In this document: positions 1 to 64,000 of the stretch, piece by piece | How positions within the stretch are numbered: the first letter of the stretch is position 1 | Layout: each line of letters starts with the position of its first letter | NCBI RefSeq assembly: GCF_004323185.1 | Contig: NZ_NAPS01000002.1 | Coordinates: 520,336 to 584,335, forward strand | Direction of reading: 5' to 3' | Origin: Westiellopsis prolifica IICB1 | GTDB taxonomy: Bacteria; Cyanobacteriota; Cyanobacteriia; Cyanobacteriales; Nostocaceae | DNA: 64,000 nt | Notes under the pieces: model-generated | Database searches by the model: none | What the model was told of the DNA's origin: nothing | The model's input: the letters and a program-made list of their open reading frames with translations, nothing else | Translations under genes and position numbers: made by a program

Positions 1-29
1 AGTTGTTGGTGGTTGATAGTTGGTTATTT

Positions 30-109
30 CCAATCCCCAATGCCCAATCCCCAATGCCCAATCCCCAATGCCCAATCCCCAATGCCCGATCCCCGATCCC
101 TAATGCCCT
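30..109. repeat. Short tandem heptamer repeats (STRR)
   Basis: A run of degenerate 7-bp units of the type CCAATCC / CCAATGC, ending in GATCCCC variants. This class of short tandemly repeated repetitive sequence is known from heterocystous cyanobacteria. It lies just upstream of the helicase gene. The same family recurs in this window near 8150-8180, 10713-10850 and 16725-16783. Confidence 0.85.
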
Positions 110-162
110 ACTTGCTAAGGCCTCATATAATATAGTAAAAGTCTGGTTGCAATTGTGATTTG

Positions 163-2838
163 GTGAATTATTCTGCACTGTCTTCAGAAGTAGACCCCAG
201 TTCTGTATTTCCTTTTGAACTGGATGCGTTCCAGCTAGATGCGATCGCTTCTCTCAATGCTGGACGTTCTGTGGTGGTTTGTGCGCCAACAGGTTCGGGT
301 AAAACCTTAGTTGGAGAGTATGGAATTTATCGTGCCTTGGCGCGAGGAAAACGGGTATTTTATACTACCCCCCTGAAGGCACTTTCTAACCAAAAATTAC
401 GTGATTTTCGTGACCAATTCGGCTTTGATGCCGTTGGGTTGTTAACAGGAGATGCTTCGATCAATCGGGATGCACCAATTGTAGTCATGACTACAGAAAT
501 TTTCCGCAACATGCTTTACGGCACACCGATTGGGCAAGTTGGTATCTCCTTAACAGACGTCGAAGCAGTGGTGTTAGATGAATGCCACTACATGAACGAT
601 CGCCAACGGGGAACAGTTTGGGAAGAATCGATAATTTATTGTCCCCACGAAATTCAACTGATTGCTCTATCAGCAACAGTCGCCAATAGTGAACAACTCA
701 CCGATTGGCTAAATCAAGTCCACGGTCCGACTGATCTGATCTACTCAGATTATCGTCCCGTTCCTTTGGAATTTCACTTTGGAAATCTCAAAGGGGTATT
801 TCCACTGTTGAATGACAATAAAACCCAAATTAACCCGCGTCTGCTCAAACGAAACAGAAAAAAAGAATTAGAAAAAGGCAAGGGCAATCGCAGACCGGAA
901 GCACCTAGTATAAATTTTATTCTTAGTCATCTCCAGCAACGAGATATGCTGCCAGCAATCTACTTTATCTTCAGTCGTCGCGGCTGTGATAAAGCAGTGA
1001 CAGAAGTAGGTGATATGTGGCTGGTGAATGAGCAAGAAGCACAGCAACTACGGCGACAAATTGACGACTTTTTCAGCCGTAACCCAGACGCGGGGCGAGC
1101 CGGACATATTGCTCCCCTCTACCGTGGTATCGCTGCACACCACGCCGGGATTTTACCTGCGTGGAAAGTACTAGTAGAAGAACTATTTCAGCAAGGACTA
1201 ATTAAAGTCGTATTTGCCACAGAAACCCTAGCAGCAGGAATTAATATGCCTGCTCGCACAACAGTTATTTCTACCATATCTAAGCGTACTGATACTGGAC
1301 ACCGGATGTTGACAGCTTCTGAATTTCTGCAAATGGCAGGAAGAGCAGGACGTCGGGGTATGGATGAAGTTGGTCATGTGGTGACATTACAAACTCCCTT
1401 TGAGGGAGCAGAACACGCAGCAGCTTTGGCAATCAAAAAACCAGACCCGTTGGTCAGCCATTTTACGCCCAGTTATGGCATGGTGTTGAACTTGCTGCAA
1501 ATTCATACTCTTGATGAAGCTAGAGAACTCATCGAGCGCAGTTTTGGTCAGTATCTAGCAAATGTACATCTCCAACCAAGGCAGCAATATATTGCCCAGT
1601 TGCAAGCAGAATTAGAAGAAATTAATACACAAATTGCTGCGGTAGAAGAAAGCGAAATCGCTAGCTATGAAAAACTGCGACAACGCCTGAAAGTAGAACA
1701 AAAATTATTAAACACACTGCAAGAGCAAGCAAACGAAGGGCGGCAAGAAGAATTAAATATGATGCTCAACTTTGCCGTCTCAGGAACATTACTTAGTCTT
1801 AAAGGTAAATACCTAACAACGTCTCTACCAGTAACCGCAGTACTAGTCGGCAAAACCCAAGGTGCTAGCCAAACACATTATTTAGTGTGTTTAGGGAGAG
1901 ATAACCGTTGGTATGTAGCAACTACAGCAGATGTAGTCAATTTATATGCAGAATTACCGAAAATTGATGTACCTCCTGACTTGCTACCACCTGCACAGAT
2001 GAATTTAAAGCCAGGACAGTCCTGTCGTGGTGAAGAAGAAAGTAGAGTGATCGCTAACCAAATTCCCGAACCAGAGGAATTTCTACACACACCGCCCGAA
2101 GTCGTAGAACAACTCCATGTAGTTGCCTGTTTACGAGAGCAAATAGAAGCTCACCCACTGCATAAAACTGGCAATGTCGGTACTATTTTCAAACGAAAAG
2201 TACGGGCTGCCGAACTAGAAGAAGAAATTCAAGAATTGCAAATCCAGATAGAGCAACAATCCCAACGACATTGGGAAGAGTTTCTTAACCTGATTGAAAT
2301 TTTGCAGTATTTTGAAGCCTTAGATAACTTATTACCTACACAATTAGGACAAATTGCCGCCGCAATTCGGGGTGAAAATGAACTGTGGCTTGGTTTAGTC
2401 CTTGCTAGTGGAGAACTAGATAACCTCGATCCCCATTGTTTAGCAGCAGCAGCAGCAGCATTAGTCACAGAAACTCCACGTCCTGATAGTAAAGTGCGCT
2501 TTGAACTTAGTGATGAAGTTGCAGAAGCTTTAGCGAAATTACGGGGAATTCGCCGCAAGATGTTCCAACTACAACGCCGCTATAACGTCGCTTTACCCAT
2601 CTGGTTGGAGTTTGAATTAATCGCTTTAGTTGAAAAGTGGGCATTAGGGATGGATTGGGTTGAACTGTGCGACAATACTAGTCTTGATGAAGGTGATGTC
2701 GTACGGATTTTGAGGCGGACACTGGATTTATTATCCCAAATTCCCCACGTACCTTATATGTCAGAGTCCTTAAGACGTAATGCTTTACGTGCTATCCAGT
2801 TAATTGATCGATTCCCAGTCAATGAAGTTATGGAATAG
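163..2838 (+). CDS. Ski2/Mtr4-like DEAD/DEAH-box RNA helicase
   Basis: An 891-residue superfamily 2 helicase. An N-terminal Walker A motif (APTGSGKT, about residues 40-47) is followed by TTPLKAL, a DECH box in [10 protein letters not shown], the SAT motif in LIALSATVA, and in the second RecA domain [16 protein letters not shown] and [10 protein letters not shown]. The AGINMP and GRAGRRG signatures are typical of the Ski2/Mtr4/Dob1 family, and the long C-terminal part fits the helical DSHCT region. The likely role is ATP-dependent RNA unwinding in RNA processing or decay. The start is chosen at GTG 163, giving [10 protein letters not shown]; a TTG lies one codon upstream. It is transcribed alone, with STRR repeats on both sides. 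Confidence 0.9.
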
Positions 2839-2845
2839 TCATAAA

Positions 2846-2882
2846 TCAGTTATCAGTTATCAGTTATCAGTTATCAGTTATC
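2846..2882. repeat. STRR heptamer TCAGTTA x5
   Basis: Five consecutive copies of the heptamer TCAGTTA begin 8 bp after the stop of the helicase gene. A shorter GTTAACT-type pair follows at about 2899-2912. Further downstream, near 2950-2975, is a GACGCGTCTACGCGAAGCGTC-type palindromic repeat. The sequence is noncoding and belongs to the cyanobacterial STRR class. Confidence 0.85.
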
Positions 2883-2999
2883 AAATTAAACTACTCACTG
2901 TTAACTGTTAACTGATTCATGCCCGATCCCCGTACCTATGAGAAGCCGCTGACGCGTCTACGCGAAGCGTCTCCTCTGGAGAATCCCCAATCCCTCTTT

Positions 3000-3983
3000 T
3001 CACTCTGGGTATTCGTGAGAAACAAACGGAACTTCTACTATTTCACCTGCAACTTCTCCAACTTGAACTTGCAAACCGACACCACCAGCTTTAGTACGGA
3101 TATAGCCTAAACCACGATAACCATCGACAGTTTCAACGCAACTGGTCAATTTACCGACTTTTTCATCTCCTACTGTAATTCCTGTTCCTGGTTCGACAGC
3201 AGCACTCAGTTTGAGACCCCAAAGATATTGTTTTATACCTTTATAAGTATTTAAACGGGCAATAGTTTCTTGACCAATATAACAACCTTTATTAAAGGAA
3301 ATTGTCTGCCATAAACCCACTTCCAAGGGATTGTAATCATCAGTTAATTCTTGCTCAGGAACCGGGCGACCTTGTGTAATTCGTAACGCTTCCCAAGCGC
3401 GATCGCTCATCGGTACTGCGCCTAACTCAACAATTTTATTCCAGACGATTTCTTTGATAGAGGCTGGCAAAATTAGAGTGTAGCCAGGAGAAGCTAAACC
3501 ACTACCCACAGCAATATCTATACCATCAAATACTTGGTGATTTCCGTAGGATTGACCAATAATGGCGTTACCACCTAGCTTTTCAATAATCGTGTCACTG
3601 GCTGGCCCGATCAAACTTAAAGTTGCAGTTTCATCAGTGACATCAGTCAGTTGTACTTTATCAGCAAAAAAGATATAACGATCTAGCCACTGTAACAGAT
3701 ACTCACGACGGTTAGGTGAAACCAAAAGTAGGACTGCATCTTCCATCACATAGCCGGTTGCTAAGTCAATGGTACGAGCAGTGGATGTCACAAAAACTGT
3801 ATCACAGCCTTGTCCTGGTTGCAGCTTTTGAAAATCGTTGGTGCTTTGGTTGTGCAGAAAACGCAGACGATCGCCATCCGAAACTTTAATACGTCCCCAG
3901 TGTGAGCGATCGCATATTGCAACTGTGGTTTGTGCTGCTGCGATCGCTGCTGTGTCTTGAGTGTCAATGGCAAATGTAGGCAT
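3000..3983 (-). CDS. ygfZ: YgfZ/GcvT-domain folate-binding protein
   Basis: A 327-residue protein of the YgfZ/GcvT family. The diagnostic K-G-C-Y-x-G-Q-E motif is present as KGCYIGQE (about residues 232-239) after the EALRITQGRPVPEQEL segment, and the N-terminal part carries the aminomethyltransferase-like fold (RLRFLHNQSTNDF). Family members bind folate and support repair or assembly of Fe-S proteins; the Cys of the motif is the functional residue in E. coli YgfZ. The ATG at 3983 gives the expected N-terminus. The 3' end runs into a repeat-rich intergenic stretch shared with the convergent helicase gene. Confidence 0.88.
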   Translation of the reverse strand: MPTFAIDTQDTAAIAAAQTTVAICDRSHWGRIKVSDGDRLRFLHNQSTNDFQKLQPGQGCDTVFVTSTARTIDLATGYVMEDAVLLLVSPNRREYLLQWLDRYIFFADKVQLTDVTDETATLSLIGPASDTIIEKLGGNAIIGQSYGNHQVFDGIDIAVGSGLASPGYTLILPASIKEIVWNKIVELGAVPMSDRAWEALRITQGRPVPEQELTDDYNPLEVGLWQTISFNKGCYIGQETIARLNTYKGIKQYLWGLKLSAAVEPGTGITVGDEKVGKLTSCVETVDGYRGLGYIRTKAGGVGLQVQVGEVAGEIVEVPFVSHEYPE

Positions 3984-4106
3984 AGTAATATATGAATTGA
4001 AACCACGACAAAATTTATCTTTGGAAAATCAACCACCAATGCACACCGAGTAGATTATGCGTTGTTGTTAATTATTAATTATTGTTAGCTATCTTTGCAC
4101 TTTAGT

Positions 4107-6845
4107 TTATGCAATCAACTGGCGAAAACGTTTTTCTTTGGCAATTAATTCAAAATCTATGTCGGTTTCTGCTTGTTGTTTATATCTGGGATTGAAATTA
4201 ATTGCTTGTTGGAGATTTTCTAAAGCTAATTCTAGCTGAGACTGTAAAGCATAACAGGCGGCTTTATTGTAATAGGCGTTGGCGTAATCTGGTTTAATAT
4301 TCAAGGCGCGATCAAAGCTTTGAATTGCTTCATCGTCATCACCAAGCATAACTAAGGCGTAACCTCTGTTATTCCAAGCTTTGTAAGAGTCGGGATTTAA
4401 TTGTAGTGCTGTGTCAAAAGATGCGATCGCTTCTTCGTATTCTTCCAATTCTTCTAGGGCTAATCCTCGGTTTAACCAAGCCACAGCATCATCTGGTTTA
4501 ATTTTTACGGCTCTATCAAAACATTGAAAAGCTTCTTTTTGGCGCTTTAATAATCCTAGTGCTACACCTTTATCACACCAAGCTTGATGATATTCAGAGT
4601 TGATTTGTAAGGCTTGATCATAACAAGCGATCGCATCTTGGTATTGTTTTAATCTTCCCAAAGCAATACCCTGCTTCAACCAAATTAGCGGTTCGCCTGG
4701 GTTAAGTTTAATTGCTTTTTTGTAGAGAGCGATCGCATCTTCATAACGTTTTTCTGCAAACACCACATCTGCTTGTTTGAGGTAATCATCAACAGTCAAT
4801 ATATCCTGTGCTTCAGTAGTTTCTGAATCTACTGGTTGTGACGGTGCTGGCTCTAATATTTCTTGCACTTCCACAGTTACCACTTCTAAATTAGCTGGAG
4901 GTGTAATTTCAGCTAATTGTTTAAGAGTTTCTGCTTTTTGTTGTTGGGCTTCTGTTTGTAATTGGGCAAGTTGTGAGAGAAAATCTGACTTAATCTTTTC
5001 TAGCTTTTCTATAATTTCCAATTTTTGTGATTGTGCATTTGATTGTAATTCGGAATACTGAGCAGCAAATTCCGATCCTGATTTTTCGAGATTTTCAATT
5101 ACTAATTCTTTACTACGTTTAACGTCTATCAACAACTTAGAAATTTGTGAGCCAATTTCAGTTTGTAATTTCTCTAACCTTTTAATGATACGCTGCTTTT
5201 GCTGGATAGCTTCTGTTTGTACATCACTAAGTTGAAACTTAATCTCAGATAATGTTTTATCTATTTCTGTTAAAACTTGGTCTTTTTGTTGTTGAGTTCC
5301 TACCTGCCATTGCGTCAGCTGGGCTGTAAAATCTGCTTGCGATTTTTCCAATCTTTTTATAACTTTTTGCTTTTGTTCTTGAGTCTCTGATTGCACATTA
5401 TTCAATTGACATGTTAACTCAGATATTGATTGTTCTACTTCAGCCCAAGCTTGTTGTTTTTGTTGTCGAGTCTCTGTTTGTAAGTTTGACAATTGAGAGG
5501 AAAATTCTGATTGTAAATTTTGCAAACCTGCAATAATTTGTTGCTTGTGTTCCTCTAATGCCAAATTTGAGCCAGCTAATTGAGATGCAAATTGTGATAT
5601 TAACTCTTGCTTAGAAGTTTGTAAATCTGCAAAAGCTTGCTCTTTTTGTTGTTGAGTCATGATATTTAAATTAGCAAGCTGTGTCGCAAATTCCGATTGC
5701 CAATTAGTCACATTTGCTAAAACTTGCTGTTGCTGTTGCTCAAGTTCCGATTGCCATTTTGCTAATAGAGTTCTAAATTCTTGTCGTGATTTTTCTAAGT
5801 CAGCAACTGTTTGTGCTTGATTTTGTTGATTAGCTGATTGATACTCTGCTAATTTTCCAACAAACTCTGCTTGTAAATTTTCTATATTTGCTATGATTCG
5901 CTGTTTTTCTTTTTGAGTATCAGACTGAATTTCAGTAATTTTTGATGTTAATTCTGTGATTGATTGTTCTAATTTTGTAAAAGCTTGTTCTTTCTGTTGT
6001 TGAGTGCTTGTTTTAATATCAGATAGTTGTGCCGAAAATTCTAACTGAGTTTTATTTAATTTTTCTCTAATTTGTTCATTTTTTTGTTTAACTTCTGACT
6101 GCCAAGCAGTTAATTGAGAAGTAAATTCGTGTCGAGATGCGTCTAATTCAGTGAAAGTTTCTTCTCTTTGTTTTTGATGTTCGTATTTAAAATCAGAGAT
6201 TTCTGATATTAGTTCTGATCTTAATTTTCCTAAAGTATCAAGCGTTATATTTTTTTGATGTTGAGCATCTATTTCTAATTCTGACAATCGAGCGCCAAAT
6301 TCTGCTTCTAGATTTTTTAATTGTTGTTTCGATGCATTTATTTGTGTTTCTAGTTGTGTTAATAAATGTACTTTTGACTCAGATATTTCCGATGGAATAA
6401 CAGAGGTAATCTGTTCTCGTACCGCTTTGGCTTCTTGTTCTAAATCAGTGGTCAGATTTTTGGCTTGTTGGATACTCTGTTGTGCAGTTTGTCTCACACT
6501 AAGCAGTTGCTTTTGTAATTCTTCTAATTCCTTGAACTGCTGTGTCGCTTTATCTACGATTTCACGCACTACAGCCCGTCGCAATAGCCAAAAAGAAGCA
6601 ATTACAGCGACTGGAAATACAGTCAGTATAATTACCCAAATATTTAGTAAACTGCGCGTACGACCAAAAGCCCGATCTACTTCTGTCTGGACTAGTTCTC
6701 GGACTTGTTGCTGTTGCGGTTGTTGAGTGACTGTAGGAGATGGCGAAACTTGAGCGATAACATCACCAACGGATAGTATAATGGTAGAAAATACTACAGC
6801 GCCTTGCAACAGGAATGCGTAGACAAATTGATGCTTGCTCTTCAT
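4107..6845 (-). CDS. Membrane-anchored long coiled-coil protein with C-terminal TPR repeats
   Basis: A 912-residue protein of unknown function. It has a signal-peptide-like hydrophobic segment at 9-30, a Pro/Gln linker, a second hydrophobic segment at about 66-88 followed by Arg residues, and then a very long Gln/Glu/Lys-rich helical region. From residue 197 to 635 this region consists of 15 tandem copies of a 29-residue unit (one copy is 33), each starting with QK or a similar pair and carrying a conserved L-E/D around position 9-10 and E-F/L around 15-16. After an acidic Pro linker come about six TPR units (roughly 688-885), such as AIALYKKAIKLNP. The topology suggests an anchored rod with a protein-binding TPR head. 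No enzyme motif is seen. Confidence 0.75.
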   Translation of the reverse strand: MKSKHQFVYAFLLQGAVVFSTIILSVGDVIAQVSPSPTVTQQPQQQQVRELVQTEVDRAFGRTRSLLNIWVIILTVFPVAVIASFWLLRRAVVREIVDKATQQFKELEELQKQLLSVRQTAQQSIQQAKNLTTDLEQEAKAVREQITSVIPSEISESKVHLLTQLETQINASKQQLKNLEAEFGARLSELEIDAQHQKNITLDTLGKLRSELISEISDFKYEHQKQREETFTELDASRHEFTSQLTAWQSEVKQKNEQIREKLNKTQLEFSAQLSDIKTSTQQQKEQAFTKLEQSITELTSKITEIQSDTQKEKQRIIANIENLQAEFVGKLAEYQSANQQNQAQTVADLEKSRQEFRTLLAKWQSELEQQQQQVLANVTNWQSEFATQLANLNIMTQQQKEQAFADLQTSKQELISQFASQLAGSNLALEEHKQQIIAGLQNLQSEFSSQLSNLQTETRQQKQQAWAEVEQSISELTCQLNNVQSETQEQKQKVIKRLEKSQADFTAQLTQWQVGTQQQKDQVLTEIDKTLSEIKFQLSDVQTEAIQQKQRIIKRLEKLQTEIGSQISKLLIDVKRSKELVIENLEKSGSEFAAQYSELQSNAQSQKLEIIEKLEKIKSDFLSQLAQLQTEAQQQKAETLKQLAEITPPANLEVVTVEVQEILEPAPSQPVDSETTEAQDILTVDDYLKQADVVFAEKRYEDAIALYKKAIKLNPGEPLIWLKQGIALGRLKQYQDAIACYDQALQINSEYHQAWCDKGVALGLLKRQKEAFQCFDRAVKIKPDDAVAWLNRGLALEELEEYEEAIASFDTALQLNPDSYKAWNNRGYALVMLGDDDEAIQSFDRALNIKPDYANAYYNKAACYALQSQLELALENLQQAINFNPRYKQQAETDIDFELIAKEKRFRQLIA

Positions 6846-6999
6846 GTACCTATCCTTATCCGTTTGGTCAGTTTTAAACTAAGCGTGCCTGTCTCCAATT
6901 TACCAGCCGTTGTCAGCCGTAATTCGAGGACGCAGCAACACCAAACAAAACCTATTCCTCCATAATAGAACTGTTATTGATTGGTTGTTGGTCACAGGG

Positions 7000-7403
7000 T
7001 CAATGGTCAAGCGTCATTGGGTATTGGCGGAAAGCGAGCCAAGCTTTGATATCTTCTGAGGTGAGTTCAGAAAAATTTTCCAGAATTTCTGCTTCGGTCA
7101 TCCCACCTGCCAGATAAGCTAATCGTCATTCATTTTTCCAGACTGATTCGCTTGTAAGTACTTATGCAAAATTAATTAGACATTTTTTATTCTGTATCCT
7201 TGATTTGCCAAACCAAAGAGACAAACGAGATATATAAATAATTTTGCCTAATTACTTAGTAAGGGCTTTAGCCCTGATTTTATGCAACTTAAATGCTCAT
7301 TAGTTTATTCCATGATATCGTACATGGTGATTCGCATTCCCCGAATACATGGCTTGCCACTGCGCTTTACAGGCTCGATCGTAATAATGTCTTGGTAGTT
7401 CAT
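7000..7403 (-). pseudogene. DUF433-type antitoxin gene split by a ~180-bp insertion
   Basis: Read on the minus strand, 7403-7305 encodes an N-terminal half (MNYQDIITIEPVKRSGKP, then CIRGMRITMYDIME, stop). Positions 7125-7000 encode the matching C-terminal half (LAYLAGGMTEAEILENF, then SELTSEDIKAWLAF, stop). Together they make one DUF433 protein of about 75 residues, a family often found as the antitoxin beside a PIN-like DUF5615 toxin. The halves are separated by about 180 bp with stops, so the gene is broken. No toxin partner was recognised next to it. Confidence 0.75.
7126..7304. mobile_element. ~180-bp insertion inside the DUF433 gene, possible MITE
   Basis: This segment separates the two halves of the broken antitoxin gene. 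It is AT-rich and noncoding and contains a short GGGCTTTAGCCC-type hairpin at about 7263-7275. Similar but imperfect sequences near the ends (CTTATGCAAAAT on the left, TTTTATGCAACTT on the right) hint at inverted termini. I could not define exact ends or a target duplication, so the mobile nature is inferred from the interruption. Confidence 0.4.
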
Positions 7404-7478
7404 AAAACGCCATGAGGGAAAAATATCTATCTAAACATTATACCGAAACCTCTTTCTGCCCGCAGGCAGAGAATACTT

Positions 7479-7751
7479 CTAGAGCTTATCCGCAATATGT
7501 TGAGCAGCCTCTGCCGAAGTCCTCACTGGAATGATTTCAAAATGACCGAGATCGCTCCAAGCTTCGATCCAAACCTCAAACAAGGCTCGGTTATCTGTTC
7601 GCATGAGTTGGAAGCACCGAAAATAGTCTAAATCTACCCAACTGTCTACGTACTCAAGACCTGGTGGCAACTGACGACCATAATCGCGGGCGCGACGGTA
7701 AATATCAACAGCCGCTCCTGCATTGAAATATTCGATGACCATATAAAGCAT
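7479..7751 (-). CDS. DUF3303-like small protein
   Basis: A 90-residue protein resembling the DUF3303 family: MLYMVIEYFNAG, YRRARDYGRQLPPGLEYVDSW, a central FRCFQLMRTDNRALFEVW and the end of the type FEIIPVRTSAEAAQHI. The family is small and of unknown function and may adopt a ferredoxin-like dimeric barrel. The start is taken at ATG 7751, where the family similarity begins; an upstream in-frame ATG at 7787 would add 12 Arg-rich residues that do not look like the family. It lies between two gene relics in a degraded region. Confidence 0.65.
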   Translation of the reverse strand: MLYMVIEYFNAGAAVDIYRRARDYGRQLPPGLEYVDSWVDLDYFRCFQLMRTDNRALFEVWIEAWSDLGHFEIIPVRTSAEAAQHIADKL

Positions 7752-7913
7752 TGATTTCAACCTCGATCTGATTCTCAATCGTCTCACAGATTACCTCTAA
7801 ACATCGCCATAACCGACAGCGCAAGCTGCATCCTGATTTAAGTAAGTCACGGAGTTTGACGTAGTAGTTTACCCCAAAGCACTCCGACCTGAGATGGTCT
7901 TGATCTGGGAGAG

Positions 7914-8147
7914 ATGTTTGAGTCTTTGCTTGTTTGCGATACTCTAACTCTGGATCGACTTTTGGCTACGCATCTTGCGGTTGATGAAAATATGGCTACA
8001 TCAACGCAAAATCAGGCATTTCACACTGTTCTATTTCTCTATAAAGAAGTATTAAAACAAGATTTAGATTTAAAAGTAGATGCGGTACGGGCCAAGAAAT
8101 ATGCCTATCAATTGGGGAAGTTCAGTATAAAAGCTAAAGTAACCTAA
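7914..8147 (+). pseudogene. Relic of a tyrosine recombinase / integron-type integrase
   Basis: The 77-codon frame contains THLAVDENMATSTQNQAF followed by LFLYKEVLKQDLD and VDAVRAKK. This closely resembles the N-terminal SAM-like core-binding domain of integron integrases and related phage integrases. The catalytic domain with the R-H-R-Y tetrad is absent, and the similarity ends about residue 62 before an unrelated tail. It is therefore probably a truncated remnant. The sense-strand frame keeps good coding character, so decay may be recent. Confidence 0.6.
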
Positions 8148-8179
8148 AAAAGCCCAATTCCCAATCCCCAATCCCACCT

Positions 8180-10057
8180 CTACTGCGGACTAACCGTAGG
8201 GCTTGTTTTTTCTTTAGCCTGATTGTCGGCTGCTTGTTTAAATAATGGTTCAATTTTATTGCGCCAATATTCAATATTGGGTAATTTTTCGGGATGATCT
8301 TTGTAAGCCAAAACTTTATCCCATTGACCATTATCTAGTGCCTTATTAATTTCATTGAATAAAGCTTCTGATTTTGTCCAATCTTGCTGCCATTGGGTGA
8401 TAATATCTGCTGTTTCTTTAAAATCAGACGCATTCCAAGGTATAGACTTCAGAAGTTCGATCGCTCTGTCTAAATCCCCAGATTCATATTTCTCTTTTGC
8501 TTGTTCTAAAATTTCACTAGCACTTTTATTGACAGCTTTATTTTGTGGTTTATCTGAGTCTGATTGTGATGAAGGTAATGGTGATGGTAAAGGTTGTGAT
8601 GTTTTTGAGGGTGGTGTTTCTACATCAACCACAGGTTTTGTAGAAAGGGGACGATTAGCAATCACAGTACTATCATCTACTGTTTTAAGTGCAATCCCTC
8701 TATCTCGTAGACAAGAAACCCATTCTTCTTGATTTTTGATTGCATCCGAATATATCCAAGCTGAGTTCTTGGGGTCGATTTTAACTTCTACCCAACCAGC
8801 TTTTGTCCGCTTACCGGTGACTTCTAATTGCTTGCCTTTACTAAGTGTTTCTACAATGTTGTCATTGGCGATCGCCACTGGTTCGGAACGGAGATTAACT
8901 TTATTTGCACCAACCACAACAAAACAGTTACTGGCTGTGTCATTACCCCCCGAAAAACTAGTAGTGAAATTTTCGACATTTTTGACTAAAGCTGGAGCGA
9001 CAACAGCAGCACTACCAGCCAAAATCACCAGAATACATAGCTGTAGTAAATCAAGACCACCGGAACTTCTACGAATGGTAGTATGCTGAGGCTGAGGGGT
9101 TGCTGATTTTGAAATTTCACGATTTACAGGTGCAACAGCGACAGTTCTTTGCTGAGACTGAAGCGATGGAGATTTGATAGATTGGTAGCTAGACTTTCTG
9201 GGGTTTGCTATGGACTCGGAATGCATACCCAGAGAATACAACGCCTGTAGTGCTTCTGTAGCAGTTTGGTAGCGGTCTTTAAAGTGATAGCGTACCATCT
9301 TGTCTAAAACTGCAACCAAATTTTGGTTGATAGGTACTAAATGTTGCCAAAGAATCTCACCAGTTTGAGTATCTTCTTGCAAATCGATTGGTGCTATTCC
9401 TGTCAATGCTTGAATCGCAATAATACCCAAAGCATAAATATCACTGTTGGGGCGGGGTTTACCTTGTCCTTGTTCTGTAGGCATATAACCGGGAGTACCA
9501 ATTGCCACTGTTGCGGAAAAATGTCCACCACCGAATGCTTGAGGATATCCAGAAGGAGAACGTAAGTGTTTGACAGCGCCAAAGTCTACTAAAACTAATT
9601 TATGGTCAGAGGCACGACGAATTATATTATCTGGCTTGATATCCCGATGAATTACCCCGTGGCTATGAACAAATTCCAGAATATTGAGAACTTCTATCAA
9701 TAAATCAATAACTTCGCCCTCAGTCCAAGCTTCATCAGGAATTAATTCATCATTGAGAGGATGTCCTTCAATAAATTCTTGTACCAGATAGAATTCTTGA
9801 TTTTCGTCAAAATAAGCCAAAAGCCTGGGTATTTGGTCATGATTACCCAATTTTTCTAAGGTTTCGGCTTCATTGTGAAACAATCGCTTGGCAGTGTCAA
9901 AGATTGTAGGGTCGGTGCTAACTGGCTTGAGATGCTTCACCACACAAATAGGATTACCCGGTCGCTTCGTATCCTTGGCAATGTAGGTTTCTCCAAATCC
10001 TCCTGTTGCCAAAACTTGGATAACTTGGTATCGGTGGTCTAGTAACTTGCCAATCAT
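8180..10057 (-). CDS. Serine/threonine protein kinase with transmembrane segment and SH3-like domain
   Basis: A 625-residue Hanks-type kinase. The kinase domain spans residues 1-275 with the Gly loop ATGGFGETY (17-25), Lys41 in VVKHLKP, HRDIKPDN (137-144; catalytic Asp139), DFG at 158-160 and GTPGYMPTEQ in the activation segment. A hydrophobic segment follows at about 330-352, then a bacterial SH3-like region (VNLRSEPV ... GWVEVKID ... AWIYSD) and a Ser/Pro linker leading to a helical C-terminus of unknown fold. It is likely a membrane-bound sensor kinase with extracytoplasmic C-terminal domains. A single-gene unit, divergent from the next gene; targets unknown. Confidence 0.88.
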   Translation of the reverse strand: MIGKLLDHRYQVIQVLATGGFGETYIAKDTKRPGNPICVVKHLKPVSTDPTIFDTAKRLFHNEAETLEKLGNHDQIPRLLAYFDENQEFYLVQEFIEGHPLNDELIPDEAWTEGEVIDLLIEVLNILEFVHSHGVIHRDIKPDNIIRRASDHKLVLVDFGAVKHLRSPSGYPQAFGGGHFSATVAIGTPGYMPTEQGQGKPRPNSDIYALGIIAIQALTGIAPIDLQEDTQTGEILWQHLVPINQNLVAVLDKMVRYHFKDRYQTATEALQALYSLGMHSESIANPRKSSYQSIKSPSLQSQQRTVAVAPVNREISKSATPQPQHTTIRRSSGGLDLLQLCILVILAGSAAVVAPALVKNVENFTTSFSGGNDTASNCFVVVGANKVNLRSEPVAIANDNIVETLSKGKQLEVTGKRTKAGWVEVKIDPKNSAWIYSDAIKNQEEWVSCLRDRGIALKTVDDSTVIANRPLSTKPVVDVETPPSKTSQPLPSPLPSSQSDSDKPQNKAVNKSASEILEQAKEKYESGDLDRAIELLKSIPWNASDFKETADIITQWQQDWTKSEALFNEINKALDNGQWDKVLAYKDHPEKLPNIEYWRNKIEPLFKQAADNQAKEKTSPTVSPQ

Positions 10058-10220
10058 ATTCCCTCCCCAGTGTTTACACCCAGTGTTGCCAAATGGTAAT
10101 AAATATCTCCAAGCTTTGATCGATAAAATCCGTTATCTTGAAAAAAGATTTGCACGTAAAACGCACTTTTTAATAGATACAAATTGTTAATTTATTTTTC
10201 AATAACATTTTTTAGTACCC

Positions 10221-10712
10221 ATGCCTCCTAAAATCACCAACTCACTCGCTTGGCAGCAGGCTGAACTCCTCATGCAACCTGCTTTCATTCGCGTTGTTGA
10301 TAACATTCGCAAGCTACTGGATCTCTCTGATTGGAAAGGAACTTACCAGGATGTACTGATTTGGCCCCTAGAAACCACAGAAGATACAAAAGCTATTGTT
10401 ACGAAGCTTTTGCAAGAACTAGAAGCTGCAACACCAGAAAAAGCCATAGAAATTAGGGAGACACTAGCTCGTCTGCCAATTCCCCATCCAGGATATCACT
10501 TGTTTTTGCAGCGTCAAGAGCAAGAAGTCAGCGTAGATTTATGGGAATTATGTTATCAAGTGTGTTTTCTTGATTACACTTCCCCCAACAATGATGCAGT
10601 TGAGATTGATACTAGTTTAATAGATGAAGTGGGTGATGTGGATTGGCAACGTTTAGACAACAAGGCCAAGCAGTTAGTTGAACAGGTCTTTGCTTCTTTA
10701 CCGTCGGAATAG
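10221..10712 (+). CDS. Conserved cyanobacterial protein of unknown function
   Basis: A 163-residue soluble, acidic protein starting MPPKITNSLAWQQAELLM at an ATG. It has no signal peptide, membrane segment or catalytic motif that I recognise. The sequence is mostly helical with balanced composition and normal codon use, so it looks like a genuine gene. It is divergent from the kinase gene, and a long STRR run begins at its stop codon. No function is proposed. Confidence 0.7.
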   Translation: MPPKITNSLAWQQAELLMQPAFIRVVDNIRKLLDLSDWKGTYQDVLIWPLETTEDTKAIVTKLLQELEAATPEKAIEIRETLARLPIPHPGYHLFLQRQEQEVSVDLWELCYQVCFLDYTSPNNDAVEIDTSLIDEVGDVDWQRLDNKAKQLVEQVFASLPSE

Positions 10713-10850
10713 GGGATCGCGGATCGGGGATTGGGGATTGGGGATTGGGGATTGGGGATTGGGGAACTCCTCCCCCAAGGGAGTGGGGATTAGGGGCGAA
10801 GGGGTAACGGGGATTGGGGATTGGGGATCGGGGATTGGGATTCTCGTTTT
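10713..10850. repeat. STRR run of GGGGATT heptamers
   Basis: Many copies of the unit GGGGATT with variants such as GGGGATC and GGGGAAC fill most of the gap between the unknown gene and the PLD-helicase gene. It is the complement of the CCAATCC-type heptamers at 30-109 and 16725-16783. The short open frame across it is a by-product of the repeat. Confidence 0.85.
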
Positions 10851-10937
10851 ATCCCATATGGAACTTTTTGTTGCTTATACTCGTAGAAAATTGTCGGTGA
10901 GCAACTCACCACAAAATCTTCTATTGAGTATAAAACC

Positions 10938-13900
10938 ATGCCACGCATCTTTGACAACATAGATTTGCAACTGCTACCGATTTTGCGAGAGACATTGAAA
11001 GTCTCTTATCGGTCAGATTTTTGCGTTGGCTATTTTAATCTCAGAGGTTGGCGAAAAATAGATGATTTAATTGAACAGTATGTTGGCAACGAAAAAGCTT
11101 GTTGTCGTTTGCTGATTGGGATGCAAAGTCGTGAGAGTGATGAAGTCCATGCAGCTTTCACCCTTGGTAGTGGTGATGGGCGGATCGATAATAGTGCGAT
11201 CGCGCGTTATAAAAAACAGATGGCTAGTGAATTTCGCCAGCAGTTAACTATCGGTGCGCCTACGAATCAAGATGAAGCGGGTTTGCGACGGTTAAGTTAT
11301 CAGCTAAAAACAAAGAAACTAATTATTAAACTGTTTCTGCGTCACCCTCTCCACGCCAAGTTGTACCTTGTACACCGACAAGATCCAAATGCACCAATAG
11401 TCGGATTTTTGGGTAGTAGTAACCTAACTTTGCCGGGATTGGCTAAACAAGGGGAATTGAATGTTGATATTTTAGACCACGATGCTTGCAACAAACTGCA
11501 AAAATGGTTTGATGATCGTTGGCAAGAATACGGTTGTATAGATATTTCCAAAGAACTAGCGGAAATTATTGATGAGAGTTGGGCGAGGGAAAAATTAATC
11601 CCACCTTACCACATTTACCTCAAGATTGCTTATCACTTATCTCATGAGGCGATCGCTGGACTTTCAGAGTTTCGCATTCCCCGTGAATTTAACAATTTAT
11701 TTGATTTCCAAAAAGCAGCAGTGCAGCTAGCAGCGCGTCATGTTACTAGACGTGGTGGGGTGTTGGTGGGGGATGTGGTTGGTTTAGGGAAAACTTTAGT
11801 GGGAACCGCCCTTGCAAAAATATTACAGGAAGATTGTCTTTTAGAAACGCTGATTATTTGCCCGAAAAATTTGGTGCAAATGTGGCAGGAATATGTTGAT
11901 AACTATAAGTTATATGCTAGAGTTTTGCCGATTAGTAAAGTACTTGTCGAATTACCAAAGTTACGTCGCTACCGAGTTGTGTTAATAGATGAAAGTCACA
12001 ATTTACGTAACCGGGAAGGAAAAAGATATGGAGCGATCGCAGAATATATTAATGCTAACGAAAGTAAATGTATTCTACTTTCTGCTACACCTTATAACAA
12101 AACCTATCTTGACCTTTCTTCCCAATTAAGATTATTTGTACCAGAAGACCAGGATTTAGGTTTTCGACCAGAAGCTTTAATCAATGAACTTGGAGAATTA
12201 GAGTTTACTAGAAGACATCAATTTTCTGTACGTTCTTTAGCGGCGTTTGAAAAAAGCGAATATTCCGACGACTGGCGAGAGTTGATGAAACGCTACATGG
12301 TACGGCGGACGCGATCTTTTATTAAAGATAATTATGCCCATATAGATGCAACTGAACGTAAATATTTAGAATTTGTTGATGGGAGTCGTTCTTATTTCCC
12401 ATATCGTATTCCTCGGACTGTCAAGTTTACTTTAGAATGTTCTGATAATGACGTTTATTCTCGGCTTTATTCTGAGTCAATGGTAGAGATAATTAATCAA
12501 CTTAATCTACCTCGTTATGGGTTAGGAAATTACCTTGTCACCAAACACAAACAACCACCAACAGAAACTGAACAACGATTTTTAAATTCATTATTTCGTG
12601 GTGGACGTAGATTAATGGGATTTTCTCGTACCAATTTATTTAAACGCTTGGAAAGCAGTGGAATTGCTTTTCTCCAATCAATTGAACGTCATATTTTACG
12701 AAATTTTATTTATTTATATGCCCTACAACACGAACTTGATCTTCCTATTGGTACTCAAGATCCTGAGTTATTAAATACAAGTAATAACGATGAAGATGCT
12801 GAGTCGATTACAGCAACTTTGTTTGATACAGAAACCGAAGATGATATCGAAGAATCTTCCGTGCAAAAAGAAACAGACGCAGCAAACTTAACAGAACAAA
12901 GTTTTCGTCAAAAAGCAGAGTTAATTTATACTGAATATGCAACTCGCTATCAACGGCGATTTAGGTGGTTGCGTTCTACACTATTTGATATCAAAAAATT
13001 AAAACGGGATTTGTTGGCGGATGCTAAAGCACTGATCAATGTGTTGCAACATTGTGGCGAGTGGAATTCCCAAGAAGATAAAAAATTTGCTGCTTTGGTC
13101 GAATTACTAACAAAAACTCACCCAAAAGATAAGATACTAATTTTTACCCAATTTGCCGATACAGTACGTTATCTGACTGAGAATCTACAGGCGATCAAGA
13201 TTACTCATGTAGCAGGAGTGACAGGTCAATCAAAAAACCCTACGGAATTGACGGGAAGATTTAGTCCTGTGAGTAATGGAAAAGGCGATCGCATCACCCC
13301 TTCTCAAGAATTACGTATCTTAATTGCTACCGATATTCTCAGTGAAGGTCACAATCTGCAAGACTGTGCAATTATCATCAATTGGGATTTACCTTGGGCT
13401 ATTATTAGGCTAATCCAAAGGGCGGGACGAGTAGACCGGATTGGACAAAATGCTGAAAACATTCTCTGTTATTCTTTCTTACCAGCAGAGGGAGTAGAAC
13501 GCATTATTAATTTACGGGGGCGATTGCGTCAACGACTACAAGAAAATGCGGAAGTAGTAGGAACCGATGAAGCATTTTTTGAAGATGATGATACACAGGT
13601 AATTCTCGACCTCTATAATGAAAAATCTGGAATTTTGGATGGCGAAGAAGACACAGAAGTAGACTTAACATCGGAAGCATTTCAAATTTGGAAAAAAGCT
13701 ACGGATAATAATCCAACTTTGAAAAAGATGATTGAAGAAATGCCAAATGTGGTTTATTCTACTCGCGCCCATACTCCCCAACCTGTGCAACCAGAGGGAG
13801 TATTACTTTATATGAAAACCACTGAGGGGAATGATTCTTTAATTTATGTTGATCGCGAAGGAAAAAGTGTTACTCAATCGCAATTAGCTGTTTTAAAAAT

Positions 13901-14168
13901 GGCAACTTGTGAAGAATCCACTCCCGCCATTCCCAGAGATAAACAGCATCACGAATTAGTTAAAAAAGGTACGGAACTGATTGCTGAGGAAGAAAAAAAT
14001 ATGGGTGGTCAATTGGGAAGACCATCAGGTGCAAGATTCCGCACTTATGAACGCTTAAAAAGTTATGTTCAGGAAATGAAAGGGACTTTATTTATTACTG
14101 ATGAATTGCTAAAAGCAATAGATGATATTTATCGTTACCCGTTAAGACAGTCAGCCATTGATAAGTAG
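10938..14168 (+). CDS. PLD-domain SNF2-type helicase, 3' end truncated by an IS
   Basis: A 1,076-residue protein. The N-terminal region has a phospholipase D-like half-site (H139-A-K141-L-Y, then GSSNLT at 159-164), followed by a SNF2-type helicase: Walker A GDVVGLGKT (about 277-285), DESH box in LIDESHNLRN (about 349-358), SATPYN, and helicase C with LIATDILSEGHNLQD (about 795) and QRAGRVDRIGQ (about 833). It resembles nuclease/helicase subunits of restriction-like defence loci. The stop codon (14166-14168) lies inside the terminal inverted repeat of the downstream IS. The last native codon is near 14162, so the original C-terminus is missing. It is followed by a methyltransferase fragment beyond the IS. 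Confidence 0.85.
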   Translation: MPRIFDNIDLQLLPILRETLKVSYRSDFCVGYFNLRGWRKIDDLIEQYVGNEKACCRLLIGMQSRESDEVHAAFTLGSGDGRIDNSAIARYKKQMASEFRQQLTIGAPTNQDEAGLRRLSYQLKTKKLIIKLFLRHPLHAKLYLVHRQDPNAPIVGFLGSSNLTLPGLAKQGELNVDILDHDACNKLQKWFDDRWQEYGCIDISKELAEIIDESWAREKLIPPYHIYLKIAYHLSHEAIAGLSEFRIPREFNNLFDFQKAAVQLAARHVTRRGGVLVGDVVGLGKTLVGTALAKILQEDCLLETLIICPKNLVQMWQEYVDNYKLYARVLPISKVLVELPKLRRYRVVLIDESHNLRNREGKRYGAIAEYINANESKCILLSATPYNKTYLDLSSQLRLFVPEDQDLGFRPEALINELGELEFTRRHQFSVRSLAAFEKSEYSDDWRELMKRYMVRRTRSFIKDNYAHIDATERKYLEFVDGSRSYFPYRIPRTVKFTLECSDNDVYSRLYSESMVEIINQLNLPRYGLGNYLVTKHKQPPTETEQRFLNSLFRGGRRLMGFSRTNLFKRLESSGIAFLQSIERHILRNFIYLYALQHELDLPIGTQDPELLNTSNNDEDAESITATLFDTETEDDIEESSVQKETDAANLTEQSFRQKAELIYTEYATRYQRRFRWLRSTLFDIKKLKRDLLADAKALINVLQHCGEWNSQEDKKFAALVELLTKTHPKDKILIFTQFADTVRYLTENLQAIKITHVAGVTGQSKNPTELTGRFSPVSNGKGDRITPSQELRILIATDILSEGHNLQDCAIIINWDLPWAIIRLIQRAGRVDRIGQNAENILCYSFLPAEGVERIINLRGRLRQRLQENAEVVGTDEAFFEDDDTQVILDLYNEKSGILDGEEDTEVDLTSEAFQIWKKATDNNPTLKKMIEEMPNVVYSTRAHTPQPVQPEGVLLYMKTTEGNDSLIYVDREGKSVTQSQLAVLKMATCEESTPAIPRDKQHHELVKKGTELIAEEEKNMGGQLGRPSGARFRTYERLKSYVQEMKGTLFITDELLKAIDDIYRYPLRQSAIDK

Positions 14169-14240
14169 GTGGGCATGAAAAAACCAAACTATGTTAAGGT
14201 ATGTAAATACGGAAAATGCATCTACCGAGGTGACTAAGTT

Positions 14241-14696
14241 ATGGGCGCTCGTTTAAGAGTATTTTTAACTCGTGAGCAAGATAACACCTTGTTAAAACTG
14301 AGAACTGCGGATGTACCGCAGAAAGTTAAAGACCGAGCAGAGGTAATCAGACTAAACGCTCACGGCTGGTATGTAGAAAAAATAGCTGCTCACTTTAACT
14401 GGACTTCACAGACCGTGAGAGAAGTTTTGCATAAATGGCAAAAACTAGGTCTGGAAGGGCTTTGGGAATTAGCAGGTCGAGGGGGAAAACTGAAGTGGTC
14501 CGAAGAAGACATAATCTTTTTGGAAGAGTGCCTTAAAAAAGAACCACGTACATATAACAGTCGTCAACTTGCTGAAAAATTGTCAAGCGATCGCAAAATC
14601 AAACTGAGTCCTGACAGATTAAGACGGGTACTCAAAAAAAGGGGGTCAACTGGAAACGAACTAGGAAAAGTCACAAAGGAAAACAAGACCCAATAG
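14241..14696 (+). CDS. IS630 transposase, upstream frame (DNA-binding part)
   Basis: 151 residues with a helix-turn-helix region (VIRLNAHGWYVEKIAAHF, then WTSQTVREVLHKW) and a second winged-helix-like part. This is the terminal-repeat-binding half of an IS630 transposase. The frame is correct until the slippery run A7G5 at 14634-14645. After it the frame-0 reading (STGNELGK...) departs from the family, while the -1 frame continues as GVNWKRTRKSHKGKQD. The last 17 codons are therefore probably not used in the full-length enzyme. Confidence 0.8.
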   Translation: MGARLRVFLTREQDNTLLKLRTADVPQKVKDRAEVIRLNAHGWYVEKIAAHFNWTSQTVREVLHKWQKLGLEGLWELAGRGGKLKWSEEDIIFLEECLKKEPRTYNSRQLAEKLSSDRKIKLSPDRLRRVLKKRGSTGNELGKVTKENKTQ

Positions 14697-14725
14697 CGCG
14701 AGTTTGTAAACAAGCAGACTTAGAG

Positions 14726-15292
14726 ATGTTAGAACTGGCTGCTGCTACGGGAGAAATAGACCTGAAATACCTTGATGAATCTGGATTTTGTACGTGGAGC
14801 GAACCTAGTTATACATATTACTTTCGAGGTAAGCAAAAACGCTTAGAGCAAAGTAAGCGTCGTGGTCGAAGGTTAAGCATTATCGGGTTCTTTCAACCCT
14901 TAATCAGTTTTGTTTACGGTCTGATTATTGGAGGCGTTGATAGCAAAGTTTACATCCAAATGATGGAGCAAGAAGCCCAAGAAGCATCAAAAAGTGGGCG
15001 TATCCGAGTCATAGTGCAAGATAACAGTCCTATACATAGATCCCAGAAAGTCCAGCAGTTATGGTCAAAGTGGGAAAACCTTGGTTTGTATATCTTCTTT
15101 TTACCCAAGTATTGTTCCGAGATGAATCCAATTGAATTAGAGTGGCAACACCTCAAAAAAGACGAAATATCAGGACAAATGTTTGATGATGAATTAGACC
15201 TTGCCTATGCTGTCATCAATGGAGTCGAAGCAAGGGGGGAAAAGGGCAACTACAGTACCACACGTATTAAATTTTCCAATAGGAATGGTTAA
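14726..15292 (+). CDS. IS630 transposase, downstream frame (DDE catalytic part)
   Basis: The -1 frame opens before the slippery site near 14640. The ORF shown from 14726 gives 188 residues with the DDE triad: first Asp in LDESGFCTWSEP, second Asp in VQDNSPIHRS, Glu in NPIELEWQHLKK. With the upstream frame it forms a transposase of about 340 residues, normal for IS630. It is probably made by -1 ribosomal frameshifting at A7G5, as in other IS elements. A stand-alone product would lack DNA binding. Confidence 0.8.
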   Translation: MLELAAATGEIDLKYLDESGFCTWSEPSYTYYFRGKQKRLEQSKRRGRRLSIIGFFQPLISFVYGLIIGGVDSKVYIQMMEQEAQEASKSGRIRVIVQDNSPIHRSQKVQQLWSKWENLGLYIFFLPKYCSEMNPIELEWQHLKKDEISGQMFDDELDLAYAVINGVEARGEKGNYSTTRIKFSNRNG

Positions 15293-15332
15293 TTTTTCGT
15301 TACATACTTATAAATTTTCACGCCCACCTACT

Positions 15333-16714
15333 TACAAAAACCGGAAATTGCAGCAGCTTGGTTAGAATATCAGAGTCAATATCCTTATGTGAGTGCTTAT
15401 TATCGTTCGTCTGAAGATTATAAAAATCAGATTTCTATTGTTAATGGTAAAAAAGCTGGTACAGATATTAATCTTTATAAATTATTTGTCGAACGCTGCT
15501 TTCATTTGCTGCGAGATGGTGGGGAATGTGGAATTGTCATTCCTAGTGGAATCTACACTGATTTAGGAACTAAGCAACTGCGAGAAATGCTGTTTAGCCA
15601 AACAAAGGTAACTGGATTATTTTGTTTGGAGAATCGTAAAGAAGTTTTTGAAGGTGTTCATCGTAGTTTCAAAATAGTCGTTCTTACCTTTGCTAAAGGT
15701 GGTAAAACAACTGAGTTTCCATCGGCTTTTATGCGACTTGATGTACAGGAGTTGGAAAGATTTCCGAGTCAAGAAAGTTTGCGGATAAGTTTTGATATGG
15801 TGCGGAAACTCTCGCCTGATTCACTTTCGGTGATGGAGTTTAAGAATGAAATAGATGTCCGCATTGCTGAGAAAATGCTGAGGTTTCCTTTGTTAGGGGA
15901 AAAGATTGATGGTAAATGGAATCTGCGGTTAACTCGTGAATTTGACATGACTAATGATAGTCATTTATTTAAGCAACAGCCTGGGAAAGGAAGGATACCG
16001 CTTTATGAAGGTAAGATGATTCATCAGTTTACGCATCAATTTGCGGAACCAAGATATTGGGTAGATGAACAGGAAGGTAGGAAAGCAATATTGGGAAGGA
16101 ATGGAAATGATAATGGTCAGAAGTTAGATTATCAAAATTATCGTTTAGGGTTTAGGGACGTAGCATCAAGCACTAATGAAAGGACAATGATTTCGGGAAT
16201 TATCCCGCCTAATCTTTTTGCAGGTAACACACTAATTGTCTCAGAACCATTCAGCAATCAGCAGGAATTATTGTCTGTCTGCGCTGTACTAAATAGCTTT
16301 GCTTGTGATTTTGTAATTCGCCAGAAAGTTACGGCGCATTGCAATATGTTCTATGTTTACCAACTACCAATACCACGTCTAACACAAACCGATCGCCACT
16401 TCACGGACATCGTAGAACGCGCCGCTAAACTCATCTGCACCACCCCAGAATTTGACGAACTGGCGCAAGAGACGTTAAATTTAACGTCTCTACAATGTGG
16501 CGTTACCGATGAAACAGATCGCGCCAAACTCCGCGCCGAACTTGATGGAATCGTAGCGCACCTCTACGGCTTAACCGAAGAAGAATTTACTTACATTCTC
16601 AGCACATTTCCCATTGTTTCAGAACAAGTCAAACAGGATGCATTAGAAGCTTATCGCACCTTTGCACCCATGACTGGCGATGCAGAAATTGTGGTGATTT
16701 ATCCGGTTGTATGA
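15333..16714 (+). pseudogene. DNA methyltransferase (Eco57I-like), C-terminal fragment
   Basis: The frame is open directly from the IS end (KPEIAAAWLEYQSQYPYV, then SAYYRSSEDYK), continues through LYKLFVERCFHLLRDGG and IVIPSGIYTDLGTKQLRE, and ends with a recognition-domain-like region of about 300 residues. These are features of large N6-adenine methyltransferase/restriction fusion proteins. The SAM-binding motif I and the catalytic NPPY-type motif are not in the remaining part, so this 3' fragment cannot methylate by itself. A GTG at 15389 would give 441 residues. It was probably the modification partner of the PLD-helicase upstream. Confidence 0.75.
16469..16490. repeat. Perfect 22-bp palindrome inside the methyltransferase fragment
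   Basis: GAGACGTTAAA followed by its exact complement lies in frame within the coding sequence and adds residues around ETLNLTSL. A near-palindrome with the same AGAGA...TCTCT ends occurs at 54705-54728 in an intergenic region, so it looks like a dispersed palindromic repeat that landed in a gene without shifting the frame. Confidence 0.7.
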
Positions 16715-16724
16715 AATCACCCTG

Positions 16725-16783
16725 CGATCCCCGAACCCCAATCCCCGAACCCCAATCCCTGATCCCCGATCCCCTATCCCCAA
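16725..16783. repeat. STRR run between convergent genes
   Basis: Degenerate heptamers of the CCCCAAT / CCCCGAT / CCCTGAT type fill the short gap between the methyltransferase fragment and the convergent aldehyde dehydrogenase gene, ending right at the latter's stop codon. Confidence 0.85.
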
Positions 16784-18262
16784 TCAAAACTGACGTGACC
16801 ATTCACTAGGCCAGCGTTCCACGACTACTTTCGTTTGCGTAAAAAACTCAACTGCGTGATTACCTTGACCGTGTAAATCACCAAAAAAGCTGTCTTTCCA
16901 GCCGCTAAAGGGGAAAAATGCCATAGGTGCGGCGACTCCGATGTTGATACCGATATTACCTGCTTCTGCTTCATAGCGAAACTTCCGTGCTGCTGCGCCA
17001 CTGGTGGTAAACAAACAAGCCATATTGCCATACTGACCACTGTTGACGAAAGCGATCGCTTCATCAATATTGTTTACATGGATTAAACTCAGTACTGGCC
17101 CGAAAATTTCGGTTTTGGCAATTTCACTCGCCGGATCGACATTTTGCAAAATTGTGGGACGCACAAAGTAACCTTGTTCATGTCCAAAAATGTCTGGTTG
17201 GCGTCCATCTACTAACAACGTCGCGCCACTGTCTGCACCTTTTTGAATTAAGCTCTCAATTCTGTCTTTACTTTGGGCAGAAATCACTGGCCCCATCTCT
17301 ACCCCTGGTTCTAAACCATTACCTACCACTCGCTTTTTGGCAGTTTCTGCGATCGCTTCTGTAAAAGTTTGCCGTGCTTCCCCCACAGTAACAGCGATTG
17401 AAGCTGCTAAACAACGTTGTCCTGCACAACCAAAGGCGCTATCCGCAGTAATCCGCCTGGTCATTTCCATATCTGCATCCGGTAGGACAATAATCGGATT
17501 CTTCGCACCACCTTGGCACTGGACACGCTTACCGTTTGCTGCGGCTCGACTATAAATATATTTTGCTACAGGTGTGGAACCAACAAAACTTATTGCCCGA
17601 ATTTGCGGATGATCTAGAATAGCATCTACAGCTTGTTTCGTCCCATTCACGAGATTGATCACGCCTTTGGGAAAGCCTGTTTTGTCCAGTAACTGGAAGA
17701 TTTTTTGCATTGTCAGTGGCACTTTTTCCGAAGGCTTGACAATATAGGTATTACCGCAGGCGATCGCATAGGGCATAAACCAAAATGGTATCATTCCTGG
17801 AAAGTTGAACGGCCCAATCACCGCACATACTCCCAGTGGTTGGCGAATCATCATCTCATCAATTCCCCGCGCGATGTCTTCCAGATTTGTCCCCTGCATC
17901 ATCATCGGAATACCGCAAGCGATTTCGACATTTTCAATGGCGCGGCGCATCTCACCCTTCGACTCAGCTAAAGTTTTACCGCATTCTTGAGTAATTGTAC
18001 GGGCTAAATCTTCAAAGTTTTCTTCTAATAAATTTTTCAGTTTAAATAAATACTGTACCCGTTCTGTCGGTGGAGTCCGTCGCCATGTAACAAAAGCTGT
18101 GGCAGCTGCTTCCGTAGCTTGATTGACCTCAGATGCAGTTGACAGAGGCACTTTCGCCAATATTTCCGTCGTCGCTGGGTTAATTACATCTAAAAATTCT
18201 GTAGCATTAGATGCACACCATTGACCATTGATATAGTTAGGTAATGTAATAATTGTTGCCAT
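16784..18262 (-). CDS. mmsA: CoA-acylating methylmalonate-semialdehyde dehydrogenase
   Basis: A 492-residue aldehyde dehydrogenase of the MmsA/IolA subgroup. Diagnostic features are the N-terminal [25 protein letters not shown] (the MmsA-type active-site lead), [14 protein letters not shown] (cofactor-binding region) and GCAGQRCLA with the catalytic Cys, where most ALDHs have GQ.C.A; the C-terminal [17 protein letters not shown] is also typical. The family converts methylmalonate or malonate semialdehyde to propionyl- or acetyl-CoA with NAD+ and CoA in valine or inositol catabolism. Full length. It stands alone, with no other genes of such a pathway nearby, so its substrate here is not known. 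Confidence 0.88.
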
Positions 18263-18811
18263 TACGTAGATATTTATTTCCTAAGATCAAAATATAAGAA
18301 TATAAATATCTTAGTCTTTAACTGTTTTTGCTAAAGATGAAGCATACAGCTGCTCTTGGTAGGATTTACGGATTTTTTGTAAAGCATTAGTAGAATTTGT
18401 TCAGATCCCCGACTTCTTGAAGAAGTCGGGGATCTATAACACCTCAGTCGTTGTGCGGCAAATACTGAAATCTTTTTTGATTCTTCTAATTTTTAATCAG
18501 TGCAATTTCTGAGGTTATAGGTATTATAAATTTAATATTATCGATTTGTTACGCAACTAGGTGCAATTCATATAAGTTTTATGAAATAAGCATTTGCATG
18601 AGTTTGTTATTATTTTTTAGTAACATTCTCATCAGCAAATGCCCTTATATGAAAATCGCTGCAAATGTATAAAAAGTACTATATTCTCACTTAAAAAATG
18701 AGTATGATAAATGAAAGGTTTGCTTAAAATTTAAGAAAAACAGGATAAAGCACCCACAGCCAGGAATAAAATTCTAAAATTTAAGAAATATTAAATAAAA
18801 TTGAGGATATT
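18263..18811. other. Intergenic region, mmsA to grxC
   Basis: About 550 bp between divergent genes, AT-rich, and presumably holding both promoters. The only structure I recognise is the perfect palindrome at 18403-18435. No open frame, tRNA or other RNA gene is apparent. Confidence 0.6.
18403..18435. repeat. 33-bp palindromic repeat, copy 1
   Basis: The left arm AGATCCCCGACTTCTT is followed by one base (G) and the exact complement. A second 33-bp copy at 56879-56911 has arms AGATATCCGACTTCTT, differing at two positions in each arm in a compensatory way. A dispersed hairpin family. Confidence 0.85.
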
Positions 18812-19084
18812 ATGGCTGCGAAAGTAGAAATTTACACTTGGAGGACTTGCCCATTTTGCATCCGCGCTAAAAGCTTGCTGAAGAAAAAGGGGGTGAACTT
18901 CACCGAGTACAGCATTGATGGAGATGAAGCAGCACGGGAGAAAATGGCTCAAAGAGCAAATGGAAGACGCTCGTTACCACAAATTTTCATCAATAATGTT
19001 CATGTTGGTGGTTGTGATGACATATACGCTTTAGACGCTAGAGATCAGCTAGATAATTTATTAGCTTCTGCCAATACCGTCTAG
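18812..19084 (+). CDS. grxC: Glutaredoxin 3 (dithiol type)
   Basis: A 90-residue glutaredoxin with the dithiol active site C13-P-F-C16 in TCPFCIRAK, the TxxP-type turn in SLPQIFIN and the glutathione-binding GGCDDIYALD. It reduces disulfides and glutathionylated proteins in the cytoplasm using glutathione. It is directly upstream of gshB on the same strand, 189 bp before the chosen gshB start, so glutathione-dependent reductase and glutathione synthesis are neighbours and could share a transcript. Confidence 0.93.
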   Translation: MAAKVEIYTWRTCPFCIRAKSLLKKKGVNFTEYSIDGDEAAREKMAQRANGRRSLPQIFINNVHVGGCDDIYALDARDQLDNLLASANTV

Positions 19085-19273
19085 ATGAAGGAGTTTGATG
19101 GTATTTTGATTGGCGAGCGGTCGTCGCAAAACTTGTTTAACCATCAGGGGATAATTTAAATTAAATCACCGATACTTCTTTGATGGTACAGAGCAAGCAC
19201 AAAGATCTCTAGAGCCACTCCAAAATCTAAAATCGAATGACCGTGAAATTTGCTGGCAATTGAGGCAGAAAGC

Positions 19274-20242
19274 GTGAAATTGGCTTTTATTATTGATCCC
19301 ATCCAGACCCTTGACCCTTGTCATGACACAAGCGTCGCCCTAATGGAAGCAGCACATGTCATGGGACATGAAGTCTGGATTACCCAAGCGAATTTATTGA
19401 GTGTAGTAGCAGGTAAAGCTTGGGCTATTTTGGAACGGGTAGAACTTGTACCTATTGAACTGGTGGAGGAACGCTGGGTAGCAGCGAATCCTTGGTACAC
19501 TTTAGGCGATCGCATCTGCATGTCTTTGGAAACAATGGATGCTGTATTCATGCGAACCGATCCACCAGTGACAGTTTCATACCTCTATGCCACCTACATT
19601 TTGGACTACATTGACCAAAACAAAACCATGGTAATCAATAGTCCTAGTGGTATCCGAGCGGCAAATGAAAAAATGTACGCTCTTCAGTTTACCAAAGTAA
19701 TACCAGAGACTATTGTTACCGCTGATAAGCAGATTATCCGAGATTTTGTAGAAGCAAAAGGTACAGCAGTTCTCAAACCATTAGGTAATAAAGCTGGTGA
19801 GGGAATTTTAATTTTACAACCAGGCGATCGCAACCTCAACTCGATTATCGAACTCAGTACTTTTCGGGGTGGAGTACCTGTCATGGTACAAAATTTTATC
19901 TCAGAGGCGAAACAGGGAGATAAACGGATCATCCTTCTCGATGGGAAACCGATTGGAGCAGTTAATCGCCTTTCTGCTAGTGGAGAATTTCGCAATAACA
20001 TGGCCGCTGGTGGTACAGTTGCCAAAACCGAAATTACCCCAAAAGAACACGAAATTTGCTCCGAAGTTGCCGAAACCCTACGTCAAGACGGCTTAGTATT
20101 TGTTGGGATCGATGTCATTGGTGGCTACTTGACAGAAGTTAATGTCACCAGTCCTACAGGAATACGTGAAATTGATCGACTAGAGGGTATTCGCCTTGGT
20201 CATCTGGTGATGAAATGGGTTGAGCAGACAAAAAATTTATAA
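19274..20242 (+). CDS. gshB: Glutathione synthetase
   Basis: A 322-residue ATP-grasp ligase joining gamma-glutamylcysteine and glycine. Family marks are the N-terminal MKLAFIIDPIQTLDP, DAVFMRTDPPV, NSPSGIRAANEKMYAL, the ATP-grasp stretch VLKPLGNKAGEGI, and the C-terminal VGIDVIGGYLTEVNVTSPTG. The start is set at GTG 19274 because the family N-terminus begins there. The frame is open to TTG 19250, but those eight extra residues are not family-like. It pairs with grxC upstream. A 12-bp stem-loop follows the stop codon. Confidence 0.93.
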   Translation: MKLAFIIDPIQTLDPCHDTSVALMEAAHVMGHEVWITQANLLSVVAGKAWAILERVELVPIELVEERWVAANPWYTLGDRICMSLETMDAVFMRTDPPVTVSYLYATYILDYIDQNKTMVINSPSGIRAANEKMYALQFTKVIPETIVTADKQIIRDFVEAKGTAVLKPLGNKAGEGILILQPGDRNLNSIIELSTFRGGVPVMVQNFISEAKQGDKRIILLDGKPIGAVNRLSASGEFRNNMAAGGTVAKTEITPKEHEICSEVAETLRQDGLVFVGIDVIGGYLTEVNVTSPTGIREIDRLEGIRLGHLVMKWVEQTKNL

Positions 20243-20252
20243 ATTATTGATG

Positions 20253-20287
20253 ATGAATTATGAAATTTTTCAACCTTCATAATTCAT
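20253..20287. terminator. Stem-loop after gshB
   Basis: ATGAATTATGAA (20253-20264) pairs perfectly with TTCATAATTCAT (20276-20287) around an 11-nt loop, 11 bp after the gshB stop and in the gap before the convergent ftsZ gene. It is AT-rich and lacks a strong U tract on the plus strand, so it may be a weak terminator or a repeat hairpin. The rest of the 465-bp gap (20243-20708) shows no gene. Confidence 0.45.
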
Positions 20288-20708
20288 GATTCATCTGTAA
20301 TTTTTCTTGCACCCTGGAAACCAAAACAATAAATTACAAATAACATAAACAGTTACAGTGGCATCCGGTAGTGAAATTTAGACCGAACAGTTAAAAAATA
20401 GCTTTGTGCTGAAAGACGACAAAAGCAAAATCAGTCCACTATTAACAATACTTATCTCGACCCAAGACATTATTAAGACAACTAAATCAATAACCATAAC
20501 AAAGGCGATCGCTTCGCTTTTTACCAAACACACTGATGATTTCAAACAATCTGACTCTAGCCTAAGCTAATTTCAGTCTATGGGATAGGTAGATGAGTTT
20601 AGATACTGATTGGCTAGACCAAAAATGGTAACTAAATTGCTGATCTTAACTCCTGTTATTAACTCGCAAAATTAGAAATGAGCAGCCGGCAAGCCAACAG
20701 TTAATCTT

Positions 20709-22001
20709 TTAATTGCGTGGTGGTGTCCGCTTCCGCAGAAAATCAGGAATATCCAATATGGTTCCTTTTTCTTTTGGTTCTGGAGTTGGGGTTGGTGGAT
20801 TAGGCGCAGGAGGTTGTTGCATTGGTCTTCTTTGTGGTTGGGGTTGTACTACTCGCCCTTGGGTAACGGTTGGCTGTTGTGCAGTTGGGGCCTCACCTGT
20901 AAATCCAGTTGCAATCACGGTAAGTCTGACTTCACCTTGGAGTCTGTCATCAATCACCGCTCCAAAAATAATATTGGCATTGGGATCAACCACTTCATAA
21001 ATTGTTTCAGCAGCAGCATTCACCTCGTGTAATGTGAGATCGCTACCACCAGTGATGTTAAAGACAACACCCCTAGCTCCCTCAATCGAACATTCGAGTA
21101 ATGGGGAAGAAATCGCTGCGATCGCAGCTTCTCTGGCTCTAGATTTTCCAGAACCAATACCGATCCCCATTAATGCTGATCCTGCATCTGCCATTACTGC
21201 TCGCACATCTGCAAAGTCAACATTGATCAAACCAGGAATCGTAATAATATCGGAAATGCCTTGTACCCCTTGGCGCAACACATCATCTGCATAGCGAAAA
21301 GCTTCTTGCATCGGTGTTTGTTCGGGGATCACTTCCAGGAGCTTGTTATTAGGGATGATAATCAATGTATCTACCCTACTTTTTAGCCCTTCGATCCCTT
21401 GCTCTGATTGGCTGATTCGGCGACGCCCCTCAAAGATAAAGGGACGTGTAACTACACCAACGGTAAGAGCGCCCATTTCTTTGGCGACTTCTGCCACAAT
21501 TGGTGCTGCACCTGTACCAGTTCCACCACCCATACCAGCGGTAATAAATACTAAATCCGCACCGTCTAAAGCCGTAGCAATCTCATCTCGTGATTCCTCA
21601 GCAGCTTTTTGACCAATAGCAGGATTACCACCTGCTCCCAACCCCCGTGTCAGCTTCTGTCCTATTTGTAGTCTGCTCGGAGCTGCTGCCAAAGTCAGAG
21701 CTTGAGCATCCGTGTTGATAGACCAAAACTCTACGCCACTGACATCTGATGCAATCATGCGGTTAACAGCATTGCTTCCACCGCCACCTACACCGATCAC
21801 TTTAATGTTGGCAACTCGACCGGGAACAATGTCGCCGATTCGAGTATCTTCACGCTCAATTTTTTTAGTGTCATTATTTTGCCCAAAGCTCAACCCTGAA
21901 TGATTAAACGGATTTGTGGAATTCACAGCCAGTGAAAAAGCAGACTGTCCTGGAGATTGGGAGTTTTTATAGGTAAGTCCTTGGTTATTATCAAGTGTCA
22001 T
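20709..22001 (-). CDS. ftsZ: Cell division protein FtsZ
   Basis: A tubulin-homologous GTPase forming the division ring. Start at ATG 22001 gives 430 residues: a variable cyanobacterial N-terminal extension ([15 protein letters not shown]), then [18 protein letters not shown], the tubulin signature GGGTGTGA (about 158-165) and the T7 loop region [13 protein letters not shown] Pro-rich linker leads to the conserved C-terminal peptide ([11 protein letters not shown]) that binds membrane tethers. An in-frame GTG at 22046 would add 15 residues; I prefer the ATG because similarity to other cyanobacterial FtsZ begins there. It lies downstream of ftsQ on the same strand with a 1.1-kb gap that probably holds its own promoters. 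Confidence 0.95.
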
Positions 22002-22046
22002 TGGATTCACAAAGGTAGATAAACGGCTTTTTAAGGTGTTATTCAC

Positions 22047-23139
22047 CTAAGAGTCAACTATAGTTTGACGCTGCCATCAACAATATGACATTGTTTTTTC
22101 TTGTTCTCCCCACTTCCAACCCTTTCAGGATTAGAGGTAGAAACATTTGTTATGGGGTAAGTCATCAAGGCGCCTGTTTGCACAGTTAATTCTAGAGAAG
22201 TATACCTACTATTTACCTGAAAATGACCTGTATCACTTCCACCAGACATTAATATATTCACTGCTTTTTTACCGATTTGGTTCGGTATACCTTTGGTAGC
22301 CCCAATCACCTTTTTCTTTTGCTGCCATTGCTTTATATTGGTCATTAATTTTACAGTCAGAAGTGTATTTTTTTTCTTTTCTCATTAAAATAACCCAGAT
22401 TTTTGGTATAAAATATTAGGCATAAAACTATTAAAACATTGCTGAAAGGCAAAAATAGATAGTTCAAAGTTCAAAAATCGCATAGTTTTGTGGTCTTTAA
22501 TTATACAATTGTATTGAAGAATCGAATTTCTGCACGTAAAATACTGTGCTAATTGTATTACTTGCAAAGACTAGTCATGATACGTCAGTTCTCGGTTGAT
22601 GATATGTTGAATTGGATTCACCATTAGGGATAATTGCAACTTTAGACAAATTTAATGTCTTAATATTTTATTTACCTATGCTCCAAATAGAGGTGACAGA
22701 AAAATTATGTTTGTAGTGTTTTACTGAGGTTTTGAAACATCTTATTGATTTACTGTTTTACTTACCTCAATTAAAACATCTATCAGACAGGCAACTCTCG
22801 ACAAGTATTTAAAAGCAACTGTTTACCTACATGAGTTGGCAGGTAGTAAAGAGAACTTCAATATAGCAAGTATTATGCTAAACTGAAGATTGGGTAGTGA
22901 AAAATTGCTTTTAGGTAAGATGCTATAAGTAAAGAACCTAACATCTTCTACCCGTCATTAGATGTTAATTAAATAACAATAAGAGCTTTTACTGTCTAAA
23001 GAGAGGTTTTGCAACTAATCCTCCAGTTGTAATTACGAAGTTAACGCCGATTTTGACATAGGTGACTCGGTAAACCCAACTCAACAATAAACATATTATT
23101 CAACATAAAACTTCTTTATAGCCTAAGAATCTTCTAACA
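22047..23139. other. Long ftsQ-ftsZ intergenic region
   Basis: About 1.1 kb separates ftsQ from ftsZ. A 95-codon minus-strand frame (22058-22345) overlaps it, but its low-complexity composition and lack of recognisable similarity make it doubtful. The remainder is AT-rich, with no RNA gene or clear repeat that I can identify. It is the likely site of the ftsZ promoters. Confidence 0.5.
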
Positions 23140-24003
23140 TCAAACACGTAGATTTTTTTTGGTCGATTTGGAAATTGGTTTACTGTTTTTGTGGTTCATT
23201 TGTACTAATAAATGTTCTGGATTTTTCAGATCGATGTACTCTATTTCATTGGGATTCAGTTGCGAAGGGAGATGGCGAATTTGGGCAAGTACCTTTATTT
23301 GTTCTGGTAACTGGGGACTTGGTGTACCGAGATGTACCAAACCTAATTCTGTTTTTATAATTAAGTTTGTTGGGTCTTGCCAATCTATTTCCGTCACTTT
23401 TAAGGAAGTTTGGCTGATCGCTTCATAAAGAGAACTCCAATAAGGACGATATTGTTCTGGTGATCCGATAACTTTTAAAGTTGGCAGCTTAACTCTAGAG
23501 TTGAGGGAAGTGAAATTTTTTAAAGGTATCCATACGCCATAAGCATCTAGTAATCCCATGGTTGCTTTTGTATTAGCATTTTTACTATTGGCTTGTTCTC
23601 GACGCCTTTGAGCGAGAGCGATTGGTGTTCTTTCCTGAATTTGGACTACCAAACCAGGAGGAAACAGGCGACGACTCACAGTTGCTTGAGCAATACTTGG
23701 TTGTTGCTGTAGAGAACGAGCAATCCGAGATGGTTCAATCTTCCACAAAGATTGAGGATAAGACAATACCAGTAAAGACTGAACTTCTTGATCCGAAAGT
23801 AATTGATTTCCTGTAATCACAACATCTTTAGGAGTTTTGAGAACCCAATTTGGTTGAATTGCTATCCAAAGCAAACCACCCGCCAAACTAGTTACGGCCA
23901 GAGTTCGCCAAATCGCTTGAATAAATTTGATCAGCCGCTTTCTACGTAACTTTTTACGGCGTCCTGCTAGGATTGTGCGGGAAATTGATACTATGCTAGC
24001 CAT
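23140..24003 (-). CDS. ftsQ: Cell division protein FtsQ/DivIB
   Basis: A 287-residue single-pass membrane protein: a basic cytoplasmic N-terminus (GRRKKLRRKRLIKF), a transmembrane segment at about 33-48 (LAVTSLAGGLLWIAI), then a POTRA domain (VVITGNQLLSDQEV ... LLVLSYPQSLWKIEP ... IAQATVSRRLFPPGLVVQIQERTP) and an FtsQ-type beta domain. It links cytoplasmic and periplasmic divisome components. Position upstream of ftsZ on the same strand is the usual cyanobacterial arrangement. The start ATG at 24003 is well placed before the basic stretch. Confidence 0.9.
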   Translation of the reverse strand: MASIVSISRTILAGRRKKLRRKRLIKFIQAIWRTLAVTSLAGGLLWIAIQPNWVLKTPKDVVITGNQLLSDQEVQSLLVLSYPQSLWKIEPSRIARSLQQQPSIAQATVSRRLFPPGLVVQIQERTPIALAQRRREQANSKNANTKATMGLLDAYGVWIPLKNFTSLNSRVKLPTLKVIGSPEQYRPYWSSLYEAISQTSLKVTEIDWQDPTNLIIKTELGLVHLGTPSPQLPEQIKVLAQIRHLPSQLNPNEIEYIDLKNPEHLLVQMNHKNSKPISKSTKKNLRV

Positions 24004-24844
24004 TCAAACCTCTTCCACACTCTTAATCCAAGTCGTTAGTTGCACATCTGTAACATTCAATAATTGTAGTCAAAGCTGCCTTTTCAACACTGTACAGCAA
24101 CAAAATTAAGATTTGACAAAATCCATAGACGCACAAAATGCGCCTTCAATGGAAAGTAATCTAAAATCCAAAATCCTGTTAGCGGATGACCCCCAGCCCC
24201 TATTCCCCCCATTTGGGGGTTAGGGGCTTGTACTCTGCTCGGAATGATTAGTCATCATGTTAATTAAAGAATATACAAAAAATATTGACAAATAGATACT
24301 TTAGTGAATGCATCATACCTCCAGAACAGAGTCATCAGCAAAAACGAAATTATACTCTGATTTTGCATTCTTCAGAGATAATTCTCTGCTCAAAACTCCT
24401 ACTAAAATAGTCGATAGTATAATCTATGACAATAAAAATGGCATGTTTTCTAAATTGTTGCGAAAAATAAAAATACCGTGATTTTGCAAAAAAATAGTCA
24501 TAATAATTACTGTTTTGATACTAAAATTGCTTGATACATTTTTTAACTACTTGGATTCAATGTTATATAAAATACAAATCATGCAATTGTAAATCTAGTA
24601 AATTTCACCCTTAAAGTCTTATGATGATTGACATTATCTTATCTACGATTAAAATTAGAGGTTGTCAAAATCTCAACAACAGGTGTAAAAAAGACAAGAT
24701 ACAACCCACTAATCAGGGATGATAAAATTCTTACCATGCTACTGACTTACTGTTGACAAAAAATGCAGAAGTAAGTCTCATGCATACTTTGATAGTAAGG
24801 TAATTAATTTATACTTTTTATACTCAAAATAAATCTGCATCTAC
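24004..24844. other. 840-bp intergenic region with a palindromic repeat
   Basis: This lies between the divergent ftsQ and P-loop ATPase genes. It contains an AATCTAA/AATCCAA heptamer run at about 24158-24177 and a strong G/C hairpin at 24195-24228 (AGCCCCTA ... TAGGGGCT with an inner CCCCC/GGGGG stem). The rest is AT-rich, without a convincing ORF or RNA gene. It probably includes both promoters. Confidence 0.6.
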
Positions 24845-26191
24845 ATGAAAACATCACTAAATTTGCAACGCTTTTATCAAGCCTGTAATCCTAGTAAAAC
24901 CCTGGTAATGGGTGATGCATCAGATCGACAATACTACATAGACTTTTCTGATGTGCGTGGTTGCAAAATTGTGGAAGAACTGCAACGCACAATAGTCCGT
25001 ATTTCTCCAGATGACCCAACTTGTCAATTATTTACAGGTCATATTGGTTGCGGTAAATCAACAGAATTACAGCGCTTAAAGACAGAACTAGAACAGACAG
25101 GGTTCCATGTGGTCTATTTTGAATCCAGTCAAGACTTAGACATGGCCGATATTGATGTCAGCGATATTTTGCTGAGTATAGCTCGTCAAGTCAGCACTAG
25201 TTTAGAAGCAATTAACATCAAAGAGAAATCAGGTTATTTTGCCAATCTGTTTCGAGAAATTGGGGATTTTTTACAGACCCCGATAGAATTATCAGCAGAA
25301 GCAGAATTGTCTTTAGGGATTGCAAAAATTAGCGCTAAAACCAAAGACAGTCCGCAACTACGCAATCAACTGCGACAGTACTTGGAACCACGCACCAATA
25401 GTATTTTGCAAGCAATCAACGAAGAATTGCTAGACAAAGCTGTTCAACACCTAAAGCAGCGTGGTCAAAAAGGATTGGTAGTGATTGTCGATAACTTAGA
25501 TCGAGTCGATATGCGCTCCTTAGCTTCAGGGCGATCGCTACCAGAATATCTTTTCATTGACCGAGGTGAACAGTTACGCCGACTCAAGTGCCATATGGTC
25601 TATACTATCCCCCTGGCATTAATTTTTTCTAATGAGTACGAAACACTCAAAAACCGTCTTGGGGGTGGTATCGCTCCGAAGGTGTTACCAATGGTACTAG
25701 TACGCCAAAGAGATGGTAGTGACTACGAACCAGGAATTTCTCTGTTACGCCAACTAGTACTAACAAGGGCTTTTCCTGAAATTTCCTGGAATGCAAGGTT
25801 AAGCTTAATCACAGAGTTATTTGATCATCCTCAAACTTTAGATCGACTATGTCGGATCAGTGGTGGTCATATTCGTAATCTGCTAGGTCTGTTATACAGT
25901 TGTTTGCAACGGCAAGATCCACCTTTTTCTCAGGATTGTTTAGAAGCAGTAATCAAAGATTATCGTGATGACTTGCTATTAGCAATTGATGAACAAGTCT
26001 GGGAATTGCTATTAGAAGTAGTTAATCAACAAAGTGTCAAAGGCGAATCTGATTACCAGACATTGCTACGCAGTATGTTTATCTTTGAATACCGTGATAC
26101 TACAGGACGCTGGTTTGGTATCAGTCCAGCATTAGCAGAAACAGAAAAAATCCGCACTTGGCAACAAAATAGGCTTATTCACAACTCATAA
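24845..26191 (+). CDS. P-loop ATPase, partner of the downstream STAND protein
   Basis: A 448-residue cytoplasmic P-loop NTPase. Walker A is GHIGCGKST (about 65-73) and Walker B is VVIVDNLDRVD (about 213-223). It has AAA/STAND-like features, including a C-terminal winged-helix-like part with HIRNLLGLLYSC. There is no membrane segment and no known effector domain. It is 35 bp upstream of, and probably co-transcribed with, the giant WD40-STAND gene. Such pairs are frequent in filamentous cyanobacteria, but I know of no assigned function. A role in signal sensing or defence is inference. Confidence 0.75.
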   Translation: MKTSLNLQRFYQACNPSKTLVMGDASDRQYYIDFSDVRGCKIVEELQRTIVRISPDDPTCQLFTGHIGCGKSTELQRLKTELEQTGFHVVYFESSQDLDMADIDVSDILLSIARQVSTSLEAINIKEKSGYFANLFREIGDFLQTPIELSAEAELSLGIAKISAKTKDSPQLRNQLRQYLEPRTNSILQAINEELLDKAVQHLKQRGQKGLVVIVDNLDRVDMRSLASGRSLPEYLFIDRGEQLRRLKCHMVYTIPLALIFSNEYETLKNRLGGGIAPKVLPMVLVRQRDGSDYEPGISLLRQLVLTRAFPEISWNARLSLITELFDHPQTLDRLCRISGGHIRNLLGLLYSCLQRQDPPFSQDCLEAVIKDYRDDLLLAIDEQVWELLLEVVNQQSVKGESDYQTLLRSMFIFEYRDTTGRWFGISPALAETEKIRTWQQNRLIHNS

Positions 26192-26226
26192 CTATAATTC
26201 TGAAGTTTTCTAAAATCTAAAATCGG

Positions 26227-29200
26227 ATGACAGAGTGGAAATTCACAGCTACTGATAACGCGAGCGAAAATCAGCGTTCTGTGCAAAGGTTGATCCGGGC
26301 GATCGCACTTTCCAAAGGTCAATTTGCTCTAATTTTAGTGCGATGTAATTACAGTCAACTATGCGAACAAATGTTAGAGAACCTCCGTTCTTTAACTCAA
26401 AATATTTACTTACGAGAAGTTTTTCTTTCGACCTCATCTACTGCTCTACATACCATTATCATTTCAGAATTATTTTTGGATAATCCTGCTGTGGTTACAG
26501 ATTGTTTACCATCTGCTGTGATGGTTTTCGGTCTAGAAAAAGTCAGTGCTTTGGAAAACTTATTAATTGGTATCAACCAAGCACGAGATATCTATGGTGA
26601 TAGTTTTCCTTTTCCCGTAATCTTGTGGCTTACAGACGAAGTCGCAACATTGCTATCGAGATTAGCACCTGATTTTAAGAGTTGGGCAGCAACTACAATC
26701 AAATTTGAAATGGCAAAAGAAGATCTGATTGCTTTAATTAAGCAACAGACAGAATCTTTATTTGCCAACATTTTAGCAGCAGGCGCAGAACAGTTTTTAT
26801 CTAATGCTGCTCTTGATTTAGATCCTAAATCTCAGCAACGTTATGAAATAGAGTCAGCACGTCATGATTTGGAAACACGTTATGGCGTCAAATTAGAACC
26901 AGAATTAACAGCAAGTCTCGAATTTGTCTTGGGACGCGATCGCTATGCTAATGATGAAATTGAAGAAGCTTTAAATTATTTTCAGCACAGTTTAGAGCTT
27001 TGGGAACAGGAAGAGAACACGGATAAGTTCTCCATGTCTTCTACACGCTCACTACTCAGACAAGCCGTTGTCCTCTTTCACCAAGGACTGTGCTATCGTC
27101 GGATGGCTGAATTACGTCCTGCGCTCAACAGAAGATATTGGCAAGATGCACTGTTGTGGTTTAGAAAATGTCTAGGAGTTCTAGAAAAAGCACACAGACA
27201 AGATTTAGTAGCTAAATTCATTTTGCCAGCTTGCGAAATGTTGCAACGTTTACAAGCTTGGCAAGATTTACAAGCATTAGCTCTCAAGTCTCTAGAATTG
27301 CATCGAGTCTATGGTGATGAAGTGCAAGTCGCACAAGACTATGGTTTTTTAGCTGCTGTAGCTGCTTCTGAGTCAAATTGGACAGCAGCCCATGAATTAG
27401 CTAATTCTGCACTTTCTATTGCTGAGGAAGCACCAGAAGTTTCTCGTCAACAAGAAAGTTCTCATCTGCTGTTACTAGGTCGGACACAGCGACAGATGGG
27501 AGAGTGGGAAGAAGCAGTCAATAATCTAGAGTGGGCGAAAATTGTTTGTGAACCACAGTATGAGCCATCGCTGTACTTAGAAATAGTGGATGAATTGCGA
27601 TCGCTATATTTTGTTGAAGGCCATGACTACTTAGAGGCATTTAATCTCAAGCAAGAAAAAATTCAAATTGAGCATCAGTACGGCTTTCGTGCTTTCATTG
27701 GCGCTAGTCAACTACAGCCACAACGTTACAGAATTAATTCAGCCTTACACTCACAAACAAACACAAACTTTCCCGAAGAAATTGCCCAAGAAATAGCCGC
27801 TTCTGGAAGACAGCAAGATATTAATCGCTTAATTGAAAGAATTACCCGTGCAGACTGTAAACTCACAGTTATTCATGGTCCTAGTGGTGTTGGTAAAAGT
27901 TCAATTCTCAAAGCTGGTTTAATACCAGCTTTAAAACAAACAATTATCGGAGAACGTAATCCTTTACAGATTATTTTATCTGTTTATACAGATTGGCAAA
28001 CAAGTTTAGGACATAGTTTAAACCAGGCGCTTGCTCAAACAGAAATCACTACTCATAGTGACTTTTCTCACAATCTTTTGATCGAGAAGTTAAAGTTTTT
28101 AACTGATCGTAAGTATACGATTATCTTGGTGTTTGACCAGTTTGAAGAGTTTTTCTTTGTTAATAAAAATGTTTTGATTAGAACCGAATTTTACCAGTTT
28201 TTTAGTGAATGTTTAAATATTGCTTTTGTAAAAATTATTTTATCCTTGCGAGAAGATTATTTACACTATTTATTGGAATTAGAACGTTTATGTAATCAAA
28301 ATAATGCTCATGGTTATGATTTAGATGTAATTAATAAAAATATTCTGGATAAAGATATTCGTTACTACTTAGGAAAATTTTCTAAGAAAGATGCAATTGC
28401 TGTTATTCAAAGTCTCAATCAACGTTCTTATTATGAATTAAGCCATGAGTTAATCAACCAAATAGTAAATGATTTAGCAGGAGATATTGAAGAAGTAAAT
28501 CCAATTGAATTACAAATAGTTTGCGCCCAACTACAAACAGAAAATATAATTACTATTGAAGAGTATAAGCGTTGTGGTGGCTCTAAAAAATTAGTACAGC
28601 GTTGGTTAGAAGAAGTAATCAAAGATTGTGGTCAGGAAAATGAACAGTTAAGTTGGAAATTATTGTTTGAATTAAGTGATGAAAAAGGTACACGACCGAT
28701 TAAAACCAAAGCTGATTTAGTAGCGGCGCTGATCAAAGAAAGAGATGGAGAAATAAGGAAATGGGGAGAGCAAGGGGCGAGTAAAACCATCACCCCATCC
28801 CGAAATCTTAACCACCCCATCACTAATATAGAAATGATTTTAGACATATTGGTGGGTAATGGTTTAGTATTGCGAGTTCGGGAAGAATCAGGCGATCGCT
28901 ATCAATTAGTTCATGATTACTTAGTAGAACCAATTCGTCAAAAAAATAACTATGGCATAGTTGCAGAACTTGCCAAAGTCAGATTTGAAAAAACCAAAGC
29001 TGAAGTAGCTCAAAAAGTTAGTCAAGAAAAACTGAATTTAGTTTTACAAAGACGATTGCGAGAGGCACGTATCGCAGGTGTATTATTGGCAATCATGTCA
29101 ACAACAATCGCAGGGTTATGGTGGCAAGCTGACTTACAAAAAAGAGCAGCTATTCGTGAAACAATGCGGGCAGAACGTAGTGAGACTAACTTGAAAATTA

Positions 29201-31278
29201 GTGCAATCACTGCTTCCTCAGAAGCTTTATTTGTCTCTAATAAAGAATTTGATGCTCTTCTAGAAAGTTTACGGGCATGGCAGCAATTCAAGCAAGCAAA
29301 TGGAGTACAACCAGATACCAGGATGCGGGTAGTAACAGCATTACAGCAGGCAGTATACGGAGTCACCGAAGTCAATCGGCTAGAAGCACACAATGATATT
29401 GTTTGGGGTATTGCATTCAGCCCTGATGGCAAATTATTGGCATCAGGTAGCCGCGATCGCACAATCAAATTATGGCATCCTAACGGTGCGTTAATCCAAA
29501 CTCTGAATGATCATAGCGATGCAATCACTGGTCTGAGCTTTAGTCCTGATGGTCAAACTCTCGCCTCTGCTAGTCGCGACAAAACAGTTAAACTTTGGCG
29601 TCGTCATCCAATCACAGGAGAATTTTTTACCCAACCCGAAAAAACTCTCCAAGGACATAGAGATTGGATTTTCAGCGTTAATTTCAGCCCAGATGGCAAA
29701 CTATTAGCTACAGGTGGTAAAGACACAAATGTTAAATTATGGCGTCAGGATGGAAAATTAATCAAAACACTCCGGGGACATCAAGGTTGGGTGAATTCGG
29801 TCAGCTTTAGTCCTGATGCTCAATTTCTCGCCTCAGCTAGTGACGACAAAACAGTCAAAATCTGGAGACGCGACGGTAAACTACTGAAAACTTTGTTAAC
29901 GCATCAAGAGGGAGTGACAACCCTGGCTTTTAGCCCTAACGGTCAAATACTAGCAACATCAGGTCGAGATAAAACTATCAAGCTTTGGCGACGTTCGGAT
30001 AAAAGTGATAAAGATATTTATGATTTTCATCTTTATAAAACTTTACAACAACACAACACTACTGTTTGGAATCTCAACTTTAGTTCTGACGGTCAACAGC
30101 TAGCTTGTGCTGGTGATGACAACACTGTATACCTATGGAAAATCAATGAAAAAGGCGAGTTGGAAAATCAACCTGACAGAACTTTCAAAGGACACAGTGA
30201 TGGTGTTGTTAGTGTAGCTTTCAGTCCTGATCATAGGCTATTGGCATCGGCTAGTTATGACAAAACAGTAAGACTATGGAGTCTAAACGCCTTGAGACTA
30301 CCTGTCCTTCAAGGTCATACAGACCGAGTTTTGAGTGTGACTTGGAGTCGTGATGGCAAAATGTTAGCTTCTGGTAGTAAGGATCACACTGTTAAACTCT
30401 GGCAACGTGAACTCAAGAGCGGTAAAGCTCACTTATCTAAAACTCTGGTGGAACACACTGATAGGGTTCCTAGTGTCAATTTTGACCCACAAGGTCAGAT
30501 GTTAGCTTCAGGAAGTTATGACAGAACGGTGAAACTTTGGGGGTTAGATGGTCATCTCATCAAGACCCTAACAGGACATAGCGATAGTGTCATGAGTGTT
30601 AGTTTCAGCCCAGACGGAGAGTTATTAGCATCAGCGAGTAAAGATCAAAGCGTGAAGCTTTGGAATCGTAAAGGTCAGTTAGTTAAAACTTTATTAGGAC
30701 ATCAGGGTTGGGTAAACAGCGTCAGTTTTAGCCCGAATGGTCAAATTCTTGCTTCCGCCAGTGATGACCAAACGGTAAAACTTTGGCGACGAAACGGTAC
30801 TTTGTTGAAAACTTTTTCACCTCATGATAGTTGGGTTTTGGGTGTAAGTTTTAGTCCTACTGATCATTTACTAGCTTCTGCTAGCTGGGATAATACCGTA
30901 AGGTTATGGCGTTCTGACGGCACATTATTGAAAACTTTGTTAAAGGGCTACAGTGATAGTGTTAACTCTGTAACTTTTAGCCCCAACGGCGAGATTCTTG
31001 CTGCTGCTGGCTGGGATAGCACAGTGAAAATTTGGAGTCATGATGGCAAATTGATTAAAACTCTCAATGGGCATCATGCTCCGGTATTGAGTGTTAGTTT
31101 TAGTCCCGATAGTCAAACATTAGCATCTGCTGGTGATGACAACACCATCATCTTATGGAATTTAGATATGAATGACTTACTGGTGCATGGTTGTCATTGG
31201 GTAAGTAATTATCTTCGCTACAATCGCAACGTTGATCAACGCGATCGCTCCCTCTGTTATGGTGTCAAAAGTCAGTAA
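26227..31278 (+). CDS. STAND-type NTPase with 14 WD40 repeats
   Basis: A 1,683-residue protein. Residues 1-190 form a degenerate AAA-like domain (LENLLIGINQARDIYG, VILWLTDEVATLL) without Walker A. Residues 230-500 are TPR-like helices. A STAND NTPase follows with Walker A GPSGVGKSS (about 551-559) and Walker B ILVFDQFEEFF (about 632-642). A hydrophobic segment lies near 948-966, and from about 1050 to the end there are 14 WD40 units of the type FSPDGKLLASGSRD...VKLW, enough for two seven-bladed propellers. The layout fits a ligand-gated oligomerising sensor, but no catalytic effector domain is visible. Repeats 4 and 11 are especially alike (WVNSVSFSP, ASDD), which suggests recent duplication. 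Confidence 0.88.
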   Translation: MTEWKFTATDNASENQRSVQRLIRAIALSKGQFALILVRCNYSQLCEQMLENLRSLTQNIYLREVFLSTSSTALHTIIISELFLDNPAVVTDCLPSAVMVFGLEKVSALENLLIGINQARDIYGDSFPFPVILWLTDEVATLLSRLAPDFKSWAATTIKFEMAKEDLIALIKQQTESLFANILAAGAEQFLSNAALDLDPKSQQRYEIESARHDLETRYGVKLEPELTASLEFVLGRDRYANDEIEEALNYFQHSLELWEQEENTDKFSMSSTRSLLRQAVVLFHQGLCYRRMAELRPALNRRYWQDALLWFRKCLGVLEKAHRQDLVAKFILPACEMLQRLQAWQDLQALALKSLELHRVYGDEVQVAQDYGFLAAVAASESNWTAAHELANSALSIAEEAPEVSRQQESSHLLLLGRTQRQMGEWEEAVNNLEWAKIVCEPQYEPSLYLEIVDELRSLYFVEGHDYLEAFNLKQEKIQIEHQYGFRAFIGASQLQPQRYRINSALHSQTNTNFPEEIAQEIAASGRQQDINRLIERITRADCKLTVIHGPSGVGKSSILKAGLIPALKQTIIGERNPLQIILSVYTDWQTSLGHSLNQALAQTEITTHSDFSHNLLIEKLKFLTDRKYTIILVFDQFEEFFFVNKNVLIRTEFYQFFSECLNIAFVKIILSLREDYLHYLLELERLCNQNNAHGYDLDVINKNILDKDIRYYLGKFSKKDAIAVIQSLNQRSYYELSHELINQIVNDLAGDIEEVNPIELQIVCAQLQTENIITIEEYKRCGGSKKLVQRWLEEVIKDCGQENEQLSWKLLFELSDEKGTRPIKTKADLVAALIKERDGEIRKWGEQGASKTITPSRNLNHPITNIEMILDILVGNGLVLRVREESGDRYQLVHDYLVEPIRQKNNYGIVAELAKVRFEKTKAEVAQKVSQEKLNLVLQRRLREARIAGVLLAIMSTTIAGLWWQADLQKRAAIRETMRAERSETNLKISAITASSEALFVSNKEFDALLESLRAWQQFKQANGVQPDTRMRVVTALQQAVYGVTEVNRLEAHNDIVWGIAFSPDGKLLASGSRDRTIKLWHPNGALIQTLNDHSDAITGLSFSPDGQTLASASRDKTVKLWRRHPITGEFFTQPEKTLQGHRDWIFSVNFSPDGKLLATGGKDTNVKLWRQDGKLIKTLRGHQGWVNSVSFSPDAQFLASASDDKTVKIWRRDGKLLKTLLTHQEGVTTLAFSPNGQILATSGRDKTIKLWRRSDKSDKDIYDFHLYKTLQQHNTTVWNLNFSSDGQQLACAGDDNTVYLWKINEKGELENQPDRTFKGHSDGVVSVAFSPDHRLLASASYDKTVRLWSLNALRLPVLQGHTDRVLSVTWSRDGKMLASGSKDHTVKLWQRELKSGKAHLSKTLVEHTDRVPSVNFDPQGQMLASGSYDRTVKLWGLDGHLIKTLTGHSDSVMSVSFSPDGELLASASKDQSVKLWNRKGQLVKTLLGHQGWVNSVSFSPNGQILASASDDQTVKLWRRNGTLLKTFSPHDSWVLGVSFSPTDHLLASASWDNTVRLWRSDGTLLKTLLKGYSDSVNSVTFSPNGEILAAAGWDSTVKIWSHDGKLIKTLNGHHAPVLSVSFSPDSQTLASAGDDNTIILWNLDMNDLLVHGCHWVSNYLRYNRNVDQRDRSLCYGVKSQ

Positions 31279-31346
31279 TTAGTCGCCCTTCATGTTCCCA
31301 CAGGGTATTTCTAATTGTTTTGTCCCCCGTGTCCCCCACACTCCCC

Positions 31347-31670
31347 TCACATCTTCATTTCCTCTCCAGAAGTAGCCTCTGATGGCAAATTTGCTAAAAA
31401 TTGTTGCAGTCTCATCCGTTCAATATAAGGCCAACCACCCTCTGACTCGATATCTTTCAGTAATGAATACAGTGCTTGACGATTATTAGGCAAATTATTC
31501 TGAAAAGCTCCATCTCGAATCTCTCGGTGTAATTTTTCCAACAGTCTTAATAAAGCCAAAAGAGCGATACTATCTCCTTGACAAAATGCTACTGCATCAT
31601 GTACATCGCTAACTATGTCTTGTAACTTACAAGATAATTTCTCTGACTCAAAAATTCTGCTTTGATTCAT
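31347..31670 (-). CDS. Conserved hypothetical protein
   Basis: A 107-residue, mostly helical soluble protein (MNQSRIFESEKLSCKLQD start; LALLRLLEKLHREIRDG in the middle). It has no recognised domain, signal peptide or membrane segment. It is convergent with the STAND gene and has normal codon use, so it is plausible as a gene. Function unknown. Confidence 0.6.
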   Translation of the reverse strand: MNQSRIFESEKLSCKLQDIVSDVHDAVAFCQGDSIALLALLRLLEKLHREIRDGAFQNNLPNNRQALYSLLKDIESEGGWPYIERMRLQQFLANLPSEATSGEEMKM

Positions 31671-32453
31671 GCCAGCTTCTATAAACTAGATCAACTCAAA
31701 TTTACAGCAATAAAAGCAGAAAGCCCACTCCTAGAAGGAGTCGGATGAATGCGTAGAGGCTTTAGCCTCAGTCAATCAAAACGAAGATATTTTACTTTCA
31801 TTGTTTGCTAAAAGACGTGTTGACGGAAAACTAAAGAAAATCTGCTTTTAACTCTTGATCAGCTTATGCAAAGTGTGTTGATCTGAACTATAAGTTACCG
31901 TAGAGATACTCAGTACAGCCATTAGGTAGCTAAATACGATCTCAGCATTTTTGATAAATACATGGTAAATGTGAGATCGCTTTGATTTTGAGTTAAAAAA
32001 AATCGTATGATCTGGCTGATGATCCCCCATAAAAATATGGGCTGTATGTAGTGGCGGCACATATATCACAAAACGACAAAGGCGATACCGCGAAAGTAAA
32101 AATACTGGCAGACTCACGGACAGTGGGTGATCACCCAAACAAGTTGTAGCAACCGTGTTACAGTCGTTTACAACTTGACAAAGACGTCTAAAAGTCAAAA
32201 CAGTATCTTCTTTCGACGAATCTGCTCAAGTTACTGTGTATCGGGGTGTACTCATCCATAAACACACCCTAACTTTAACCAAATGCCGCCAAAAATGGAA
32301 CTGCTTGTTTTTACTCGTCCTTAAGATGCTTGTCCTTATGGATACTGTGTCTTGGTTAGTCTGATGTTTTAAGCTTCAGGCTCAACAAGTAAAAATTCGG
32401 GTCAGTTGCAGTTTTACAACTTAAGATATCAATTTTTGACATTGAGGTTGACC
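31671..32453. other. Upstream region of psbO
   Basis: About 780 bp. It contains short hairpins at about 31726-31742 (CTCCTAGAAGGAG type) and 31756-31769 (GAGGCTTTAGCCTC), and a GGGTGT/ACACCC stem at 32244-32269. A 116-codon minus-strand frame at 31848-32198 has no family-like features and is probably not a gene. The stretch nearest psbO should hold its promoter and leader, but I could not place -10/-35 boxes with confidence. Confidence 0.5.
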
Positions 32454-33287
32454 ATGAGGTTTCGCGCTGTAATTGTTGCACTCTTAGCTTTGTGCTTGGG
32501 GTTACTAACTGCTTGTAGTGAGGGTCCGACTGCTGGTAGTACAGATTTACTTACCTACGATCAAATTAAAGGAACTGGTCTGGCTAACAAGTGTCCCCAA
32601 CTCACAGAAACAAGTCGTGGTTCTATTCCCATTGATGCTAGCCAATCCTACGTCATAAAAGAACTTTGCTTAGAACCAACCAATTTCTTTGTCAGAGAAG
32701 AACCTGCGAATAAGCGTCAAAAAGCCGAATTTGTTCCAGGGAAATTAGTAACTCGCAAGACCTATTCGTTGGATCAAATCGAAGGCGACCTAAAGATTAA
32801 TTCTGATGGTAGCCTGACCTTTGTGGAAAAAGATGGCTTTGACTTCCAAGCTACCACCGTGCAATTAGCTGGAGGTGAGAGAGTACCTTTCTTGTTTACC
32901 ATCAAAGGTTTAGTCGCTCAGTCACAACCTGGTATGACCAGCATTAATACCTCAACAGATTTTGAAGGTGCTTTTAGAGTTCCTTCTTATCGTGGTGCTA
33001 CCTTCTTAGATCCTAAAGGTCGTGGTGTCGCCAGTGGTTATGATAATGCTGTGGCTCTCCCAGCTCAGTCTGATGATGAAGAGCTTCTTCGCGCTAATGT
33101 TAAGCGTGCTGATGTTCTTAACGGTAAAATCTCCCTCTCTGTAGCCAAAGTAGATAGTTCTACTGGTGAAATTGCGGGTACTTTTGAGAGTGACCAACCC
33201 TCTGACACTGATTTAGGTGCTGGTGAACCTAAGGATGTGAAAGTTCGTGGTATCTTCTATGCTCGCTTGGAACAAGCTCGTAGCTAA
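32454..33287 (+). CDS. psbO: Photosystem II manganese-stabilising protein PsbO
   Basis: A 277-residue extrinsic PSII subunit that stabilises the Mn4CaO5 oxygen-evolving cluster on the lumenal side. The start at ATG 32454 gives MRFRAVIVALLALCLGLL followed by a lipobox-like LTAC, so it may be lipid-anchored. Family motifs: LTYDQIKGTGLANKCPQL, SYVIKELCLEPTNFFV (the two Cys form the conserved disulfide), GERVPFLFTIKGLVA, and the C-terminal GIFYARLE. An upstream in-frame start at 32406 would spoil the signal peptide. Monocistronic, with a strong terminator downstream. Confidence 0.97.
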   Translation: MRFRAVIVALLALCLGLLTACSEGPTAGSTDLLTYDQIKGTGLANKCPQLTETSRGSIPIDASQSYVIKELCLEPTNFFVREEPANKRQKAEFVPGKLVTRKTYSLDQIEGDLKINSDGSLTFVEKDGFDFQATTVQLAGGERVPFLFTIKGLVAQSQPGMTSINTSTDFEGAFRVPSYRGATFLDPKGRGVASGYDNAVALPAQSDDEELLRANVKRADVLNGKISLSVAKVDSSTGEIAGTFESDQPSDTDLGAGEPKDVKVRGIFYARLEQARS

Positions 33288-33368
33288 ATGATTTTCGGTA
33301 GAAAACCTGAGTAAAACTCAAGATAGCTATTGTTATGCTCTTTGTAGCGATCGCAATAGCTAATCCCT

Positions 33369-33403
33369 AATCACCCTTATGACACTAAATCATAAGGGTG
33401 ATT
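33369..33403 (+). terminator. psbO transcription terminator
   Basis: AATCACCCTTATGA (33369-33382) and its exact complement TCATAAGGGTGATT (33390-33403) form a 14-bp stem with a 7-nt loop, 82 bp after psbO. A T-rich stretch (TGTTTAAGTATTTTTT) follows. It is a good candidate for a rho-independent terminator. The rest of the 520-bp gap up to sigF shows no gene. Confidence 0.8.
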
Positions 33404-33811
33404 CTGTTTAAGTATTTTTTGGGAAAAATTTTTCTTGCTCTAATTGGTATTTCTTGAATATTAGTTTTTATATATACGTCATATCTGTCTTTAATTACTT
33501 AAGTTAAGTACAATCTCGGTTTCAATTAAAGTAAAAATTTTTATATCCTTTGTATGTATTTTCAAAAACTATTGGTCATACCAAAGTTGACTAAATAATT
33601 ACTCTTTTCTACTGATTTAAATCCAGTCTCCATTGTCATACTCCTAATAGCAGACACTTCTATCAGAATTCTTTGTGTCCGCTATGGGGGTTAGTTGACC
33701 TGTTTGTATTTTGATTGAAATCTTTAAATGCATGACATGCACAATTGGAGCTTGGTTTAGCAGTGAATATTTAACTGTTTGTTTGTCAAGAGAAACAAAA
33801 CGGTGCTATCT

Positions 33812-34588
33812 ATGCCAACCACACTCACCAATGAACTGAAACATGAAATCTTACAGCTGCTACGAGAATATCAGCAATCTCGTTCGGCAAATGTTCGCAA
33901 TCAACTGGTAAAACTCAATTTTGGACTAGTGAGAAAAGAAGCTCACTATTGGATAAACCAGTGCCATGAAAGTTATGAAGATTTACTCCAGGTAGGCTGT
34001 CTAGGTTTAATTCGAGCAATTGAAAGATTTGAAATTTCTAAAGGTCATGCTTTCAGTTCTTTTGCCATTCCCTACATTCGGGGGGAAATTCAACATTATC
34101 TGCGAGATAAAGGTGTGACCGTACGAATTCCCCGACGCTACCTAGCACTGCAACAGCAGGCTATAGGAGTTTCGCGTTCTTTGCAAGAGAAATACAATCG
34201 CCAACCAACCGATGCAGAATTAGCCACAGCACTGGAAATTTCTACCCAGGAATGGCAGGAAATTAAATTAGCATGGATAAATCGCGCTCCTTTAAGCTTA
34301 GATGTACCAGTCCAGGATGGAGAAGAAGGAGCTACTTGCTTGGGAGAGTTGGTTGTTGATCATCGCTATCGTAGTTTTCAGCTAGCACAAGAAGATCAAA
34401 TTCGCTTGCAACAAGCGCTGTTTCAGCTCGAAAAACGTACCCGTGAAGTCTTGGAATTTGTGTTTTTACACGATTTAACACAAAAACAAGTAGCAGAGCA
34501 GCTAGGTATTAGTGTTGTCACTGTTTCTCGCAGAGTTAAAAAAGGGCTGGATTTGTTGAAACAATCAATGAGTGTTGCAGAAGATTAA
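33812..34588 (+). CDS. sigF: Group 3 RNA polymerase sigma factor, SigF-like
   Basis: A 258-residue sigma-70 family factor with region 2 (LVKLNFGLVRKEAHYW ... YEDLLQVGCLGLIRAIERFE ... FSSFAIPYIRGEIQHYLRD), region 3 (VRIPRRY ... LQEKYNRQPTDAELATAL) and region 4 (LEFVFLHDLTQKQVAEQL, then GISVVTVSRRVKKGL). It resembles the SigF/SigB-type cyanobacterial factor that in Synechocystis is needed for type IV pili and motility. The start is at ATG 33812; an in-frame TTG at 33779 is less likely. A PilP-like lipoprotein gene follows 104 bp downstream. Confidence 0.85.
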   Translation: MPTTLTNELKHEILQLLREYQQSRSANVRNQLVKLNFGLVRKEAHYWINQCHESYEDLLQVGCLGLIRAIERFEISKGHAFSSFAIPYIRGEIQHYLRDKGVTVRIPRRYLALQQQAIGVSRSLQEKYNRQPTDAELATALEISTQEWQEIKLAWINRAPLSLDVPVQDGEEGATCLGELVVDHRYRSFQLAQEDQIRLQQALFQLEKRTREVLEFVFLHDLTQKQVAEQLGISVVTVSRRVKKGLDLLKQSMSVAED

Positions 34589-34692
34589 ATGCCAAAAGTT
34601 GAGTTATAACGGTATCAGATTTCACATGAGCTTTTATATATAAGCATGTTGAATTTGATACACACAAATTTTCTGGTGAGAGAGAGGGGCTG

Positions 34693-35535
34693 ATGGGTAT
34701 AAATTTCAAAATATTAGTTGCAGCCATTTTTGTTTTAGCGATCGCCTCCTGTGCTTCTGAAGGTGAACAACAATCTAGTAATCCAATACCACCGCCTAAT
34801 ACACCAGCAAAAACGCAAAAACCACCAGCACAATCATTCAATAACCCTGTAGTTCCTCCGCAAGCAACTTCACTGACTTCTGCTTCTGCTAGCTTGATTC
34901 AACCCACAAATGCAAAAGCACGGATAAATATTGTCTCAAAAGGACGTAATGACCCGTTTGCTCAAATTGTTGGACAATCTCCTCTAGGAGTGGCGGATTC
35001 TACTATGGGAATGCGGCCTGTTCCCAGATTACTGCCTTTACCAATTACCAACACTAGAGGTAAATTAATAGCGACAAGAACACCGCAAAAAAGCAGTGTA
35101 GTGTTAAATGCCAAATTAAATAAATCAAAAAACAATATCAATAAAGCAGTTTCCAGCAAAAATCTGCCAAAATTAACTCCTGTCTTACCTAAAGTCATAC
35201 CCCCGGTTGTTCCCGACCAACGTTTAGCATCTGTATTACCACCACCACCACAACCAGATTTAGCCAAGGCTGTTTTTGTGAGTGGTGTGGTCATGCTTGG
35301 TAATCAACTTCAAGCTATTATCAAAGTACCAAATGAACCAACTAGCCGCTACGTACAGGCAGGACAGCGATTAGCAAACGGAGTTTTAATCAAACGTATT
35401 GAAATGAACGAAGGTTCGGAACCGATCATCATTTTGGAACAATATGGTATTGAAGTTAGCAAAATGGTTGGTGAAGCACCTGCTACCAGCCCAACAACAG
35501 CGACAACAGCCACCACTGGTGGACTACCTACCTGA
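34693..35535 (+). CDS. Lipoprotein with a PilP-like C-terminal domain
   Basis: 280 residues. The N-terminal signal ends in a lipobox (LAIASC, Cys at about 20), followed by a low-complexity Pro/Thr/Asn region. The C-terminal part (RYVQAGQRLANGVLIKRIEM ... PIIILEQYGIEV) has the G-x-x-L-x-N-G-V-x-V/I pattern of pilus assembly lipoprotein PilP. A role in the type IV pilus alignment complex is inferred from this pattern and from the upstream sigF-like gene. Similarity is short, so a different envelope role is possible. Confidence 0.6.
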   Translation: MGINFKILVAAIFVLAIASCASEGEQQSSNPIPPPNTPAKTQKPPAQSFNNPVVPPQATSLTSASASLIQPTNAKARINIVSKGRNDPFAQIVGQSPLGVADSTMGMRPVPRLLPLPITNTRGKLIATRTPQKSSVVLNAKLNKSKNNINKAVSSKNLPKLTPVLPKVIPPVVPDQRLASVLPPPPQPDLAKAVFVSGVVMLGNQLQAIIKVPNEPTSRYVQAGQRLANGVLIKRIEMNEGSEPIIILEQYGIEVSKMVGEAPATSPTTATTATTGGLPT

Positions 35536-35582
35536 CACGGTAAAGTAGAGTGTGGGGCTTGTGTCGGAACTAGTTAAAAAAG

Positions 35583-35825
35583 ATGAAGACAAAAGAAAAA
35601 GTAGAATTTACTGGTTTACCTCTGGCAGTTTATCGCGAGGTAGCGGCTCATCTACGGCAAGTAGAAGGAGTGGAAGTAGAATTTATTCCCCAATCTTCCC
35701 CACAGTTTGATTACAACCAAAGCCAAATTGCTGGTTTGTGGATTTCAGTTTCTCCCGACTTTGATTGTGTTAGTCAGCAAAGAGTCGAACAAATTTTGGC
35801 TTATTATCGCGATCGCTATATGTGA
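35583..35825 (+). CDS. Small conserved cyanobacterial protein
   Basis: 80 residues beginning MKTKEKVEFTGLPLAVYRE, soluble, with a predicted alpha/beta pattern (LAVYREVAAHLRQVEGVEVEF ending in VEQILAYYRDRY). No known domain. It follows the lipoprotein gene by 47 bp on the same strand and may be co-transcribed with it. Function unknown. The 247-bp gap after it contains no gene and precedes the tubulin-like operon. Confidence 0.65.
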   Translation: MKTKEKVEFTGLPLAVYREVAAHLRQVEGVEVEFIPQSSPQFDYNQSQIAGLWISVSPDFDCVSQQRVEQILAYYRDRYM

Positions 35826-36072
35826 ATTGAATCAAATTCAAACCATCGCAATTTTGGGTAAAGTTTATCTACCCAATTTTTTTGTGTTGGAAAACTTGAT
35901 TAGTTTTGAGGTTGCAACAATACTTCAATTGCACACAAAATTCACAATATTTTACAAATAAGTATGATTTTAACAAAACTTGACTTGATCGTAGCTATAA
36001 TTTTAGTAGTGTCATGTTATACGTTGAATTAATTAATATACTATTTTATTTATAATAAGGCTCTTGTAGTTC

Positions 36073-37227
36073 GTGACAAGCGAAATAGTTATTCCAGGGA
36101 AGCAATCACTTAGTTATTTTCAAAAAATATTACTAGAAATAATTCCTCGCATACCTGGATATGGAGGAAGGGATGTAGTATTTGCAATAGATCTGACAGA
36201 AAGTGTCGGATTCAATGATGAAGGGCGCACACGCTTACGTCAGATAGTAGAAGATAGCTTACAACCTGGTGACTCAGTTTATATTGTTCCTTTTGCCAGA
36301 GATATTATTTTATCAGATAGACGAACAGGTGTAAATCCATTAGGAACATCTATACATATTTTTAACAAAAATCAAGAAAATATTGATCGAATTTTAGAGA
36401 AAATTCCTTTTGCATCTGATCCAAATCATTACGGAACAGATATTCAACAAGCTGAATTAAATATTTATCAGGGTGTAGCACAACTCAATCAAAATCGTTT
36501 ACATAAAAATCAACCAATCAAACCGCAATCTGTGGTTTGGCTTACCGATGCACCTTTACTTACAAAACCAGGTATTAGTTCAGATATTTGGAATGAAACT
36601 CCTGCTGAGAGTCCTTTTCGGATAGAAAATTCTCCAGAGAGTCAACAACGACAAGCTTGGATTCAGACATTACCTTTAAAGGAGCGATCGCTCTCGATTA
36701 AGACTCAAAATAACAAAGAATACACACTTACTATAATAGATATTCCCCCGACAGTACAAGAACTTTGTACACCAGTACCAGGAGGTCGAGAAACTTGTCT
36801 CGTAAATTCTTATTTATTTAACCAACTTTGGCTACCTGGCTTAATTTCATTATTAATATTTACCGGATTTATTTTGGGAATAATGAAATTGTACAAGCTT
36901 CAAAAAAAATGGGAATTAATCGTAGATTTTGAAATCACAGAACAACCGGAAGATCAAAAATGTCGATTACCAAATCATAAACGCATTGCTATTGGTGAAT
37001 ATGATCCTAGCTGTGTGGATTCCATTGATTGTCCAGGAGCAGAAGTAAGAGGATATTTAGAACGTAAAGGTGAAAAACTTTATCTCATACCTACAAATTA
37101 TGCACCCATTTATTTAAATGGTCACGAAATCAAATCACGCACTCTGATATCTAATTCTCGATTCCGAATGAATTGTCCTGATGCTCGTAACCGTGAATAC
37201 GAAATAGTAATTAAAATCAACAAATAG
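36073..37227 (+). CDS. vWA-domain membrane protein with FHA-like C-terminal domain
   Basis: 384 residues from a GTG start. Residues 33-220 form a von Willebrand A-like domain with a MIDAS-type D40-L-T-E-S44 (Asp-x-Thr-x-Ser rather than the usual DxSxS) in VVFAIDLTESVGF, a Thr in HYGTDIQQAE and an Asp in VVWLTDAP. A transmembrane segment follows (LWLPGLISLLIFTGFILGIM, about 255-275). The C-terminal region (KRIAIGEYD ... AEVRGYLERKGEKLYLI ... IYLNGHEI) has an FHA-like beta pattern. It is the first gene of the four-gene tubulin-like/stator operon, 24 bp before the next gene. The FHA assignment is tentative. Confidence 0.75.
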   Translation: MTSEIVIPGKQSLSYFQKILLEIIPRIPGYGGRDVVFAIDLTESVGFNDEGRTRLRQIVEDSLQPGDSVYIVPFARDIILSDRRTGVNPLGTSIHIFNKNQENIDRILEKIPFASDPNHYGTDIQQAELNIYQGVAQLNQNRLHKNQPIKPQSVVWLTDAPLLTKPGISSDIWNETPAESPFRIENSPESQQRQAWIQTLPLKERSLSIKTQNNKEYTLTIIDIPPTVQELCTPVPGGRETCLVNSYLFNQLWLPGLISLLIFTGFILGIMKLYKLQKKWELIVDFEITEQPEDQKCRLPNHKRIAIGEYDPSCVDSIDCPGAEVRGYLERKGEKLYLIPTNYAPIYLNGHEIKSRTLISNSRFRMNCPDARNREYEIVIKINK

Positions 37228-37251
37228 CCTGAAATATTAGGTAAAAATTAT

Positions 37252-40200
37252 ATGATTAATATCACTGGTAATGAACTTCAGTATCGGGGAATTAACCGAA
37301 CAGTATGTATCGGTTTAGGTGGGACTGGACGTGATGTATTGATGCGAATTAGACGGTTAATCGTAGATAGATATGGAGATTTAAATAACTTACCAATTGT
37401 CAGTTTTGTTCACATCGATACTGATAAAGCAGCAACTCAAGTAACTGGTATTCGTACAGGAAGTATTTATCATGGTGTTGATCTCAGCTTTACAGAAGCA
37501 GAAAAGGTCAGCGCCACTATGTCTACTAGCGAAGTTACTATGTTTGTACAAGGACTAGAACGGCGCTCTGAGTACACCCGTCATGGTCCCTATGACCACA
37601 TTGGAATGTGGTTTCCCCAACAGTTAATTAGAAATATTAAAGCTGTAGAAGAAGGTGCTAAAGGTATTAGACCAGTAGGAAGATTAGCATTTTTTCATAA
37701 TTATCAAAAAATTACTACAGCAATTGAAACAGCAGAAAGACGTACTAGAGGACATGATCCAATATTACTAAGAACAGGTTTAAGAATTGAACCGGGACTA
37801 AATATTTTTGTTGTGGGTTCTCTGTGTGGTGGTACAGGGAGCGGTATGTTTTTAGATGTTGCTTATAGTCTTAGACATCTTTATGTAAATCAAAATGTAC
37901 AGATTGTCGGCTATTTAATAATTAGTCCACAATTATACGGCAATACTCCTAGCATGAGTGCTAATACTTATGCTGCTCTTAAAGAGCTAAATTATTATAG
38001 TATTCCCAGCACAACATTTGAAGCTTGTTATGATATTCAAAATCTAGTTTTTATTCGAGAACGTCGTCCAGCCTTTGACTATGCTTATTTAGTTTCTCAT
38101 CAAACTGGAGGTGAATATCAAATTCTCACCCAAGGTAAGTTGTGCAATGTCATTGCTCACAAAATAGCTTTAGATTTTTCTGGAGAATTAGCACCGATAG
38201 TTAAAGGAAATCGAGATAATTTTTTGCAGCATTTAATTCAGTGGGACAAGCACCCTCGCCCAAATAGTCAGCGTTATTTAACTTTTGGATTATCAGCAAT
38301 TTATTTTCCTCGCGATACTATTGTGCAAATTGCTCTAACTCATGTGAGTTTACAACTAGTAAAATTCTGGTTAACTGGTGAAGGTCAAAGTCCAGATCCT
38401 GTGACTTTACTAGAAAGATTTATTTTTCAATATCGCTGGCACAGTGATCTAGCAAAAAAAGATGGTATAGTTACTAGACTGACAGAGTCAGTGCAAGAAT
38501 CAAACAAGAGTTTTATTAACGCAATCTCCGCATGGAGAACTAAATTAGAAAAGTTAATTAGTAATTGTCAAAATCGAGATGATCGCGATAGTGTTCGTCA
38601 GCAATTAGCAAGGGAATTTCGTGAACAATTTCGCAAAATTCAACCAGGTGAAACTGAGAGTAGCAGAGGAATTTGGTTGACAAGATTATTACATATTACT
38701 CCAAATATTACTAAAGAATTACAGTCAAATATTGACGATTTTATTATTCAGTTACTCACACCCAGCGATCCTAACTTTTCAATTAAAAATAGTCGTGACT
38801 GGCTAGATATTTTGCAATATGAACTGAGTAATTATCTCCAGAATATCCAAGAAGAAATGATGGGGTTTAATGGATGGAAAACTCTTGAAGATATAGAGAG
38901 AAAGTGGCGCAATGCAGAACAGGTAATAGAAGATATTGAACAAAAACCTAGTATTCCTTTTATTAGTAATAAAAATCACCAAGTCCATTTAGAAGCAAAA
39001 AAAGTCATCAAAGAAATTTGCGATTTAATCAAACAAAACTTTGATTTTGCAGTCCTTCAGGAAGCTTTGCAAATTGTCACTAATTTGGAAAAACACGTTC
39101 AAGAAAGAATTACCTTACTTGCTGCGTTTCATAGCTTGGTAGAAAGTTTGCAAAATATTTATGAAAAACAAGAAAGAGATTTAAAACAACTAAATTTTGA
39201 TGAGATGAGCGGTGAAGCTATCTTTGATAGTGAAGATGTTGAACTTTGTTATCAAACAATGTTACCAAAAGACGATTTTCGTCGTCAGCTGGTGTTAGCA
39301 AGCGCAGAAATTACTGAAGTAACCGGAAAAGGACAGAGTTTAGCAAGTTTTATTGATCGCGATCGCGCAGTAGCACTGCAACTTCAAAAAGAAATCGATG
39401 TCAATGTTGATAAATTATTTGCTCCTCGTTGTAACAATATTGTTAACTCCGTAATCAAGCGGTTCATGCAAAATTATTCGATTTCTGCACGTTCAACTCG
39501 TTTAGCACAAATTATGCAGGAAGCTGAACCACTGCTGAGTCTAAATTTAAGTGATCCTTACTTTCGTGATGATCCTGCTAAAAGTAGTCAACTTATAGGG
39601 TTTAAAGATGTAGATGAACTAGAAGTACAACAATTTAAAATTTTATTGGGGAAAGATTTGGGAATTACTGGTGACAAATTTAAACCCACCCAATCTGATG
39701 ATGAAATTTTAATTGTGAATGAGTACGCCGGTTTTCCTCTAAGGTTGATTAGCAGTCTGGAAAACATGAGAAATCCATACTTGCGCGAACTTAATTCTCC
39801 TACTTCTTTTCTCCATAATGATTCTCGAATTTCTTTCCCTGATATTGTCCCCCCTGATGTCAGAATTATTGAACAACTAGAGGATGTTTTTTATCCTGCT
39901 CTTGCTTTTGAATTATTACAAGAAAACCAGGAAAATCATGAATTAGAGTTTCAATATTACGATAGTTTGCGCGATATTTATAATACTGCATCTTTGAGTC
40001 CAGAATGGAGCCAAGCACTAGAAGAACTTGCTAACCGCAAGGACATAAGTACAGAGTTGCATAAACGTTTGGATAATGAAATTTCTCAGATAGCAAAAGA
40101 ACCTCAACTTTGGGAAAGTGAATACTTACCGAAGTTGCGAGAGTTTGTCAAAAAAATTGATGAATTACCAGAAGACAGTCCAAATTATCCTTATAAAGCA

Positions 40201-40506
40201 ACAGTTGTAGGAACACTCAATAGCAGCGATCCCAATGCAAAAGAGGGAATTATTATTCGCTTTCGGAAAAAAATGGATGAGCGATTTAACTCTACTGTAC
40301 AGCGAAATTTTCCACCTACAAATACCATAAATCAGAAAGCTATACCTGGTGAAATAGTTATTGATCCACCTGGAGATTTCAACGATAATAGAGCAAAAAG
40401 ACGTTCCGAACTAGAGAAATTAAAGCAGGATTTAGAAGAAGGATTTTTAACCACAGAGGAGTACGAAAGAGAACGGCAAAGAATATTTACCAAATATCCA
40501 CTGTAA
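37252..40506 (+). CDS. Tubulin/FtsZ-like GTPase (Tubulin_2 family)
   Basis: 1,084 residues. The N-terminal 400 residues look like a tubulin/FtsZ fold: VCIGLGGTGRDVLMRIRRL (nucleotide-binding loop 1), VSFVHIDTD, and the signature GSLCGGTGSGMFLDVAYSL with GGTGSG at 193-198, the counterpart of GGGTGTG. A long, charged, mostly helical C-terminal region of unknown fold follows, ending in LEKLKQDLEEGFLTTEEYE, a SHOCT-like tail. It resembles the FtsZ-like families proposed for membrane remodelling together with vWA and OmpA-type partners, and exactly such partners flank it here. GTPase activity and filament formation are inferred, not shown. Confidence 0.82.
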   Translation: MINITGNELQYRGINRTVCIGLGGTGRDVLMRIRRLIVDRYGDLNNLPIVSFVHIDTDKAATQVTGIRTGSIYHGVDLSFTEAEKVSATMSTSEVTMFVQGLERRSEYTRHGPYDHIGMWFPQQLIRNIKAVEEGAKGIRPVGRLAFFHNYQKITTAIETAERRTRGHDPILLRTGLRIEPGLNIFVVGSLCGGTGSGMFLDVAYSLRHLYVNQNVQIVGYLIISPQLYGNTPSMSANTYAALKELNYYSIPSTTFEACYDIQNLVFIRERRPAFDYAYLVSHQTGGEYQILTQGKLCNVIAHKIALDFSGELAPIVKGNRDNFLQHLIQWDKHPRPNSQRYLTFGLSAIYFPRDTIVQIALTHVSLQLVKFWLTGEGQSPDPVTLLERFIFQYRWHSDLAKKDGIVTRLTESVQESNKSFINAISAWRTKLEKLISNCQNRDDRDSVRQQLAREFREQFRKIQPGETESSRGIWLTRLLHITPNITKELQSNIDDFIIQLLTPSDPNFSIKNSRDWLDILQYELSNYLQNIQEEMMGFNGWKTLEDIERKWRNAEQVIEDIEQKPSIPFISNKNHQVHLEAKKVIKEICDLIKQNFDFAVLQEALQIVTNLEKHVQERITLLAAFHSLVESLQNIYEKQERDLKQLNFDEMSGEAIFDSEDVELCYQTMLPKDDFRRQLVLASAEITEVTGKGQSLASFIDRDRAVALQLQKEIDVNVDKLFAPRCNNIVNSVIKRFMQNYSISARSTRLAQIMQEAEPLLSLNLSDPYFRDDPAKSSQLIGFKDVDELEVQQFKILLGKDLGITGDKFKPTQSDDEILIVNEYAGFPLRLISSLENMRNPYLRELNSPTSFLHNDSRISFPDIVPPDVRIIEQLEDVFYPALAFELLQENQENHELEFQYYDSLRDIYNTASLSPEWSQALEELANRKDISTELHKRLDNEISQIAKEPQLWESEYLPKLREFVKKIDELPEDSPNYPYKATVVGTLNSSDPNAKEGIIIRFRKKMDERFNSTVQRNFPPTNTINQKAIPGEIVIDPPGDFNDNRAKRRSELEKLKQDLEEGFLTTEEYERERQRIFTKYPL

Positions 40507-40611
40507 TATCATAGATATCAAAATATCTAAATTTCCTGTCTTTTTTATGTTGATGGAGTTTATTGATCTGTCAATGCTATCTATATAGTTGCAACCTAAC
40601 AAAGTTTTTTC

Positions 40612-42258
40612 ATGCCACCAATACCCATTCCCCTAATCATTCTATCTTTCATCTTAGTTATTTTACCCTGTGTATTTGCTGTAGTTTTACGAATTACTCT
40701 TTATAAGCATCTAATTTTTTTAGAACAGCGACTTAGAAGATTAATTAATAGACAGGAACGTGGACAACAACCGAAAATTATTGAAGATTTAGAAAGAAGA
40801 TTTTTACATGCAAGTAAAAATCTAGACCATGTCAATACTACCGCATTAATTGAAGATGCTTATAGTCGAGAAAAAATAGGTTCCATTACTTGCGAACAAA
40901 TCGATTATTTATGTCGAACTTTGCCAAACTTACTACTAGCTTTTGGTTTATTTGGCACTTTTGTGGGTATTACATTTAATTTATATACCCTTGGTGAAAC
41001 AATTAATCAAAGTAATGCTAGTAATATCAGTACCTTGGTTGCAGAATTAGAGAAACCACTCCAAGGTATGAGTATAGCTTTTGTTAGTAGTTTGATAGCT
41101 TTATGTTTTAGCGCTTTACTAACAGTCATAAATTTATCTCTAAATACAAGTTTATTAAAATACCGCTTAATTAGCTGCTTAGAAGATTATCTAGATAATA
41201 TTTATCAACCTCAAGTCCAGGGTGACACTCGTCTTGATAAAATTGTGAATAAAATGGTGTCCCAACAGGAAAGATTCTTAGCTAATTTTGGTAATACTGT
41301 TCGCACAGCAGTAGAAACATCTTTAGGAAAAGTAACACAGCAAATAGCAGATAGTAATAAAGAGGTTGCTGATTTAGCTAGACAAGTATATGAAAGTTTT
41401 ACACAATCTGCTGGAACCATATCTGCTGCTGCGAATGAGTTTAAGTTCACCATTGAAGAATTAAATCAAAAAGCAGAGATATTTAAACAAGCTGCTGATA
41501 CTTTTGATCAAAGTCAGTTTCCTGCAAAATTATCAGAAGCTACAGCAGATTTAGCTACTATACAGGAAAAATTTTATGATTCTACCGCTAGTTTAGCCGA
41601 AGCAACAACAGTTATAGCTACGGTAGTAAAAGAGGTTCAGCGTTGTAGTCAAGAGTTAATTAATCTAGGTGCAGAAATTAAAGAGATTAATACAACTTCT
41701 GTACAAATGTTAAAGTTGCATCAAAATAATCAGCAATCTCTGAGTGAGATTATTCCACAACTGAAACAAGGAGCAACTAGTTTTTCAAAAGCTGTTAACA
41801 AACTGGATAAATTAGAACAAAGAATTACTAATGATGCAGAGAGTTTAGAAAAACTCATAGAAAATGTGAAAACCTATACTCAGCAAGTCAATTCAGCAAT
41901 AGAAATTACAGGCGATCGCTTGATTTCTAATTTATCCCAACAACTAGGTACAAACCAAAAACAAATCCAAACTGTAATTGCTAATTTAGAAGGATACGCC
42001 AATCAATTAAGTGTAAAGTTTGACACGCTCACTTTAGACATGGTGCAGTTAATTAAAGACAATAACGCAGGTTATCAAACAGTAGGAACCAGGCTCATAG
42101 AAGGTGTAAACAAGCAAACTATACAGGTTACAAGAAGTATAGAAGAATGTATTAAAAATCTTAACGATACTAAATTTGAAATTTACAGACTGAGACAAAA
42201 TTTGGAAAATTTTCCAGAAAAAGCACCAGATACATTAGATGGCTTGAATAAATTTTAA
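40612..42258 (+). CDS. MotA/TolQ/ZorA-like channel subunit with long coiled-coil tail
   Basis: 548 residues. Hydrophobic segments lie at about 4-29 (PLIILSFILVILPCVFAVVL), 103-127 (LLAFGLFGTFVGITFNLYTL) and 145-170 (MSIAFVSSLIALCFSALLTV). The last two match the paired helices of MotA/TolQ/ExbB/ZorA, including the FGTFVGI motif. From about 190 to the end runs a long coiled-coil region, as in ZorA, whose tail projects into the cytoplasm. It is followed 17 bp later by a MotB/ZorB-like gene, so the two probably form an ion-conducting stator. Confidence 0.78.
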   Translation: MPPIPIPLIILSFILVILPCVFAVVLRITLYKHLIFLEQRLRRLINRQERGQQPKIIEDLERRFLHASKNLDHVNTTALIEDAYSREKIGSITCEQIDYLCRTLPNLLLAFGLFGTFVGITFNLYTLGETINQSNASNISTLVAELEKPLQGMSIAFVSSLIALCFSALLTVINLSLNTSLLKYRLISCLEDYLDNIYQPQVQGDTRLDKIVNKMVSQQERFLANFGNTVRTAVETSLGKVTQQIADSNKEVADLARQVYESFTQSAGTISAAANEFKFTIEELNQKAEIFKQAADTFDQSQFPAKLSEATADLATIQEKFYDSTASLAEATTVIATVVKEVQRCSQELINLGAEIKEINTTSVQMLKLHQNNQQSLSEIIPQLKQGATSFSKAVNKLDKLEQRITNDAESLEKLIENVKTYTQQVNSAIEITGDRLISNLSQQLGTNQKQIQTVIANLEGYANQLSVKFDTLTLDMVQLIKDNNAGYQTVGTRLIEGVNKQTIQVTRSIEECIKNLNDTKFEIYRLRQNLENFPEKAPDTLDGLNKF

Positions 42259-42275
42259 AATAAAATTTTTAGTTT

Positions 42276-42944
42276 ATGTCTAAGCGATCGCGACCTTTTA
42301 ATGAACATGAAGACCTCAATATTTGGCAAGCATTTACAGACCTCATGTCTAATGCTTTCATGATACTTTTATTGTTACTATTAATAATTAGTGTTAAATA
42401 TACAATATCACAAATATCAAATAAGAAAGATACGGCAACAGGTAGACCACCAATTTTTTTAATCAAAGACGAAAATTACAGATTTGAGCCTGGTAGCGCG
42501 GCAATTCCTCCAGATATGCTCAATTATATTATTAATAAAATTGTGCCTGGTATTGAAAAAACAACAAGAGATTACAATATCGATACTGTAGAAATTATTG
42601 GTCATACTGATGAGCAATCTATTGGAAACGGTATAGCCAGTAATCTAGACAATAATTTAGAAGCATTTGCTAGTGATAAAGGTGCTGTCGTCGCCCTGAA
42701 ACCAGGATCTAATGCTGATTTAGGGTTAATGCGTTCTTTAGCAGTAGTCAAAGAACTCTTGAAAATTCAAAAACAAAAAGGTCGCATGTCAGGAATTAAA
42801 TTTCGTGCCTACTCAGCAGCACAATTAATATTACCAAACGGAGAATTTGCCCCTGTTCCCAAGGGAGTGCGTCAACCAGAAGCAACACGACGACGCATTG
42901 AATTTCGCTTTACTCGCTTAGGTGAAGTGCAAGAACTTAATTGA
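42276..42944 (+). CDS. MotB/ZorB/OmpA-like stator subunit
   Basis: 222 residues. A short cytoplasmic N-terminus leads into one transmembrane helix, IWQAFTDLMSNAFMILLLL, whose Asp22 sits where MotB, TolR and ZorB keep their ion-carrying Asp. The C-terminal half is an OmpA/MotB peptidoglycan-binding domain: YRFEPGSAAIPP, EIIGHTDEQSIG, LGLMRSLAVVKELL and a terminal RRRIEFRF. It should anchor the stator to the cell wall. Last gene of the four-gene operon. Size and layout fit ZorB-like proteins better than flagellar MotB, and cyanobacteria have no flagella. Confidence 0.8.
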   Translation: MSKRSRPFNEHEDLNIWQAFTDLMSNAFMILLLLLLIISVKYTISQISNKKDTATGRPPIFLIKDENYRFEPGSAAIPPDMLNYIINKIVPGIEKTTRDYNIDTVEIIGHTDEQSIGNGIASNLDNNLEAFASDKGAVVALKPGSNADLGLMRSLAVVKELLKIQKQKGRMSGIKFRAYSAAQLILPNGEFAPVPKGVRQPEATRRRIEFRFTRLGEVQELN

Positions 42945-43202
42945 ACATAGGGATTGGGAATTATCCGTCATGAGCCGCACTCGTGTACCGGAATTAACTT
43001 CGCAGTAAATCCGTAGCCCTCTGTATCCATACGCTAGATACATAGCCGCTACGCACCTACTGGTGTTTACTTATGACCATTGATACCTGAGAAATGATCA
43101 CCGGGGATTCTTTAAAAACAGTTTCAATTTCCGAAACGAAGGTGACAAAAGCTGTAGGAAGAGAGTAGCTTATTTGATAATAACAAGCGGCACTCAGCAG
43201 CT

Positions 43203-44153
43203 ATGGTAAAAGAATTAGCAATCCGCACCAATGGACTGACGAAGCAATTTGACAGGCACGTTGCCGTTAATAATGTTGATTTAGAAATTTATACAGGTGA
43301 GGTATATGGCTTAATCGGCCCCAATGGTGCAGGTAAAACAACTCTCATTCGGATGTTAGCAGCAGCAGAAGAACCGACTACGGGTGAGATTTATATTAAT
43401 GGCGATCGCTTCTTACGTGACCAAAGTAACCCTACTCTTAAGCGTCGTCTTGGTTACTTACCTGATGACTATCCTCTATATGAGGAACTGACAGTCTGGG
43501 ACTACCTAGATTATTTTGCCCGTTTGTATCGTTTGCGAGAACCACGCCGGACAAAACGTCTGCATGAGGTTTTAGAACTAATACAACTGGGGAATAAACG
43601 CAATAGCTTGATTTCCACTTTGTCACGGGGGATGAAACAGCGCCTCAGTTTGGCGCGCACAATCATTCATGAACCAATTTTGCTGCTGTTAGATGAACCT
43701 GTTTCAGGACTCGATCCAATTGCGAGGATGCAGTTTCGAGAAATCATCAAAGTCTTGCAAGAAGCGGGAATGACAATCTTAATTTCTTCCCATGTTCTCA
43801 GCGATTTGGCAGAATTATGTACTTCGGTGGGAATCATGGAACTTGGTTATTTAGTAGAAAGTGCATCACTACAACAACTCTATCAACGTCTTGCCCGTCA
43901 ACAAATTGTCATCTCAACTTTAGGAAAGCAAGAGGAACTGTTAGCAGAACTTAAGAATAATGCTTTTGTGGAAGAGTGGGAAGTCATTAGTGCTAAAAAT
44001 AGCGTGCGGGTGAATTTTTCTGGTAAGCAGGAAGACTGTGCTAACTTGTTGCGATCGCTCATCCAAGCTGACATTCCGATTAGCGAATTTCATTGCACCC
44101 AAGAAGACCTAGAAACTATTTTCCTCAAGCTTGGTCATAAACAAGCATCTTAG
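43203..44153 (+). CDS. ABC transporter ATP-binding protein
   Basis: A 316-residue ABC ATPase: Walker A GPNGAGKTT (about 39-47), signature LSRGMKQRLSLA (about 140-151), Walker B ILLLLDEPVSGLDP, H-loop in ISSHVLSD, and a C-terminal extension of about 90 residues typical of ABC-2 exporters. The two large permease genes downstream (44263 and 46287) are its likely partners. The substrate is not evident. The 258-bp gap upstream contains a repeat-like stretch near 43010-43070 and separates it from the stator operon. Confidence 0.88.
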   Translation: MVKELAIRTNGLTKQFDRHVAVNNVDLEIYTGEVYGLIGPNGAGKTTLIRMLAAAEEPTTGEIYINGDRFLRDQSNPTLKRRLGYLPDDYPLYEELTVWDYLDYFARLYRLREPRRTKRLHEVLELIQLGNKRNSLISTLSRGMKQRLSLARTIIHEPILLLLDEPVSGLDPIARMQFREIIKVLQEAGMTILISSHVLSDLAELCTSVGIMELGYLVESASLQQLYQRLARQQIVISTLGKQEELLAELKNNAFVEEWEVISAKNSVRVNFSGKQEDCANLLRSLIQADIPISEFHCTQEDLETIFLKLGHKQAS

Positions 44154-44262
44154 TCAAGGGTCAATTGTCAATAGTCAATTGTTACTCTCCACATATCCCC
44201 CGTCCCCCTTGTCCCCCTTCCAATCCCTGATCCCCAACCCCCAACCTTGGAGTTTTTCACCT

Positions 44263-46176
44263 ATGTTGCTCAATTTTATGGATAGAATAGGCGACTGGAA
44301 CCCGCAATTATTGCGGGAAATTAAAGGTCGTCTCAAAGTTTTCCCTGTGGCGATCGCCTGTATTACATCTTTAATTGGTCAGTTGATATTGTTCCTGTAT
44401 CAATTGCGGGAGATACCAGGCGAAAAATATCAAATGTCAGGTACTTATTGCCGCTTAGGAGAAGTTTACAAACAACAAGTAAACGATATTTACCCACAGA
44501 TTAGCAAACTGCAACAACAATTATCTTGGCTAAACAAATCTAAAAATTATGATGCGTCAGCAGTTCAATCTTTAACACAACAAATAGACCAACTTAAGGC
44601 TCAAGAAAAAAATATTAATAATATTTTGTACAATAAGTACTGCCCTCTTGAGCAAATTAATATGCAGCAGTGGTGGCGAGATCACTGGGAATATATATTC
44701 CTATCACTGACTGTCATTTTTATTTTCACACTATTAGTTGCGGGTACTTATTTACTGATTAATAACTTAGCTCAAGAAGAAAATCGCGGTACATTAAATT
44801 TTTTGCGTCTTAGCCCCCAGTCAGAAACAAGTATTTTGACTGGTAAAATGTTGGGAGTTCCAATATTAATTTATCTGGCAGTTGTAGTCGCAATACCTTT
44901 TCATTTATTAGCAGGTCGTGCTGCTAATATTGCCTTTAGTCACATTTTGAGTTTTTATGTCATTTTAGGTGCTAGTTGCTTTTTCTTCTATAGTACCGCA
45001 CTATTATTTGGCTTTGTTAGTCGTTTATTCAGTGGATTTCAGCCTTGGTTGGGTAGTGGCGCAGTTCTCATTTTCTTGTTTGTGACAATGCAACTTGCAT
45101 CTTCTGGACCATATTTAGATAATGCAGCTGCTTGGTTAAGACTTTTCAGTCCCTTTGATATGACGGCTTATTTATTCCCCAATTTGTTCCGTAGATATAA
45201 TTGGGAATTACTGGAACAAATACAATTTTTCTACCTACCTGTTGGAAAAAGCCTTCTTTGTTTAGTGGGTTTAAATATAGTCAATTATGGTTTGTGGAGT
45301 TATTGGGTTTGGTATGGTTTAAAGCGCCGCTTTCGTAACCCAAACTCTCCAATGCTAAGTAAGGGACAAAGTTATTTGCTTGTTGCTTATTTGCAACTTA
45401 TTCTTTGGGGGTTCACTCTCCAGTATTTCAAAAATTATCGTCATTACTACTCCAATGGAAATCCTGCTCCTGCTTATTACGATTTCAACTATCAAGTAAC
45501 GCAAAACTTTGGCTTGATAATGTTTTTTAACTTGCTGTTACTGTTTGGTTTAATGACAATTCTCTCACCACATCGGCAAGCAATTCAAGATTGGGCTAGA
45601 TATCGACATCAAAAAATTTCCCAACGTAAAGGATTTTGGCAAAATTCTTTATTACAAGATTTAATCTGGGGTGAAAAAAGTCCAGCAATAGTCACAATCG
45701 CAATCAATCTTGTGATTGTGAGTCTTCCATTAGTAACTTGGATTTTAGTTGCACTTTCTTTGCAGACGAATCATAACAATAGCTTAAATTGGCTAGTTAA
45801 CGAAGTTGGTCGCTTCAAAGCAATTTTAGGTGTAGTTTTGTTTATCTGTATGATGATGATCTACGCCACAATCGCGCAAATCATCCTATTGATGAAAACT
45901 TCCAAACGTGCGGTTTGGGCAATTGGAACTGTCGCTACAGTGATGTTTTTACCGCCCATGTTTTTAGGAATGTTGAGTCTGAATCCAGATAAAAATTCTA
46001 CGTTATGGTTGCTTTCAAGTTTTCCTTGGGCAGGGTTAGAATATACGACGAGTACAACTGTTTTTATCGCTCTTTTGAGTGAGTTGAGTATTTTAGGATT
46101 GTTAAACTTACAGTTGAAACGTCAAATAAAAATAGCAGGAGAATCTGCTACTAAAGCTTTGCTAACAAAAAGCTAA
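44263..46176 (+). CDS. ABC-2 type transporter permease (copy 1)
   Basis: 637 residues from ATG 44263 (MLLNFMDRIGDWNPQLLREI). The frame is open upstream, but that part is translated from STRR-like CCCC-rich DNA and is not credible. About 12 hydrophobic segments; the motif RGTLNFLRLSPQSETSI after the second hydrophobic segment, then GKMLGVPILIYL, is typical of this large cyanobacterial ABC permease group. A Gln-rich periplasmic loop with a coiled coil (ISKLQQQLSWL) distinguishes it from copy 2. It probably forms an exporter with the preceding ATPase. Confidence 0.83.
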   Translation: MLLNFMDRIGDWNPQLLREIKGRLKVFPVAIACITSLIGQLILFLYQLREIPGEKYQMSGTYCRLGEVYKQQVNDIYPQISKLQQQLSWLNKSKNYDASAVQSLTQQIDQLKAQEKNINNILYNKYCPLEQINMQQWWRDHWEYIFLSLTVIFIFTLLVAGTYLLINNLAQEENRGTLNFLRLSPQSETSILTGKMLGVPILIYLAVVVAIPFHLLAGRAANIAFSHILSFYVILGASCFFFYSTALLFGFVSRLFSGFQPWLGSGAVLIFLFVTMQLASSGPYLDNAAAWLRLFSPFDMTAYLFPNLFRRYNWELLEQIQFFYLPVGKSLLCLVGLNIVNYGLWSYWVWYGLKRRFRNPNSPMLSKGQSYLLVAYLQLILWGFTLQYFKNYRHYYSNGNPAPAYYDFNYQVTQNFGLIMFFNLLLLFGLMTILSPHRQAIQDWARYRHQKISQRKGFWQNSLLQDLIWGEKSPAIVTIAINLVIVSLPLVTWILVALSLQTNHNNSLNWLVNEVGRFKAILGVVLFICMMMIYATIAQIILLMKTSKRAVWAIGTVATVMFLPPMFLGMLSLNPDKNSTLWLLSSFPWAGLEYTTSTTVFIALLSELSILGLLNLQLKRQIKIAGESATKALLTKS

Positions 46177-46182
46177 GGCGAA

Positions 46183-46239
46183 GTTTGTAGTAAGGACTTT
46201 AGTTCTAAAGATTTAAGCGCTAAAGCGCTTACTACGAAC
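46183..46239. repeat. Composite hairpin repeat between the permease genes
   Basis: Outer arms GTTTGTAGTAAG (46183-46194) and CTTACTACGAAC (46228-46239) enclose smaller hairpins, including AAGCGCTAAAGCGCTT. It is a typical dispersed cyanobacterial palindromic repeat, 7 bp after the first permease gene. Confidence 0.75.
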
Positions 46240-46286
46240 TGGAAAAATTGACTTAACAAAATACACTTTAATTCGAGAGTGTCGCC

Positions 46287-47999
46287 ATGCTAAACAATTT
46301 TCTAGATCGATTGGGAGACTGGAATCCGCAATGGTTGCGCGAACTCAAAGGACGTCTGCAACTACGCAATATCATACTGACAACGATCATTTCCTTAGGT
46401 AGTCAATTTTTGCTCTTTATAGCTTTTCAAGCTCGATTACCAATTTCTCAGGATAGATTTCTTAATAATTCTAATAAGTATTGTACAGGTAAACTTTTAT
46501 ATGGATTACCGAAATGTTTATCAGATGAATTTGGCGATCCTATCATCAATTGGCAGTTGTGGTGGCTCGATTTATTTACATGGCTGAGTATTTGTGCCTG
46601 TTTTAGTCTTTTGGTGATCGGGATTTATCTGCTTATTAGTGATTTAGCTAGTGAAGAACGACGTGGAACGCTGAATTTTATTCGTCTTAGTCCCCAAGAA
46701 TCCCAAAATATTTTAGTGGGAAAAATGTTAGGAGTGCCAATTTTGCCTTATCTGGCGATCGCTTTGGTAATTCCTTTGCATGTATTATCAGGATTAACAG
46801 CAAATATTTCCTTCGGATCGATTTTAGGCTTTGATGCTGTTGTCTTAGCTGCTTGTCTATTTTATTACAGTGCAGCGTTGCTATTTAGCTTAGTTGGTTC
46901 TTGGTTAGGTGGTTTTCAAGCTTGGTTGGGTAGTGGAGTTGTTCTTGGTTTTCTACTCATAACTAAGCAGTCACTTGTTTATATCTCAACTAATTCTGCA
47001 TTTCTTTTTTTGAGATTTTTTAACCCATATTACTTTATTCCTCGGTTATCAGACAGTTATGAATTTAGTTCTACATATCTATGGAACGATTTTAATTGGT
47101 TCGTTTTACCTCTAGAAAATAGCGAGTTCATAATTACTGGTTTAGCAATTGGAAATTTCTTTTCGCTAATGTATTTTACTTGGCAAGCTTTACAGCGTTG
47201 TTTTCGTAATCCTAATGCTACTATGCTGAGTAAGCGCCAGAGTTATTTACTGACTTTTTACTTTACTATTTCATCTTTAGGGTGTGCGAATTGGCAATCA
47301 ATTATTTCGGAGAATTTTTCTTATTCATCGGTAATGAAAGATGAGCTAGCTTGCTTATTATTTTTACAGTTTTGGCTATTTTTGTACTTAATTGCAGCTA
47401 TAACTCCTCATCGTCAAACTTTACAAGACTGGGCGCGCTACCGTCACATTGCTGATCATAAGAGTTTAGGAAATCGCTATATTAAAGATTTGATTTGGGG
47501 AGAAAAAAGCCCTTCTTTGGTGGCGATCGCATTAAATGCAAGTATTGCCATAACTTTTCTTAGTTCATTAATTATTCTGGCTAATAATAACACTCAAACC
47601 AAAATGAGTGCTGTTTATGCTCTGATTTTGGCTGGTAGTTTAGCTATGCTTTATGCTGCGTTAGCCCAGCTCATGTTACTTAAAAAAACTCGACATCGGA
47701 TATTTTGGACTGTTGGTAGTCTTGGCGCTGTAATTGTTTTGCCAGTATTAATTATGCTGATGTTTTGGTCTAATTATCCTGGTAATAGCAATTTTATTGG
47801 GTTATTTTCAGTAGCAGCACCGCTTCTTGCTTTGTATACACCCGACCAAGAGTCATTATATTCTCTCGGAGTGTTATTTGTAATTTTTATGCAAGTCATG
47901 ATCACAGGATTACTGATATTACAGTTGCGGAGACAATTGCGAAAAGTAGGAGAATCTACAACGAAGGTGTTATTTGCTACCCAAAGCAACCACAGATAA
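46287..47999 (+). CDS. ABC-2 type transporter permease (copy 2)
   Basis: 570 residues, clearly paralogous to the preceding gene: MLNNFLDRLGDWNPQWLREL, RRGTLNFIRLSPQESQNI and GKMLGVPILPYL align with the same motifs, as do RQTLQDWARYRH and KDLIWGEKSPSL near the C-terminus. Multiple hydrophobic segments. The periplasmic loop is shorter than in copy 1. The pair may form a heterodimeric membrane part for one ATPase. Confidence 0.83.
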   Translation: MLNNFLDRLGDWNPQWLRELKGRLQLRNIILTTIISLGSQFLLFIAFQARLPISQDRFLNNSNKYCTGKLLYGLPKCLSDEFGDPIINWQLWWLDLFTWLSICACFSLLVIGIYLLISDLASEERRGTLNFIRLSPQESQNILVGKMLGVPILPYLAIALVIPLHVLSGLTANISFGSILGFDAVVLAACLFYYSAALLFSLVGSWLGGFQAWLGSGVVLGFLLITKQSLVYISTNSAFLFLRFFNPYYFIPRLSDSYEFSSTYLWNDFNWFVLPLENSEFIITGLAIGNFFSLMYFTWQALQRCFRNPNATMLSKRQSYLLTFYFTISSLGCANWQSIISENFSYSSVMKDELACLLFLQFWLFLYLIAAITPHRQTLQDWARYRHIADHKSLGNRYIKDLIWGEKSPSLVAIALNASIAITFLSSLIILANNNTQTKMSAVYALILAGSLAMLYAALAQLMLLKKTRHRIFWTVGSLGAVIVLPVLIMLMFWSNYPGNSNFIGLFSVAAPLLALYTPDQESLYSLGVLFVIFMQVMITGLLILQLRRQLRKVGESTTKVLFATQSNHR

Positions 48000-48414
48000 T
48001 TGAACACTTACTGTTGATGAGGCTGTGATAGACTCGATGTGTCGCGATCGCGTTTCTGGCATTCTGCACATTGATACCAACAAATAAAGAACAAACCGTT
48101 GTACCAGACGCGATATATCGCGTCTAAATTCATACCGAGATTTAGCAACGCCAAAATTTTACTAGTTATATCTGCTATCTGTACACGTAAATTTTCAAAA
48201 ATTTACGCACCAATATAAAATTTTATACATCAGCAGCTGCAACCTTAAAATTAGCTGAGAAAGTCATAAAAGTTTTCTAAATTAAATATAAGTTTCTTAG
48301 ATGGAAATCTTTAGCTAGTCATAATCTGTAGACAAATTCTTCAAGCAACAATCAATTTAAAGTTCAAATCACAGCTTTCAGAATCGATAGATCTTGTCTT
48401 GAGGAAATTTAATC
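48000..48414. other. Intergenic region with a palindrome
   Basis: 415 bp. A perfect 20-bp palindrome, AGACGCGATATATCGCGTCT, lies at 48106-48125. Otherwise AT-rich sequence with no ORF or RNA gene recognised. Confidence 0.6.
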
Positions 48415-48918
48415 ATGAATTGGAAATATTTATTGCTACCAAGTATAGCATCTCTAGCAATAGCCAGTTGGGTCAGAGAAGTTCAATCAGCTGAAACTTA
48501 TATTGCTGTGAATACTCAAACAGAGGCTGTAGTTCAGTTAACAAAATCTCAAGTTTCAACAGTTACAAAATCTGGAAATTTTGTCTCTGGAGAACACACA
48601 ACTCAAGGCACAGCTAGGATTACTACAAAAAACGGAAAATCCTTCCTAGAGCTTGATCAGTCATTCAAAACTTCCAATATGGGACCAGACTTAGTAGTAA
48701 TTTTACATCGTTCAGATAATGTAATTGGTTCAACCAAGCCACCATCATATTCCTTAAAAAAAGGAGATTACGTCATTCTTGGTCGCTTACAAAAATTTAG
48801 CGGCGGTCAAAGCTATGTCATTCCTGACAATATCAATTTAGCAGAATACAAATCTGCTGTTATCTGGTGCCGTAAGTTCAATGCTACCTTCGGCGCTGCC
48901 AAACTAAGCAATAGCTAA
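48415..48918 (+). CDS. DM13-domain secreted protein
   Basis: 167 residues with an N-terminal signal peptide (LLLPSIASLAIASWVREVQSA, cleavage near 27) and a single DM13 domain: SGNFVSGEHTTQGTARI, FLELDQSFKTSNMGPDLVVI, and the C-terminal AVIWCRKFNATFGAAKL with its conserved Cys. DM13 domains are thought to be redox-linked electron-transfer or cofactor-binding modules at the cell surface. Single gene, with degenerate genes following it. Confidence 0.82.
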   Translation: MNWKYLLLPSIASLAIASWVREVQSAETYIAVNTQTEAVVQLTKSQVSTVTKSGNFVSGEHTTQGTARITTKNGKSFLELDQSFKTSNMGPDLVVILHRSDNVIGSTKPPSYSLKKGDYVILGRLQKFSGGQSYVIPDNINLAEYKSAVIWCRKFNATFGAAKLSNS

Positions 48919-48952
48919 TAATCAACACTCAAGAACTAATAGCTTCCTCTAA

Positions 48953-49249
48953 TACAGTCAACCTGGTGCAAATATAGGTGAGGGAGCGCAACAAGCAGAG
49001 ATTGTCTTTGCTAAATCGAGTCAAACTCTGACCTGGAAGCAAGGAGATGGTAGTATTTTAGAATTTGCCGAAGCGAATGATATTCATCCTCTCTTCAGTT
49101 GTTGTGCGGGTATTTGCGGAATTTGTATGTGTAAAATAAATGCAGGTGAGGTTGCTTATCAGGAAGAACCAACTGCTGCAATTGATGAGGGTTCGGTGTT
49201 GATTTGTATTTCTCAACCGGGAAGTTCTAGGGTAGTGTTGGATATTTAG
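48953..49249 (+). pseudogene. [2Fe-2S] ferredoxin-domain fragment of an oxidoreductase
   Basis: An open frame without a start codon encodes a C-terminal plant-type ferredoxin domain. The cluster ligands C-x4-C-x2-C lie in FSCCAGICGICMC, the fourth Cys in SVLICISQP, and EEPTAAIDEGS is typical of oxidoreductases with a C-terminal ferredoxin domain. The FAD/NAD and other domains are missing upstream, where a stop codon and unrelated sequence occur. It is a 3' relic. Confidence 0.7.
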
Positions 49250-49281
49250 CTTCTGTTCAAAGAACAATAGTTGCAAGGTTT

Positions 49282-49750
49282 TTAGTTGTTTGTCCTGGTA
49301 CCAAGTCTACCTTTTGTTTGGAAAATCAAAAATATAGCAGTGATCGCAGTTGGAATCAGCAAATTGATTTCAGTAAATAGCTGAGGAACAAAGCTTTCAG
49401 ACTCGACTGTACCTCCTAACCCAATCGAATCGTTGATTAAACCATACATGGCGATCGCAATAATTGTCGTTTGTCCTAACAGATTCCAGAAATGGGTCAT
49501 GAGGATTGAAACAAAGGTAAGCCGCAGTGTAAAAACACACAGATAAACTAATCCTCCAGTCAAGCCGAAGACATTAAAAAGATCAAATTTGACAGGAAAA
49601 TGCCAGAGTCCCCACAGAAGTCCCAAAATGAGGGTGGCTTTGAGCGGGCTAAAGCGCTACTGGAATTATGGCTATTTCAATAAGAACTGAAATTACATAA
49701 AACCATATCAACGGATGTTTCTTAATGCTGCCTACAAACTGTTTGGTCAT
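49282..49750 (-). pseudogene. CPBP intramembrane protease gene with internal deletion
   Basis: On the minus strand, ATG 49750 starts MTKQFVGSIKKHPLIWFYVI, a CPBP-like N-terminus that ends at a stop (49649-49651) after 33 codons. It is followed in another frame by LKATLILGLLWGLWHFPV and the C-terminal membrane part with the H-x3-N motif (THFWNLLG). The central part with the EExxxR motif is missing. The gene has lost its middle and is frameshifted, so no active protease is expected. Confidence 0.7.
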
Positions 49751-49898
49751 TGAGATTGTTCTCTTTTCTAATAAGTCGGTTTACCTGAGAAAACTGCCAA
49801 GTGCGTCTGAACAGCGAAGGTTGAAATCAGCCGATTTCATCACTTTCTACCAAATCTAGCCCATATTAAAAATTACTATAGGAATCAATTTAATTTTT

Positions 49899-49940
49899 AA
49901 TTTTTGTTGGCGTAGACTGCACTCTGCGCCAACAAAAATT
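49899..49940. repeat. 14-bp stem hairpin
   Basis: AATTTTTGTTGGCG (49899-49912) pairs perfectly with CGCCAACAAAAATT (49927-49940) around a 14-nt loop. It lies in a gene-free stretch (49751-50364) between gene relics and a glycosyltransferase, next to the MITE-like element. It could be a repeat or a bidirectional terminator. Confidence 0.65.
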
Positions 49941-50037
49941 TACTACAGATTTATTTTCTCTTTCCTGCTCAGAGTTTCCTCTCTCTACGATTCATAAATC
50001 AAACCCGATTACTATAGAGATCACAAATCAGTTAATT

Positions 50038-50178
50038 AGGACTTACGCACACTCTACGAATTCTTGGCTTCTACCTTACGGTAGACACGTAGTGGCTTCC
50101 GCAGGTAGCCGCTAGCGCGTCTAAGGCGTCTTGGCGGTTAGATCAATTAACCTTTTTGGCAATTTTTGCGTAAGTCCT
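50038..50178. mobile_element. MITE-like element, 141 bp
   Basis: Perfect 12-bp terminal inverted repeats (AGGACTTACGCA at 50038-50049 and TGCGTAAGTCCT at 50167-50178) enclose noncoding, GC-richer DNA. The flanks are GTTAATT on the left and GTTAATA on the right, which suggests a 6-7-bp target duplication. No ORF inside. It is probably a non-autonomous derivative of an IS element with the same ends. Confidence 0.75.
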
Positions 50179-50364
50179 GTTAATATAACTGCGCTAAAAA
50201 TTCTCATCCGTAAAAAATTTATCTGAATAATTTTTATTTCGTTAATTTTAAGTATTTTTAGATTAAAATTAATAAAATTTTCTTATATTTTATATTTTTT
50301 CCTGACTTATATGTTATCAATAATCTATTTATCAACATTTTACAGATCATAGAGTCAAATACAA

Positions 50365-51369
50365 ATGTCATTAAAACTTGTCTCAGTAATCATTCCTTGT
50401 TTTAACGCAGAAAGGTGGTTGAAGGAAGCAATTGATAGCTGCTTACAACAAACTTACCCCAATATCGAAATTCTGGTGATTGATGATGGTTCAACTGATA
50501 ATTCCTTAGAAATTATCAAAACTTATGGCAATAAAGTTATCTGGAAAAGCTTACCCCATCAAGGGGGAAACCATGTCAGAAATTATGGCTTTCATTTATC
50601 AAAAGGAGAGTATATCCAGTATCTAGATGCAGACGACTACATCTTACCTGAAAAAATTTCCAGACAAGTAAATTTTTTAGAGAAAACAGGAGCCGATGTT
50701 GTTTATGGTGATTGGAGATATAAACATCATTATGCAGATGGAACAAGTTTTTTAGGGCCTATACAAATAGCCAAAACACAAACTGACATCCTTGAATCTT
50801 TACTAGCAAATTGGTGGACTGCTGTCGCCTCATTACTTTACAGAAGAAGTGCAGTCAAAAATAGCGGTGGATGGGATGAAAAGTTGTTAGCAGCACAAGA
50901 TAGAGATTTCTTCTTATCAGTAGTCATGAATGGTGCAAAAGTAGTATATCAGCCAGGTTGCTATGCAGTTTATAGAAGATACGGCAATGTGACAGTTTCC
51001 ACTTTGAGTAAATCTCGTTGGATAGAATGCCAAAATTTAGTACTACAAAAAGCACAAAATACGCTAGTACAGTCAAATAAATTGACACTGAAATATCGTT
51101 ATGCCTTAGCTGTATCTTATTTTGAATTGGCACGAGAATCATTGAAAGTTGACTATTCAATGTACCCGCGATTTTTGGAAAAAACTTTAATCTTGTCTCC
51201 CGATTTTAAGCATAAAAGTAAGCGCATAGCATATAACTTAATTCAAAAAATTTTGGGATTTCGACACACAGAAAGAATATTCTTTTTATTGTCGTCTCTC
51301 AAAAAATTGCTCAAATCACTTAATCAATTTTTGATTAACACAAAAGAAAAATTCAGTATAATATCATAA
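50365..51369 (+). CDS. Family 2 glycosyltransferase
   Basis: A 334-residue GT-A fold enzyme: VSVIIPCFNAERWLKEAIDS, the nucleotide-binding VIDDGSTDNS, and the metal-binding D-x-D in YLDADDYI; ED-type acid region AAQDRDFFLSV later. It transfers a sugar from a nucleotide sugar to an unknown acceptor, probably in surface polysaccharide or glycolipid synthesis. No other glycan genes adjoin it. The C-terminal 90 residues are basic and AT-rich in codon use. Confidence 0.85.
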   Translation: MSLKLVSVIIPCFNAERWLKEAIDSCLQQTYPNIEILVIDDGSTDNSLEIIKTYGNKVIWKSLPHQGGNHVRNYGFHLSKGEYIQYLDADDYILPEKISRQVNFLEKTGADVVYGDWRYKHHYADGTSFLGPIQIAKTQTDILESLLANWWTAVASLLYRRSAVKNSGGWDEKLLAAQDRDFFLSVVMNGAKVVYQPGCYAVYRRYGNVTVSTLSKSRWIECQNLVLQKAQNTLVQSNKLTLKYRYALAVSYFELARESLKVDYSMYPRFLEKTLILSPDFKHKSKRIAYNLIQKILGFRHTERIFFLLSSLKKLLKSLNQFLINTKEKFSIIS

Positions 51370-51477
51370 TTAAGTAGATCTGCACGAATAAAGTTAACTC
51401 GTAAGGATCGTCATTCGTAATTTGTCATTAGTTCATGATGGCTAAGTGTTGTTCTAATCTTGCATTTAGGAATACAG

Positions 51478-51651
51478 ATGAATAGTTCAAAAGTTGTCGC
51501 AATTATTACAGGTGTTTTTTCCATTATTTTAGCGATCGCCTACCTACTCCTCGTACAAATCATCGACTTTCGCGGCGAAATGAAACCGGCCCCCATCAGT
51601 GAAGCAGAACAGCCAGTATCGATAGTTACTCCCTTATATACAAACAGTTGA
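51478..51651 (+). CDS. Small single-pass membrane protein
   Basis: 57 residues from ATG 51478 (MNSSKVVAIITGVFSIIL), with one transmembrane helix to about residue 26 and a short tail containing DFRGEMKPAP. It resembles a conserved small cyanobacterial membrane protein often seen beside the xse genes. The upstream in-frame start at 51460 adds six residues with no support. Function unknown. Confidence 0.7.
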   Translation: MNSSKVVAIITGVFSIILAIAYLLLVQIIDFRGEMKPAPISEAEQPVSIVTPLYTNS

Positions 51652-51678
51652 TTGAAAACAAGCCAGTGCGATCGCTAA

Positions 51679-51918
51679 CTATTTATCATCCAAAGTTTCA
51701 ATCAACAAATCTACTTGTTGTTGTCGCTGTTGTAAAAAACTTTCGCACTCACCTAAATACTCAACAGCCTTAGCAAACTGCTCAAACACATCAGCCAAAT
51801 CCAACTCACCCGCCTCAATTTGAGCGATAATACCCTCAATTTCAGCAACCTTCGCCTCATAATTCCAAACTTCTATTTCTACAGACTTAGAATTAGAAGA
51901 ATTACTGCGCTTAACCAT
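51679..51918 (-). CDS. xseB: Exodeoxyribonuclease VII small subunit
   Basis: 79 residues with the XseB pattern: [40 protein letters not shown], helical hairpin. With XseA it forms exonuclease VII, which degrades single-stranded DNA from both ends. It lies 39 bp downstream of xseA on the same strand, so the two are co-transcribed. Confidence 0.93.
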
Positions 51919-51957
51919 GCAAATCTCCGCGTCCTCTGCGCCTCTGCGGTTTAAATT

Positions 51958-53190
51958 TTACTCTTTTTTACCCGTCACCCTGACTTTAACCTCACCCCGT
52001 CCCAACTGTATCACCAACTCTTGCCCCCTAGCTAATTCAGTCGCATTGCGAACAATCATCCCATTTTCTTGTCTAACCACCGCATAACCACGTTGTAATA
52101 CAGCTTGCGGATCAAGAGTTGTCAGCTTCTGTCGTAACATCTCCAAATGCTGAGTTGCTTGTTGGAGTTTACCAGATGTAATTTGCACTAATTTCTGACG
52201 TTGCCAAACCAGCATTTGCATCTGTTGCTGTACTTGCTTATCCAAGCGCAAACGCCGCAAACGTTCCCCCAATCCTTGCAGTTGATTTTCAGCTGTTACT
52301 AACTTTCTTTGCACAACCTGCTGTAAATTTACAACTCGCTGCTCATGCTGATTATATAGGTCTGTCAGAGCCGGAACAACTCGTTCAGCTGCCGCAGTCG
52401 GAGTATGCACATTCTCATCTGCAACTAAATCCACCAAAGACTCATCCCTTTGATGTCCAATTCCGGTAATCACAGGAATCGTACAATTAGCGACTGCTCG
52501 TACCACCCGCTCATCATTAAAACAAGCCAATTCCTCAACAGCACCCCCTCCCCGCGATAAAATTAATACCTCAGCCCGTCCATCACGTTCAACCCGTTCA
52601 ATTGCCTTTACAATAGAGTCTGGTGCTTGCTCACCCTGGACTGTAGCCGGAGAAAATAAAACACGTAAACCTGGATATCTGTGTCTCAAAGTCTTTTGGA
52701 TATCACCCCAAGCAGCAGCAGTCGGTGAAGTGACAACAGCAATAGTTTGAGGATGAAGTGGAAGAGATTTTTTCCTTTGTGGATCAAACAATCCTTCTGC
52801 TTCTAAGCGGTTTCGCAGTTGTTGATAACGCAACGCCTGCAAGCCCACACCAGCCGGTAAAGCTTGCCAAACAGAAAGCTGATATTCTCCGCGTGCTGGG
52901 TATAGTCGGATACTGCCCAAAATAATTAACTGCTCACCCACAGTCGGTCTTTGCATCAGTTTAGGCAATTGCCCATTCCACACCACACATTTAATTCCTG
53001 CTCCATGATCGGGATCTTGCAGTGTAAAAAATAAACCACTACGATGATTGTTAGCACTAGAAACTTCTCCAATCACCCAAACCTGTCGCAATTGCTCATC
53101 TTGTTCTAGTAACAAGCGAATGTAATCAGTCAAACCAGCAACGGTAACAGCTGTATCAGGAATTACAAACTCAGTAAAATCAGCACTCAT
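51958..53190 (-). CDS. xseA: Exodeoxyribonuclease VII large subunit
   Basis: 410 residues: an N-terminal OB-fold (VWVIGEVSSANNHRSGLFF, TLQDPDHGAGIKCVVW), a catalytic core (VVTSPTAAAWGDI, LILSRGGGAVEELACFND, PVITGIGHQRDESLVDLVAD, HTPTAAAERVVP) and a coiled-coil C-terminal part that binds XseB, ending with LQRGYAVV. A mismatch-repair and recombination-related nuclease. Divergent from recA, with 262 bp between the start codons. Confidence 0.95.
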   Translation of the reverse strand: MSADFTEFVIPDTAVTVAGLTDYIRLLLEQDEQLRQVWVIGEVSSANNHRSGLFFTLQDPDHGAGIKCVVWNGQLPKLMQRPTVGEQLIILGSIRLYPARGEYQLSVWQALPAGVGLQALRYQQLRNRLEAEGLFDPQRKKSLPLHPQTIAVVTSPTAAAWGDIQKTLRHRYPGLRVLFSPATVQGEQAPDSIVKAIERVERDGRAEVLILSRGGGAVEELACFNDERVVRAVANCTIPVITGIGHQRDESLVDLVADENVHTPTAAAERVVPALTDLYNQHEQRVVNLQQVVQRKLVTAENQLQGLGERLRRLRLDKQVQQQMQMLVWQRQKLVQITSGKLQQATQHLEMLRQKLTTLDPQAVLQRGYAVVRQENGMIVRNATELARGQELVIQLGRGEVKVRVTGKKE

Positions 53191-53388
53191 TCGATTTTGG
53201 ATTTTGGATAATTTATTTTTTGGTGTTCCCTAAATAGCTAAACGAGAATTAACAAATGTCTTGTAAATAAACGTAAAAATATGCCTATAGTAGCGCTTGA
53301 CGAGGCGCATAGCTAATACATACTGCATAATAACCAAGATAGAGTAGTTCGCACTATGTAGCGATTAGCCACAAAAAAATGTCAAAAT

Positions 53389-53402
53389 AGTATATCTGTT
53401 CT
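53389..53402 (+). promoter_or_regulatory. Candidate LexA (SOS) box upstream of recA
   Basis: AGTATATCTGTTCT, 50 bp before the recA start, matches the cyanobacterial LexA pattern RGTACNNNDGTWCB reported for Anabaena at all but one position (T for C at position 5). The location in the recA promoter region supports it. LexA in some cyanobacteria does not control SOS genes, so binding is inferred. Confidence 0.5.
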
Positions 53403-53452
53403 ATAAATCTTCCCAAGCAACACTCCCTAAATCCATATATATAGAGGTAGGA

Positions 53453-54532
53453 ATGGCTGTTAATACTGATAATGCAGGCAAGCAAAAAGCGCTCAACATG
53501 GTACTCAACCAGATTGAGCGTACTTTTGGCAAAGGAACAATCATGCGCTTGGGCGACGCCACCCGGATGCGGGTAGAAACCATCTCTAGTGGGGCGCTGA
53601 CTTTAGATTTGGCTTTAGGCGGCGGTTTACCCAAAGGTCGAGTGATTGAAATATATGGTCCAGAAAGTTCTGGGAAAACGACATTAGCACTACACGCCGT
53701 TGCAGAAGTGCAAAGAAATGGTGGGATTGCTGCTTATGTTGATGCTGAACACGCCTTAGATCCTACCTACGCCGCAGCTTTAGGTGTAGATACAGAAAAC
53801 TTATTGGTTTCCCAACCAGATACGGGAGAATCAGCATTAGAAATTGTTGATCAACTCGTTCGTTCAGCAGCAGTAGATATAGTCGTCATTGACTCGGTAG
53901 CAGCCCTAGTTCCCCGTGCAGAAATCGAAGGCGATATGGGCGATGCTCACGTTGGTCTTCAGGCAAGATTGATGAGCCAAGCTCTCCGTAAAATTACTGG
54001 CAATATTGGTAAATCTGGCTGCACAGTCATTTTCCTCAACCAGTTACGACAAAAAATTGGTATCAGCTACGGAAACCCAGAAACTACAACTGGTGGTAAT
54101 GCACTTAAATATTATGCTTCGGTACGCTTAGATATCCGCCGGATTCAAACCTTGAAAAAAGGAACCGAGGAATTTGGTAATCGCGTTAAAGTCAAAGTTG
54201 CGAAAAATAAAGTCGCGCCACCTTTTAGAATTGCAGAATTTGACATCATTTTTGGTAGGGGTATTTCTACCTTGGGTTGTCTTGTGGATTTGGCAGAAGA
54301 AACTGGTGTTATCAACCGTAAGGGAGCATGGTATAGCTACAATGGCGACAATATTTCCCAAGGTCGAGATAACGCCATTAAGTACTTAGAAGAAAAAACA
54401 GAATTTGCTGAACAAATTAAGCAGCTAGTCCGGGAAAAACTAGAAAAAGGAGCTGTTGTTTCTGCTAACTCTGTCAGCAAAACAAGCGAGGACGAAGAAG
54501 AAGATATGGATGATGCTTCTGAGGAGGAATAG
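53453..54532 (+). CDS. recA: Recombinase RecA
   Basis: 359 residues. Walker [10 protein letters not shown] (69-77), [11 protein letters not shown], Walker [12 protein letters not shown], the L1 and L2 DNA loops ([35 protein letters not shown]) and an acidic C-terminus ([14 protein letters not shown]). It forms filaments on single-stranded DNA for homologous recombination and LexA cleavage. Start ATG 53453. A palindrome array follows the stop. Confidence 0.98.
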
Positions 54533-54546
54533 TATTTGTTGTTTAT

Positions 54547-54762
54547 TGAGACCCGCCTGCGATTGAAATCGCAGTCTCATAGTAAAAGTCTGCTTAAAGC
54601 AGACTACTTGATAAAATCAAGTCGTATTTATACGACTTGTGCTATTAGCTAAGGGTTTAAACCCTTAGTATATTGAAAAAATAGGGATGTTCTCCTTATT
54701 TTGTAGAGATGTGCCATGGCACGTCTCTATAAATTTGTATGAATGACGGAGGCTTCACGCCT
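54547..54762. repeat. Array of short palindromes between recA and tsaB
   Basis: At least six different hairpins occur in about 180 bp: CTGCGATT-GA-AATCGCAG (54557-54574, inside TGAGAC/GTCTCA arms), AGTCTGCTT-A-AAGCAGACT (54587-54605), ACTTGAT-AAA-ATCAAGT (54606-54622), AAGTCGTA-TTTA-TACGACTT (54619-54638), the perfect CTAAGGGTTTAAACCCTTAG (54649-54668), and AGAGATGTGCC paired with GGCACGTCTCT (54705-54728, one mismatch). A weaker AGGC/GCCT hairpin ends the array. No ORF. Confidence 0.85.
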
Positions 54763-54799
54763 GTTAAAATAAATCAAGTTATTTGCTTTCTCTACTGAA

Positions 54800-55432
54800 T
54801 TGGAACATCTTGACCCCAAACGATACGGATTAGCGTTGCACACTACAACCCCTGAATTGGGTTTGGCAATTAGTAACTTTGCTGGAGATGGGCGTTCTGC
54901 TGTCTGGAATTTGGAACGTGAGTTATCCAGTCTTATGCATCAATACTTAATAGAATTTATTAAACCCCAAACTTGGGTAGACTTGGGCTTTATTGCTGTA
55001 GCTAAGGGACCAGGTGGTTTTACTGGAACTCGAATTGGGGTAGTTGCTGCTAGGACTTTGGGACAACAGCTAGAAATTCCTGTATTTGCTATCTCCACAT
55101 TAGCAGCAGTAGCTTTGTCACAAGCAAACAAGAGTGTGATTGCTGTACAAATGGCGGCACAAAGGGGTCAAATTTTTGCTGCTATCTATCAATCTGCACC
55201 TGATGGTTTGGGACTCCAAGTGTTATTACCAGATACTGTATTCACCCCAGAAGCATGGCAGAAAAAGTTAGCAACCTGGAATAGTGATTATCAGCTCGTT
55301 GAAGCAAAATCAGAATTAGCTGCAACAGTGACAAGCATTTTGCAGCTAGCGTATCTGGAATGGCAAGCAGGAAAGCGTCTTCATTGGTCAGAAGCACTTC
55401 CATTCTACGGACAGCATCCAGTCGAGATTTAG
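54800..55432 (+). CDS. tsaB: tRNA threonylcarbamoyladenosine biosynthesis protein TsaB
   Basis: 210 residues of the TsaB/YeaZ family: ALHTTTPELGLAISNF at the start, VAKGPGGFTGTRIGV in the centre and ISTLAAVALSQ. TsaB pairs with TsaD and TsaE in t6A37 modification of ANN-decoding tRNAs. The start is TTG 54800; no ATG or GTG is available in frame before the conserved region. Confidence 0.9.
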   Translation: MEHLDPKRYGLALHTTTPELGLAISNFAGDGRSAVWNLERELSSLMHQYLIEFIKPQTWVDLGFIAVAKGPGGFTGTRIGVVAARTLGQQLEIPVFAISTLAAVALSQANKSVIAVQMAAQRGQIFAAIYQSAPDGLGLQVLLPDTVFTPEAWQKKLATWNSDYQLVEAKSELAATVTSILQLAYLEWQAGKRLHWSEALPFYGQHPVEI

Positions 55433-55561
55433 GTTAATATAATTATTCTGAGCGATCGCACAGAAGTTTACAGCTAAAGTCGGTTAAAAGGCGACTGCTC
55501 AGGTTTTAACCCATTAAAATGAGTTTAGGCTTTGAGGCGAAAATTGATTTACGGCTGGAAA

Positions 55562-56008
55562 CTATCCCTTATTTTTGATCAACATCACTTGCACAATTTG
55601 TGTGGCGATATCACTGGAAATACCTAAAGCTTGGTATAAATCATTCAAAAAATCTCGCTCTTCCTGAGAAACGATTCCATCAGATAATACTAAATCGGTG
55701 GCTACTGCAAAAGCTGCTTCCCGCAAATCATTTGGTAGAGAATCCTTAGCAGCATTAAATAAAACATCAATACCGTCGCCCTTTAAAATTCCCAGAAGTT
55801 TGTCAAACATTCTAATGATGACATCATGAGAATAACTTCTAAAAAGTCTCATCCGAGACAGGGTCGATGAGATAGCACGCGCCTCCTCTTCAGAAAGATA
55901 ACCGTCTGAGGCTGTTGCTGCCAGAGTAATGGCGGCAAATGCTTCTGCTGGAGTGAATGCGTCTTGAACTTGGCTTTGTGCGCTGGACATTTTGTCGAAT
56001 AAACCCAT
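55562..56008 (-). CDS. TerB-like tellurite resistance family protein
   Basis: A 148-residue helical protein with a TerB-like region: AFAAITLAATASDGYLSEEE, LREAAFAVATDLVLSDGIVS, QEERDFLNDLYQALGI. The acidic D-G-x-x-x-x-E-E loops are the likely metal-binding sites of the fold. Cytoplasmic. No other ter genes nearby, so a tellurite role is not implied; TerB-like proteins are common in cyanobacteria. Confidence 0.8.
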   Translation of the reverse strand: MGLFDKMSSAQSQVQDAFTPAEAFAAITLAATASDGYLSEEEARAISSTLSRMRLFRSYSHDVIIRMFDKLLGILKGDGIDVLFNAAKDSLPNDLREAAFAVATDLVLSDGIVSQEERDFLNDLYQALGISSDIATQIVQVMLIKNKG

Positions 56009-56183
56009 TGTAGTTTGCTCCTTGGCTCTGGTCTTAGTCTATGTATAATTGCTGAGTTTTTGTCACCATTTAGGTAACTAATGAAACTCTGTAAGACTCT
56101 TGACCTTAGTGTTCCCAAGATTTTTATCTAGTGAACACAGCACTCAATGGTTTTCGACAACAAGTTACATTTTTAGCTTGCAA

Positions 56184-56345
56184 TTAGCGAAACAGCCTGG
56201 GAGAGGTTTGGCGATCGCCTGTTTTTTCTATTGTTTCAATTACTGCCAAACCAATACCAGAACCTGCAATCAGCAGACCTACCGATATCAAAAAGGCATT
56301 TACAAGCATGTGGAGGGCTTCATCAAAGAAAATGTAGGTGGTCAT
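56184..56345 (-). CDS. Tiny membrane protein (53 aa)
   Basis: A short minus-strand frame from ATG 56345: MTTYIFFDEALHMLVNAF, then one hydrophobic helix with LISVGLLIAGSGIGLAV, then IETIEKTGDRQTSPRLFR. A GAGAG-like ribosome-binding stretch lies upstream of the start. The balanced N-out helix and clean stop make it plausible. It lies upstream of the TerB-like gene on the same strand. Function unknown. Confidence 0.55.
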   Translation of the reverse strand: MTTYIFFDEALHMLVNAFLISVGLLIAGSGIGLAVIETIEKTGDRQTSPRLFR

Positions 56346-57298
56346 AGCTTTGCTCTCTTTAACTCTGTTGTGCTAGTACTATTTGTTTCTTCACAGCTTG
56401 ATGGCTGATTTTCGCTTTTTTATTTACCAGCATCTGCATCTTAACAAAACTTTAGGTCTTTAGCGAGATGCCTAGCTATTTTTCTTTTGAAAGATTTGAA
56501 TAAATTTAGCTAATCTTTTTATTAAGCTACATGCTGTTCAGTAAGTAAATTTTAAAAATATACCTTTTATTTTTACGTAACATTTTTATAGTCACTTAGT
56601 GTTTTAAATTACAAAGAAAGGCAGAGGGCAGGAGGCACTTATGCTGAAGGCATTCTGTCTCCTGCCCTCTGAAAAAACTTTAGTTATGGGTTTAAAGCCC
56701 ATTTAAAAAAAGATGTTTTTCGAGACGCATAGCGCGAGGAAAAACGGCGTCCTTGCTTCAATCCCACGTTTTTAAACGTGGGTTCCTTCTGCCCTCTGCC
56801 CTCTGCCTTCTGCCTTCTGAATCTATAAATCTGTTAAAATGATGAGCTTGTTTGCTAAGATTAAGAATCGCAAAGTTCAGATATCCGACTTCTTTAAGAA
56901 GTCGGATATCTTGTCACTACAGCTAGTAAATAAGTGATATTAACAACTGTAATTGTGATTTTGAGTCTTTTATAAGACATGGTAAAGATGAAAATTTTGA
57001 TATTTGATGATTATTTCAGTTAGAATTGGCATATATTTTTTTACTTTTTAAATAAAAAAAGACTACAAATATATTTGTTGGTACTGAAATTCTCTACAAA
57101 AACTCATGTGGCTACTTACATAAAGAATTGGTATCAGGCAAATGCGTTACAAGGTTCTGGTATAGTTTACTACAGTGATGCCACACTGCTTTGTTGTGAA
57201 TCTCTTTACTATAAGTAAGGAGAGCGTCAAAATAGTAAGCTACCTTTGTCTGCTGAACTAGACTTAAATTTGTATATCGTTTGTGTAGTGCCAGGTTT
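56346..57298. other. 950-bp intergenic region rich in repeats
   Basis: It contains inverted GGCAGGAGGCA / CTCCTGCCCTCTG-type stretches (about 56628-56670), hairpins at about 56686-56704 (GGGTTTAAAGCCC) and 56762-56783 (CCCACGTTTTTAAACGTGGG), heptamers TGCCCTC/TGCCTTC in four copies at 56790-56817, and the 33-bp palindrome at 56879-56911. The final 300 bp before glyS should hold its promoter. No RNA gene is evident. Confidence 0.7.
56879..56911. repeat. 33-bp palindromic repeat, copy 2
   Basis: Arms AGATATCCGACTTCTT and its exact complement around a single T. Same length and core (CCGACTTCTT) as the copy at 18403-18435, with two paired substitutions in each arm that keep the stem perfect. Confidence 0.85.
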
Positions 57299-59479
57299 AT
57301 GAATTCTCAGATTATTGAAAATACAAGCAAAAAAGCATTTTTATTAGAAGTTGGTACAGAAGAACTACCTGCAAGCTTTTTGAGTAGTGCGATCGCACAG
57401 TGGAAATCGCTGATTCCTCAAAGTCTCCGAGAAAATAGTCTCAACAGTGAATCTGTAGAAATTTACGGTACTCCCCGACGTCTAGCAGTATTGATTAAAG
57501 GTTTACCATCCCAGCAAGCCGACAGGGAAGAAGAAATTAAAGGTCCACCCGCCCAAACAGCTTTTAAAGACGGAAAACCCACCCCAGCAGCACAAGGTTT
57601 TGCTAAAAAGCAAGGTGTGGAACTTGATGCTTTTGAAATTCGCAGCACCGATAAAGGCGATTTTGTCTTTGTACGCAAGCTGATTCCCGGCCGTCGGCTA
57701 GCGGAAATCTTAACAGAACTTGTCCCTCAATGGATTTTGGCTTTAGAAGGTAAACGGTTGATGCGTTGGGGTGATGGGGATTTGCGGTTTTCTCGTCCCA
57801 TCCGTTGGTTGGTGAGTTTGTTAGATGATGCTGTACTGCCGATAAAATTGGTGAATGGTTCTGAGACAATTAAAAGCGATCGCATCTCTCAAGGTCATCG
57901 AGTTTTACATCCCCAACCAGTTACAATACCCCAAGCTACCGATTATGTAGCTGTGATGCGTCTAGCTTCGGTGGTTGTGAATGTTGAGGAACGGAAAAAT
58001 ATTATTGTTGAAGAAGTCCAAAAATCTGCTAGTAAATTCAATGGTTCTGTCGAAATTTACCCAGATTTGTTGGAGGAAGTTACAAACTTAGTCGAATTCC
58101 CTTCAGCAGTGATTGGTGAATTTGAAAGCGAATTTTTGAATTTGCCTACAGAAGTAATTACTACTGTCATGGTGCATCATCAGCGTTATTTCCCTGTATT
58201 TAAAGATAGCAACCAGCAAAAATTACTGCCGTATTTTATCACTATTTCCAATGGTGAGCCAGTAAAATCAAATATTATTGCTGTTGGGAATGCGAGAGTA
58301 ATTCGCGCTCGTTTAGCTGATGGTAAATTCTTCTATGAAGCTGATTTAAAAAATCCGTTAGATAGTTTTTTACCCCAATTAGCAAAAGTTACTTTTCAAG
58401 AAGACTTGGGTTCGCTGCTAGATAAAGTCGGACGAGTTTCTCAAATTGCAGCACAAATCGCTGAACAATTGCAATTAAATCCAGAGCAAAGTCATAATGT
58501 CCACCGTGCCGCTTTATTATGCAAAGCTGATTTAGTCAGCCAAATGGTCTATGAATTCCCAGAGTTGCAGGGAATCATGGGACAAAAATATGCTTTAGCA
58601 AGTGAAGAAGGAGAAGCGGTTGCAACAGCAATTTTTGAACATTATTTGCCTCGTGGTGCAGATGATATTTTGCCACAAACAATAACAGGTCAAGTTGTAG
58701 GTTTGGCAGATAGATTAGATACTTTAGTCGGTATATTTGGTTTAGGGATGATTCCCACAGGTTCTTCTGATCCTTTTGCTTTAAGACGGGCTGCCAATGC
58801 AGTTCTAAACATCACATGGGCAGCAGATTTAGCAATTAATTTACAACAGTTATTGGAGCAAATCACTACAGATTTTGTTGCCAAACATAATAAGAATAAA
58901 CAAGAATTAGTTGCGACTTTACAAGAATTTTTCTTACAACGTATTCGCACTCTGTTGCAAGAAGAAAAACAAATAGATTATGACTTGGTGAATGCTGTGT
59001 TGGGCGAAAATGACCCAGAATATACTCAAAGAGCATTACAGGATTTATTAGATGTACGCGATCGCGCCTTATTTTTGCAACAAATCCGCAAAGATGGCAC
59101 CTTAGACAAAATCTACGAAACCGTCAACCGTTCTACCCGTTTAGCAGCGCAAGGTGATTTAGATACCAAGCAGCTTGATCCCACAACTATAATTCAGCCA
59201 GAACTATTCCAAAAGTCCTGTGAAACTGCACTTTACCATGCCTTAGTAGAATTAGTTCCCCAAACTCAAGCCGCACAAAATTCGCGTAATTACCAACTGT
59301 TGGTAGCAGGATTAGAAAAAATTGCCCCCACCGTGAGTAACTTTTTTGATGGGCCGGAAAGTGTTTTGGTTATAGATCCAGATGCAAATATTAAGCGCAA
59401 TCGGTTAAATTTGCTGGGTTTGCTGCGTAATCACGCGCGCGTGTTAGCAGATTTTGGCGCAGTTATAAAAAATTTGTAG
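57299..59479 (+). CDS. glyS: Glycyl-tRNA synthetase beta subunit
   Basis: 726 residues from ATG 57299 (the frame also opens at TTG 57281). Typical bacterial Gly[93 protein letters not shown] and a C-terminal DALR-like anticodon-binding part. It pairs with the separately encoded alpha subunit GlyQ (not in this window) to charge tRNA-Gly. 84 bp before murD. Confidence 0.95.
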
Positions 59480-59563
59480 CTAAAGTCTATAAAATTATTG
59501 TGTAAATTGTGCCAAGAAACGTTAGGATAAGGTGTGCTTAACCAGGGAATTCTGCTACAGTCT

Positions 59564-61024
59564 ATGCCCAAAGCCCATGTAATTGGATTAGGAAAGTCCG
59601 GTGTTGCGGCGGCGAGATTGTTGAAGCGGGATGGTTGGGAGGTGGTGTTAAGCGATCGCAACACCTCCTCTAACCTCCGTACGCAACAACAAGAACTCCT
59701 TGCCGAACAAATCACTGTTGAACTAGGGTATTCTCTGGATTTAACTCAACCAGATTTACCCCAGCTAATAGTTGTAAGTCCCGGTGTTCCTTGGGATATC
59801 CCCGTACTAGTCCAAGCACGGGATTTGGGTATAGAAACTATCGGCGAGATGGAACTAGCATGGCGGTACTTAAAATCCGTACCTTGGGTAGCGATTACTG
59901 GTACTAACGGTAAGACTACTACTACTTCTCTAATTGCGAGCATTTTCCAAACAGCAGGGTTAAATGCTCCGGCTTGCGGTAACATTGGCTATGCTGCTTG
60001 TGAAGTTGCCTTGTCTTTTGAGAAAAAACATTTAGAAGGGGAGACACGGGAACATGATGAGCAAGAAAGTACTGCAATCCAAAATCCAAAATCTAAAATC
60101 CAAAATTATCTGGATTGGGTGATTGCAGAGATTAGCAGTTACCAAATAGAATCTTCTTCCACCTTGAAACCACATATCGGCGTCTGGACTACTTTTACTC
60201 CCGATCACCTCAGTCGCCATAAAACATTAGAGAATTATTACAACATTAAAGCTAGTCTGTTGCGTCAGAGTGAGATTCAAATTTTTAATGGTGATGACGC
60301 ATACTTGCATAAGGTTGGTTTGAGTGATTGGCCTGATGCCTATTGGACAAGTGTGCAAGGTAAAGATTTCTTGATTGGTGAAAAAGGTTTTTACATTCAA
60401 GATGGCTGGGTTTTCCAGACGCATCATGATAGTTCGGGAGAAGATGCAGCAATTGTGGAAGTATCTGCGTTGCGGATGGTAGGAGAACATAATCAGCAAA
60501 ATCTCCTCATGGCTGTGGCTGCGGCGCGATTAGCTGGAATTGATAACGATGCTATATCTCGTGCCATTAGCGAGTTTCCTGGTGTTCCCCATCGCCTAGA
60601 ACACATTTGTACTTGGGAAGGTATTGATTTTATCAACGATAGCAAAGCTACTAATTACGATGCTGCCGAAGTTGGGTTAGGATCGGTGTCAAGTCCTGTG
60701 ATCTTAATAGCTGGTGGTGAAGCTAAAGCAGGTGATGATACTGCCTGGATAGCAAAAATTAAAACCAAAGCTGCTGTAGTTTTACTAATTGGCGATGCTG
60801 CTAATACTTTTGCTCAACGTTTGCAAGAAATGGGATACACCAATTACGAAATTGTGGAAACGATGAATAAAGCTGTTAGCAGATCAGCAGAATTAGCTAA
60901 ACAACATCAAGCATCTGTAGTTTTACTGTCACCAGCGTGTGCGAGTTTTGATCAGTATCCTAATTTTGAAGTGCGAGGTGAGCATTTCCGACAGTTGTGT
61001 TTGGAGTGGGTAGCAAATAAATAA
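59564..61024 (+). CDS. murD: UDP-N-acetylmuramoylalanine--D-glutamate ligase
   Basis: 486 residues from ATG 59564 ([18 protein letters not shown]). Mur ligase motifs: ATP-binding [55 protein letters not shown] and the C-terminal [21 protein letters not shown] (split here, no run over 20). It adds D-Glu to UDP-MurNAc-L-Ala in peptidoglycan synthesis. It is longer than usual because of an insert of about 25 residues that contains an STRR (60076-60103) before DWVIAE. Confidence 0.94.
60076..60103. repeat. STRR inside murD
   Basis: Four consecutive heptamers, AATCCAA, AATCCAA, AATCTAA, AATCCAA, lie in the murD reading frame and encode [10 protein letters not shown]-like residues. The same heptamer type occurs in intergenic DNA at about 24158-24177. 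The insert falls in a loop between the ATP-binding motif and DWVIAEISS. Confidence 0.85.
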
Positions 61025-61257
61025 GTTAAATAATTAAAATCTACTTGCCGAATGTGCGTGGCGTCGATACACAAGGTATTATTGTTTAACTTACCTGCCT
61101 GTGGTGCGATCGCCTAATTTTTGCCTATTTTCTGTCCTAGCCAACCATAGGACTTATTGTGTGTGAGTTAACAAAAGCTACTATCAACACCAATACTCTA
61201 CAAATTTCTTAAACTGGATTTGCAAGACACTCACAAATGCTCAAAACAAAGACATTC

Positions 61258-61590
61258 AACTACCCCGCCCTGCCTAACGGCTGAGGAAGGGGATTGCTAA
61301 GAACAAACTTGGCGACGCAAGTGTTGAATAGCCCACTGAGACTAACTGCGGTTAAAACTTCCAGATGCTTCCCCAGTCTGGAAATACTTTAAGACCTTTT
61401 GTTGGGTCGTCGGGAAAGGGAGCCGAATGCCAGAAAAAGGGCAGGCTTGTTGGTTTAGTCGATTTGCTAAATTGACTAGTCGCTCTTTGTTTAAAAGCCT
61501 GCCCTTTTTCTTTAGGCAATCTTCCAGAGCCGAGACATCTGTAGTTACTTGGGCGAGGGGACTTAATACTTTACTCGGAGGTTTATCACC
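61258..61590 (+). ncRNA. Candidate omegaRNA of the IsrB element
   Basis: 330 bp of noncoding, strongly structured DNA directly upstream of the IsrB-like ORF, where omegaRNAs of IscB/IsrB elements are encoded. The main stem is GAAAAAGGGCAGGCTT (61433-61448) with AAGCCTGCCCTTTTTC (61495-61510), a perfect 16-bp pairing. Inside it is a second stem, TAGTCGATTT / AAATTGACTA, with one G-U. By analogy the RNA would start in or before the left-end hairpin, with its guide read from flanking DNA. Boundaries are not determined. Confidence 0.55.
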
Positions 61591-62697
61591 ATGTTGCGAG
61601 TACCCGTTTTATCGCCGTCAGGCAAACCATTAATGTCTACAAAAGCGAGTAGAGCGCGTCGTTGGTTAAAAGAAGGGAAAGCGCGGATTGTGTACAACGA
61701 CCTCGGCATTTTCCAGGTTCAGCTAATTAGATGCCCTAGAACTCAGAACACACAACCTATTGCGGTTGGCATCGACCCCGGTAAACTATATACGGGCGTT
61801 GGCGTGCAGTCTGCCAAATTTACCTTGTGGATGGCACACCTCCAATTACCATTTAAAACCGTTAAAGACCGCATGGAGCAACGTGCCATGATGCGGAGAG
61901 GACGTAGAGGTAGAAGAATTAACCGCAAGGTTGTATTTTCAAAACGCGCTCATCGCCAGAAACGGTTTGATAATCGCAGAGCGTGCAAGTTACCTCCAAG
62001 TATTCGGGCTAACCGCCAATTAGAGTTGCGAGTAGTGGACGAATTATCTTTGATTTATCCCATCACTACAATTGCTTACGAAATAGTTAAAGCGCGTGGC
62101 AATAAAGGATTCAGTCCAGTAATGGTTGGCCAGAGATGGCAATTAGAGAATCTAGAAACTTACGCCAAAGTTAAACAGGTTGAGGGTTGGCAGAGTGCAA
62201 ATATCAGACAGCAGTTAGGATTGCATAAACAAAAACATTCTAAGGGCGATGCAATTCCTGCAACTCACGCCGTAGATGGTGTTGCTTTATCATGTAGTGC
62301 TTTTATTCAGTACGGTATAATTGACCCCCAAACAATGGCGTGGAAAGGCGATGTGGCTATCACACCTGCACCCTTTACCGTAATTCGCCGCCCCCCGGTA
62401 TCACGTCGTCAACTACATCTTATGGTTCCCGCAAAAGGTGGAATCACAAGAAAGTACGGTGGCACTGTAACCCGTCATGGACTCAGAAAAGGCGATTGCG
62501 TTCAAGCTACTCAAGGCAACAAAACCTATTTTGGTTGGGTGAGTGGCGACACTGAAAAACAAGTTTCTGTAAGTGATGCGTCTTGGAAGCGTCTTGGACA
62601 ATTCACTGTCAAGAAAGTCCAGTTGGTACAGCGAAGCACGGGGTTAATCGTGCTGCCAACTCGGAAATTGTCAAACTTGACCCCATCGAGGGGTTAA
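61591..62697 (+). CDS. isrB: IsrB-type RRXRR/RuvC nuclease (HNH-less relative of IscB)
   Basis: 368 residues. The N-terminal part has the PLMP-like motif (SPSGKPLMSTKASRARRWL) and RRXRR domain, then RuvC-I GIDPGKLYTGVGV (Asp62), an Arg-rich bridge helix (MMRRGRRGRRINRK), RuvC-II IAYEIVKA (Glu164) and RuvC-III THAVDGVALS (His226, Asp229). Only about 60 residues separate RuvC-II and III, so the HNH domain of IscB is absent. This matches IsrB, an RNA-guided nickase and Cas9 ancestor-type protein. All RuvC residues are intact, so it may be active. Confidence 0.85.
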   Translation: MLRVPVLSPSGKPLMSTKASRARRWLKEGKARIVYNDLGIFQVQLIRCPRTQNTQPIAVGIDPGKLYTGVGVQSAKFTLWMAHLQLPFKTVKDRMEQRAMMRRGRRGRRINRKVVFSKRAHRQKRFDNRRACKLPPSIRANRQLELRVVDELSLIYPITTIAYEIVKARGNKGFSPVMVGQRWQLENLETYAKVKQVEGWQSANIRQQLGLHKQKHSKGDAIPATHAVDGVALSCSAFIQYGIIDPQTMAWKGDVAITPAPFTVIRRPPVSRRQLHLMVPAKGGITRKYGGTVTRHGLRKGDCVQATQGNKTYFGWVSGDTEKQVSVSDASWKRLGQFTVKKVQLVQRSTGLIVLPTRKLSNLTPSRG

Positions 62698-62762
62698 GTT
62701 TGACCCAAAGTACCCTCCCCACCTTGCTTCGCGCCTATGTGGGGGTCTCCCATGGAGTTTTG

Positions 62763-63632
62763 ATGAAAACATCTGGAAAATTCGACTTTGACGACGATAA
62801 GTTTAATGCACCGCCTTCTCAAGTCATCCCTTGGTGTCAGATGATTAATCCCCGGTATGGGCAAGATCATATTCAGCCTTATGGTTTAGCAATCAAGCTG
62901 GATAATGCCCATGCTGTAGGGTTTAAGCCGGATGACAATTGGCAACAAATGGAACACGAATTTAGCTCCAGTTCTGAAACAGTATATATCACAACTACCC
63001 CACGCTTAGTAGTAGTGCGACGCGGACCATTGTCTGTCAAAGACCGAGAAACTGGTGTCAAACTAGGGACATTAAGAGATAATTATGACGCTTTTTTAGC
63101 TGATAAACTTAAATTTAAAACTTTTACACGCTATCTAATTTTTTTAGTTGGAGAAAATAAAGAATTTTTGCATGAATTACCATTACAACTTACTCTGAAT
63201 GGCGCAGCCGGAGCAAGTTTTAGTAAAGCTTATTGCGAATACCAACAAGGTAGAATTACCGGTGGATTTCTCGCAGAATTAGAAAGAACTTATGCTGCTT
63301 ACCGCAAGCTACCTTTAACACCAAAAGGGCCATTATTTCACGCTCATGGTATTTTTTGCCCAATTATTGATTCAGAAGAAAGAGGTATTGAACCAAATAC
63401 TGTTTTGGTTGCTTCTACTGTTGACTATAAACATCCGACAGTTTCAACTTTGACGCAATACCTCATAGCTTCTGATTCTCCAGAATCGGAGATAATTATC
63501 AGAAATTACGAAGAATATAAGGAGTTTGGCAAGGAACCTATAAAAACAGAATCACCGAAGATGGTAGCGGCTGGGGTTTCTAATTCCTATATTTATCCTG
63601 ATGACGATGATTTTGGTTATCCACCCTATTAA
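62763..63632 (+). CDS. DUF5895-domain protein
   Basis: 289 residues from ATG 62763 (MKTSGKFDFDDDKFNAPPSQ), resembling the cyanobacterial DUF5895 family: VIPWCQMINPRYGQD, LAIKLDNAHAVGF, TPRLVVVRRGPL, KFKTFTRYLIFLVGENKEFL, and an acidic end (YPDDDDFGYPPY). Function unknown. An upstream in-frame extension to 62583 runs through the IsrB gene and is not credible. The insertion just upstream may have replaced its promoter. Confidence 0.75.
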   Translation: MKTSGKFDFDDDKFNAPPSQVIPWCQMINPRYGQDHIQPYGLAIKLDNAHAVGFKPDDNWQQMEHEFSSSSETVYITTTPRLVVVRRGPLSVKDRETGVKLGTLRDNYDAFLADKLKFKTFTRYLIFLVGENKEFLHELPLQLTLNGAAGASFSKAYCEYQQGRITGGFLAELERTYAAYRKLPLTPKGPLFHAHGIFCPIIDSEERGIEPNTVLVASTVDYKHPTVSTLTQYLIASDSPESEIIIRNYEEYKEFGKEPIKTESPKMVAAGVSNSYIYPDDDDFGYPPY

Positions 63633-64000
63633 ATTGGGAAAAGTCTGAAAGTAAAAAGTTCAAGGGATGTAGATGTGCATGAAAATATGAATATTTTTAC
63701 ATCCTACATCCTTTTTTCAGTGAGATAGGCGTAAAATCAATCTATTCTTTGTGATGAGAGTTAGTGATTATTCATTGCTTGATAAAAAACAGTAATTAGG
63801 AATTTTTGCCATTTTTGGCTTAATTCATATCAATTTGTACATAATAAATACAAAAAATATTTTGAGATTTTAATTATTTTTTAAGATCAGATTTTAGTGG
63901 ACAAGAAATAAAATTAACAATTGAGTAGCTAAGAACAATTTTATCAAAATTTAGATATCATTAATACTAATAAAATCAAATATAAATTAACTATTACTGA
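63633..64000. other. AT-rich end of the window
   Basis: 368 bp with no ORF, RNA gene or clear repeat that I can support. Very AT-rich, probably an upstream region of a gene outside the window or a gene-free gap. Confidence 0.5.

What the first reader, a model, noticed from the sequence alone, without database searches (positions are those of the whole stretch)
36073..42944. Tubulin-like GTPase operon with vWA/FHA protein and a Zorya-like MotA/MotB stator pair
Seen: four same-strand genes, in order a vWA-like membrane protein (D40-L-T-E-S44) with an FHA-like tail, a 1,084-residue tubulin-like protein (GGTGSG at 193-198), a MotA/TolQ/ZorA-like subunit with a long coiled-coil tail, and a MotB/ZorB-like OmpA protein with Asp22 in its helix. 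Gaps are 24, 105 and 17 bp. Known: as I recall, Makarova and Koonin (2010) proposed FtsZ-like families in a membrane-remodelling system with vWA and OmpA proteins, and Zorya uses a ZorAB proton-driven stator. Inferred: a tubulin-like filament is coupled to ion flow through a wall-anchored stator, for envelope remodelling or for defence. I know of no experimental description of this combination.
Basis: partly seen in the sequence, partly recalled or inferred. Interest (0 to 1): 0.88.

Follow-up and report, generated by a model that had tools for sequence, protein, structure and literature searches.

The report
Ion-motor and tubulin-like cyanobacterial gene set
Some cyanobacteria carry a four-gene set that pairs a bacterial tubulin relative with a cell-wall-anchored ion-driven motor and a membrane adaptor protein; its work is untested, and it may be a way to let ion flow push on or switch a tubulin-like protein.

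Summary
Genes at 36073-42944 encode, in order, a vWA-membrane-FHA protein, an FtsZl1 (Tubulin_2, E=5.5e-105) protein with a CetZ/tubulin fold, a ZorA-like MotA/TolQ subunit with a long helical tail, and a ZorB-like MotB/OmpA protein with invariant membrane Asp22. The full order recurs in 70 of the 80 named cyanobacterial loci kept and in 28 of 244 sampled genomes. Three relatives lack exactly these four genes between the same neighbours, so they form one accessory unit. A distant genome (G047) has another ZorAB branch downstream of its own tubulin. It is not Zorya: the same genome carries a separate Zorya I with ZorC. FtsZl1-vWA-OmpA loci were described in 2010; reading the 'OmpA' protein as a MotB-type stator with a MotA partner answers that paper's topology problem and was found in no paper I could search. 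Best reading: a wall-anchored, ion-driven stator whose cytoplasmic rod acts on a tubulin-like GTPase at the membrane. Against obligate coupling: ZorAB of this family also occurs without the tubulin, and other tubulin clades without ZorAB. Function (envelope versus defence) is unproven; stable core-genome sites favour envelope.

The parts
36073..37227 (+). vWA - single transmembrane helix - FHA-fold protein (384 aa)
   Evidence: ORF; AF2 mean pLDDT 85.3; FHA 279-384 and vWA within 25-223 by fold; one hydrophobic segment 251-276
36190..36204 (+). MIDAS metal-site motif DLTES (residues 40-44); T122 and D159 complete it (assignment recalled)
   Evidence: D40, T42, S44 in 28 of 28; T122 in 26 of 28; D159 in 27 of 28
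37252..40506 (+). FtsZl1 / Tubulin_2 tubulin-like GTPase (1084 aa)
   Evidence: PF13809 5.5e-105; CetZ 3zid_A Z 23.5, 307 aligned residues
37828..37845 (+). GTP-binding T4 loop GGTGSG (residues 193-198)
   Evidence: invariant in the 23 sequences of A4
38377..39582 (+). approximately: long helical insert (about residues 376-777) inside the tubulin fold
   Evidence: AF2 secondary structure and aligned model range 14..851; boundaries inferred
39583..39804 (+). approximately: rest of the tubulin C-terminal (activation) domain (about residues 778-851)
   Evidence: inferred from the order of strands and helices
40612..42258 (+). ZorA-like MotA/TolQ subunit (548 aa), three hydrophobic regions and a long helical tail, cytoplasmic by homology
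   Evidence: PADLOC ZorA1 1e-13, NF033915 1.6e-9, 8qyk E=0.0097; conserved membrane motifs in A2; hydrophobicity
42276..42944 (+). ZorB-like MotB subunit: TM helix with Asp22 and OmpA-like peptidoglycan-binding domain (222 aa)
   Evidence: PADLOC ZorB1 9e-8; D22, H110-T111-D112, R153, R205-207 in 27 of 27
42339..42341 (+). codon of the presumed ion-carrying Asp22
   Evidence: invariant in 27 of 27; counterpart of ZorB D24/D21 (PMC11890865; correspondence inferred)

Best explanation
The four genes make one envelope-spanning machine. ZorA-like and ZorB-like proteins form an inner-membrane ion-driven stator (by homology five ZorA around two ZorB), held to peptidoglycan by the ZorB OmpA-like domain. 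The helical ZorA tail (about 370 residues, up to 55 nm if straight) reaches into the cytoplasm and acts on the FtsZl1 GTPase, a tubulin-fold protein with a large helical insert, switching or moving its assemblies at the membrane when ion flow or wall contact changes. The vWA-TM-FHA protein is the membrane adaptor. Shown: gene identities, predicted folds, conserved key residues, inheritance as a unit. Inferred: 5:2 assembly, peptidoglycan binding, ion flow, GTPase activity and filament formation, contact between the ZorA tail and FtsZl1, and the role, most likely sensing or remodelling of the cell envelope rather than DNA-directed phage defence.
For: Order vWA-tubulin-ZorA-ZorB in 70 of the 80 named loci kept and in 28 of 58 sampled loci, each from a different genome of 244. 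Precise four-gene empty site in three relatives (gaps 246, 459, 157 bp). Tubulins linked to ZorA and/or ZorB form one clade (30 rows plus one with vWA only, SH-aLRT 99). A distant co-occurrence in G047, with a ZorAB pair of another branch and no ZorC-type hit in the four genes between. Pore and wall-binding residues needed in Zorya (D24; H186, R203, R254: PMC11890865) have invariant counterparts (correspondence inferred). Near-invariant E312 at the inferred T7 position, 21 of 23. FtsZ proper is a separate gene, so this is not the divisome FtsZ.
Against: No experiment. 22 of 52 ZorB places are not near a tubulin-like gene (at least one of these, G116, is a real Zorya), and stand-alone pairs are nested among operon ones in the ZorB tree (many forks poorly supported), so the stator seems able to work without the tubulin. 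24 of 57 fetched loci have the tubulin without vWA, ZorA or ZorB of this family. L105 keeps only a zorA remnant and L166, L139 and L161 have no zorA by the tubulin. Filament formation of FtsZl1 is not known to me to have been shown. Topology of the vWA protein is unsettled: charges put FHA inside and vWA outside (27 of 28), yet the only hydrophobic segment is that one helix, so no signal peptide is seen.
Confidence: 0.48

Rival explanations
1. A Zorya-like anti-phage system in which the tubulin-like protein and the vWA protein replace the DNA-cutting effectors: ZorAB senses injection at the envelope and the FtsZl1 assembly blocks the phage or kills the cell.
For: ZorA/ZorB homology. Accessory, patchy distribution and exact presence/absence. 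Thermus oshimai and Allomeiothermus silvanus plasmids carry vWA-tubulin-unknown near a brxL gene and RecQ-type helicases (annotation; BrxL profile 6.8e-102 for Thermus); an Azospirillum tubulin lies near caspase-family genes.
Against: No ZorC/D/E/F/G among ten window proteins; a separate Zorya I with ZorA, B and C exists in the same genome (ZorD was not sought). Fixed sites between core genes. No match of the tubulin in phage records nor of ZorB in viral contigs.
Confidence: 0.27
2. Neighbours without a joint machine: ZorAB is a self-standing stator (for example for envelope energy transduction), and vWA-FtsZl1 is a separate module that merely shares the site.
For: ZorAB without tubulin and vWA of this family in L169-L177 and others; tubulin without ZorAB in other cyanobacterial clades and vWA-tubulin in Thermaceae; tree nesting.
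Against: Same order across genera, loss or gain as a four-gene block, relocation as a block (G191), and a second, distant co-occurrence.
Confidence: 0.18
3. The stator is a force transducer to the outer envelope (as proposed for vWA proteins beside TolQ-type motors in PMC12204202) and FtsZl1 is only a cytoplasmic scaffold that positions it.
For: vWA proteins beside TolQ-type motors are proposed force transducers (PMC12204202 section 8); here vWA may face the periplasm.
Against: The window vWA protein has no Asp in its membrane segment and ZorB already supplies the pore Asp; its FHA tail is not described in that section.
Confidence: 0.07

Closest known systems
FtsZl1 (FtsZ-like 1, Tubulin_2) loci of Makarova and Koonin 2010, PMC2875224 (main text parts 1-4 of 5 read; supplements not readable)
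   Same: Tubulin_2 protein with GGTGSG, coiled-coil centre and helical end; vWA gene; OmpA-domain gene in several genomes; cyanobacteria included
   Different: MotA, TolQ, ExbB and FHA do not occur in that paper's main text and its OmpA proteins are treated as membrane beta-barrel proteins; here the OmpA protein is a MotB/ZorB-type stator subunit with a MotA/ZorA partner. No P-loop GTPase or kinase among the ten window proteins scanned
Zorya anti-phage systems (ZorAB motor; PMC11890865, abstract and section 6 read)
   Same: MotA/MotB-type pair, long ZorA tail, pore Asp, wall-binding His and Arg
   Different: No ZorC/D, ZorE or ZorF/G among the ten window proteins; vWA and tubulin instead; ZorB family split from two cyanobacterial Zorya ZorB by a long branch
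Flagellar MotAB, TolQR, ExbBD, AglRS
   Same: Same superfamily of 5:2 ion-driven motors
   Different: No flagellar or Tol/Ton gene found beside it; Pfam MotA_ExbB finds four other places in this genome (one below the curated cut-off, one the Zorya ZorA) but not this gene
CetZ and tubulin
   Same: Predicted fold, Z 23.5 to CetZ 3zid_A over 307 residues
   Different: About 400-residue helical insert splits the C-terminal domain (inferred); filaments not known

Membership tests
FtsZl1 / Tubulin_2 | Tubulin_2 domain with GTP loop | tested here: met
   352 bits against cut-off 27; GGTGSG invariant in 23
FtsZl1 / Tubulin_2 | vWA gene in the operon | tested here: met
   fold and MIDAS residues
FtsZl1 / Tubulin_2 | coiled-coil centre and helical C-terminus | tested here: met
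   mostly helices at 421-757 and 919-1081 in the model; coiled coil as such not computed
Tubulin superfamily | GTP-dependent filaments | not testable with these tools
   fold only
Zorya | ZorA and ZorB at curated level | tested here: not met
   homologous but below NCBIfam cut-offs: NF033915 37.3 of 100 bits, NF041788 16.6 of 400
Zorya | effector ZorC/D, ZorE or ZorF/G beside ZorAB | tested here: not met
   none among 10 window proteins, 32406-47999; positive control L201 gives ZorC 7.7e-161
5:2 ion-driven stators | invariant Asp in the B-subunit membrane helix and Ser/Thr in A-subunit pore helices | tested here: met
   D22 27 of 27; T116, T121, S160 27 of 27; assignment to the pore is inferred
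5:2 ion-driven stators | peptidoglycan-binding OmpA-like domain | tested here: met
   H110-T111-D112, R153, R205-207 invariant in 27; Pfam OmpA below cut-off; binding itself untested
5:2 ion-driven stators | 5:2 assembly and ion flow | not testable with these tools
   single-chain prediction only
FHA domains | FHA fold | tested here: met
   6c4u_F Z 11.0, rmsd 2.7, 101 residues
FHA domains | phosphothreonine-binding Arg of the Gly-Arg motif (motif recalled) | tested here: not met
   after G308 the residue is E, D, Q or G; Arg in 0 of 28

The most novel reading that the evidence does not exclude
An ion-driven, wall-anchored rotary stator that drives or gates a tubulin-family cytoskeleton through its cytoplasmic rod: ion flow coupled to a tubulin-like filament whose C-terminal domain is split around a long helical insert.
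Probability: 0.32. Interest if true: 0.92.

Novelty: new variant of a known kind. Interest (0 to 1): 0.72.

Why it matters
FtsZl1 loci were proposed in 2010 as a membrane-remodelling system, and a reviewer then objected that a cytoplasmic FtsZ-like protein could not work with outer-membrane OmpA proteins. A MotB-type stator with a MotA partner whose tail reaches the cytoplasm would remove that objection for this clade and gives testable point mutants. If coupling is real, it would be a new use of ion-driven motors and a new way to control a tubulin relative. It also shows ZorAB-type pairs outside Zorya; whether Zorya borrowed an older envelope stator or the reverse is open.

Tried and rejected
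Chance grouping: rejected. Zorya membership: rejected for the window with the genome's own Zorya as control. Canonical phosphothreonine FHA: not supported. Divisome FtsZ: the genome has FtsZ as a separate gene, inside this very window. Phage or plasmid carriage of this clade: none found (the five plasmid hits are under 60% identity and cover at most 36% of the query; three that I put in the tree, Thermus, Allomeiothermus and Azospirillum, fall outside the clade). The PDB sequence search with the tubulin protein found only two weak hits, both Sec66/Sec71. Survey of other phyla: not possible; the one genome-contig scan kept the best 80 of 135 loci, all cyanobacterial, and a plasmid locus cannot serve as a centre. 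Supplementary files of PMC2875224 were not readable here, so I cannot exclude that its list of associated families already holds the ZorA-like protein. Models are single chains; no complex was modelled. No promoter or transcript test was made, so 'operon' rests on spacing and conservation. Rows dropped: L081 from A1 and A2; L055, L064, L066, L071, L081 from A4 (short or split frames); tubulins under 500 aa from the tree. In that tree L082 is labelled 'none' although a wider fetch shows ZorAB there.
Full report
Observation. The window lies in a 7.3 Mb, 29-contig genome whose closest named relatives by the tubulin-like protein are Pelatocladus maniniholoensis and Fischerella sp. PCC 9431, 95 and 94% identical. 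Upstream are psbO, sigF and an unnamed 280-aa protein; downstream is an ABC exporter set.

Identities. Protein 2 matches Tubulin_2 over the whole profile (5.5e-105). An AlphaFold2 model from 23 aligned relatives (mean pLDDT 76.8) matches tubulins and, best, CetZ of Methanosaeta (3zid_A, Z 23.5, rmsd 3.9, 307 aligned residues of a 360-residue chain). The matched model range runs from 14 to 851, while residues from about 376 to 777 are mostly long helices. I infer that the C-terminal tubulin domain is present but split by a helical insert; the 2010 paper found no similarity there. At the inferred T7 position, E312 is conserved in 21 of 23. Protein 3 matches ZorA over its membrane part (PADLOC 1e-13; NF033915 1.6e-9; PDB 8qyk E=0.0097). 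Its alignment keeps the invariant residues of PNLL...GLxGTFxGITxNL and PLxxMxxAFxxS, and the tail from 201 to 520 has only 2 prolines. Protein 4 matches ZorB (9e-8), with D22 and the wall-binding-type His, Asp and Arg residues invariant in 27 of 27. Protein 1 is weak by sequence (VWA_2 0.12), but its model (mean pLDDT 85.3) has a vWA fold and an FHA fold on either side of one membrane helix. Its metal site is conserved (D40, T42, S44 28 of 28; T122 26; D159 27). The canonical FHA Arg is absent in 28 of 28, so phosphopeptide binding is not supported. Positive charges follow the helix in 27 of 28 and two cysteines before it are invariant (28 of 28), which suggests vWA outside and FHA inside; but no second hydrophobic segment that could be a signal peptide is seen, so the topology is open.

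Recurrence. In 244 genomes of the phylum, Tubulin_2 was matched in 54 (I take the weakest matches to be ordinary FtsZ). I fetched 57 loci, two of them weak matches without a tubulin of this kind. All four genes in order, on one strand, are in 27 of 57, plus the window: 28 genomes of 244. In three of these (L066, L071, L081) the tubulin frame is split. 24 loci have the tubulin only, and four are partial. A scan of named genomes gave 135 encoding stretches, of which the best 80 were kept, all cyanobacterial. 70 of 80 have the full order. Of the other ten, five are explained by contig ends (L101, L103, L132, L147, L163); L105 has only a 66-residue zorA remnant and is cut upstream; L166 has no zorA in the 2.2 kb left; L133 has zorB on the other strand; L139 and L161 have the tubulin only. 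Hosts with the full set range from Fischerella, Nostoc, Dolichospermum and Trichodesmium to unicellular Chroococcus, Hyella, Prochloron and Microcystis, so neither filaments nor heterocysts explain it (lifestyles recalled).

Unit. In Anabaena sp. 4-3 (L096) the operon sits between an 81-aa gene and an 856-aa gene in the psbO-sigF to ycf48-ndhC region (ycf48, rubredoxin and ndhC are names read from sequence and recalled, not from a profile). Three relatives without the operon (G042, G024, G127) have the same two neighbours with gaps of 246, 459 and 157 bp, and none of the three has a Tubulin_2 or ZorB match elsewhere. In G191 the four genes lie together at another site. Of 71 complete loci, 15 share the 280-aa gene and sigF and 14 psbO within four genes upstream, 13 share the 799/856-aa gene downstream, and seven Nostoc or Desmonostoc loci share another site. 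So the four genes are one accessory unit, often at stable sites.

Evolution. Tubulins linked to ZorA and/or ZorB form one clade of 31 rows (30 linked, one with vWA only; SH-aLRT 99) among 60 rows. Other cyanobacterial loci have a periplasmic binding protein (Peripla_BP_6 2.3e-20 in L034) and a membrane protein with a vWA-like motif (VWA_2 0.0033 in L059, no match in L034 or L035), or a secreted vWA (1.3e-13 in L083) and a 1032-aa protein, without ZorAB. In the distant genome G047, downstream of a 588-aa protein with a vWA-like motif read by eye (no Pfam match) and a tubulin, the same strand carries four more genes without ZorC-type hits and then ZorA (7e-12) and ZorB (5.8e-28). That ZorB lies outside the family of the window, on a long branch, so this is a second, separate pairing, and in my view the best hint of a general link; it rests on one genome, 74% complete. 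Against a fixed link, 22 of 52 ZorB places have no tubulin within 12 kb. Among these are stand-alone pairs nested among operon pairs in the ZorB tree (eight changes, at least four forced by starred branches), three pairs next to a protein-kinase-like gene (profile for L174 only), and a true Zorya (L186, ZorC 4e-168). The stator is therefore not obligately tied to the tubulin.

Comparison. FtsZl1 with vWA, a P-loop GTPase and OmpA was proposed as a membrane-remodelling system in 2010 (PMC2875224; parts 1-4 of 5 of the text read). A reviewer there objected that cytoplasmic FtsZl1 and outer-membrane OmpA could not form a complex. The MotB/ZorB identity would remove that objection for this clade: the OmpA domain is the wall anchor of an inner-membrane stator and the MotA partner reaches into the cytoplasm. 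MotA, TolQ, ExbB and FHA do not occur in that paper's main text. In Zorya, the pore Asp, wall binding and the ZorA tail are all needed (PMC11890865, abstract and section 6). vWA proteins next to TolQ-type motors have been proposed as force transducers (PMC12204202, section 8). A 2025 MotAB survey mentions neither tubulin nor cyanobacteria in its text (PMC12505986, passages only); a 2023 FtsZ/tubulin phylogeny notes the Tubulin_2 group (PMC9871819, passages only). The listings of searches of the open-licence library showed no paper that joins ZorAB to a tubulin (one hit, PMC12904381, has the word only in its references); most subscription papers and all preprints are outside it.

Verdict. The finding is real and its parts are identified. 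The coupling of an ion-driven stator to a tubulin-like GTPase is the best explanation (0.48), with defence (0.27) the main rival. It is a new variant of a known kind: an FtsZl1-vWA locus with a Zorya-like, but non-Zorya, stator.

Noticed in passing
L201:5000-9797 (G000:C1, about 3.0535-3.0583 Mb): The window's own genome has a separate Zorya I: ZorA 2.5e-270, ZorB 1.6e-67, ZorC 7.7e-161.
   Followed up: partly
window 20709-22046 (-): The gene ftsZ (TIGR00065 1.4e-136) lies about 14 kb from the tubulin-like operon; its neighbourhood with psbO is shared by relatives with (L096) and without (L200) the operon.
   Followed up: partly
L188:7419-15378 and L189:7381-16473: Thermus oshimai and Allomeiothermus silvanus plasmids carry vWA - tubulin-like - unknown protein near a brxL gene and helicases.
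   Followed up: partly
L190:5981-18693: Azospirillum plasmid: tubulin-like gene among caspase-family, OmpA and DUF4384 genes.
   Followed up: no
L133:13327-15705: ZorA tail ends in a GUN4 domain (8.8e-41); 2 of 22 long ZorA proteins match GUN4.
   Followed up: partly
L171:1769-10180 and L172:1366-10099: ZorAB of this family near a lipoprotein with a vWA-like motif (L171), a 502-aa GVGGSGAK protein without family match (L171) and a large protein with a weak FtsA match (L172).
   Followed up: partly
L174, L175, L176: ZorAB pairs beside a divergently transcribed kinase-like gene (L174: Pkinase 2.6e-44).
   Followed up: no
L195:5853-10471: Rhizobium plasmid genes: two unknown proteins, a coiled-coil protein annotated as chemotaxis protein (weak ZorA match 6.1e-7) and an OmpA protein (weak ZorB match 7.9e-5).
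   Followed up: partly
window 10938-14168: Helicase-like protein with DISARM DrmD-type match (1.1e-34, below cut-off).
   Followed up: no
L156:17077-19255: A second ZorAB pair, its zorA in several frames, in opposite orientation beside the complete operon in Cyanothece sp. BG0011.
   Followed up: no
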